This document shows, piece by piece, positions 1 through 32,402 of a stretch of DNA of 32,402 bases. Position 1 is the stretch's first letter. Every line of letters begins with the position of its first letter. Below the pieces are notes generated by a model, which was given only the letters and a program-made list of their open reading frames with translations, had not been told where the DNA came from and ran no database searches. The position numbers and the translations under genes were made by a program. Source of the stretch: a virus; the IMG/VR virus record IMGVR_UViG_3300044843_000258, positions 1-32,402 of that record. The stretch is one strand, 5' to 3'.

Positions 1-140
1 ATAATGAATTTCATCCATATAATAACTATTTTTAGGGTTATCAGGTAATGAGTTAATTGCATCTTTACAATCTTTAATAATGTAGTTAAGACTTTCTATT
101 GAAAGTTTTTTAACTTTTTTCATATACTCTGAATGGTTAA
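1..140. repeat. terminal redundancy, left copy
   Basis: These 140 bases recur at the right end of the window (32263-32402). The only difference I find is T27 here against C32289 there. The repeat lies inside one small minus-strand gene that reads continuously across the junction, so the molecule is circular, circularly permuted, or has short direct terminal repeats. A plain assembler overlap would normally be exact, so the mismatch suggests sequence variation in the sampled population or a read error. Confidence 0.9.
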
Positions 141-156
141 TTTCGTAATTTTTCAT
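1..156 (-). CDS. small unknown protein, 5' part of a gene spanning the circle junction
   Basis: The ATG is at 154-156. The reading frame runs off the left edge and continues in the copy at the right end, stopping with TAA at 32218-32220, which gives a 66-residue protein when joined. It is rich in Lys and Asn, begins MKNYEINHSEYMKK and ends MELVARKNKLKK, and shows no recognisable domain. It is the first gene after the operator-bearing promoter at 172-196 and after the terminator that closes the late operon, so it is probably the leader gene of the early operon. A TAAAA box sits nine bases before the ATG, as for many genes here. The mismatch in the duplicated segment changes one residue (N-S-Y-Y here, N-G-Y-Y in the other copy). 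Function unknown. Confidence 0.7.
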   Translation of the reverse strand, partial: MKNYEINHSEYMKKVKKLSIESLNYIIKDCKDAINSLPDNPKNSYYMDEIHY

Positions 157-171
157 AATTGTTATTTTTAC

Positions 172-196
172 TTGTTATTAATGTATAACAAAGATA
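172..196 (-). promoter_or_regulatory. promoter with palindromic operator, copy 1
   Basis: On the minus strand TATCTTTG (189-196) matches the Bacteroidetes -7 element TAnnTTTG. It overlaps a perfect inverted repeat TTGTTAT-N6-ATAACAA (172-191). No clear -33 TTG is seen, only a T-rich stretch. The site lies directly upstream of the junction-spanning gene and so probably starts the early operon. Three further copies are at 11.07, 27.11 and 30.47 kb. Confidence 0.75.
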
Positions 197-240
197 CAAA
201 TAAGTTTTTAATAAAAAAACATTTTGTTAGAAAAGTTTAA

Positions 241-275
241 AAAAAAATAAAAAAAGGCAATCTTTTCAGACTGCC
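241..275 (-). terminator. intrinsic terminator at the end of the late operon
   Basis: Read on the minus strand, an 8-bp stem (GGCAGTCT pairing with AGATTGCC, one G-T pair) with a GAAA tetraloop is followed by a long U-rich run. It lies just after the stop of the holin-like gene and before the early promoter, so it separates the late and early transcription units. Confidence 0.85.
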
Positions 276-311
276 CGAACCAATAAAACCAAAAATGTAT
301 ATATGAGAATC

Positions 312-629
312 TTAATTGTTATTCTTTCGTATTGCTTTTAATAATTCGTCAACCTCTTTTTGCTTATCATTTATTTGCCTTTCATAAATGCCTTTTAACC
401 CCTCAGTTTGTTCCTTGTGTTGCGCCCTCAATTCGCTGGTTTCTTTATCAAAATGCAAAAGCATTTCTTTCATTTGTTGTTTCATATCTTTTAACCAAAA
501 CCATAAAACCGCCACAACGCCCAATTTGCTTACAATCTCGAAAATTGTGCTATCTAAGGGTATTTCAGCAGCCTGAAATAAAAGCAATCCAGCCCCAGCG
601 AATACATCAGTTAAATTCCCGTTATCCAT
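312..629 (-). CDS. holin-like membrane protein with coiled coil
   Basis: This 105-residue protein has a hydrophobic N-terminal half with one clear membrane segment (around residues 30-47, FEIVSKLGVVAVLWFWL) followed by a long charged, helical, probably coiled-coil tail. The layout resembles small BhlA/UviB-type holin-like proteins of phages, but I see no decisive motif. It is the last gene of the late operon, just before the terminator. Its ATG overlaps the stop of the preceding gene by one base (TAATG), so translation is probably coupled. A role in lysis timing, releasing the amidase made upstream, is an inference from position and topology. A membrane-anchored structural protein is an alternative. 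Confidence 0.65.
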   Translation of the reverse strand: MDNGNLTDVFAGAGLLLFQAAEIPLDSTIFEIVSKLGVVAVLWFWLKDMKQQMKEMLLHFDKETSELRAQHKEQTEGLKGIYERQINDKQKEVDELLKAIRKNNN

Positions 630-859
630 TATTCAATAATTAATCCAAACAAAGATAATAAACCGTCAGCCGTTTGCGAAGTTTCGCCGTTGATTATTGT
701 ATAGGCGCACTCAAAAATTCTTATATTTTTGTTGCTATCTAAACTTATATGAATGCTCTGAGAATCCACAACTTCGTAAAAATCGGTATTTAATTCATGG
801 TTTATACCGTTAATAATTAACTTCAAATCATTCTTAATAATATTTTGTACCGTCATCAT
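629..859 (-). CDS. small unknown protein after the fibre gene
   Basis: A 76-residue protein beginning with two consecutive Met codons, so either may be the start. The ATG overlaps the stop of the fibre gene (ATGA-type overlap) and its own stop overlaps the next ATG, so three genes are tightly coupled. It looks like a compact mixed alpha/beta protein (for example SIHISLDSNKNIRIFECAY). No family recognised. A position between fibre and holin-like gene suggests a tail accessory or fibre assembly protein, but this is only context. Confidence 0.6.
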   Translation of the reverse strand: MMTVQNIIKNDLKLIINGINHELNTDFYEVVDSQSIHISLDSNKNIRIFECAYTIINGETSQTADGLLSLFGLIIE

Positions 860-2319
860 ATCGCCTTATTTAAAATTACGTTTACCATTCTCAATGTAGT
901 ACTATCTCCACTATTCCCTAATTGAATAGCAACAATAAAATATTGATTTACTGTCCAGTCTATACTTACATCACTGGAAGCCACTGTTGACAATGAAGCA
1001 CTATCTGTTAAGGCTCCAGAAGTAGCAGCAATAAAGTTTGTTGTTGCCCCATCGACATTTGCAGTTCTTTCAACTAAAAAAAATCGCCCGTTTAAATTTG
1101 TTGTCGCATAAGTTGCTAATAACGTTGCGCCTGATAAACTTGCGCTTGTATTGATATAAAGCCTTACGGTTGGGTTTGCAGCTGACCCGCTCGGTTTTGT
1201 AAACTTAGTCGCTATTTGTAACCCGTCGCCAGTTCCAACAATATTTGCTTCGATTAATTTAGAATAAATTAAAGTATTGTTTGTATTGCCCGTATGCGTT
1301 GTATTTGGCGAGGCTTGCGCTAATAACTGTATGTTCGGAATTGTATTCTCCCATTTTAAAGTAGAGCCATTATACTTAAGTATTTCATTATTTGTCGGAA
1401 TATTAGCAAAATTAACATCGTGTAGTTCTCCTAATTCATCCAAACCCTCTTGTACCTTTACAAATATTTTACCATTGTTTGCGTGAGCATAAGTAACCCA
1501 TCCTATTTGAACTGGATGCGTTGTAGGTTCTATATTTGTTAATCCACCTGCAACAGTATCAGATAACCAAATAACATCACCATCACTCCAAGTTTCTCCT
1601 TGTAATGAACCAGTAGTATTAATATTTCTTATATATCCAAATGTAGTGATAAATCCTTCCTGGTTATTATTTATGTTTTCAATTACTAATCCTAATATCC
1701 CGCTATGGTTTGCATTTGTATCTGCTTGTGCTAATTTAACTGCAAGTCTTTGTCCTGCTGCTCCACCTTCTGATTGTGTTCTAATTCTAACTACCTTATA
1801 CTCACTTTTAAGCAAATTGGAATTTGTCTTATTTACTATTATAACAACATTCTCAAGACCAACTTGCAAAGTAACATTGCCACCTTTTAAGCCTAAATTT
1901 AAAGTGCCATCAGTATTATTCCATACCAATTCACCAACACCTGCCGTATCTGTTGTGGAAGTATTGAATCCAAGTTTATCTACATCAATAATATCGAGGT
2001 TTCCCGCTGAATTTCCAATGCTTAAAACGCTTGTTAAGTCTTGCGAACCGCCTCCGCTTAATTTAAAAAAAAAAGACCCTACCAATAAGTCAATCAAATC
2101 GTATGCGTTACCATTAAAAGCAATATCTGAGGCTGGGTCAATCCTTGTATGAGTTATTTCGTTTGTGTAAAGCGTTGTAATTTTATCGCTATTTGTATAA
2201 ACATCAACCGCCGTATTTGAGGAATATTGCAAATAAGAATCCGTAATAAATTTCTTTAAAACTTTATCATTTGCATCAGTTAAAACAACGTTGCCGTTTG
2301 TTAGTTTGACTATTTTCAT
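856..2319 (-). CDS. tail fibre / receptor-binding protein
   Basis: This 487-residue protein looks modular. The N-terminal part (about 1-95) begins MKIVKLTNGNVVL and ends in a Gly-rich GGGSQDL hinge. A middle module (about 95-300) contains LVWNNTDGTLNLGLKGGNVT, a segment I know from many tail fibre and tailspike-like proteins of unrelated phages. The C-terminal part (about 330-487) is Ser/Thr/Asn-rich and beta-rich, as in receptor-binding heads. The middle part has fewer GC-rich Ala codons than the ends, consistent with module exchange. A run of ten T on the coding strand (2065-2074) encodes FFF just before the hinge and is a possible slippage or sequencing-error point. It is the last large structural gene, and is likely the host-range determinant. 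Confidence 0.75.
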   Translation of the reverse strand: MKIVKLTNGNVVLTDANDKVLKKFITDSYLQYSSNTAVDVYTNSDKITTLYTNEITHTRIDPASDIAFNGNAYDLIDLLVGSFFFKLSGGGSQDLTSVLSIGNSAGNLDIIDVDKLGFNTSTTDTAGVGELVWNNTDGTLNLGLKGGNVTLQVGLENVVIIVNKTNSNLLKSEYKVVRIRTQSEGGAAGQRLAVKLAQADTNANHSGILGLVIENINNNQEGFITTFGYIRNINTTGSLQGETWSDGDVIWLSDTVAGGLTNIEPTTHPVQIGWVTYAHANNGKIFVKVQEGLDELGELHDVNFANIPTNNEILKYNGSTLKWENTIPNIQLLAQASPNTTHTGNTNNTLIYSKLIEANIVGTGDGLQIATKFTKPSGSAANPTVRLYINTSASLSGATLLATYATTNLNGRFFLVERTANVDGATTNFIAATSGALTDSASLSTVASSDVSIDWTVNQYFIVAIQLGNSGDSTTLRMVNVILNKAI

Positions 2320-2320
2320 T

Positions 2321-2953
2321 TTAGTAAAATATTATATTAGTTGAATTATTTTTGCTTACTTTACACGTTGGGCAAGGTAGCAAATATTTGTTATAATAAC
2401 CGCAATGGCAATAATCATTACAATCGTCGCAATTATTACATGGGCAATAATGGTCGCTAAAAAGAGGGAAATCCGTTTTGTTATCACAAAGGTATTTTTT
2501 TACTATTTCGGTTAAATTTTCAATTCTTTGCATCATAACATCTTGCATATACTTAACTGAGGAAACCCCGCCATTTTCTGCAAACTCTGAATTATTTTGA
2601 AATATACCCTTACTGCCTACCTGAAAAGTAATAAAAGGCAAACTTTCATAATAAACGCAATATGAAACCAAACGCAATAAATACAATTCCCAAAGCGACT
2701 CGTAATTTGCCAGCGACAAACCTAAAAACTTATCAACTAATGCGCCCGCATCGGGGTTATAATTGCTTATTAACGGGTTTTGTTGCGCAACCATATCATT
2801 GTATAAATCCTTAGTCAAAATAGGAATTATAAAACGTTCCTCAGCGCTTTGTATATGAGGACTGATTACGTTTATATCAAAACGCGCATTTACGGGCGCG
2901 GCTCTAAATGTACCCGTATTAACAACCTCAGCGGGTTTAATTAGTGTTATCAT
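2321..2953 (-). CDS. head-tail connector-type protein with Cys-rich C terminus
   Basis: This 210-residue protein lies directly after the portal gene and overlaps it by 17 bases. Residues about 30-150 (ISPHIQSAEERFIIPILTK, then ESLWELYLLRL and GSKGIFQNNSEF) look like a family common in Bacteroidetes phages next to the portal (I believe DUF6712-like), whose position suggests a head-completion or connector role. The last 45 residues are unusual: eight Cys in about 30 residues spaced like a metal or disulfide cluster (C-P-C, NNC, DDC, YCHC, then C-P-T-C). That tail is not expected of a connector and may stabilise the particle or bind zinc. The family name is from memory and could be wrong. Confidence 0.65.
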   Translation of the reverse strand: MITLIKPAEVVNTGTFRAAPVNARFDINVISPHIQSAEERFIIPILTKDLYNDMVAQQNPLISNYNPDAGALVDKFLGLSLANYESLWELYLLRLVSYCVYYESLPFITFQVGSKGIFQNNSEFAENGGVSSVKYMQDVMMQRIENLTEIVKKYLCDNKTDFPLFSDHYCPCNNCDDCNDYCHCGYYNKYLLPCPTCKVSKNNSTNIIFY

Positions 2954-4334
2954 TTATTTCCTCAGTTTGTTGGTTTGATAATGGTTGGAAACCTATCTCG
3001 GCGCGTTGTTCGTCTTGCGTTAATATTTGGTCAATCTTAATATCGCCAGCAAATGAAACGGGCATACCCTTAGATATATCAAGCGCAATACTATTCCAGT
3101 TATTGCCCAAAAATTTATTTGCGTCTTGAATAACGGGGTTTAAAAATTTCCCTAAAAACATTCTCTGCAATGGTCGAATAACTGTATTATAAACAATATC
3201 AAACTCAGAACGTATTTGCTGGTTTGTTCCTAAACTACCCGCAGTTTTTAAGCCAGTCAAAGCAACAGTCCAACGATTAGCGGATATAATAGATTCTTGA
3301 GAAAGTTTTTGTAATTGAGTAAATTCGCCGTCATAATTGTTATTTAAAATTTGCACGTCAGCCTTTGAGGTTTCATCCCTTAAAGCCTGAATAAACATTT
3401 TTGAATTATTGCCAGTTCCCGTAAAGCAACCTTTCATTGCATTTACAACTTGTTGCGCTTCCTCCTCATTTGTTGAGCCAAATAAGGAAATTATTGCGCT
3501 GGGCGTAAATCCATTTTCAAATTTTGATTGATTAAATTTTGGTATTCTATATTCAAGTTCAGCCCAAATTTTTGCGCTTACCCAATCAGGAATACCCCAA
3601 TACATTAAAGTTGGTTCGTAATTTTTTAAATGTATTATTGATTTTTCAACGCCACCGCCAAAATCATCAAAAACGGGAAATATAGGTAAATCAATAGGCG
3701 CGGTCGGGGTTGTATAGTAATGGCTTTCAAACTCTGAATTTACCCCAATATGAGTTGGCGCATAATAGTTTTCGCTTGCCTTTTTTGGTCTGCACCATGT
3801 AATTGGCAAATTTCTAATATAATAAACCTTTGTATTTCCTACCTGAATGCGCGTTAATTCTAAAAAAGCATTGCCGAAACTTTTAAAATCAGTTATTGTT
3901 TTTACCGTAATTTCGTCTATACTTTCGCCCTCAGGGTTTAAACGCATCAACCAATTATTTAGACTTATCTCAGCCTCAATACTTATATTATCCTTTTGCG
4001 CCTCTGCAAGCCTTACGGACGGCAATACGTTCATAGATGAACGCGGGACAACGTAATAACCGTCGCCCATGAAATAATTAACCGTTTGTTGTATTATCGC
4101 GCTTTGAGTTACTGAGTTATTACATATTGCTTGCAACCTATCCAAACGCCAGTAATCAAGCGTTGAAAATGGTATGTATTCAATAACCGAACTATCCAAA
4201 TTTTGTTTGGTAGGCTCTCTGAAAATGTCATCGGCTAAAAATGGACTAAGCCCAAAACCCGCAAAGGCTTGAACGTTTTTTTTACTTTCGCCTTTTGCGT
4301 TTCCTCTATTTATCGCCGTTTGTTTCCTCTGCAT
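2937..4334 (-). CDS. portal protein
   Basis: A protein of about 465 residues with features of HK97-type portals: an N-terminal clamp region (VIEYIPFSTLDYWRLDRLQ), a central part that includes NLPITWCRPKK and WGIPDWVSA, a long C-terminal helical region (QLQKLSQESIISANRWTVAL), and an acidic, Gln-rich tail. The portal forms the dodecameric DNA entry ring at one capsid vertex and docks the terminase. The frame is open further upstream to a TTG at 4379, but the ATG at 4334 has an A-rich leader, overlaps the previous gene by only 29 bases, and is preferred. It lies downstream of the capsid and tail-tube genes and of a terminator-like hairpin, which would keep its level low. It is about 17 kb from the terminase, unlike the usual adjacency. 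Confidence 0.8.
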   Translation of the reverse strand: MQRKQTAINRGNAKGESKKNVQAFAGFGLSPFLADDIFREPTKQNLDSSVIEYIPFSTLDYWRLDRLQAICNNSVTQSAIIQQTVNYFMGDGYYVVPRSSMNVLPSVRLAEAQKDNISIEAEISLNNWLMRLNPEGESIDEITVKTITDFKSFGNAFLELTRIQVGNTKVYYIRNLPITWCRPKKASENYYAPTHIGVNSEFESHYYTTPTAPIDLPIFPVFDDFGGGVEKSIIHLKNYEPTLMYWGIPDWVSAKIWAELEYRIPKFNQSKFENGFTPSAIISLFGSTNEEEAQQVVNAMKGCFTGTGNNSKMFIQALRDETSKADVQILNNNYDGEFTQLQKLSQESIISANRWTVALTGLKTAGSLGTNQQIRSEFDIVYNTVIRPLQRMFLGKFLNPVIQDANKFLGNNWNSIALDISKGMPVSFAGDIKIDQILTQDEQRAEIGFQPLSNQQTEEINDNTN

Positions 4335-4500
4335 TGTCAATATGTTTATTTGCAATTTTTTTACCCTTTGCAACCTCAATAAACTTATGTCCTAAATGGT
4401 ATAAATGTTCTAATTGTTCAGCGGTTGCCTCTTTTAAAAGTACGGAAAATTTATTGCAATGAACCGTTATATTTTCTTTTCCTTTAATAACTTTAAACAT
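4306..4500 (-). CDS. small conserved-type protein upstream of portal
   Basis: A 64-residue protein starting at the ATG at 4498-4500 (MFKVIKGKENITVH). The longer open frame upstream starts within a terminator hairpin and is unlikely to be used. It has a compact first half (HCNKFSVLLKEATAEQLEHLYHLGH) and a Lys-rich end that overlaps the portal start. No domain recognised. The arrangement (after the tail-tube terminator, overlapping portal) suggests a head accessory protein, unproven. Confidence 0.55.
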   Translation of the reverse strand: MFKVIKGKENITVHCNKFSVLLKEATAEQLEHLYHLGHKFIEVAKGKKIANKHIDNAEETNGDK

Positions 4501-4510
4501 ACTATTAAAA

Positions 4511-4552
4511 TTTAAAAAAGAGGAAACCAACCAAAAGATTGATTCCCCCTTT
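4511..4552 (-). terminator. terminator/attenuator between tail-tube and portal genes
   Basis: On the minus strand a 16-bp stem (arms 4537-4552 and 4517-4532, complete but for four G-T pairs) with a TTTT loop is followed by TCTTTTTTAAATTTT. It lies just after the tail-tube gene and 10-20 bases before the next ATG, with no room for a separate promoter. It probably lets only part of the transcripts continue into the low-copy portal and connector genes. Confidence 0.8.
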
Positions 4553-4571
4553 ATAGTGATTTGATTGGGTT

Positions 4572-5105
4572 TTATACGGGGATAACAACCGCGCCGTCAA
4601 GAGGTAAAGCCTGAACCGTAGTTCTTGCCGTTAAAGTTACCGTTGCTTGGTTTTGGTCATTAATTGCCGTTCCAGTTGTAGTTTCAAAATTTGTCAACTG
4701 CGCTGGGAATCCGATTCCTAAAGTTGTTAAATCGTTTGTAGTTCCCCAAATCCAACGACCACCGCCGTTTTCTTGGTGTATAATTACAAACCCGCAACAA
4801 CACGCTTGCATTTCAGCAATAGCATCGCGTACATCCTGAGAATGGCAAGGAAATGAACCTACCAAAGTTTGCGTAATAACTGTATTACAATTTGTTCTTT
4901 CGCCAGTTTCGGTAAAACTTGCAGTTTCTTGATAAGGCTGAAACTCATAAAATTTCGTAAGCGAAACCATTGAGATTGCAGTTACCTCGCCTGAAGTAAT
5001 TGTCAAAGATGCAACATCCTCAACTGATGCAAGCCAAAATTTATCTAAACCGCCCGCGCAACTTAATGAGCAACTTACTGAATAACCCGTTGATAAACAA
5101 CTCAT
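4572..5105 (-). CDS. probable major tail (tube) protein
   Basis: A 177-residue protein beginning MSCLSTGYSVSCSLSC, with LDKFWLASVEDVASLTI, FYEFQPYQETASFTET and a C-terminal beta-rich end (NQATVTLTARTTVQALPL). This arrangement of a Cys-containing N terminus, FYxxxxxxETAS and a GxAxxDxNxxTVTLT-like end is typical of a protein encoded beside the capsid gene in Bacteroidetes phages, which I take to be the tail tube subunit. It carries nine Cys, including a CCC triplet near residue 108, suggesting disulfides or metal in the particle. It lies between capsid and portal and is followed at once by a strong terminator, as expected for a highly expressed structural gene. Confidence 0.6.
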   Translation of the reverse strand: MSCLSTGYSVSCSLSCAGGLDKFWLASVEDVASLTITSGEVTAISMVSLTKFYEFQPYQETASFTETGERTNCNTVITQTLVGSFPCHSQDVRDAIAEMQACCCGFVIIHQENGGGRWIWGTTNDLTTLGIGFPAQLTNFETTTGTAINDQNQATVTLTARTTVQALPLDGAVVIPV

Positions 5106-5129
5106 ATTTTTATTATTTTAAATTGTTAA

Positions 5130-6119
5130 TTAATATGCTACGGTCAAAAATTCGTTATGCTTATAGTTAAACCCTAATTGCATTTTAACCTTGCTTAAAA
5201 GTTTTTCTTGGTATCTTTCGTACCATGTTTCAACCTGAGTAAATGGGTCTTGAATATCAGTTCCCAAAGTAAGGTTTTTGCGCTCAGTATATAAAACAAA
5301 GTTTGCGTTTGAAATACCCAAATATTGCTGAGCGTATGCTTGCCAATCATACATAGGTTTTACTTCAACTCCGTTAAACATTAATTGACTTGTTCCGTCA
5401 ACCAATAGGCTTAAATGACCCGCTGAGGAAATACCGTTGTTTTGTAGGTCAATCAAATATTGCTCATAAACGTTTGCGCTCACTAACAATACTTTTCTAT
5501 TTGACGGCGTTGCTTTCAAATAATTTGTTGCGTTGTTATAAACTGCATTCAATAAATCAATACCGTCGCCAGCGCCCAATGGAGTACCTGAATTTGAGTT
5601 GATGTAAGGAATCAAGTTGTTAGCAACTAACTGAGGTAAATAAACTGTCCACATACCGTCAACTAAATTTACATCATTGTCAACGCTTGACTTATCGCCA
5701 TAAAACGCAAGCAAAAGCATTTGTTTTTTAACCGCCTGAACCATGCGAGTTAAAAGAATATCCATAAAAATAGTACCCTCCATATTGTCGCGTCTTGTTC
5801 CTACATTTTGCAATTGCTGATACATTGTATTTTTGAACTCATCAAAACATAATTCAACGTTTGCCTTTACGGATTCAGTTTCAATGCATCTTTCATAGAT
5901 TGCAAAGTTTCCTTTTGGCGTCCAACCGCAGCCGTCAACCGTTTGTAAGATATTGCCCATTTCTGAGGCATAACCAAACTTTTGTTTTTTGTTTACGAAA
6001 AGGTAGGTATCAAATAAATCCTTTACATCAGCGTCAAAAAATACGGGGTTTAAAAACAACTGTTGCGCTTGTTCCCCTACTAAGTTTATATTAAAACTTC
6101 CATTTTCAATATTTGCCAT
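5130..6119 (-). CDS. major capsid protein (HK97-type)
   Basis: A 329-residue protein with the length and layout of an HK97-fold major capsid protein: an N-terminal part to about residue 60, a spine/A-domain (VELCFDEFKNTMYQQLQN, then TRMVQAVKKQMLLLAFYGD), and a C-terminal region ending FNYKHNEFLTVAY. Segments such as RKVLLVSANVYEQYLIDL and FNGVEVKPMYDWQAY match the A-domain of phage coat proteins. There is no long N-terminal delta domain, which fits with scaffold being supplied by the coiled-coil tail of the protease encoded two genes upstream. It is flanked by the decoration and tail-tube genes in one operon. Confidence 0.75.
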   Translation of the reverse strand: MANIENGSFNINLVGEQAQQLFLNPVFFDADVKDLFDTYLFVNKKQKFGYASEMGNILQTVDGCGWTPKGNFAIYERCIETESVKANVELCFDEFKNTMYQQLQNVGTRRDNMEGTIFMDILLTRMVQAVKKQMLLLAFYGDKSSVDNDVNLVDGMWTVYLPQLVANNLIPYINSNSGTPLGAGDGIDLLNAVYNNATNYLKATPSNRKVLLVSANVYEQYLIDLQNNGISSAGHLSLLVDGTSQLMFNGVEVKPMYDWQAYAQQYLGISNANFVLYTERKNLTLGTDIQDPFTQVETWYERYQEKLLSKVKMQLGFNYKHNEFLTVAY

Positions 6120-6145
6120 TTTTCTAAATTTTTTAAATTAATAAA

Positions 6146-6943
6146 TTAAACTAAGGTATAACCGATTGTTATTGTATAGGCTGCATTACTTGGGTCATCG
6201 CTATTTACAGTAATAGTACCAGTTTTTGCGCCAGCGGTTAAGTTTGTGTTTACAGTTCCCGTATAAGTAATATAACTATTTGGGAAAATTGTTGAACCGC
6301 CAATTGTAGGTTTAACAAAGGTTAAAACCTGAGATGTTTTACCTAATACTCCAACGGTTAAAACATGACTTCCAACGTTCCAAACGTTAATTGAGAATGC
6401 CTCAGATGTACCGATTGAGAAAGTACCTAAATTGTAAGTACCGCCGTCAGCAACAATTGTTCCGTTTGTTTGTCTCAACTGAGCAACTTGCGCGCCTAAT
6501 GTTACAGTATTAACTGAGTACGGGCTTTGAGTTACGTTATAAGGGAAACTAAATTCTTGGCTGCAAGGGCAATCAACGGCAACATTATCGGTTGTTTCAA
6601 TGATAACCTGAACCGTCCAGTTTACATTTGCATTTAATGAGGTTGTATCAATTGTAATGCTTGAAACCGTACCAGTTCCAACGCCAGCAACAAAATTGCC
6701 TTGTCCGTCATTAATTACAACTTTAATAAATCTTGTATCATAACCGCTTGTAGGGCTTGCAAAAGTTACAACAGTTGAACCCGCAGTTGTTTCAACTTCA
6801 GCAACCAATTGAAATCCGTCGCAACAACAATCAGAAACTTTTAAAATTTCTGCATTTGCTGGGTTTGCTAATGGGTTTGTTCTGCTGAAAAAATATTCAG
6901 GACTATTACCCTCTGTATAAAAATTTTCTTTACTGAATGCCAT
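6146..6943 (-). CDS. Ig-like capsid decoration/fibre protein
   Basis: This 265-residue protein lies between the protease and the capsid gene. Residues about 165-265 look like an Ig-like HYDIN/choice-of-anchor-D domain: a thin beta-sandwich with FSINVWNVGSHVLTVGVLG and the typical ending GTITVNSDDPSNAAYTITI. The first half is also beta-rich (STVVTFASPTSGYDTRFIKV) and has two Cys clusters (DCCCDG near 38-42, CPC near 124-126). Ig-like domains are frequent on outer surfaces of tailed-phage particles, where they bind glycans or mucus. Position next to the capsid gene suggests a head decoration protein or head fibre. This is an inference and it could instead belong to the tail. Confidence 0.6.
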   Translation of the reverse strand: MAFSKENFYTEGNSPEYFFSRTNPLANPANAEILKVSDCCCDGFQLVAEVETTAGSTVVTFASPTSGYDTRFIKVVINDGQGNFVAGVGTGTVSSITIDTTSLNANVNWTVQVIIETTDNVAVDCPCSQEFSFPYNVTQSPYSVNTVTLGAQVAQLRQTNGTIVADGGTYNLGTFSIGTSEAFSINVWNVGSHVLTVGVLGKTSQVLTFVKPTIGGSTIFPNSYITYTGTVNTNLTAGAKTGTITVNSDDPSNAAYTITIGYTLV

Positions 6944-6954
6944 AGTTTTAAAAT

Positions 6955-8277
6955 TTATCTTTTATTGAATAATTGTTTTAACATCGCATTTACTGAATCA
7001 AGTTGCTCAGCGCTATATTTGTTTTCAACCTTTGCGCTGGTTTGTTGATTTTTATAAATGTTTAATTTTCCTTTTGCTTGCATTTCCATTTCGTCAACCT
7101 CTTTTGATTTAGCCTCAAATTTGGCTTCAAGGTCTGCCAGTCTTGTTAATGCCTCTTCAAGTTTTGTTTGTAGTTCTTGAATCATTAAATCCTTTTCCTT
7201 TACAACTTCGTCCATTTTGTCAAGGTCTTTGTTTTTTTCCTCCTCGCCAATAGATAGTTCCTTTTCGATTTCAATTTCCTCAGCCCTAAACCAGTTAAGG
7301 AAAGAATCCAATAATCTGCTTGATTTTTTAGCTTCCATTTTAAATAAATTTGTTGGTAAATTTTTGTAATTCGTAGCTTGCGCTCTCAATCTAAGAATTG
7401 CCTCATTATGCATTTTGACAATTTTATCTTCATTTTCAACGTACCCGTCAACTAAACCCAAATCAATTGCTTGTTCTGCGCTTAACCACGTTTCCGCGTC
7501 CATTAATTTTCTTACCTTGTTTTTGGTTTGTTCCCTTGACCCGTTTACATATTTGCCTGATGCCTTAATTTTATCTAAATAGGCGTTTAGCATATTTGTA
7601 TCCAGTTGTTCCATAGTTTCGGCATTTTTTAATAAATCATGCTTATTGCCCTCAACCATTCCCCAACTATTATGAATCATGATATAAGTACCTTTTGAAA
7701 CTAATGCAACTTTTGCCTTTACTAATAACATCGTCGCAATTGAGGCAACAAAGCCCAAACCCTTAGCAATCGTATTCCCTTTATAATTAGCAATCATTTC
7801 GCCCATAGCCATACCCTCAACAACCGAACCCCCCTCGCTGGCAATATTAATTACAACCTCATTTGGCGCATTTTGGTTAAGGAACTCAGCAACCAATTGT
7901 TTATTGTAATTACTGAATGAATCAATTTGCCCGACAATATTTAACTCTGCTATCATATTTTTGCTTTGCGCTTTTTTGTCAATTTGTTTTAGTTTTCTTA
8001 TTGCCCATTCTATACCCTCAGTACCGCCCCATGCATCCCACATCAACCCACCGCAACCCTCATTATACGGAACATCTTTGTGCTGCTGATGTCTCTTAAA
8101 AGATGCCATTCGGGCAATCGTATCGCTGGAAATGGGTTCGCGGTTTGCTAATTGGTTTGCCCTTGCTTTTCCAGTTGCCTCGCCACAAGTTCCCCAGCCA
8201 TTTTCCCCAACCCATTTTAACGCTCTTTTGGCGTTATCGCTTGCGCTTTGAGGATAGTCATTATATGAATCAGCCAT
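6955..8277 (-). CDS. capsid maturation protease (ClpP/S14 type) with N-terminal phage domain and C-terminal scaffold
   Basis: A three-part 440-residue protein. Residues 1-100 form a phage-associated domain with RANQLANREPISSDTIARM and LMWDAWGGTEGIEWA. Residues 108-290 are a ClpP-like serine protease: Ser179 in GFVASIATML, His202 in MIHNSW, and a following Asp (226 or 235) for the triad. Residues about 315-440 are charged coiled coil (EKDLMIQELQTKLEEALTRL), the expected scaffold that is cleaved away during prohead maturation. In-frame ATGs ahead of the coiled coil, for example MEAKKSSRLL near 7338, could give a free scaffold protein as in lambda C/Nu3. It is the first gene of the head operon, after a terminator. 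Confidence 0.85.
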   Translation of the reverse strand: MADSYNDYPQSASDNAKRALKWVGENGWGTCGEATGKARANQLANREPISSDTIARMASFKRHQQHKDVPYNEGCGGLMWDAWGGTEGIEWAIRKLKQIDKKAQSKNMIAELNIVGQIDSFSNYNKQLVAEFLNQNAPNEVVINIASEGGSVVEGMAMGEMIANYKGNTIAKGLGFVASIATMLLVKAKVALVSKGTYIMIHNSWGMVEGNKHDLLKNAETMEQLDTNMLNAYLDKIKASGKYVNGSREQTKNKVRKLMDAETWLSAEQAIDLGLVDGYVENEDKIVKMHNEAILRLRAQATNYKNLPTNLFKMEAKKSSRLLDSFLNWFRAEEIEIEKELSIGEEEKNKDLDKMDEVVKEKDLMIQELQTKLEEALTRLADLEAKFEAKSKEVDEMEMQAKGKLNIYKNQQTSAKVENKYSAEQLDSVNAMLKQLFNKR

Positions 8278-8293
8278 TAAAAAAACATTTGTT

Positions 8294-8323
8294 CAAAAAT
8301 ATAACAACTTGTTTTCAAAAATT
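8294..8323 (-). promoter_or_regulatory. possible promoter for the head operon (weak)
   Basis: Between the terminator and the protease start the minus strand has TATTTTTG (8294-8301), a match to TAnnTTTG. The nearest TTG (8316-8318) is only 14 bases upstream rather than about 19, so this is tentative. The location, downstream of a strong terminator and just before a large operon, is what makes it worth listing. Confidence 0.3.
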
Positions 8324-8330
8324 TATGAAA

Positions 8331-8361
8331 TAAAAAAAGGCTTGCCAGTTACGGCAAACCT
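8331..8361 (-). terminator. intrinsic terminator before the head operon
   Basis: On the minus strand a 9-bp stem (AGGTTTGCC pairing with GGCAAGCCT, one G-T pair), a six-base loop and a run of seven T. It closes the small-gene region and separates it from the protease/capsid genes, which must have their own promoter or be read through. Confidence 0.88.
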
Positions 8362-8384
8362 CCCATTAATAATAAACAAAAAAA

Positions 8385-8633
8385 CTAAACTTCAATATTT
8401 TCGTAGCAATTATGACCGAAAGCCATACCGCACAAATGTACTATTATATAAAATAAAGTTAAGGTAAAACATTCGTCCTGAATAGCAAATATCAAAGGTA
8501 ATTGCATAAGGTAAAAAATTACCTGAGTATAAAAACGGTTAAACGTTTTATCGTCCATTAATCTCATTAAGGCTATTTGACCAATGCAAGCCCCAAAGAA
8601 AATTAAAATATATTTGAAAACTATTAGTATCAT
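8385..8633 (-). CDS. small membrane protein, three predicted TM segments
   Basis: An 82-residue, very hydrophobic protein with three likely membrane helices (about residues 2-20, 36-52 and 56-73). Its ATG overlaps the stop of the preceding gene by four bases, so they are probably translated together, and it is the last gene before the terminator. The size and topology would suit a holin, or a membrane protein blocking superinfection. No family recognised. Confidence 0.6.
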   Translation of the reverse strand: MILIVFKYILIFFGACIGQIALMRLMDDKTFNRFYTQVIFYLMQLPLIFAIQDECFTLTLFYIIVHLCGMAFGHNCYENIEV

Positions 8634-8896
8634 TTGTTGTACATTTTATCGTTAAATTCGGTTTCAGTTATTTCTGCATTTAAAAATTCCAAAACGGGTT
8701 CAATAAGTTTTGCAAGGTAGTAAATTTCGTTTGCCGTTCGGGTCAAATTATATTTGGATTCATTTTTCAAATCCTCATGAAATTCCATAAGCCCAAAATA
8801 CAAATCGTTTGGCTTTACTTTTTTGCCAGCACTTTCAACCTCGTAGGTTATATGCTGGGCAATCAAAATTAAATCATTTACAATTTCTTTTTTCAT
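8630..8896 (-). CDS. small unknown protein
   Basis: An 88-residue, mostly helical, charged protein (KPNDLYFGLMEFHEDLKNES). It starts with the shared leader T6-AAC-N3-TAAAA-N9-ATG found before several genes of this phage. It is coupled to the membrane protein downstream by a four-base overlap. No domain or function recognised. Confidence 0.6.
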   Translation of the reverse strand: MKKEIVNDLILIAQHITYEVESAGKKVKPNDLYFGLMEFHEDLKNESKYNLTRTANEIYYLAKLIEPVLEFLNAEITETEFNDKMYNK

Positions 8897-8932
8897 TTTT
8901 AGTTATTTTAATGGTTAAAAAATATTTGCGCT

Positions 8933-9175
8933 TTAATCTTTGCTTCCATAGGTTTCATTATAGTATTGTTCTGCTTGTTTAGATGCTTCCATTTCTAATG
9001 GGTAAATCAATCCTAATAAATGGGCATCTATTATCTGCTCCTTCTCCATTTCTTTGGCTTGTTTAAATGCTTTTGTAGGTATTTTAATATACATATTTTC
9101 ATTCGTAATTGAATCAACATTAACTTCTAAAAATTGATTAATTAACCATTCTACTGCTGTTTGTTTCTTTTCCAT
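8933..9175 (-). CDS. small conserved phage protein
   Basis: An 80-residue protein (KKQTAVEWLINQFLEV, then AKEMEKEQIIDAHLLG and QYYNETYG) of a type I recognise as very common in flavobacterial phages and prophages, with no known function. It lies just downstream of the last attC-like site and shows no complementary cassette ends of its own, so it looks like the resident phage gene bordering the inserted cassettes. Confidence 0.65.
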   Translation of the reverse strand: MEKKQTAVEWLINQFLEVNVDSITNENMYIKIPTKAFKQAKEMEKEQIIDAHLLGLIYPLEMEASKQAEQYYNETYGSKD

Positions 9176-9224
9176 CTTATTTTAGTTTAATGTATTTTTA
9201 GTTTTAGATACCGCAATTAAAACT

Positions 9225-9278
9225 GCGGATAACAGTCAGTAAGCGAAATAAACTTCGCCTACTTTTGTGTTATAAGCC
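9225..9278 (-). other. attC-like recombination site D (54 bp)
   Basis: In coding orientation it runs from the core GGCTTATAAC (9269-9278) to GTTATCCGC (9225-9233). Between them is a near-perfect hairpin: AGTAGGCGAA (9254-9263) pairs with TTCGCTTACT (9238-9247) around a short loop. Size and layout resemble short integron attC sites (R''-stem-R'). It closes the cassette carrying the DUF7448-like gene: its core is the exact complement of that cassette's first bases, GTTATAAGCC at 9722-9731. Confidence 0.65.
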
Positions 9279-9281
9279 ATT

Positions 9282-9680
9282 TTAGAACGACCTTGCAACA
9301 ATCCAAAAACCACCATAATATCCGTTATGTTCGTTATGGTTAGCCATTTGAAAAACTCCGTTGCTTGTTTTGACATCTAAGAACTGTACTTCGTGTTCTC
9401 CGTATTCGTCTTCCATATTTGGAGCGTATTTTAATTCAAAATCTAAAAGGGTTGCACCTTCAAAATCAGACAAATCGTCATCGGTTCGCATATATCTATC
9501 TTCGCAACAAGACTGACCATCATCAAACATTTTCAACCCAGTCCCATCTGTAAATTTGAAAAGCAATTCATTGTCTTCTAATTTAACCATTTCAATAGTT
9601 TTTCCAAGTGCTGATTTTACAGCGTTTACAGTTTCTTTGTTTCCACCAAGCGACTGTATCATTACTCCTAATCCTAACAT
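9282..9680 (-). CDS. DUF7448-like cassette gene
   Basis: A 132-residue acidic protein. The signature FDDGQSCCEDRYMRTDDDL, then VQFLDVKTSNGVF and NEHNGYYGGFWIV, matches a small protein family I know from bacteria and phages as DUF7448 (name from memory). No biochemical function is known to me; the conserved Cys pair and Asp/Asn/His residues suggest a metal or small-ligand site. The gene is the cargo of the third cassette and stops a few bases before the core of attC-like site D. It was probably acquired with the cassette rather than being a phage structural gene, despite its position inside the late region. Confidence 0.75.
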   Translation of the reverse strand: MLGLGVMIQSLGGNKETVNAVKSALGKTIEMVKLEDNELLFKFTDGTGLKMFDDGQSCCEDRYMRTDDDLSDFEGATLLDFELKYAPNMEDEYGEHEVQFLDVKTSNGVFQMANHNEHNGYYGGFWIVARSF

Positions 9681-9721
9681 AATTTTACATTTAAATTGTT
9701 AAGCCAAACTCAGATAAAAAC

Positions 9722-9822
9722 GGCTTATAACAGTGGTTTGGCAAAATACCGCCACAAGCCTTTGTTCTATAATTCAACATTCTGCAAGGCGGTACTTCGC
9801 CAAGCCACAGGACGTTAGTGGC
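9722..9822 (-). other. attC-like recombination site C (101 bp)
   Basis: The cores are GCCACTAAC (9814-9822) and GTTATAAGCC (9722-9731). The arms 9731-9753 and 9788-9810 form a stem of about 23 bp with one mismatch and three G-T pairs. The TAA inside the first core is the stop codon of the lipoprotein gene. Confidence 0.68.
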
Positions 9823-10132
9823 TATTTTTTGAAAACTTAACAGTATCTCCAATTTTCAACCCTAAATCACCACCAATTCTACAAGAATAAGACTTGTTTG
9901 TAGAATCAACTACAACTATATTAATTTTAGCATAACTTAAAGAACCGTCTAATTGGCTAATTGCAACAACAACTGTTTCTCCTTTGCATTGGTTTAGCAT
10001 TGACGAAAAAGTTTTATATTCTCCGTCATCGTAAGTTTCAGATGATTTAGTTCCTATTTTAGAGCAAGATGTAAATAAAACAGCCACTAACAACGTGTAT
10101 AAAAAATGGCTTCTAAGTTTTAAATTTTTCAT
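9815..10132 (-). CDS. predicted lipoprotein, cassette cargo
   Basis: A 105-residue protein with a short basic N terminus (MKNLKLRSHF), a hydrophobic stretch (LYTLLVAVLF) and a lipobox ending TSC at Cys23: a type II signal peptide for lipid attachment. The mature part is about 80 residues and beta-rich, with two further Cys (near 49 and 85). No acidic lipoprotein-export signal follows the Cys, so it may stay on the periplasmic face of a membrane. The start codon, its TAAAA box and the signal peptide all lie inside attC-like site B, and the stop codon is the TAA of the core of site C. Phage lipoproteins such as T5 Llp and TP-J34 Ltp block superinfection, so that role is possible here, by analogy only. 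Confidence 0.75.
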   Translation of the reverse strand: MKNLKLRSHFLYTLLVAVLFTSCSKIGTKSSETYDDGEYKTFSSMLNQCKGETVVVAISQLDGSLSYAKINIVVVDSTNKSYSCRIGGDLGLKIGDTVKFSKNSH

Positions 10133-10220
10133 TTGTTTTGTATTTTAAAGTTTAGTAATAAATTTAATGGCTTGGTTTATCGTTTACGCCACTTCTTATA
10201 CACGCAAAACGTTATGTGGC
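10083..10220 (-). other. attC-like recombination site B (138 bp)
   Basis: The cores are GCCACATAAC (10211-10220) and GTTAGTGGC (10083-10091). The arms 10188-10204 and 10094-10110 are complementary at 15 of 17 positions, the other two being G-T pairs. The loop is long and contains the start of the lipoprotein gene. The first core supplies the stop codon of the AP2-like gene. Confidence 0.65.
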
Positions 10221-10412
10221 ATTATAAAAATCATCGTATGCTTTTTGTGCATCTTCTTCTGTTTTGTGTTGAGATATTGTTTTTAAATTACTTCCCTGTC
10301 TGACACGTGCAATATAATTTCCTTTTGGAGTTAAAAATACACCTTCTTTATATGCCCAATCTGTAATTAATGGTTTTTTTCGTTTTTGTTTCATTGAATA
10401 TTCTGAATACAT
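10212..10412 (-). CDS. AP2-like DNA-binding protein, cassette cargo
   Basis: A 66-residue basic protein from the ATG at 10412 (MYSEYSMKQKRKKPL); a second ATG at 10394 is also possible, and a GTG at 10433 lies in the attC core and is less likely. Residues from about 20 onward (GVFLTPKGNYIARVRQGS, then HKTEEDAQKAYDDFYNA) have the AP2/ERF-like pattern: three beta strands then a helix with AxxAYD, as found in phage and mobile-element HNH endonucleases. No nuclease domain is attached, so this is a stand-alone DNA-binding module. Cargo of the first cassette; its stop TAA belongs to the core of site B. Confidence 0.65.
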   Translation of the reverse strand: MYSEYSMKQKRKKPLITDWAYKEGVFLTPKGNYIARVRQGSNLKTISQHKTEEDAQKAYDDFYNAT

Positions 10413-10421
10413 AATAATAAC

Positions 10422-10558
10422 GCCACATAACACATTATAAAAAACAGTGGGGTGTTAGTGGTCTTTTTAGCCCATCTGCTTCGATTAAACATTATTTTAA
10501 TTTGATTGGTGGGTGTTTCAAAATCCCCACCGATTTTTTATAATCAAACGTTATAGCC
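10422..10558 (-). other. attC-like recombination site A (137 bp)
   Basis: The cores are GGCTATAAC (10550-10558) and GTTATGTGGC (10422-10431). Arms around ATTATAAAAAA are complementary, then after a few unpaired bases GTGGGG pairs again, so the stem is interrupted as in attC sites. The first core overlaps the TAA stop of the upstream phage gene. This is the least regular of the four sites and may be the entry point of the array. Confidence 0.55.
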
Positions 10559-10763
10559 TTTCTATTTCTTGTTTTACTTCTATGTAGTAATTATAGATTT
10601 TATCTGTAGAATAAAAGGCTACCTTTAGAATTTCATCAACTGCAATTAATGCACATTCTTTGGCTGAATCAATATATTCTTCCCACCCTAATACTTCATG
10701 AAACACTTTGGTATGAGGAATAAATTTATTTATTAACTCTTCTTTTTTTTCTTTTGGTGTCAT
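10551..10763 (-). CDS. small conserved phage protein
   Basis: A 70-residue helical protein (SAKECALIAVDEILKVAF, then YIEVKQEIERL) of a type I recognise as frequent in flavobacterial phages, function unknown. It carries the shared leader with TAAAA nine bases before ATG. Its stop codon forms part of the core of attC-like site A, so the cassettes were inserted directly after it. It has no complementary core at its own 5' end and so does not itself look like a cassette. Confidence 0.65.
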   Translation of the reverse strand: MTPKEKKEELINKFIPHTKVFHEVLGWEEYIDSAKECALIAVDEILKVAFYSTDKIYNYYIEVKQEIERL

Positions 10764-10783
10764 TGTTCTATGTTTTATTAGTT

Positions 10784-10802
10784 AAAAATTCCTATAAATA
10801 GG
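10784..10802 (-). terminator. weak hairpin/U-run, possible terminator
   Basis: On the minus strand CCTAT-TT-ATAGG followed by AATTTTTAAC. The stop codon of the upstream gene lies in the stem, and the U-run is the start of the next gene's leader. The short stem makes it weak. Confidence 0.35.
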
Positions 10803-11052
10803 GATACTCAACCTTGCTATAATAGTGATGCAAATAATGCCTGATTGTTGTATCAACCAGTTTATCCAGTTCTGAAATTTCAGCGTTGGTAAAACTTGCA
10901 ATAGTTTTAAAATGGTCTAACTCTTTGCCCTCAACATCAAAGAAAGTAAGGTCATCGGCTTCGTAGCGTTCCTCTACGCCAGTTTCAAGCTCGTAGGGTT
11001 GGAATGAGTAATTGTTAATACGAATCGTTAAGTTTTTAAATTGAAAATCCAT
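10792..11052 (-). CDS. small unknown acidic protein
   Basis: An 86-residue protein starting at the ATG at 11050-11052 (MDFQFKNLTIRINNYS). A longer reading from a TTG would translate the promoter itself, so it is rejected. It is rich in Asp and Glu, looks mixed alpha/beta, and ends HYYSKVEYPYL. No domain recognised. It is the first gene after operator/promoter copy 2 and so heads a separately controlled unit inside the late region that includes the cassette array. Confidence 0.7.
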   Translation of the reverse strand: MDFQFKNLTIRINNYSFQPYELETGVEERYEADDLTFFDVEGKELDHFKTIASFTNAEISELDKLVDTTIRHYLHHYYSKVEYPYL

Positions 11053-11067
11053 AGTTTTATGTTTTAA

Positions 11068-11114
11068 TGTTATTAATGTATAACAAAGATACAAAGACTT
11101 TTTTAATATCAAAA
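11068..11114 (-). promoter_or_regulatory. promoter with palindromic operator, copy 2
   Basis: The best promoter of the four. The -33 TTG (11110-11112) is followed, 18 bases later, by TATCTTTG (11084-11091), a full match to TAnnTTTG. The -7 box overlaps the inverted repeat TGTTAT-N6-ATAACA (11068-11085). The expected start of transcription falls inside the palindrome, so a bound repressor would block it. Confidence 0.82.
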
Positions 11115-11155
11115 CATTTTGGAATATTTTTTTAAAATTTTTTTTAAATATTTTT

Positions 11156-11491
11156 TTACGGGAATTTTAAACGATTCTTTCTAAAGTAAACGTAATAGTT
11201 TGCCAGTATAGAATAAATCGCTCTTTGCTCAATGCCAGTTTCCTTTTGGATAATCTTTATAGCCTCAGCCCTTGTATTGTCTTGTATGTATTCTTTGTAT
11301 AGTTCCAGCACAACAAACCTATTAATTATTGATTCCCTTAGTACGTTATGAACAACCAAAAATTTAAGCAAAGATTTAGTTTCGATATGCAATTTTTCAA
11401 CCTGACAATATTCTAAATATTGCTCATTGATTAAATCAATAAAGGTTAAATTATTTTTTCTTTGTCCTAAGATTTTATAATCAATTACCAT
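11156..11491 (-). CDS. unknown protein, possible helix-turn-helix
   Basis: A 111-residue, mostly helical protein. The C-terminal part (NTRAEAIKIIQKETGIEQRAIYSIL) reads like a helix-turn-helix, so a regulator or small DNA-binding protein is possible. It overlaps the preceding gene by seven bases and follows the tape measure gene. Just downstream is operator/promoter copy 2. No family recognised with confidence. Confidence 0.6.
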   Translation of the reverse strand: MVIDYKILGQRKNNLTFIDLINEQYLEYCQVEKLHIETKSLLKFLVVHNVLRESIINRFVVLELYKEYIQDNTRAEAIKIIQKETGIEQRAIYSILANYYVYFRKNRLKFP

Positions 11492-11730
11492 TCTTTGACT
11501 TTTTCTTTAAAATACTTTTGAACATCCCCAACGCATACGCCACAATTTATATTTTGCTTAACGGTTTGTTCTAAGTCTTTGCCCGCAATTAGTTTGCCTA
11601 CAAACCTATAATAATAACGCATCAATTTTAATAAATCCAAATGACTGAAACGAATAACTGTATTTTGGTTGCGCTTTACTATTTCTTTTATTTCCTCGCG
11701 GTATTCAACGGGTATTTCTCTAATATACAT
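11485..11730 (-). CDS. small unknown protein after tape measure
   Basis: An 81-residue basic protein (EYREEIKEIVKRNQNT, then LLKLMRYYYRFVGKL), with two Cys in CGVC near residue 66. Encoded 11 bases after the tape measure gene and overlapping the next gene. Helical and charged; function unknown. By position it could be a tail accessory protein, or it could pair with the next gene in regulation. Confidence 0.6.
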   Translation of the reverse strand: MYIREIPVEYREEIKEIVKRNQNTVIRFSHLDLLKLMRYYYRFVGKLIAGKDLEQTVKQNINCGVCVGDVQKYFKEKVKEW

Positions 11731-11741
11731 AATTTAATATT

Positions 11742-14700
11742 TTAAAAACTTGCGTTTGCTTTAATCAATTTTTGGTCGCTACGGCTTCGTTCAATATCTT
11801 GGTCAGTTGTTGCAGTATATACAACCTGAATCCTATCAATGCGCGAATTAACCGCGTTAATTGTGTTTTCCATTGCAACCGTTCTCATTTGCTCATTAAC
11901 TACCTGACGGTTTGAATCCGCAATCAATGAAGACGGCGCGCCTACTATACCGCCATTCGCAAAATTTGGTATGTTAGCGCGTTTTAAATTTGAATACCCT
12001 ACCTTTGACTGCTGGGATTTATTTAATACAACCTCGCCAGTTTTAAGCGTTGCCAAAACGTTATCGCCGTTTGACAATGGCTTTATATTTCCTTTATTTG
12101 TTACGCGCCCGCCGTTATTAAATTGAACGACATCTTTGCCTAATATACCAGCAACGCCACCCTCTGCCAAAGGTTGAGCCGCAATCGCCGCCGTTTGTAT
12201 CGCCCCTAATACTCCAACAATTGCAGCCAAAACGGGATTCGCTAAATTTGCCGTAACTGCAACCGCCGTATTGATAATGGATTCAATTATTGCCGTTGCT
12301 TTTTTGGCTTTCTTTTGCTCGGTTTCAATGCGTTCTTTTTCCTTTGCAAATTCCTCTTGTTTCTTTAATTCATTATTTATTTGTTCCTCTAAATAACGCG
12401 CTTGCAACCCCGTTGCGTTTTGCAGTTGTTCCTCTAAAACAGTAACGGCTTCCTCAGATTTTTTTACTTGGTCATCAATCTTTGCCAGTTGACCAGCAAA
12501 GGCAATATCAGCAAATTGGTTTACTAAACCAATAACTTGCTGGGTATATTCCGCAACCTGACTAATTGTATTTTGTAGGTTTTCTAATTTCTTTTGGTCT
12601 GAGGCTTTTGCATCATCAACCCTTTTTTGGTTTTCAGCCTTTTCATTATCAGTTTGTTCCTTTTGTAATTTGGCTAATTCAGTATTTAATTTTTGCTTGT
12701 CCTGAATGATTTGGTTATTAACCTCTTCCTCAGCAAATTTCTTATCGCCTATTGTTTGTAACTCTTTTTCAATCGCGCCCTTTTGAATCGTAAGTAAAGC
12801 GTTTTGGTATTCCTTTTCTTTTATTAAACCTTTGGCATATTGTTCCTCAATTTTTAAGGTTTCAAGTTCAGCCAGTTGCTGAATTAATTTTCTTTCATTT
12901 TCAATTTTAGCAAACCTTAGTTTTTCCTCAGAATCAAATTGCTCATTATTAATTTTATCCAGTTCGGTAAAATATTGCTGGTTTAAATTAGTCAATGCGC
13001 GATTTGTATCAACCTCAACTTGTTCCCTTGTTTTTGCATTTTGCTCAACTAAGGTTTTATACTCAGTTGAATTTTTGCCAAACAATTTTAACGCTTCGTC
13101 TTCGCGTTTCTTTTGTTCGTCGGTTATGGTTGTTAAAACATCTTTTATTTCTTGCTTTTCCTTTTCGTTTGCCGTCTTTAATTCAACGCGCCTTTTTTCA
13201 AATTCATTTTTGAGGTTATCGGTTATTAACTGCTGGGTCTTTTGTTGTAAATCAATTTGTATTTTGGCTTGTTGCTCTATAAATTTACTTTCGTCCTCAA
13301 TGAATTTTTGTCTATCTTTTTGCGCTTGTTCTGACCTTTGTTTTTGTTCCTCAGCATTTTTCTTTTGTTCCTCAGCGCGTTTTTTCTCTGCATTAATTCG
13401 GTCTTGTTCTTGTTTTAATGCCGTTGCCTCAGCCTTTGCCTTGTCTTGATTTGCTTTATTTATTTTGTCAATATCGCCCAATACTTGTTTGGAAAAATCG
13501 CCTTGACTTTTGCCCGCTTGGTCTGTTTGTTTTGAGAATATACCTAATGCCTCGCCCGCTTGTCTTCCATATTTTATAATTTGTGTAAGCCCTGAAACAA
13601 TAGTTGTCAAACCAGTATATAAAATTTTTACGGGCGTTAATATTGCATTTATTGCAGCGCCTAATATATCAAATATAGAAACGCTTGAACCTAATTCAGT
13701 GTATAATTCACTAAAGGCATCAATAAGCGGTTTTATTGAATTATCATATAAAGGTTTTAATACATTGTCATACAAGTATAAAAACAAATCTATTAAGTAC
13801 GTTTGAACTGCATTTCCTAAATTTTCAGCAATTGCCCCAAACTCAGCCAAACGTTGCGCCCCGCTAATTTGACTATCTACGAGTTCCTTATTTGTTGAAA
13901 GTAATTCTCTTTGTTTATCAGCAAATGCGCCAGTTGCCTGACCAGCGTTTGCATAGGCTTCGGGGTATTCGGCAATATTAGATAAAAACGCATCACTTGA
14001 TTCCGTACCTCTTACCAAACCCTTTTCAATTTGCTTTATAGCATCGTCAAAACTTACGCCCGTTTTTTCGCTGATTTGTTTTGCTGAATCAATTATTGTT
14101 TTTGAATCAACGTCAAAGGTTTTTGATAAGGCGTTTATATCAACCGTAAGCGCATCAAGTTCGTCCCCGCTTGCGCCAGTAAAACCGCGCAATTGTTGCT
14201 GGGTAGATTCCAGTTCCTTATTAAATTTATTTAATTCGCCAATGGCTTTAAAGATTGCCCCGCCCGCCTTAAATGCCACAAACGCGCCAATAGCAGCAAC
14301 GCCAAACGCGCCGAGTTTACCCTCTGAATCCTCTAAAATACCAGCGTATCTCCTTAACCCTCTACCCGCTAAATTAAATACCTTTGGGTAGTTTCCAACG
14401 TTGCGTTGAAATTGCCCAACCGAACCGTCAACCTTTTTTAAAGTTTTATCCAGTTCGTCAATTTCTTTTTTTAAAGCCTTTGCCTCCTTTGTCGAACCTT
14501 TGCCCTCTACGGCTAAATTTTTATAATCCTTGCGTAATCTATTAAGTTTATTACTCAATTGGTCATAACTACCTAATGCCTTAGATTGTTCCCTGAATGA
14601 TTTATTTAAATCAGTTTGTTGTTTTCTTATTGCGGCTTGTTCTGCTTTTAACTTTGCTAATTTTTCGGCTGATTTTGCGTATTCCTCAGTTGAGGTATCT

Positions 14701-14804
14701 AAGGCGTTCATTTCCTTAGTTGTTTGTTTTATTGCAGCGTTTAAATCATTCAATGATTTTATACCCTCAATATCAATAGTAAAACCGATAACTTTATTTG
14801 CCAT
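11742..14804 (-). CDS. tail tape measure protein
   Basis: The largest gene, 1020 residues. The N terminus is a long Lys/Glu coiled coil (about 1-140). A hydrophobic Gly/Ala-rich part follows (FGVAAIGAFVAFKAGGAIF, about 170-190), then a region typical of tape measure proteins (GFTGASGDELDALTVDINAL, TGVSFDDAIKQIEKGL, about 205-285). A further hydrophobic stretch (330-400), a very long coiled coil rich in Lys, Glu and Gln (about 450-830), a hydrophobic segment (AVTANLANPVLAAIVGVLGA) and a Gly-rich C-terminal part complete it. It sets tail length and is ejected with the DNA. The length implies a long-tailed (siphovirus-like) particle. It is transcribed after the distal tail genes instead of before them. 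Confidence 0.9.
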   Translation of the reverse strand: MANKVIGFTIDIEGIKSLNDLNAAIKQTTKEMNALDTSTEEYAKSAEKLAKLKAEQAAIRKQQTDLNKSFREQSKALGSYDQLSNKLNRLRKDYKNLAVEGKGSTKEAKALKKEIDELDKTLKKVDGSVGQFQRNVGNYPKVFNLAGRGLRRYAGILEDSEGKLGAFGVAAIGAFVAFKAGGAIFKAIGELNKFNKELESTQQQLRGFTGASGDELDALTVDINALSKTFDVDSKTIIDSAKQISEKTGVSFDDAIKQIEKGLVRGTESSDAFLSNIAEYPEAYANAGQATGAFADKQRELLSTNKELVDSQISGAQRLAEFGAIAENLGNAVQTYLIDLFLYLYDNVLKPLYDNSIKPLIDAFSELYTELGSSVSIFDILGAAINAILTPVKILYTGLTTIVSGLTQIIKYGRQAGEALGIFSKQTDQAGKSQGDFSKQVLGDIDKINKANQDKAKAEATALKQEQDRINAEKKRAEEQKKNAEEQKQRSEQAQKDRQKFIEDESKFIEQQAKIQIDLQQKTQQLITDNLKNEFEKRRVELKTANEKEKQEIKDVLTTITDEQKKREDEALKLFGKNSTEYKTLVEQNAKTREQVEVDTNRALTNLNQQYFTELDKINNEQFDSEEKLRFAKIENERKLIQQLAELETLKIEEQYAKGLIKEKEYQNALLTIQKGAIEKELQTIGDKKFAEEEVNNQIIQDKQKLNTELAKLQKEQTDNEKAENQKRVDDAKASDQKKLENLQNTISQVAEYTQQVIGLVNQFADIAFAGQLAKIDDQVKKSEEAVTVLEEQLQNATGLQARYLEEQINNELKKQEEFAKEKERIETEQKKAKKATAIIESIINTAVAVTANLANPVLAAIVGVLGAIQTAAIAAQPLAEGGVAGILGKDVVQFNNGGRVTNKGNIKPLSNGDNVLATLKTGEVVLNKSQQSKVGYSNLKRANIPNFANGGIVGAPSSLIADSNRQVVNEQMRTVAMENTINAVNSRIDRIQVVYTATTDQDIERSRSDQKLIKANASF

Positions 14805-14806
14805 AA

Positions 14807-16972
14807 CTAAGGTATGTATTTTGTTAAAACTGTTGTATTCTGAATATTATTAACCTCTGTACCGTCGCCCTTTGCGTCATAGGTTAAATACGTTTGCGTA
14901 CTACGCTGATTTACTACACTAAATGAATTAATCTCATTTAGAATATAATTATCGCCATGTATTTGAACGGCATCCCTAAACGTTAAATTATTAAGCATAA
15001 GAATATCCCAAAAAATATTAACCTGAACTTGTTTGCCGTATAACCTACGAATTAACTCAGCCAAATAAAAGCGTTCCATTAACCCCTTAACATAAACCCC
15101 GTTTACAGTTTCTGAATTAAAAACTAAACTTTGGTTAAATTGGTTAATATAGTCTTGCATATATGCAACGGGGAATGATACAATTATTGTTGCTGGGCTT
15201 GCGCCAAATGGGTTTTTAATAACTACTTTTGGCGCGTTTGAATAACCATTATAAAAAGCATCTTTAAATAAAATTCTGGGCACTATTTCATAATTTGCCT
15301 CGCTTGATAACGGGTTTTCTAAATAATTGCTTGACCAAACAAAAGGAACATAAACGGGTGACGGCGAATTAACATCAGTTATTTCCTCGTCAAAAAATAA
15401 TAACGTAGGCGCAAAAAAAGGATTCTCAATTACATTTAAACCATCTTTTAACCTCGTGACCGGGAAGTTAAATTGTGCTCCCGCCATAGGGACATTTTGT
15501 CCCTGGTTTAAAGCCTCAACCGTAGAGTCTGAACTATCATCTTTATAAACTAATTTTATGCTTTGCTCAAAGTCATCCACATTAAATATTTCGCCTGAAA
15601 TTAATAAATCAACTTTGCGCGTTATATCATTTACTCCTTGATTATAAAACCCTTGTTGAATATTATTATATAAGGGGTATGTATAAAGGTAATTATCTGC
15701 TGGTTCAATTGTAACCGTCTTTAAAGCAACATCAGTCTCAAAAGTTAAATTAAATAAATGCGCTAAACCTTTTATAAAATCTAAAGCCTTTAATTCTTTA
15801 TTTATTATATATTTAAAATCAATTGTTATAGGGTCTGCAATAATAACTTGACCGAATACGCTCATAGTTATTTTATATAAAGTTGTAGGCGATACAATAG
15901 CCGATGCAAGCCATAAACTAAATGTTTCCCCAGCAACCGCCTGAACAACTGAACTAATTTTGACTATATTCAAATTTCCATTTAATCCAAAAAAAGTATC
16001 AAAATATGTATTTGGAACGGCTGCGGCTGGGGCTGGGTTACCATTTCTACTAATCCAACCCCTTAATTGATAATTAAACGTAGGTTCTGTAATTTCAATA
16101 TAAATTTCAATTCTATAATAACCGTCTTCGGGAACAGTATAAAAGCCAGTTGCATTATTATACGGATTGCCGCCAATCGTTGGAACTACTATATTATTTG
16201 GCAATTTATAAGGAAATTGATTGCCATTAAAATTAACGCTTGGCTCTTCTCCAGTATAATTTAAATATTCCTCGCCATATAAATCGTCGGGTATAGGCTT
16301 ATCGTAATCTATTGGCAAAGGCATTATTAATTGCCTAAACCAATCCGTATTCATAAAATTAGAAACTAAATTATACCCTAAACCTAAAAATATTTTATCA
16401 ACTATTGTCTTAATAAATAACGCGGGCGTACTTTCTTTAAATGTATCAACTTGACCAAATACTGCCCAATCTTTAAACTTCATAACAAACTGACAATAAT
16501 TATCTCCAACAAAATGAGTATTGCCCCAATCTGAATAATTTTGTGTAGTTCCAAATGTTATATTTCCAAAATCGTATTCATAGATATACTTATTTTTTAG
16601 GTCTGAAACCCAATCTATATTGTTGCCATAAAAAGAAACTTTATAAACTAAACCGCGCCAATAAAAACGGTCTTGTTGCGTTGTAACGCTTCGCATCTGA
16701 GCCTTACCCTCAAAGAATGGTAAACCGTCAACTATTATACTCGCGGGCAATAAATCCTGATTTTGCAAAGTAACTTCACCCACATCAAAAAACCTTTGAA
16801 AAATTAAATCGTTTTGTTTTGTCGCTGGCAACTCAAAGGAATACTCAGAACGCGAACCGCTATTTATAGCAATGCCGTCCCTATCTTTTAAAGCAAAGGT
16901 TAAATTTAGATTTACTTCGTTTTGAGGTAAATCAGCAATTAACCCGTCAATATATATTTGAATCCTTGTCAT
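14807..16972 (-). CDS. large tail protein (baseplate/hub type)
   Basis: A 721-residue protein starting with a short beta region (MTRIQIYIDGLIADLPQNEV) followed by NSGSRSEYSFELPATKQND, a pattern I know from the large tail proteins of Bacteroidetes phages. It has aromatic-rich beta segments, a middle insert (about 240-380) that could be a jelly-roll carbohydrate-binding-like domain (GFYTVPEDGYYRIEIYIEIT), and a C-terminal part ending NSFSVVNQRSTQTYLTYDA. It overlaps the preceding tail gene by one base and is three bases from the tape measure start, so these three are co-expressed. A tail-tip or baseplate hub role is inferred. Confidence 0.7.
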   Translation of the reverse strand: MTRIQIYIDGLIADLPQNEVNLNLTFALKDRDGIAINSGSRSEYSFELPATKQNDLIFQRFFDVGEVTLQNQDLLPASIIVDGLPFFEGKAQMRSVTTQQDRFYWRGLVYKVSFYGNNIDWVSDLKNKYIYEYDFGNITFGTTQNYSDWGNTHFVGDNYCQFVMKFKDWAVFGQVDTFKESTPALFIKTIVDKIFLGLGYNLVSNFMNTDWFRQLIMPLPIDYDKPIPDDLYGEEYLNYTGEEPSVNFNGNQFPYKLPNNIVVPTIGGNPYNNATGFYTVPEDGYYRIEIYIEITEPTFNYQLRGWISRNGNPAPAAAVPNTYFDTFFGLNGNLNIVKISSVVQAVAGETFSLWLASAIVSPTTLYKITMSVFGQVIIADPITIDFKYIINKELKALDFIKGLAHLFNLTFETDVALKTVTIEPADNYLYTYPLYNNIQQGFYNQGVNDITRKVDLLISGEIFNVDDFEQSIKLVYKDDSSDSTVEALNQGQNVPMAGAQFNFPVTRLKDGLNVIENPFFAPTLLFFDEEITDVNSPSPVYVPFVWSSNYLENPLSSEANYEIVPRILFKDAFYNGYSNAPKVVIKNPFGASPATIIVSFPVAYMQDYINQFNQSLVFNSETVNGVYVKGLMERFYLAELIRRLYGKQVQVNIFWDILMLNNLTFRDAVQIHGDNYILNEINSFSVVNQRSTQTYLTYDAKGDGTEVNNIQNTTVLTKYIP

Positions 16973-18267
16973 TAATTTTGTTGTATGTTTACAAAATTAC
17001 TCATTCTAAATACAACCCTTACATTTACCAAAGTATTTGTTTGATTCCAAATTAACTCTGCATTGTCAACCAATACCGCCACAAAACCGCTCTCAATATT
17101 AAAATTAAAATATTGATGCATAGGGTCATGCCATTCCATATAAACCTCAGGGCTTGATAATAACTCCATAAGCCAGTAACCCACTTGCGGTAAATAGTAT
17201 TCGCTTTCAACCTCAAAAACTTTCTCAGCGTTTGAATTGATTTTAAACCTACCTTTGTCAAAGGAACGTATAGGCGCTAAATAAGGTCCTAATTGAAAAG
17301 ACGCATCCCAACGCGCTGGTATCTGAGCCGTATCACATTGCGCAACCTCTTTGAAAATATTTGTTACTTTGAACGTAAACGCATCAGTACCGCCTAAACG
17401 ATTAAGCCATAACAAACGCAAATTTTTAGTACAACAATTTTCAATTTCAAAACCGTAAATTCTTGATGAGTTTGTAAAGGTTGAAATACTTAGATTGCCA
17501 AACTCAACCGTATAATATGCAACGCCCGAAAAGGTAGTTATTGCGCCTGAATCCCATGAAACGCCCGTTAAGTTTGGAACGCCAACGCCTACGGTTATAG
17601 GAATATAGGTTGTATTGTCGGGTATTACTTTTTTTCCTATTTCCAAAACTGAGCCGTTTGCGTCAAAGGTTATAACCTGAAAAGCATTTATAAGCGCATT
17701 GAATGGCAAAATAGTCATGTATTCGTTTTCAGTATCGCAAATAGGTTTTCTATTTCCAACTATCGTACTAAATGGGTTATTTGTTAAGGCTGGTTTATCT
17801 GAGGCAAAATTCATCAAATAGGTATTAAACCCCTGATTTTCGTTAAATGGTTGAATCGCCCCACTTATTCCGTAATTGTTTCCTAAAATATCGCTACCTA
17901 CTAACTGAGTAATTAAGCCCGTTGTAGGGTCTATTTCATAGTAATCAATTATTGCATCAAAAAAACTATGAATATCATTATTTGTAGCAATATAAGGTTG
18001 CCCGAAATCAGAGCCGAAAACAGTTGTTTGGTCTTGCGGTTTTGGCTGGTTATAGGTTTGCAAAATTCTTGATGCATCAAATTCAAAGTAATAAGTTGTG
18101 CCTATATTTTTATAAGGCGATTTATCAATTAAAGCAACTAAATTTCCGTCAACGTAAATTTCTGCCCTTGCTTTAACTACGGGGTTTGCATTCGTCCACG
18201 TTGTAACAAATAAACATGGCGAATAAAAACTATTTACAGTATAAACGGGCGCATAAAGTATAGCCAT
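16972..18267 (-). CDS. tail protein (distal tail type)
   Basis: A 431-residue beta-rich protein (MAILYAPVYTVNSFYSPCLF, later NCCTKNLRLLWLNRLGGTD and YYLPQVGYWLMELLSS). It resembles a tail-tip protein found next to the baseplate-type protein in Bacteroidetes phages, where LLWLNxxGGxD is typical. The predicted role is as part of the distal tail or baseplate. It ends exactly where the next tail gene starts (one-base overlap). No enzyme motif is seen. Confidence 0.65.
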   Translation of the reverse strand: MAILYAPVYTVNSFYSPCLFVTTWTNANPVVKARAEIYVDGNLVALIDKSPYKNIGTTYYFEFDASRILQTYNQPKPQDQTTVFGSDFGQPYIATNNDIHSFFDAIIDYYEIDPTTGLITQLVGSDILGNNYGISGAIQPFNENQGFNTYLMNFASDKPALTNNPFSTIVGNRKPICDTENEYMTILPFNALINAFQVITFDANGSVLEIGKKVIPDNTTYIPITVGVGVPNLTGVSWDSGAITTFSGVAYYTVEFGNLSISTFTNSSRIYGFEIENCCTKNLRLLWLNRLGGTDAFTFKVTNIFKEVAQCDTAQIPARWDASFQLGPYLAPIRSFDKGRFKINSNAEKVFEVESEYYLPQVGYWLMELLSSPEVYMEWHDPMHQYFNFNIESGFVAVLVDNAELIWNQTNTLVNVRVVFRMSNFVNIQQN

Positions 18268-18269
18268 AA

Positions 18270-18584
18270 TTAAGGGTTTAAATAGTTGTTTAATTCCTCA
18301 TCCGCAGCAACGCCAGCATCAAAAGCCTCTACAAATTCGTCATAACTGCCACCGCTCGGCATTTTAACCTGAGCAACATTTGAAACCCTTGCAAAAGCAA
18401 TCGCCTGAGAATAATCCGCATTTTCAAAAGGAGTTGCGTATTTTGTAGGGTATAAAACTAATTGATAATTTTTTTGCCAGTTGTATAGCCAAAATGCAAA
18501 GATTCCAAATTTGACGGTTTCTAAGTTTTCGCCTAAAGCGTTATTTGAAATTAATTGTTGTTCCTCTGCTTGTTCGTAAGTCAT
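18270..18584 (-). CDS. small unknown protein in tail module
   Basis: A 104-residue acidic protein (MTYEQAEEQQLISNNALGEN, then FGIFAFWLYNWQKNYQLVL and a very acidic C terminus). The ATG overlaps the end of the amidase gene by one base, and the next gene starts three bases after its stop. Not recognised. Tail accessory function is suggested by position only. Confidence 0.55.
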   Translation of the reverse strand: MTYEQAEEQQLISNNALGENLETVKFGIFAFWLYNWQKNYQLVLYPTKYATPFENADYSQAIAFARVSNVAQVKMPSGGSYDEFVEAFDAGVAADEELNNYLNP

Positions 18585-19213
18585 TATAATAATTTTAAAA
18601 TTTCTATTAATTTAGGATTCGGGTAAATATCGCTTTTGTCAACCCTTACTGAGTTATGCGTATAAATTCCTGAAATGCCATTTAAGGCATTTTTATCTAT
18701 TGCCCAATTATCGCTAAAGGTATTTCTAATATCATGCTTTAAACACAAATTTTGCAACAATTGAAATATAGATTGTATTTGCGCATCTGTATAAGAATGC
18801 CAAAATTTAAAACCCTTAAAAGGTTTTGCCAGTTCCGTAACTTCGTTATCATTTACGCGCTTCCCAACGTAATTATAAAACCCGTCTTTTTTCTTTGTTA
18901 AATAACCCCAGTTGCAAACCTCTATTCCTATGCTGGTTTTATCAAGCCATTTAAAAGGTATATTATTAGCGGTAAATATTTCTTGTTTCAACCCTAAATG
19001 ATACGCCCAATATTTGTCATCAAAACAATTAAGTATTTCCCCGCTACCGTCAATAACGTATGCCGTTGCGATTCGGTCAGCGTTGCTATTCCACCAGTTT
19101 ACAGTATTGCGCGCTGAGGAATTTCCAGCGGTATGATGCAAATAAATTTGAGTTTTTTTGGTTTCCTCTTTTATATATTGACCCTCAGATAAGGGATAAC
19201 TAAATACATTCAT
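18584..19213 (-). CDS. N-acetylmuramoyl-L-alanine amidase (endolysin or tail lysin)
   Basis: A 209-residue Amidase_2/PGRP-type zinc amidase that cuts the bond between MurNAc and L-Ala in peptidoglycan. The first metal-binding motif is IYLHHTAG (His26-27). TSIGIEVCNWG (about 93-103) is the central strand, and YTHNSVRVDKSDIYPNP (about 184-200) carries His186 and Asp195. No signal peptide or cell-wall-binding repeat is visible, so it would need a holin for release at lysis, or be carried in the tail for entry. It lies in the tail module, apart from the holin-like gene at the end of the late operon. It overlaps the upstream gene by four bases. Confidence 0.85.
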   Translation of the reverse strand: MNVFSYPLSEGQYIKEETKKTQIYLHHTAGNSSARNTVNWWNSNADRIATAYVIDGSGEILNCFDDKYWAYHLGLKQEIFTANNIPFKWLDKTSIGIEVCNWGYLTKKKDGFYNYVGKRVNDNEVTELAKPFKGFKFWHSYTDAQIQSIFQLLQNLCLKHDIRNTFSDNWAIDKNALNGISGIYTHNSVRVDKSDIYPNPKLIEILKLL

Positions 19214-19773
19214 TTTAAGATTATTTTTGTATTGCCTTTTAAAGTATTTGTAATTGTTGCAAATGCCTCAGTAAAAATAAAATAAATATATTGCTCAAAA
19301 GTATTATTTATTAATTGAGTTAGTTCGTCATTGCTTTCGTTTAACGTAGCATCTATTGCGCCCGTTCGTCTGCCATTCTTTGAATACTTAAAACTACCCT
19401 TTGTCGGCATTCCCTCTTTCTTTTGTTTTTTGGCAATAGCAAAAGCAATGCGTTCAGCCTCTTTTCCGCTTTTCCCCATTCTCTTAGTTACATATTTTTT
19501 CAATGCGTCTATATACTTTGATTGTTTTTTTCCGCTATTTGGGGTATAAGGTATGCGCTCAGGTTTAACGCCAAAGTTTAAAATCATGCCGTAATCATTC
19601 AATAAAAAATCAATCTTTGCGCTTGATGCCGTCGCCTGAATTTTGTACTCAATGCTTTTAACTAAATTCCCGCTAAGGTTATGCCCTTGCGCAATAAATT
19701 CCTTTTGCAAATTAATTTTGATTAATTCGCCCACATATTTACCCAGTAATTTAAAGGAATCCTCTTTTGTCAT
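19210..19773 (-). CDS. tail completion / neck protein (HK97 gp10-like)
   Basis: A 187-residue basic protein with GHNLSGNLVKSIEYKI and NDYGMILNFGVKPERIPYT near the N terminus and a Lys-rich middle, similar to HK97 gp10-like head-tail connector proteins where L-x-G-x-L-x-x-S-I is typical. The C-terminal segment (IYFIFTEAFATITNTL) is hydrophobic. It overlaps the small gene upstream (23 bases) and the amidase downstream (4 bases). A neck role is predicted from the motif and its place between connector-type and tail genes. Confidence 0.55.
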   Translation of the reverse strand: MTKEDSFKLLGKYVGELIKINLQKEFIAQGHNLSGNLVKSIEYKIQATASSAKIDFLLNDYGMILNFGVKPERIPYTPNSGKKQSKYIDALKKYVTKRMGKSGKEAERIAFAIAKKQKKEGMPTKGSFKYSKNGRRTGAIDATLNESNDELTQLINNTFEQYIYFIFTEAFATITNTLKGNTKIILK

Positions 19774-19957
19774 TTATGCGTTCAATTAATGTATCTAATT
19801 TTAAACGTATTATATAAGTTTCATAAATTGTTTTTATATAACTGAGGTTTTTATTGTCATGCCTTATATCCCCTATCTCAACAATTTCATGCAAATAAAT
19901 ATTAACCATTTCAAACTCAGAACAACCCTCACATAACGCGCTTACTCTTATAAACAT
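19751..19957 (-). CDS. small unknown protein in neck module
   Basis: A 68-residue protein (MFIRVSALCEGCSEFEMVNI) with two Cys close together. It sits between the tail terminator-like protein and the gp10-like protein, overlapping the latter by 23 bases. Its start is one base after the previous stop. Not recognised; possibly a structural accessory protein. Confidence 0.5.
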   Translation of the reverse strand: MFIRVSALCEGCSEFEMVNIYLHEIVEIGDIRHDNKNLSYIKTIYETYIIRLKLDTLIERINDKRGFL

Positions 19958-19958
19958 A

Positions 19959-20531
19959 TTATAATAATTCTAAATCGTTTGTCGCTGGGGGAACGTCATT
20001 AAAGTTATTAGGCAATGCGCTAATATCAGCGGTTAATAACGGGCAATCATTCAAATAAAAAATACTAAATGTAACCTGAATAACAACCAAAGAATCATTA
20101 TGCGCATCGCTGAAATAATCAATATTAATTGGGCTTGTTATTCCTATTTGATATTGCGAGCCTCTACCTATTCGGTTGAACTCAGATAAAACATTTACGG
20201 CTAAGGTTTCCAAATCCCTTTGTACTTCAATTATGGAACGGGCGTTATAACTTGAATCATTATTATAATATTGTAAATCTGAAAAAACCAAATTTAGATT
20301 GATATTATTTTTAACTGATTTTTCTTTTATTTCAATAGTTCCGTCGGGGTATAATAGTTGAACTTTCGGGTATAAACTCCCAACGTTATTTGCGCCCGTC
20401 CAGTTATTTTGAATATTGGTATTTATATCTGAATAGTAACCATAATGATAAAACCCAACCGTATTTGGCTGGGCAACGTTTAACGCTAAACAGATTTGAT
20501 TGAAAAGATTTGATATTTGTACTAAGTTCAT
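19959..20531 (-). CDS. probable tail terminator / minor tail protein
   Basis: A 190-residue protein beginning MNLVQISNLFNQICLALN, with YPKVQLLYPDG, VKNNINLNLVFSDLQYYN and a helix (IIEVQRDLETLAVNVLSEFN) followed by two beta strands. The alpha/beta order and these phrases resemble tail-terminator-like proteins of Bacteroidetes phages, which cap the tube and fix its length. Its ATG overlaps the stop of the small membrane-protein gene upstream (ATGA). Assignment is by resemblance only. Confidence 0.5.
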   Translation of the reverse strand: MNLVQISNLFNQICLALNVAQPNTVGFYHYGYYSDINTNIQNNWTGANNVGSLYPKVQLLYPDGTIEIKEKSVKNNINLNLVFSDLQYYNNDSSYNARSIIEVQRDLETLAVNVLSEFNRIGRGSQYQIGITSPINIDYFSDAHNDSLVVIQVTFSIFYLNDCPLLTADISALPNNFNDVPPATNDLELL

Positions 20532-20674
20532 GATTTTTGAAATGCGTTTAATAAATAGCCATTAAGAAAACACAAGGCGCAAATAAGCGTATGAATCCAA
20601 CCCTCTGCAAATAAAGCCGAAATACATAAACCTACTAAGGCAAAGAAAGATAATAAATATTTTAGGATTCTCAT
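20528..20674 (-). CDS. 48-residue two-segment membrane protein
   Basis: A short gene that exactly fills the gap between two late genes. ATG at 20672-20674 overlaps the TGA of the chaperone extension, and its TGA at 20528-20530 overlaps the next ATG, both as ATGA. The product starts MRILKYLLSFFALVGLCISA and ends YLLNAFQKS. Two hydrophobic helices (about 4-22 and 26-43) are separated by a short acidic/Trp turn. The tight coupling on both sides supports it being real. Size and topology would suit a small holin or other membrane helper, but nothing specific is recognised. Confidence 0.7.
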   Translation of the reverse strand: MRILKYLLSFFALVGLCISALFAEGWIHTLICALCFLNGYLLNAFQKS

Positions 20675-20955
20675 TTCTTTTTGCTTAAAACTTGATTTAG
20701 ATTATTTTGATATTCAACCTCTGCTGAGCGCGCACTTAAAAAGGTATAAGCCTCGTATAGGTTTGCTTGTTCCGCGCTTTCCAAAGGCGTTAAATCAGGA
20801 CGGTTAAATATACCGCTTTCTGCTAAACTTTTTAAGGTTAAATACCAGCCGAATGAATCATTTAATTTTTCAACGCCAGCTTTAATTTCGTCAATTGTTG
20901 AGCGCTTATATAATTGTTTATACTTAGTTGATATTTCACGTTGAGCCTCAACAAA
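20671..20955 (-). CDS. tail assembly chaperone, frameshift extension (T part)
   Basis: This segment is read after a -1 shift at the T9 run, giving 94 residues appended to the first 225 of the chaperone (about 319 in all). It contains FVEAQREISTKYKQLYKRS, FGWYLTLKSLAESGIF and YEAYTFLSARSAEVEYQNN. The Gly-Trp-Tyr followed by a helical L-x-x-LAE segment fits the C-terminal part of chaperones in Bacteroidetes phages. The only ATG in this frame lies just upstream of the run and overlaps the chaperone frame, so independent translation is possible but less attractive than frameshifting. By analogy with lambda G/GT the extension would bind the tape measure protein and the tube subunit. Confidence 0.65.
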   Translation of the reverse strand, partial: FVEAQREISTKYKQLYKRSTIDEIKAGVEKLNDSFGWYLTLKSLAESGIFNRPDLTPLESAEQANLYEAYTFLSARSAEVEYQNNLNQVLSKKK

Positions 20956-21629
20956 AAAAAAGCAACGCGCCAAACATTTTCTAAATTCCAACCTAAAAAC
21001 ATTTCCTCGCGTCTTAGTAAAGAATCGTTATATTTTTCATCTTTTTTCCTTACCAGTACGCACATTATTTTTGAGATTGCATACCATTGACCGCCCTCAA
21101 CTTTTTTCATATTAGCCAAAAATTGCGAACTTTCTGCAAATTCGATAACCGTTGCATTTTTCAAATATTGCTCAGGTAAATACCAAAATTCGCCGTCAAC
21201 CTCAATAACGTTTGAATACTCAACCGTTGGTAAATCGTTCAATATTTTAGTGATATGCAAATAAAGGTTTGTCAAATCGTTTGTGTTCATTCCCTCATTT
21301 TCGCCCTTACCCAAAATAACGCTTTCATTTAATCCCGACCAATAAGAAACAACCTTTGCATAATACGGGAAAAGTTTTTGGTATGTTACAATATCGTCAA
21401 TTGAGGCAATGGCTTCGTCCAGTTCTTTTTGAAATTGCGCCGTACCTTTTTTATCGTTTTCGTCTTGCGCCTGAATTAATTTATCATTTAAAGAATCAAT
21501 CTTTAAAAGAATTTCGGGTCTTTGCGGTTGCACTAAATCCAAATAGGTTAAATATTGTTTTAGCGTTATATCCTTTAATTCATGCGGGTATTCAAACCTT
21601 TGCCCATTTGAGGTTTTAAATATTATCAT
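20862..21629 (-). CDS. tail assembly chaperone (G-like)
   Basis: A 255-residue protein beginning with a small beta domain (MIIFKTSNGQRFEYPHEL, then DITLKQYLTYLDL) and continuing helical to LENVWRVAFFLLRLN. That start is typical of chaperone-type proteins in Bacteroidetes phages. Near the end the codons GCT TTT TTT TTG form a nine-T run where a -1 slip would enter the overlapping frame and make a longer fusion. The chaperone/fusion pair is a conserved feature of long-tailed phages (lambda G/GT). Unusually, it is near the terminase and about 6 kb before the tape measure gene, not next to it. Confidence 0.6.
   Translation of the reverse strand: MIIFKTSNGQRFEYPHELKDITLKQYLTYLDLVQPQRPEILLKIDSLNDKLIQAQDENDKKGTAQFQKELDEAIASIDDIVTYQKLFPYYAKVVSYWSGLNESVILGKGENEGMNTNDLTNLYLHITKILNDLPTVEYSNVIEVDGEFWYLPEQYLKNATVIEFAESSQFLANMKKVEGGQWYAISKIMCVLVRKKDEKYNDSLLRREEMFLGWNLENVWRVAFFLLRLNVKYQLSINNYISAQQLTKLKLALKN
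20953..20961 (-). promoter_or_regulatory. slippery T9 run for -1 frameshift
   Basis: Nine consecutive T on the coding strand contain T-TTT-TTT in the zero frame after GCT, and T-TTT-TTG next to it: both allow -1 re-pairing. The two frames overlap for about 130 bases around it, and the shift is the -1 type known from tail chaperones. A one-base assembly error in the run is the alternative. Confidence 0.6.
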
Positions 21630-21927
21630 TGTTTTTCTTTCTGCCTCTTTTGGTTTCGCTTGTCGCTAATATATTGCCCTCTGCGTTTTCAATTTCGTTT
21701 AATTCTTTTGCCTCCATTAAACTAATTTTTTTCGGCTGAGTATATTCTATTTGCTTTGCGTTTAAAACGCCCGCATTTGGGTTTATTTGTCTTTCAAACC
21801 TATTTGTACGGTTGTTATTTAGAAAGTTGCTAATTTGACCCGCTAAAGCCTTTGCGCGGTAATTTGCTGGGTAGTTTGATAAAACCCCTATTGCATCCGT
21901 TAATACTTTTAATTCCTCGTTTGTCAT
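21616..21927 (-). CDS. unknown protein between terminase and chaperone
   Basis: A 103-residue protein: a helical N-terminal half (MTNEELKVLTDAIGVLSNYP), an Asn/Arg-rich linker, and an end rich in Glu and then Lys/Arg (ETKRGRKKNND). It overlaps the chaperone gene by 14 bases. The disordered, charged end suggests an assembly factor or DNA-contacting protein. No family recognised. Confidence 0.5.
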   Translation of the reverse strand: MTNEELKVLTDAIGVLSNYPANYRAKALAGQISNFLNNNRTNRFERQINPNAGVLNAKQIEYTQPKKISLMEAKELNEIENAEGNILATSETKRGRKKNNDNI

Positions 21928-21939
21928 AGTTATTTAATT

Positions 21940-23124
21940 TTATGAAAATGCTAATAATTTTTTGTTATTCCCTTTTAACATTCCGAGCGCATAATATCGG
22001 CACGCGTCCCAGCAATGATTAAAGGCATCAATCGGTTGATTTGTTTTTGAACCGTCTTTTAATTCGCGCCATTTATAACTCTTTGCCTCTTTTATCCAGT
22101 TTATTGAATCCCTTGTTAAATGTATCGAACCATAATTTTTAAGCAACTGTATTGAGTAATTAATTGAATCCGCGCCCTTATCAGCGGGCAAAACATTCCA
22201 ACCAAATAACCTCAGTTCCTTAATACTTTTTGGGTCTGCACTATCAGCAAAGATATTAAAACTTTTTGGTATATTATTTTCTTTTAACAATTTATCAATA
22301 TCGCGATTTGTTAAGCCAGTTTGATAAATGATTTCCTGACCGTATAATTTGCCATCACTTAATCCAACCTTTACTAAGGTTGTCGGGTCATTGGTAAAAC
22401 CAAAGTCCATGCCGTATGCAATTTTATCTAAATGTTTTGGCATTTCCTCAACTAAGTAATAATCAAAAACTAAACCCTCTATTTTGCCAGTTTGCCCTAA
22501 ACCATAAACGCGCCAAAGTTGAAAATCTTTATCTTTTAACCTTTTGATTCCCTCAACTATTGAATCGCTTATAAATGGGTTATGTTCAAAGTTTGAAATA
22601 AAATAAGCCGTATTATTTTGCGGTATAACTTGCGTATGTACCCAAAATTCAAAGTTCGGGTTATAATCTATAAAAATACGTTTTGAGGTTCTGAGTTCCA
22701 GTTCTGAATAAATTGTATAATCAATGCCGTTGGCTTCATTTATAAAAAGATAATCGCGTTTACCGTTTTTGGCATCCTGACTATTTTCATAACTTGCAAA
22801 CTCAATAATTGAGTTATTTTTAAAATAGTAAATTTTATCTGAGGAATTATATTTGGTTATTTGGCTCTGAATATAATCGCTTGAATTAATTATATTTTGA
22901 GAATCTCTAATTGCGCCCCTTTTCAGGTTTGGTATATCTTGACCTACAATTGTAATAGTTTGATTTGGCTGGGTTATGGCTAAGGTAAATAAAACTTGCA
23001 ATATTGAATAAGTTTTACCGCTTGACGTACCGCCTTGATTTACGCAAATAACGCGCTTGTTAATATCAATATTTGAATACCGCTCAGGAAATAAATTCCA
23101 TAAAAACAATGCGCTTGTTTTCAT
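21940..23124 (-). CDS. terL: terminase large subunit
   Basis: A 394-residue packaging motor and headful/end nuclease of the Terminase_3 (PBSX-like) type. Walker A is GGTSSGKT (31-38), Walker B YLFINEAN (125-132) with the catalytic Glu. The C-terminal RNase H-like nuclease carries acidic residues in GMDFGFTNDPT (near 245), ADSADPKS (near 300) and DAFNHCWDACRYY (near 375). It would cut concatemeric DNA and drive it into the prohead through the portal. It directly follows the small subunit (one-base overlap). The portal is 17 kb away in this genome. Confidence 0.93.
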   Translation of the reverse strand: MKTSALFLWNLFPERYSNIDINKRVICVNQGGTSSGKTYSILQVLFTLAITQPNQTITIVGQDIPNLKRGAIRDSQNIINSSDYIQSQITKYNSSDKIYYFKNNSIIEFASYENSQDAKNGKRDYLFINEANGIDYTIYSELELRTSKRIFIDYNPNFEFWVHTQVIPQNNTAYFISNFEHNPFISDSIVEGIKRLKDKDFQLWRVYGLGQTGKIEGLVFDYYLVEEMPKHLDKIAYGMDFGFTNDPTTLVKVGLSDGKLYGQEIIYQTGLTNRDIDKLLKENNIPKSFNIFADSADPKSIKELRLFGWNVLPADKGADSINYSIQLLKNYGSIHLTRDSINWIKEAKSYKWRELKDGSKTNQPIDAFNHCWDACRYYALGMLKGNNKKLLAFS

Positions 23125-23459
23125 TATTCGGGTTTGTATGGCGTTGTTTTATCGCCCGTTATAACGTTAATTGAAAAGTCTAATTTTTCGCCGTCTGTAC
23201 CGCTTATTTCTGTCTTTTGTGTAGGTTTCCCGTAGGTATATGCCAAAAGCATCTCAGTTGCTTTTAAATCGCCTTTTAAAGCCTTATTGACAATAACCGT
23301 CATAAGCCCGTCAATAAGTTGCTGGTTGTTTTTTTCTTGCGTTAATAGGTTTGATATAACCTCTTTAATATCGCGCAATTTACCTTTGGGTCTGCCATTT
23401 AAATTGCGTCTATTATCATCGCCTTTTTTGAACGGTTTAAGGTTTTCGGGTTTCGGCAT
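23124..23459 (-). CDS. terS: terminase small subunit
   Basis: A 111-residue basic protein with FKKGDDNRRNLNGRPKG at the N terminus, a helical middle (IKEVISNLLTQEKNNQQLID, then VIVNKALKGDLKATEMLLAY) and GKPTQKTEISG near the end. This order is the DUF5681-type small subunit, common before large terminases. It recognises phage DNA and regulates the large subunit. It overlaps terL by one base and the upstream small gene by 23 bases. Confidence 0.8.
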   Translation of the reverse strand: MPKPENLKPFKKGDDNRRNLNGRPKGKLRDIKEVISNLLTQEKNNQQLIDGLMTVIVNKALKGDLKATEMLLAYTYGKPTQKTEISGTDGEKLDFSINVITGDKTTPYKPE

Positions 23460-23634
23460 TTTTCACAGTATTATCACAGTTTTTTAATTGCATTTTTTCT
23501 TTATCATAAGATACGGAACAAATCGCAAAACGTTGAGATTGGTCGGGATATTCTTTTAACATAACATTATCGCTCATGCAACGTTGAATAAATTTATCAG
23601 CGGTTTCGTTTGGGTTTGGGCTTGGTATAGGCAT
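23437..23634 (-). CDS. small conserved phage protein upstream of terminase
   Basis: A 65-residue protein (MPIPSPNPNETADKFIQRCM, then YPDQSQRFAICSVSYD). This is a recurring small phage sequence: Pro-rich start, KFIxRCM, then a short helix with QRFAIC, usually near terminase, portal or head genes. Two of the Cys may bind metal. Function unknown to me. First gene of the packaging operon, overlapping the small terminase subunit by 23 bases. Confidence 0.65.
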   Translation of the reverse strand: MPIPSPNPNETADKFIQRCMSDNVMLKEYPDQSQRFAICSVSYDKEKMQLKNCDNTVKNAETRKP

Positions 23635-23689
23635 AGTTTTTTAATTAAGTTAATATTTTTATTATATATTTTTTTTATTTTTAATAAAA

Positions 23690-24766
23690 TTAAAATAATT
23701 CAAAACTTGCCGTTATTCTATTAGCCGAATGATTTGAACTTATTTGAGTATTCATTAAATTAGTTTTACTTTGTGTTTTCCTTGAAAAATCTAAACAAGC
23801 CCATTCATTTGATTTTTTTAACGCATATACTAAACTTGGAGAACTTGTTGTTATCCTATACCTCCATTTTTCTTGCTTATATACTTTACCTACTTCATTT
23901 AATAATTTTAATCCTATTCCTGCTCCTTGATAATCGGGTAAGATAACTAATCGGTGAACTCGTTTAACCTTTTTAACTATTGGATGAGGAAAAGGCAATA
24001 TACTTATAAAACCTGCTATTTCATCGTTTACTGTTGCTATAAATACATTTGCAGCGTTATTATGAGTGTGACTTAAATAGTGGTGCTTAGCAAACATTTT
24101 CCAAATTGACTTATCTGCTGTTTTGAATATTTCAAATTTAATTTTTGGTCTATTTTTTTTTTGACCTTCAAAACTTTGAAAGGTCATTGTATCGGTATTA
24201 AATATCCAATCGGGCAACAACCAATCTTGTACGTCAAAATGGCAAGTAACTGCTATAAATTGTTTATCCGTTTTTCTAATTGCTTTTTGCATAGCAAACG
24301 AACCTATTTGTGCCACATTTCTATCTACTACGCTTGTAAATTCATCAAATACAAAAAACTTTTGTTCTTCTAATATTGCTCTTGCTAAGTCAACACGCAT
24401 TTTTTGACCGTTACTTAATACTGAATATGGTTTTAACCAACTTGGTGGACTTGAAAAACCTACTGAATTAAATGCTGAAGTTATTTGTTCTACACTACAT
24501 TCTTTTGGCATATCGTCTAAAACAGTTTCTTTCGTGTATTCATATGATGTTATATAACTTTCAGGAAATAATTGTTTTGCTATTGTTGTTTTTCCAGTTC
24601 CGCTTTTCCCTACAATTAAACCTATTTGCCAATTTTTAGGTAAATCAATATCACCTTTAAAATGTTCTACAATATTTTCAGATTGTAAATCAAATTTACC
24701 TATAACTGAAGCAACTCTAAACGTTTTACTTGGTTTTACTTCTTTTATAATGTCAAAAGTCGGCAT
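23690..24766 (-). CDS. ABC-type ATPase fused to GNAT acyltransferase (COG2401-like)
   Basis: A 358-residue two-domain protein. Residues about 1-205 are an ABC ATPase: Walker A GKSGTGKT (53-60), signature LSNGQ (117-121), Walker B FFVFDE (137-142) and H-loop His176. No membrane segment is present, so it is not a transporter. Residues about 208-330 are a GNAT fold: HHYLSH (228-233), FIATVNDEIAGFISILP, and the acyl-CoA-binding loop QGAGIG (280-285) after RLVILPDY. This order matches COG2401 proteins. The HHY motif recalls the Mu Mom DNA-modifying GNAT family, so acyl-group transfer to phage DNA is a reasonable but untested guess. The gene lacks the GCGC-rich codons seen around it, which hints at separate acquisition. 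It overlaps the ParB-like gene by 22 bases. Confidence 0.85.
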   Translation of the reverse strand: MPTFDIIKEVKPSKTFRVASVIGKFDLQSENIVEHFKGDIDLPKNWQIGLIVGKSGTGKTTIAKQLFPESYITSYEYTKETVLDDMPKECSVEQITSAFNSVGFSSPPSWLKPYSVLSNGQKMRVDLARAILEEQKFFVFDEFTSVVDRNVAQIGSFAMQKAIRKTDKQFIAVTCHFDVQDWLLPDWIFNTDTMTFQSFEGQKKNRPKIKFEIFKTADKSIWKMFAKHHYLSHTHNNAANVFIATVNDEIAGFISILPFPHPIVKKVKRVHRLVILPDYQGAGIGLKLLNEVGKVYKQEKWRYRITTSSPSLVYALKKSNEWACLDFSRKTQSKTNLMNTQISSNHSANRITASFELF

Positions 24767-25305
24767 TCGTATCCTTGTTCTATTAATTTATTATAAATAT
24801 TTTCTTGATGTTCTTCGTCTTTACATATAATTTCAATTCTGTAAAGATTATCAATTTTATTAGATAAATCTTTTAATTCAGTCTCATCGTTTAAAGTAAT
24901 TGGTATATCTAAACCCCAAAATTGTAACTGTTCATAGTCCCATTCATTCGCTAAGGCTTCCCAGTCTTCTGAGCCATAACTTACGTTATCTTTTATCACG
25001 ATTGCTTTTAATTGTTCTATTGTAAAACTGCTGGGTATAATTTTGCACGGTATTTCTTTAAAATTTAACTCCTGAGCAACTTTAAACCTCATATTGCCCG
25101 CAAGTATAACAAAGTTATTTTCATGCGCATAAACCAGCAATTCCCTTGCGCCTAAAAATTCAGGATTTTCCTCAATACTTGATTTGAGTTTTAAATATTT
25201 ATGGTCTTTAATAATGCGCGGGTTTTTTGGTAGTCCCTCAATTTGCCCGTTGTTATTAACAAGTTTTTTAATCGGTATTAATTCGCTTTTAATTAGTTCA
25301 ATCAT
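24745..25305 (-). CDS. ParB/sulfiredoxin-fold protein
   Basis: A 186-residue protein with a ParB N-terminal-like domain: LPKNPRIIKDHKYLKLKSSI (about 24-43), VILAGNMRFKVAQELNFKEI (about 72-91, the G-x-x-R-x-x-A box), PCKII, then IEQLKAIVIKDNVSYG. The box is the NTP-binding/catalytic part of the ParB fold. In phages this fold often stands next to DNA methylases or other modifying enzymes rather than acting in partition. No helix-turn-helix or ParA is present, so plasmid partition is unlikely. The immediate overlap with the ABC-GNAT gene suggests a functional pair. The last residues (YRIEIICKDEEHQ) form a small additional beta-alpha unit. Confidence 0.8.
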   Translation of the reverse strand: MIELIKSELIPIKKLVNNNGQIEGLPKNPRIIKDHKYLKLKSSIEENPEFLGARELLVYAHENNFVILAGNMRFKVAQELNFKEIPCKIIPSSFTIEQLKAIVIKDNVSYGSEDWEALANEWDYEQLQFWGLDIPITLNDETELKDLSNKIDNLYRIEIICKDEEHQENIYNKLIEQGYECRLLTL

Positions 25306-25483
25306 ATTTGCTTAGTATAAAATTTATTACTGAAATATTGCGCTTACTTATAACCTTTGAGGTTTCTAAAAAATGTTTAACTTGACTTTTGCGGGTCATA
25401 GGAACTAAACCGTTTTCTTTGCGCCTTTGGTTTTCCTCAGATATTTTTTTTTCTAAAAATTCAATTAATGGTTTAATATCCAT
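25298..25483 (-). CDS. small basic protein
   Basis: A 61-residue Lys-rich helical protein (MDIKPLIEFLEKKISEENQR, then RKSQVKHFLETSKVISKRN). It overlaps the ParB-like gene by eight bases and the upstream gene by 11. No domain recognised. It could be DNA-binding given its charge and neighbours. Confidence 0.5.
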   Translation of the reverse strand: MDIKPLIEFLEKKISEENQRRKENGLVPMTRKSQVKHFLETSKVISKRNISVINFILSKYD

Positions 25484-25670
25484 ACGAAAAATTTTTTACT
25501 ACGTATTCCCTCGCTTGCTCAGGGGAATTAAAAATTAAATCAGCCTTTTCAAAAATTCTTAATCTGTATTTACTTTGCGCATTTCGGGAAATATAACCGA
25601 TTAATTTATTGCCATGATATACTTCAAATTCATGGTGCGTTTGAAATCTTTTTCCTAAAAATTTAATCAT
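25473..25670 (-). CDS. small basic protein after repressor
   Basis: A 65-residue protein, mostly beta with basic character (THHEFEVYHGNKLIGYISRN, then YRLRIFEKADLIF). It overlaps the repressor gene by four bases, so both are probably made from the same message. It may be a repressor cofactor or anti-repressor; no recognised family. Confidence 0.5.
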   Translation of the reverse strand: MIKFLGKRFQTHHEFEVYHGNKLIGYISRNAQSKYRLRIFEKADLIFNSPEQAREYVVKNFSYGY

Positions 25671-25888
25671 AGAAACATATTATCTGAATAGCCTAAAATA
25701 TAATTCGGGTTAATATTGTAAACCTCTGCCAGTTGAATAATCATTGTTATGCTTACGTTCCTTTTATTAGTGTTGATGTAATAAACAATATGATTGTATG
25801 AATTAATGCTTTTTGCAAATTGAGATATATTTTTAACCTTGTTTGCCTCTATTAAATGATTTACAATTAAATTAAACCTTTCGTTCAT
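25667..25888 (-). CDS. small HTH (XRE/Cro-CI-like) repressor
   Basis: A 73-residue protein with the layout of an XRE-type helix-turn-helix: first helix LIVNHLIEANKVKN, then ISQFAKSI, recognition helix region YNHIVYYINTNKRNVS, and MIIQLAEVYNINPNYILGY, whose ending NPxYILG is typical of such regulators in Bacteroidetes phages. It has no dimerisation or protease domain. The gene starts 65 bases from the divergent plus-strand gene, as in phage switch regions. It is the best candidate to bind the four palindromic operators, which is an inference. Confidence 0.75.
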   Translation of the reverse strand: MNERFNLIVNHLIEANKVKNISQFAKSINSYNHIVYYINTNKRNVSITMIIQLAEVYNINPNYILGYSDNMFL

Positions 25889-25953
25889 TGGTCTTAAATT
25901 TATTTAATAAATTGCAATAGTAAAACAATTTGTTTAAAATTTAAAATTAATTT
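25889..25953. promoter_or_regulatory. divergent intergenic control region
   Basis: A 65-base, very AT-rich gap between the repressor and the plus-strand gene. On the minus strand TACTATTG, one mismatch from TAnnTTTG, could serve the repressor; on the plus strand only ACAATTTG-like sequence is seen. The palindromic operator found elsewhere is not present here. Confidence 0.4.
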
Positions 25954-26292
25954 ATGAGCCATTTAAAAATTTGCGTTTCGGTTGTCGCTGAATTAACAAC
26001 CGCTATTGCCAAAGTTACTGAGGATAAAAAAGTAACATTTGGGGAAATCTTAGGTCTTGCGCCTGAAATTTTAAGAATACCGTCTTTTGTTGCAAACCTA
26101 TTGCCAGCGATTGAGGAATTAAAAAACGGCATTACACCTGAATACCAAATCGAGATTGAACGCGAGGTTGCAAAAAGGCTTGATTTGAGAAATGACAATA
26201 CTGAAGAAATCGTTGAGGCTTGTATTAATTGGATTGTTTTAACCTCATCAACTATTTTAACCATTGTAAAAAAAGCAAAAGAGTTAAAATAA
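25954..26292 (+). CDS. unknown protein, the only plus-strand gene
   Basis: A 112-residue protein with a helical, Leu/Ile-rich N-terminal half (ELTTAIAKVTEDKKVTFGEI, ILRIPSFVANLLPAIEEL), an acidic centre and a hydrophobic end (EEIVEACINWIVLTSSTILT). The reverse frame is open for 105 codons too, but it is Ser-rich and lacks a natural protein pattern, so I take it as a shadow. It is divergent from the repressor and converges on the early-operon terminator, the position of a lysogeny-control, exclusion or immunity gene. Two amphipathic or membrane-like helices make a membrane-associated role possible. No family recognised. Confidence 0.65.
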   Translation: MSHLKICVSVVAELTTAIAKVTEDKKVTFGEILGLAPEILRIPSFVANLLPAIEELKNGITPEYQIEIEREVAKRLDLRNDNTEEIVEACINWIVLTSSTILTIVKKAKELK

Positions 26293-26314
26293 AAAAAGGG
26301 GACTTTTTCCCCTT
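26287..26314 (-). terminator. terminator of the early operon
   Basis: On the minus strand AAGGGG-N7-CCCCTT followed by TTTTTATTTT. It lies between the last early gene and the stop of the plus-strand gene. The hairpin might also slow plus-strand transcripts, though the U-run there is poor. Confidence 0.82.
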
Positions 26315-26357
26315 ATGAATCATGTTTTACCCCTTTAAAAACTAATTGAAATTAAAA

Positions 26358-26513
26358 TTAATCATTCTTGATTAAATCTTTGTTTTTTTCCTTAACTATT
26401 TTTTCCAGTTGGTCAATAATATAATCAATATTTGCGATTTGCTTTTCTAAGGTTTTGCGGGCTTCATGCAATTCGTTTATTGATATGATAAGGCTTGCAG
26501 TTTCTTTTTTCAT
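26358..26513 (-). CDS. small coiled-coil protein
   Basis: A 51-residue protein from the ATG at 26511-26513 (MKKETASLIISINELHEARK); a TTG further upstream lies inside the OB-fold gene and is less likely. It is one Lys/Glu-rich helix, probably a coiled coil. Last gene of the early operon before the terminator. Function unknown. Confidence 0.55.
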   Translation of the reverse strand: MKKETASLIISINELHEARKTLEKQIANIDYIIDQLEKIVKEKNKDLIKND

Positions 26514-26523
26514 AGTTGTATTT

Positions 26524-26829
26524 TTAAAAAGGTAAATCAGTTTTATTATTAACCCCGTTTTCAACAAAGTTTATAAAATCTATTTGCCATGCGTCTAAGG
26601 TATTAAATACGTTTCCAGTTGAGGATTTATATCCTTTGATATTAAAATTTACGCAAACTTTGCTACCTACGTTTTCGGGTCTTAATTTATCGGTTTTGTT
26701 GAATAGTTGAAAAACTATTAGCTGGGGATATTGCCCGCTTGTTTCCAAAATAAATTTTCTTTTTTGGTTTGTTCCTATTTCCTCAATCGGCATTACTTCC
26801 TTAACGATTCCCTCGATTTTTAAATTCAT
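26524..26829 (-). CDS. DUF3127-type OB-fold protein (ssDNA-binding-like)
   Basis: A 101-residue protein matching the DUF3127 pattern common in Bacteroidetes and their phages: MNLKIEGIVKEVMPIEEIGT, KRKFILETSGQYPQLIVFQL, a linker, VGSKVCVNFNIKGYKSS and TLDAWQIDFI. The family is thought to be a small OB fold related to single-stranded DNA-binding proteins. In this replication region a role coating ssDNA with the ERF annealase and resolvase is likely, by inference. It is preceded by the T6-AAC-N3-TAAAA leader. Confidence 0.8.
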   Translation of the reverse strand: MNLKIEGIVKEVMPIEEIGTNQKRKFILETSGQYPQLIVFQLFNKTDKLRPENVGSKVCVNFNIKGYKSSTGNVFNTLDAWQIDFINFVENGVNNKTDLPF

Positions 26830-26899
26830 GATTTTTAATTTTATAAGTTAAAAAATTGCAGTTGTTCGGATGCTGCGCCCCGTTGTTGGTTTTTAAATT

Positions 26900-27091
26900 T
26901 TAATATCCTCTTTTTATTAGTTGCGAAATTCTTTTTGCTGCGCTATTAATGTTTTTGCAGAATAGGTTTCTTTCACCTATTACAATCCAAAATAAATTTT
27001 CAGACGGTTTACAATATGAATTCCAATCCGCTACTTCGTTTCCAAAATTTTTACCCTCTAAAAGCGCTAATTTAATTTCTTGCGTTGTCAT
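26900..27091 (-). CDS. small unknown early protein
   Basis: A 63-residue basic protein (MTTQEIKLALLEGKNFGNEV, then NLFWIVIGERNLFCKNINSA). It is the first gene after operator/promoter copy 3, so it can be switched separately from the genes upstream. Function unknown. Confidence 0.6.
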   Translation of the reverse strand: MTTQEIKLALLEGKNFGNEVADWNSYCKPSENLFWIVIGERNLFCKNINSAAKRISQLIKRGY

Positions 27092-27108
27092 AATAATTTG
27101 TTTTTAAT

Positions 27109-27133
27109 TTGTTATTAATGTATAACGAAGTTA
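27109..27133 (-). promoter_or_regulatory. promoter with palindromic operator, copy 3
   Basis: The inverted repeat TTGTTAT-N6-ATAACGA (27109-27128, one mismatch) overlaps TAACTTCG (27126-27133), one mismatch from TAnnTTTG. Upstream it shares AAAAGAGTAAAATATT with copy 4 but has no clear -33 TTG. It is the most degenerate copy. Confidence 0.65.
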
Positions 27134-27174
27134 TAAAATAAGTTTTGAATATTTTACTCTTTTAATAAAAATAT

Positions 27175-27648
27175 TTAAAAAGTTTTTTTCATGGTTTTAA
27201 AGCATAGCATAAACGCGTCGCGTTTGTCTTGTTCGGTGATATTCCCTTTATAGTTTTTAATCTGAGTAACGCCCAAATTATTAGCAAAGAATCTAAATTC
27301 TTTATCGGTTATTTTTCTGCCTTTTGCCATTGGCGAATACTGAGCGCAACTATACCCAAACTTTTCTATTATATCAACCGTTATTTGACTAACCGCCTGA
27401 TTCGTCCCAACGTTCCGAGATTTACGCGCGGTTACCTTTTTACTGCCAGTCATGTCAAAGGTTATATTTTGCAAGTTTGAATTTTCAACGCTAAAAATTA
27501 TATCCCTTTCTTTATTGTTTGCAATCCAAATTATAAAATCGGCAAAATATTCATAAGTAATAAAATCTATCGTTTGTCCGTCAATAATGCACATACAAAA
27601 ACCTTTTTTTCTGAATGCTGGGTCAATCCCTATATAAATACTTTTCAT
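27175..27648 (-). CDS. RuvC-like Holliday junction resolvase
   Basis: A 157-residue RNase H-fold nuclease: first strand IYIGIDPAFRKKG with Asp9, second acidic residue in IFSVENSN (Glu55), and the C-terminal QDKRDAFM with Asp141 and Asp144. These are the RuvC-type catalytic positions. It would cut four-way junctions formed by the ERF pathway or branched DNA before packaging. It overlaps the glucosaminidase gene by 26 bases. Confidence 0.7.
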   Translation of the reverse strand: MKSIYIGIDPAFRKKGFCMCIIDGQTIDFITYEYFADFIIWIANNKERDIIFSVENSNLQNITFDMTGSKKVTARKSRNVGTNQAVSQITVDIIEKFGYSCAQYSPMAKGRKITDKEFRFFANNLGVTQIKNYKGNITEQDKRDAFMLCFKTMKKTF

Positions 27649-28075
27649 TGATTGTTTTTGATTCTTTGTAAATTATTTTCCAGTATGTTTTGCGTTCTGA
27701 GTACCCGCTCATATTATTGCAAGACTCAACGCATTTTAATTTTGGATAGTGTTTTTTCATAAATAACGCATGGTCAATATATGATAAAAATACCAAAGGG
27801 TAAGCCCTATATTTTGTACAGTATGGCGTTTCATAGTAACCGCCGATAAATGTATTTTTATAATATTTTATCCCGAAATGATTATTTGAATATTGAGCAA
27901 CTTTTGATTTTCCAAAACCTGATTCAATTATTGCCTGAGCCATTTGTACCTCAGCGGGAATGCCCGTTAATTTTTCGCATAGCAAAGAATAAATAAAATA
28001 CCTATTAATGTATTCAGTTTTTGTTTGCGGTTGCTGAGGGTAAAAACTATAAAGAAATAATATAATATAAATCAT
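27623..28075 (-). CDS. glucosaminidase-type peptidoglycan hydrolase (GH73-like)
   Basis: A 150-residue protein with a short hydrophobic N terminus (MIYIILFLYSFY), perhaps a signal anchor, and a lysozyme-like fold: LTGIPAEVQMAQAIIESGFG, then YSNNHFGIKYYKN, whose Glu in AIIESGFGKS is the expected catalytic residue. The C-terminal part (YRAYPLVFLSYIDHALFMKK) completes the domain. It hydrolyses glycan strands. Its place in the early region is unexpected, because lysis genes usually lie with the late genes. It begins one base after the previous stop and overlaps the resolvase gene by 26 bases. Confidence 0.8.
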   Translation of the reverse strand: MIYIILFLYSFYPQQPQTKTEYINRYFIYSLLCEKLTGIPAEVQMAQAIIESGFGKSKVAQYSNNHFGIKYYKNTFIGGYYETPYCTKYRAYPLVFLSYIDHALFMKKHYPKLKCVESCNNMSGYSERKTYWKIIYKESKTINEKYLYRD

Positions 28076-28076
28076 G

Positions 28077-28916
28077 CTATTTTAAATATTCAAAAACTAA
28101 TAATTTAGAATAAATGCGCGTTGCTGAATCTTTAAAGTTTTGGTTTTCTAAACCCGAAGTAATTTGCTCTAAAATATTGCGCGCACTTTTCGCCTCAAAT
28201 ATTCTATTTGTATTGCCAGCAATTAATTGAAATTCGCGTTTGCTCAGTTCCCTTGCTTGTTCCCAAATTTGAACTTTACGCTCATGCGCAATATTTAGTA
28301 AATTGTTATCAATCAAAATTTGGCAATAATAGGTAGGTATTTGCTCGTATGATTCGTATAGGTTTTTCCCTTTTGCCTCAGACAATTTTTTTAATACCTC
28401 AACCCTATGCAATGCGCTCAACTCACTTATTTTTTCATTGCGTTTTTGCTCAGCATTTTGTTTTTCAAATTCTTGCTGAGTTTTAAAAATTACTTTGTTT
28501 CTATAATTCCCGTAAGCGGTTAAAATATCGCCCAGCATGGCAATTGTAAACGTTCCAAAATACGCTTTCATATCTATACCGTCAAAGTAGTTTGCGCTTG
28601 ACATGGCAAAAGCCTCTTTTATTTCTTCAATGCCTAAATATGAATAAAATTTATAAACAAAGTTTGTAGCCTCCTGAAACAATAACTCAGTTGTTTTGCT
28701 GGTCTGCATACCGCAGTAAATTGAGGAACAAATTGCCAGCGTTGCGCTTACATTTAACGCGACATCTTTTTTATCCATTTCTGAAATTGGGTAGCCGTCG
28801 CCCTTTAATATCAATTTTAACCTTTGCGGTTTAATATCCAAGTTTGTCGCAATCGATTCCAAAAGCCGTATTTCTGATAAAATCGGTAAGTTCTTGTTTT
28901 GCGTCGTTAGTTCCAT
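28077..28916 (-). CDS. unknown protein downstream of replication initiator
   Basis: A 279-residue, mostly helical protein (for example RLLESIATNLDIKPQRLKLI, then LGDILTAYGNYRNKVIFKTQ, ending SATRIYSKLLVFEYLK). It overlaps the initiator gene by 86 bases. No Walker motif is seen, so it is not an ordinary AAA+ helicase loader. Its position corresponds to lambda P, so an ATP-independent helicase-loading factor is possible. This is an inference from context only. Confidence 0.55.
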   Translation of the reverse strand: MELTTQNKNLPILSEIRLLESIATNLDIKPQRLKLILKGDGYPISEMDKKDVALNVSATLAICSSIYCGMQTSKTTELLFQEATNFVYKFYSYLGIEEIKEAFAMSSANYFDGIDMKAYFGTFTIAMLGDILTAYGNYRNKVIFKTQQEFEKQNAEQKRNEKISELSALHRVEVLKKLSEAKGKNLYESYEQIPTYYCQILIDNNLLNIAHERKVQIWEQARELSKREFQLIAGNTNRIFEAKSARNILEQITSGLENQNFKDSATRIYSKLLVFEYLK

Positions 28917-29595
28917 TGTTTTTGTTATTATTGGTTTTAATAAAAGTTCCCTGATACCCGTTTGATATTGCGGTTTCTATACTTTGAATTACTGCGCTTT
29001 CTCCATGCTCCGCAACTTGTTTCTCAAATTCCTTAATCTTTGTCAATTTTGAAATATTTTTTAAAGGTTTTTTAATCTCTTTTCTATACACGAAAAAACG
29101 GTTAATTGCCTCGATTAAATTAAAAGAAAAATTAAAAGGAAAAACATCTATTTCGATTTCGTCTTTATTCGCTTTAGCGTTATTTTCTTTATTAGTATTA
29201 ATATTTATATTATTATTATTATAGTATTCTTTTGTATGGAAGTTTTTTTCCAACCCGTTAGAAGTTTTTTTCTCACCCCCTATGGAAGTTTTTTTCTGAC
29301 CCGTAGGAAAATTATTTACATCCGTTAGAAAAATTTTTCTATAAGTTCCCGAATTATTTTTAGTTACCTCAGACTTTATAAAGCCAGCTTCGTCAAGTTC
29401 CTTAATCCAATTTGAAATACTTTTTTCTGAAACATCGTACAATTTTGCAAAATAACTATTGCTTGCAAAACAATAACCCTCTTTATTCGTTAGTGCGGAT
29501 AATTCTGTAAATAATAATTTTGCGGACGAACATACGTTTTTAGCGTATCTTACATTCGCTGGCAATATGCCGTAATAATTTGGATTCTCATTCAT
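28831..29595 (-). CDS. replication initiator with internal origin
   Basis: A 254-residue protein. Residues 1-100 hold a winged helix (SSAKLLFTELSALTNKEGYC, FAKLYDVSEKSISNWIKELD, EAGFIKSEVTKNNSGTYRK) as in phage replication organisers. A low-complexity Asn/Lys linker follows (about 100-150), encoded by the iteron repeats and an AT-rich stretch. The C-terminal part (INRFFVYRKEIKKPLKNI, then IQSIETAISNGYQGTF) resembles the end of many phage O-like/DnaD-like proteins. It would bind the iterons and recruit the replisome. It is the only initiator-like gene in the window. Confidence 0.75.
   Translation of the reverse strand: MNENPNYYGILPANVRYAKNVCSSAKLLFTELSALTNKEGYCFASNSYFAKLYDVSEKSISNWIKELDEAGFIKSEVTKNNSGTYRKIFLTDVNNFPTGQKKTSIGGEKKTSNGLEKNFHTKEYYNNNNININTNKENNAKANKDEIEIDVFPFNFSFNLIEAINRFFVYRKEIKKPLKNISKLTKIKEFEKQVAEHGESAVIQSIETAISNGYQGTFIKTNNNKNNGTNDAKQELTDFIRNTAFGIDCDKLGY
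29181..29345. other. candidate replication origin: iterons plus AT-rich stretch
   Basis: Five direct repeats of 20-24 bases follow each other without gaps at 29235, 29259, 29281, 29304 and 29326. The first three share the block GAAGTTTTTTTC; units 4 and 5 are more diverged. Next to them, 29181-29234 is almost only A and T. The first repeat is read in another frame than the second and third (KNFH versus KKTS), so the DNA rather than the protein appears conserved. It sits in the initiator gene, as in lambda O. Confidence 0.75.
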
Positions 29596-29718
29596 ATATA
29601 TTTAAAAAAAAACCTTTGCAAATTTTAGGTTGTCGCGTAAACCCAAAACCGCAAAGGCAATTGAAAAATTTAATTCAGTCAGTTTTTGAAAGAACGCGAC
29701 CCCTTGCAAAAACCTACA

Positions 29719-29726
29719 CAAATATA
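29719..29726 (-). promoter_or_regulatory. possible -7 element upstream of initiator gene
   Basis: On the minus strand TATATTTG matches TAnnTTTG and lies in the gap between the RadC and initiator genes, about 120 bases before the initiator ATG. No good -33 TTG is present, so the promoter is weak or absent. Confidence 0.3.
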
Positions 29727-29736
29727 ACAAAAAGTT

Positions 29737-30171
29737 TTAAATATCTCCATTATCTGCAAAAGAATAATAACTTTCTTTTGTTAAAATTATATGGTCTAAA
29801 ACCTTGCAATCAAAATAATTGAGGCACTCTTTAATTCTTTTTGTAATTTGACTATCTGCGTCCGATTTTTTAAGGTTTCCGCTCGGGTGATTATGAGCCA
29901 AAATAACCGAGGTTGCCAAACTATCTACAACGTATTTCGCTAATATTTTTACATCTACCACCGTACTAACCACACCGCCCTGACTTATTTTAGCGTAACC
30001 AATTGTATTATTCATTGCATTTAATAAGAGTATAAAAAAGGATTCGTATACCTCAATATCATCCGAATAAAATTGTCTGATAAATTGTTCAGCGGACTGA
30101 CTGCCAGTTATTGTAACCTGAGCAAAATTCGTTTGGTTTTTTTTGATTTCGTACAAATTAACGTTTTCCAT
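29737..30171 (-). CDS. RadC-like JAB/MPN domain protein
   Basis: A 144-residue JAB metalloprotein-fold domain of the RadC family. The motif is LAHNHPSGNLKKSDAD (His93, His95, Ser97, Asp106). Downstream CKVLDHIILTKESYYSFAD is the typical end. RadC proteins are frequent in phages and mobile elements and are linked to DNA repair or recombination, but the reaction is not known. This copy consists almost only of the JAB domain, lacking the helix-hairpin-helix part of full-length bacterial RadC. It carries the T6 leader with a TAAAA box. Confidence 0.85.
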   Translation of the reverse strand: MENVNLYEIKKNQTNFAQVTITGSQSAEQFIRQFYSDDIEVYESFFILLLNAMNNTIGYAKISQGGVVSTVVDVKILAKYVVDSLATSVILAHNHPSGNLKKSDADSQITKRIKECLNYFDCKVLDHIILTKESYYSFADNGDI

Positions 30172-30190
30172 AATTTTTTTGTTTTAATGT

Positions 30191-30219
30191 TTAAAAAATA
30201 GCGGTTTAAGTTTAACCGC
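30191..30219 (-). terminator. hairpin with U-run before the RadC gene
   Basis: On the minus strand GCGGTT-N7-AACCGC followed by TATTTTTTAAAC. The stop codon of the upstream gene lies in the loop and the RadC ATG is only about 20 bases after the U-run, so it acts either as a terminator with read-through or as an attenuator. Confidence 0.55.
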
Positions 30220-30445
30220 AAACCTTTGTAAGGTTATATTTGAATTTTTGAAATAAAACACTAACTGCGCTTCTTATATTTCCAGTTAAATAATCGAGTA
30301 ATTCTTCGGCTTCTTCGTCTGTAATTTCCTCAAAAGCTTCCTCTTTTGTAATGCCATAATGGTTAGCAATACTTGTTAGAATTTCATTTTTAACTTTTAA
30401 ATCTGTTGAGTTTAAAAAGGCGATTGTTAAATTTGCGTTTGTCAT
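30212..30445 (-). CDS. small acidic early protein
   Basis: A 77-residue protein starting at the ATG at 30443-30445 (MTNANLTIAFLNSTDLKVKN). A longer frame from a TTG would run through the promoter. The centre (HYGITKEEAFEEITDEEAEE, LLDYLTGNIRSAVSVLFQKF) is of a type common in Bacteroidetes phages, function unknown. First gene after operator/promoter copy 4. Confidence 0.65.
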   Translation of the reverse strand: MTNANLTIAFLNSTDLKVKNEILTSIANHYGITKEEAFEEITDEEAEELLDYLTGNIRSAVSVLFQKFKYNLTKVCG

Positions 30446-30462
30446 AATTTTATTATTTTGAT

Positions 30463-30487
30463 TTGTTATTAATGTATAACAAAGATA
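30463..30487 (-). promoter_or_regulatory. promoter with palindromic operator, copy 4
   Basis: A perfect inverted repeat TTGTTAT-N6-ATAACAA (30463-30482) overlaps TATCTTTG (30480-30487). Upstream it shares AAAAAAGTCTTT with copy 2 and AAAAGAGTAAAATATT with copy 3. A -33 TTG is not in the best position. Confidence 0.75.
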
Positions 30488-30541
30488 AAAAGACTTTTTT
30501 AATATTTTACTCTTTTGCAAAAAAAAATAAAAAAATATTTT

Positions 30542-30892
30542 TTAGGTCAATAGGCTATTTAAAGGAATTAATATTCCCTTACTCAAATCATGGTCGCCTC
30601 CCTTTGTATTTCTTGGCGTATTCCAGTAAAACCGCGCTATTTCTTTTAACTTTTCGGTTTCAATCATTATAAACGTTGTATCGCTTATAAAAAAGCAATA
30701 GTAATCCGCCTCAGTTGTGCAAAGCCCTGACGGTCTGCCTCTGCATTCATATTCAACAAATACATTGCCAGTTTTTAGGGCTTTAAAATCGGTTTTAACC
30801 TCAATTTTTTTCTTGTCCAATATTTCACCCAGCCTACGTTCATAAGTAACTCCAACCTCTAAATCATAACGAAAATCTTTTTTATATTTCAT
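30542..30892 (-). CDS. PD-(D/E)XK-like nuclease (small)
   Basis: A 116-residue protein with the core pattern of a restriction-fold nuclease of phages: YERRLGEILDKKKIEVKTDF (the E-x-K motif is EVK), then NVFVEYECRGRPSGLCTTEA and DYYCFFISDTTFIMIE. The order helix with Glu, strand with E-V-K, then V-E-Y-E matches small phage resolvase/nuclease proteins. It sits between the annealase-linked genes and the RadC gene, in keeping with recombination or replication-fork processing. Confidence 0.65.
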   Translation of the reverse strand: MKYKKDFRYDLEVGVTYERRLGEILDKKKIEVKTDFKALKTGNVFVEYECRGRPSGLCTTEADYYCFFISDTTFIMIETEKLKEIARFYWNTPRNTKGGDHDLSKGILIPLNSLLT

Positions 30893-30895
30893 GGT

Positions 30896-31222
30896 TTAAT
30901 TATTATCAATGTAGCAAATAATCATAGATTCCAAAATTAACTTTTTTGAGTACCCGCTTGAGGAACTGCGTTTGTATTTTGATGCAATGTTTAAAATTTC
31001 CATTCTAAGCGATTTATTTACCTCAATTGAATCCAATATATGCAATACCGTCTTTGACTTGCTTAAATCGTTATTCTGAGCCAAATTAGTAACATAATCG
31101 GCATATTTTCCAAAGAGGTCAATATGAACCGTTGTATCGGTAAATTTTGCGCTATGCAAAGGCGTATTTATTAGATACGCCTTTTGATAAATTTCGCTTG
31201 TAATTTTTACTTGAATTTTCAT
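30896..31222 (-). CDS. unknown early protein
   Basis: A 108-residue protein (MKIQVKITSEIYQKAYLINT, then SLRMEILNIASKYKRSSSSG). Starts three bases after the ERF gene and ends three bases before the nuclease gene, so the three are co-transcribed. Mixed alpha/beta, basic in the second half. No family recognised. Confidence 0.55.
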   Translation of the reverse strand: MKIQVKITSEIYQKAYLINTPLHSAKFTDTTVHIDLFGKYADYVTNLAQNNDLSKSKTVLHILDSIEVNKSLRMEILNIASKYKRSSSSGYSKKLILESMIICYIDNN

Positions 31223-31225
31223 TGA

Positions 31226-31828
31226 TTATAATTTTATGCGTTCGTAAATATTTTTAATCTGAGACTGAGAAATATCAAATTTTTCCTTAATTTTTTCAAA
31301 CTCTGAGGCTTGTTCAGTTTCGGAAAAGGTTTGCAAATGTTTTACCAGCCCGTCAATTCTTTCATTGCTCAATGTAGGTTTGCGCTTTAATTGTTGCGCG
31401 CTTATTTTGGAATCCGCTCCGTCCGTATCAGTATCAACCGATATACCTAAACAAGCCGAAATGCTATACCTTTTTGCGTAAGTTATACCACCGCCCAAAT
31501 CTTGCAGCGGGTTCGTTCCTCTATTGCCAGTCATAGGGCTAAACGGCATCATTGCCCCTTTGTACTGTCCTGATACATGATAAATAATAGTAGTTAAATA
31601 ATCGCCCGCGAGGTCTTGCGTTATAAATAACCCGCATTCAGTTAATAACGGGCGTATAACGTTTAAAATATTATCCAGCGACAAATAAGCATTTTTTAAA
31701 TGCTCATTCTTTTTATCCTTAACTAAGGTTGCATCATGAAATAATAAATTGAACTTTACTAAGGCTGGAATTAAATCGGTAACTATTTCCGATTGAAATA
31801 AATTTTCGCTAAAATAAATTGGTTTCAT
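31226..31828 (-). CDS. ERF-family single-strand annealing protein
   Basis: A 200-residue recombinase of the ERF type. The signature is NPLQDLGGGITYAKRYSISA, followed by CLGISVDTDTDGAD. The N-terminal part has LSLDNILNVIRPLLTECGLF and VSGQYKGAMMPFSPM. The C-terminal helical part is Lys/Glu rich. ERF proteins anneal complementary strands and are used for genome circularisation, recombination and concatemer formation. Found with an OB-fold protein, a RuvC-like resolvase and a small nuclease in this operon. Confidence 0.9.
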   Translation of the reverse strand: MKPIYFSENLFQSEIVTDLIPALVKFNLLFHDATLVKDKKNEHLKNAYLSLDNILNVIRPLLTECGLFITQDLAGDYLTTIIYHVSGQYKGAMMPFSPMTGNRGTNPLQDLGGGITYAKRYSISACLGISVDTDTDGADSKISAQQLKRKPTLSNERIDGLVKHLQTFSETEQASEFEKIKEKFDISQSQIKNIYERIKL

Positions 31829-31855
31829 TGGTTATTGATTTATTGGTTAAAAAAA

Positions 31856-32152
31856 TTACTTTACTCTGACAACGTTAATGCAATTATCTTTTTTAATTAC
31901 AACCGCTCTGATACGGTCAATTTGCGTTGATATTTCTTTAAAATTAGTTGCCTTAATTTGAGGTTTAATTTCGGTTTTGCTATCTAAGTCTAAATCAAAG
32001 TAACTTGATTCCTCAGCCTCAAACCTGAATGAAAAATCATACATTGTGAATTTCGTATCGTCTTGTTCAAAGACTGCTGACTTAACGCGCTCGCCATAGG
32101 TTTCTAATAGTGCAACTTGAATGTTGTAGTTTAAATCGATAAAATGTTTCAT
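31856..32152 (-). CDS. unknown early protein
   Basis: A 98-residue acidic protein (MKHFIDLNYNIQVALLETYG, then SYFDLDLDSKTEIKPQIKAT). Preceded by the T6-AAC-N3-TAAAA leader and followed by the ERF gene. Beta-rich; no domain recognised. Confidence 0.6.
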   Translation of the reverse strand: MKHFIDLNYNIQVALLETYGERVKSAVFEQDDTKFTMYDFSFRFEAEESSYFDLDLDSKTEIKPQIKATNFKEISTQIDRIRAVVIKKDNCINVVRVK

Positions 32153-32170
32153 TGGTATAAATTTTATTGG

Positions 32171-32199
32171 TTAAAAAATTGCGCGTTGAAAAGTCGCGC
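32171..32199 (-). terminator. hairpin with U-run after the junction gene
   Basis: On the minus strand GCGCG-N9-CGCGC followed by AATTTTTT and the leader of the next gene. A short GC stem with a U-run just before a start codon: attenuator or leaky terminator. Confidence 0.5.
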
Positions 32200-32217
32200 C
32201 CCTTTGTATTTATTAAA

Positions 32218-32402
32218 TTATTTTTTTAATTTATTTTTTCTTGCAACCAGTTCCATGCAGCAATAATGAATTTCATCCATATAATAACCATTTTTAGGGT
32301 TATCAGGTAATGAGTTAATTGCATCTTTACAATCTTTAATAATGTAGTTAAGACTTTCTATTGAAAGTTTTTTAACTTTTTTCATATACTCTGAATGGTT
32401 AA
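32218..32402 (-). CDS. small unknown protein, 3' part of the junction-spanning gene
   Basis: The continuation of the gene beginning at 154-156 of the window; it has no start codon of its own frame at the window edge. It reads through HYCCMELVARKNKLKK to TAA at 32218-32220, giving 66 residues in all. The mismatch C32289 gives Gly (NGYYM) where the left copy has Ser (NSYYM). Confidence 0.7.
   Translation of the reverse strand, partial: NHSEYMKKVKKLSIESLNYIIKDCKDAINSLPDNPKNGYYMDEIHYCCMELVARKNKLKK
32263..32402. repeat. terminal redundancy, right copy
   Basis: Matches positions 1-140 except at 32289 (C instead of T). With the left copy it shows that the window is a circular or terminally redundant genome, unique length 32262 bases. 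Confidence 0.9.

Follow-up and report, generated by a model that had tools for sequence, protein, structure and literature searches.

The IMG/VR virus record IMGVR_UViG_3300044843_000258 was analysed over its full length of 32.4 kb, which is referred to here as the window. It is a tailed phage with a Bacteroidota host, and its late genes are located on the minus strand. The ends of the window (1-140 and 32263-32402) form a direct terminal repeat with 99% identity over 140 bp, which suggests a complete circular or terminally redundant genome. Two resident phage genes at 10763-10551 and 9175-8933 flank three small genes (10433-10212, 10132-9815 and 9680-9282) and four stem-loop sites, S4 to S1, all on the minus strand. 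A match to the tyrosine recombinase family PF00589 was not found anywhere in the 32.4 kb, and with the four sites of our own model and no recombinase the content of the window would be of the CALIN type.

The four sites share one organization on the minus strand: an R'' core ending in AAC, 5-6 nt, a stem arm, a loop, the second stem arm, approximately 2-4 nt and an R' core beginning with GTT. Their coordinates are given on this coding strand from the AAC core to the GTT core plus 9 nt on either side, and the E-values are those of our own covariance models R1 and R2 and are rough. Site S4 (10420..10561) comprises R'' AAAGGCTATAAC, the stem-loop and R' GTTATGTGGCGT (R2 E-value 7e-19); R'' and the stop codon of the resident gene 10551-10763 overlap. 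Site S3 (10080..10222) comprises R'' ATGCCACATAAC, a stem-loop holding the start codon of the second cassette gene, and R' GTTAGTGGCTGT (1.7e-21). For S2 (9720..9825) the cores are R'' ATAGCCACTAAC and R' GTTATAAGCCGT on either side of the stem-loop (2.6e-14), and S1 (9222..9280), the resident recombination site, carries the stem ACAAAAGTAGGCGAAGTTTATTTCGCTTACTGACTGTTATCCGC after AAC (1.1e-5). The R' cores of S4, S3 and S2 are exactly complementary over 10 bases to the R'' cores of S3, S2 and S1, respectively, while all remaining core pairings have only 4-6 matching bases. The original prediction had named four palindromes and three complementary core pairs with matches of 9-10 bases; all of them are present where it had placed them, with 10 bases in three of three consecutive pairs.

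The covariance model R2 was trained on 150 sites of other phage contigs, none of them from the window. When both strands of the 32.4 kb were scanned with it up to an E-value of 10, S1-S4 were matched and nothing else. Folding of single-stranded DNA was compared with dinucleotide shuffles for both strands, and all four sites fold better on the minus strand (z -2.8, -2.5, -3.1 and -3.3 for S4, S3, S2 and S1) than on the plus strand (z -1.8, -0.4, -2.1 and -2.2). A tRNA or tmRNA as the source of the hairpins was rejected, as none was found.

The variable block between the resident sequences (9269..10549, minus strand, 1281 bp) consists of three cassettes. Cassette 1 (10211..10549, minus strand) contains the S4 stem, R', the ORF 10433-10212 (73 aa) and R'' GCCACATAAC; its boundaries run from AAC| to AAC|, as mapped on cassettes shared by other arrays (see below), and its cores match at 10/10 bases. 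The encoded protein weakly resembles the end of an HNH endonuclease (phrog_99, E-value 0.0039). Cassette 2 (9814..10210, minus strand) is composed of the S3 stem, R', the ORF 10132-9815 (105 aa) and R'' GCCACTAAC. The N-terminus of its protein looks like a lipoprotein signal peptide, and the protein shares 70% amino acid identity with a cassette gene in the phages G001 and G002. At the nucleotide level the similarity to G001 spans exactly from GTT to AAC. A phage contig of 270 kb, G005, has a site with 90% identity to S3 that includes the stem and the beginning of the lipoprotein-like gene. Cassette 3 (9269..9813, minus strand) contains the S2 stem, R', the ORF 9680-9282 (132 aa) and R'' GGCTTATAAC. 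This ORF encodes a DUF7448 protein (PF24240, E-value 4.9e-19), and DUF7448 genes are also present as cassettes with other core sequences in L002/G003, in L007 and in the array L116 of a metagenome-assembled genome (MAG).

The same locus was inspected in relatives which are approximately 95-97% identical to the window and vary in cassettes at this spot. L010 is 95-96% identical at window positions 2003-9281 and 10549-15819 and lacks the three cassette genes; it has instead one short different cassette with an ORF of 50-odd codons inside the loop of its own site. The same single small cassette is present in L239, and in L009 other cargo replaces the block of the window. In the window, L009, L010 and L239 identity resumes at one base, ...TATAAC|ACAAAAGTAGGCG (...AAC|ACAAAAG), and the S1 stem is common to all four with different cargo before it. 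Since identity resumes at the same base in four records, the S1 stem is regarded as resident in the phage, with cassettes entering at the preceding AAC. Two earlier assignments are corrected: the ORF 9815-10132 has its start within S3, and the S1 stem is part of the resident phage and not of the last cassette. An exact empty-site version of the window phage was not found, the nearest relatives carrying other cassettes; its junction would read GGCTATAAC|ACAAAAGTAGGCG. In some units, in L010 (6740-6990) as well as in the phage Freya_2 (L245/L246), the whole ORF lies within the site loop, and gene and site form one hairpin.

Sites of the same class were found in longer arrays of other phages, which were reached via relatives of the cassette genes. 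G001 and G002 carry 20 and 17 sites, and terminase, portal and tape-measure genes are present among these two related contigs. G003 and G005 have shorter arrays; both encode a Dda-like helicase and G005 an RNA ligase. Compensatory changes were observed at 17 of 18 stem pairs (36 sites). At least 7 exactly complementary core bases were counted in 192/230 adjacent phage pairs and in 80/112 chromosomal pairs, and in 6.9% of randomly paired sites of the phage loci. The strand of the site is the better-folding strand for 222/274 phage and 87/133 chromosomal sites. Only 29/274 phage sites and 13/133 chromosomal sites have the integron core GTTRRRY, and the conserved part comprises just GTTR/YAAC.

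The unit of exchange was defined by cassettes occurring in different surroundings. G001 and G002 share two cassettes with 99.8% and 98.5% identity and different neighbours, and G003 and L209 share one with 97.9% identity, likewise with different neighbours. The cassettes common to each of these pairs start after AAC, comprise the stem, R', the gene and R'', and extend as far as the following AAC; identities in shared AAC-to-AAC cassettes reach 100% (range 97.9-100%). A chromosomal pair, L138/L145, with 92.9% identity over 1833 nt also starts at AAC. Read in the direction of the phage genes, the mobile unit is thus stem plus gene, with the crossover in the AAC of the coding strand. AAC on the coding strand corresponds to G^TT on the other strand, so the predicted position is that of the integron crossover, but with the strands exchanged relative to the genes. 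A systematic count of boundaries was noisy, being dominated by partial homologies and by one repeated IS element, and individual whole-cassette cases and the Freya phages were relied on.

A crossover in the coding-strand AAC means that the phage genes are inverted relative to canonical cassettes, and the ORF directions agree with this. ORF and site point the same way in 139 of 140 clear cases from phage arrays, the site being located 5' of the gene, and for 73 of the 139 the ORF begins within the site before it. In arrays on chromosomes the ORF is directed against the site in 67 of 72 cases and with it in 5, which is the canonical integron arrangement. The p-value for this difference (6e-48) is only nominal, because the cassettes of one array are not independent. 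The five chromosomal exceptions include the DUF7448 cassette of the MAG array L116, a phage-type cassette within a bacterial array. A plausible reason for the inversion, in our interpretation, is phage transcription crossing the array in that direction. Two other readings of the gene direction were dropped: that an insertion had been reversed by accident via the fixed S1 stem, as the shared cassettes and the Freya phages show the crossover to lie normally in the coding-strand AAC, and that reversed ORFs are a feature of the class as a whole, as this holds for phages only and chromosomal arrays are canonical.

Gain and loss of cassettes can be followed in the cultured Freya phages, which come from one Polaribacter strain and have genomes of 44.0-48.9 kb with 66-78 ORFs (PMC8776804). 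The words "integron" and "insertion" are absent from that description. The genomes are short-read assemblies; Freya_1 and Freya_9 were compared over the whole genome and the other Freya genomes around the array locus only. All 43,978 bases of Freya_1 align to Freya_9 without a mismatch. Between fixed anchors, the stretch before the recombinase gene has a length of 88, 930, 1832, 2304, 4128 and 4723 bases in Freya_1, 2, 5, 6, 8 and 9, respectively. In all six genomes the shared prefixes at the locus end with ...AAC and the shared suffixes reach AAC|ACCCC, a point located just 5' of the recombinase gene, and blocks inserted at AAC| points are the sole differences at the locus. The sets are nested, with that of Freya_1 contained in Freya_2 and that of Freya_2 in Freya_5, while Freya_6 and Freya_9 extend Freya_5 and Freya_8 extends Freya_2. 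Such nesting is expected if a fixed attI-like point gains or loses cassettes singly or as small blocks. R2 matches sites in Freya_9, the best with a rough E-value of 3.7e-16. A fixed entry site beside a recombinase gene is accordingly indicated by the Freya alignments for the class, rather than for the window phage itself.

Linkage of arrays to recombinases was observed more widely. The G003 array terminates at a gene for a 266-aa tyrosine recombinase, which has at least 173 relatives in IMG/VR. In the 80 recombinase loci examined, every one of 281 sites lies on the recombinase strand, and after removal of duplicate contigs 225/228 sites (39 loci) are upstream of the recombinase gene. The recombinases of phage arrays form one clade (98/92) separate from the chromosomal ones, with Freya as a long branch; this clustering is partly ascertainment, because the set was gathered by similarity to one query. 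The array recombinases score 146-211 bits, in two blocks, against the integron-integrase family TIGR02249 (cut-off 265), and the set matches NF040815 at around its cut-off. In the chromosomal recombinase of G056, residues 188-245 of IntI4 (2a3v) have no aligned counterpart, and the protein aligns throughout to the archaeal XerA (5hxy) with no gap in the catalytic domain. Since the IntI insert is missing, XerA aligns throughout and the score is below the cut-off, these enzymes are named XerA/IntI-like and not IntI.

The genome scan for DUF7448 returned a single MAG, whose Bacteroidota order was then used as the centre of a survey. The model R1 matches sites in 62 of 148 sampled genomes of this order. 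Sites are present in 40/43 genomes with a strong recombinase match and in 22/105 without one (p 9e-17); the array counts per genome are lower bounds, as 21 candidates per genome were scored. In the chromosomal arrays inspected the recombinase is located at the AAC end, the XerD of the same MAG branches apart from the array-end recombinases, and a Chryseobacterium plasmid carries a recombinase and five strong sites. Several genomes, G128 among them, have multiple recombinase copies. The systems closest to that of the window are two: phage arrays encoding their own recombinase and the chromosomal arrays of this order.

Taken together, the block 9269-10549 very probably consists of three mobile cassettes that are moved at AAC by a tyrosine recombinase, next to the resident site S1. 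Each cassette would be a stem-loop site plus a small gene, terminated by the R'' core (..AAC). The recombinase would excise and insert these units by cutting the folded coding strand, probably in single-stranded form as integron integrases do, at AA^C (G^TT on the other strand). The circular unit would then recombine at the resident site, and the AAC immediately 5' of the S1 stem (9280-9222) would serve as the entry point for new cassettes. As the window phage has no recombinase, the enzyme is inferred to act in trans, and it could be supplied by a co-infecting phage with a recombinase-linked version or by a host chromosomal array. Sites, cores, unit boundaries, the fixed entry point, cassette gain and loss and the linkage of arrays to recombinases are apparent from the sequences; single-strand folding in vivo, the acting recombinase, its activity in trans and the gene functions are inferred. 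The circular-cassette reading had been proposed from the window alone, and it is borne out by relatives differing in whole cassettes, by the same core rule in long arrays elsewhere and by isogenic cultured phages that differ by insertions at exactly the predicted base.

Ordinary intergenic hairpins, i.e. terminators or RNA elements between vertically inherited genes, would account for the fact that the sites are intergenic and palindromic and that some follow stop codons, and the core matches would then be due to chance or a by-product of palindrome evolution. However, the matching cores are not the arms of one hairpin but belong to two separate hairpins that flank a gene, and only consecutive pairs match over 10 bases. 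Relatives without these genes at the locus, and isogenic phages gaining whole units at AAC points, are equally at odds with vertical inheritance. A match to a known terminator or repeat family, which had been named as an observation that would overturn the cassette reading, was not obtained for any Rfam family in the cassette region. An explanation by ordinary hairpins is thus barely conceivable. That each gene arrived by a separate transposon-like or homologous-recombination event, the hairpins being element ends, is highly improbable, although phage genomes are mosaic and IS110-family elements do occur in some chromosomal sites: the units carry no transposase, they are stacked head to tail with matching cores, and insertion takes place at a fixed site beside a tyrosine recombinase in a Freya backbone that is otherwise unchanged.

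The absence of a recombinase also means that the array of the window could be a static relic, that is, true cassettes captured once and passively inherited as a dead, CALIN-like remnant, and the three small genes of no clear function would fit such a history. Four close phages with three contents at one site (the window, L009 and L010/L239) speak against it, since they place the exchange recently on the scale of this phage group, and a dead remnant is considered unlikely. For the mobile cassettes favoured here, the wider picture is that Bacteroidota phages probably run an exchange system of their own, with a phage-specific XerA/IntI-like clade, inverted-gene arrays and small genes traded between unrelated phages (from 32-kb siphophages to at least 270 kb) as well as with host chromosomal arrays, and that the window phage uses this system without carrying the enzyme.

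Class 1 and sedentary chromosomal integrons, with IntI recombinase, attI and attC cassettes, likewise have cassettes in arrays, a fold-back recombination site in every cassette, a fixed insertion point by the recombinase gene, a G^TT/AA^C crossover and complementary R' and R'' cores in one cassette. They differ from the phage class as follows: phage cores retain only GTTR/YAAC and not RYYYAAC/GTTRRRY; the recombinase is without the IntI-specific insert and below the integron-integrase cut-off; the phage genes are opposite to the canonical direction at the crossover, with start codons often inside the site; and the window has no intI, whereas a related recombinase is linked to the arrays in other phages of this class. 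The system works like an integron, yet it is not canonical. The designation as an integron-like array holds for the cassettes and the core rule, but by formal criteria this is not an IntI/attC integron. The array-end recombinase tested aligns to XerA but, unlike XerA and XerC/D, is located at the ends of cassette arrays. In Treponema chromosomal integrons the integrase gene is turned (PMC3607928), whereas here the phage cassette ORFs are turned relative to their sites and chromosomal arrays are canonical.

Qi et al. 2023 (PMC9892861) have described integrons and CALINs in the genomes of both temperate and virulent phages, among them one of Polaribacter. Those arrays, with or without integrase, are also cassette arrays in phages; they were found by canonical attC models (IntegronFinder, HattCI), whereas in the present case an entire group of phages encodes, along with its arrays, a dedicated recombinase. 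An R1 scan of the Polaribacter phage P12002L from that study found no site of this class, and the Freya phages are unnamed in it. Methylases on phage cassettes were noted by the same authors, and one cassette of G001, which encodes a DNA methylase, is in line with this. Because phage CALINs were published in 2023 (PMC9892861), the general claim of cassettes in phages is not new; the expectation that an integrase-less array in a phage structural region was not well described applies to the present variant and not to phage attC clusters as such. As far as searched, the variant itself, the phage-encoded recombinase clade, the inverted genes and the Bacteroidota chromosomal counterpart are new: no paper naming this system was found among open-licence PMC papers. 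In Bacteroidetes proper, the only complete integron named by IntegronFinder 2.0 (PMC9024848) is that of Salinibacter.

If the reading is correct, the phage and chromosomal arrays (62/148 genomes) suggest a large overlooked integron-like lineage in Bacteroidota, a major one missed by present attC models. Rapid reshuffling of small accessory phage genes is usually attributed to homologous and illegitimate recombination, and the arrays point to a dedicated site-specific cassette system behind it. Stepwise gain and loss of genes is visible in cultured, otherwise identical phages, which opens the process to direct laboratory tests. As gene direction differs between phage and chromosomal cassettes, it can serve as a marker for genes passing from one pool to the other; one case is the DUF7448 cassette, of phage type but located in a chromosomal array.

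Several minor observations concern the cargo of chromosomal arrays. In L116 (MAG G006:C69) a 7.2-kb unit at 3166-10344 lies between the matching cores GTTAGGGGCTGG and CTTGCCCCTAAC and encodes an HsdR-, HsdS- and HsdM-like type I restriction-modification set together with an OLD-like AAA/TOPRIM ATPase; judged by its cores, it would be a whole defence locus in a single cassette. An IS110-family element (PF02371/PF01548) is present at L139 832-2076, 5679-6921 and 8307-9541 and at L140 890-2134 and 7675-8917, and its copies occupy the same position, just before the GTT core, in several sites of one chromosomal array. These insertions recall IS1111-attC elements, which target integron attC sites. 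Judged by eye, the recombinase-proximal cassette of G056 (L140, approximately 15144-16690, minus strand) seems to carry a reverse transcriptase gene, which may have a retron-like defence role. One chromosomal array of G128 (L141) holds three related genes for tyrosine recombinases (5676-6506, 11365-12225 and 15490-16371). In the window itself, a predicted 358-aa protein is encoded close to the terminase genes (24766-23690); by eye its N-terminal half is ABC-ATPase-like and its C-terminal half acetyltransferase-like, and an ABC/acetyltransferase-like protein of 362 aa is encoded close to the terminase of phage G002 (L113:640-1728).
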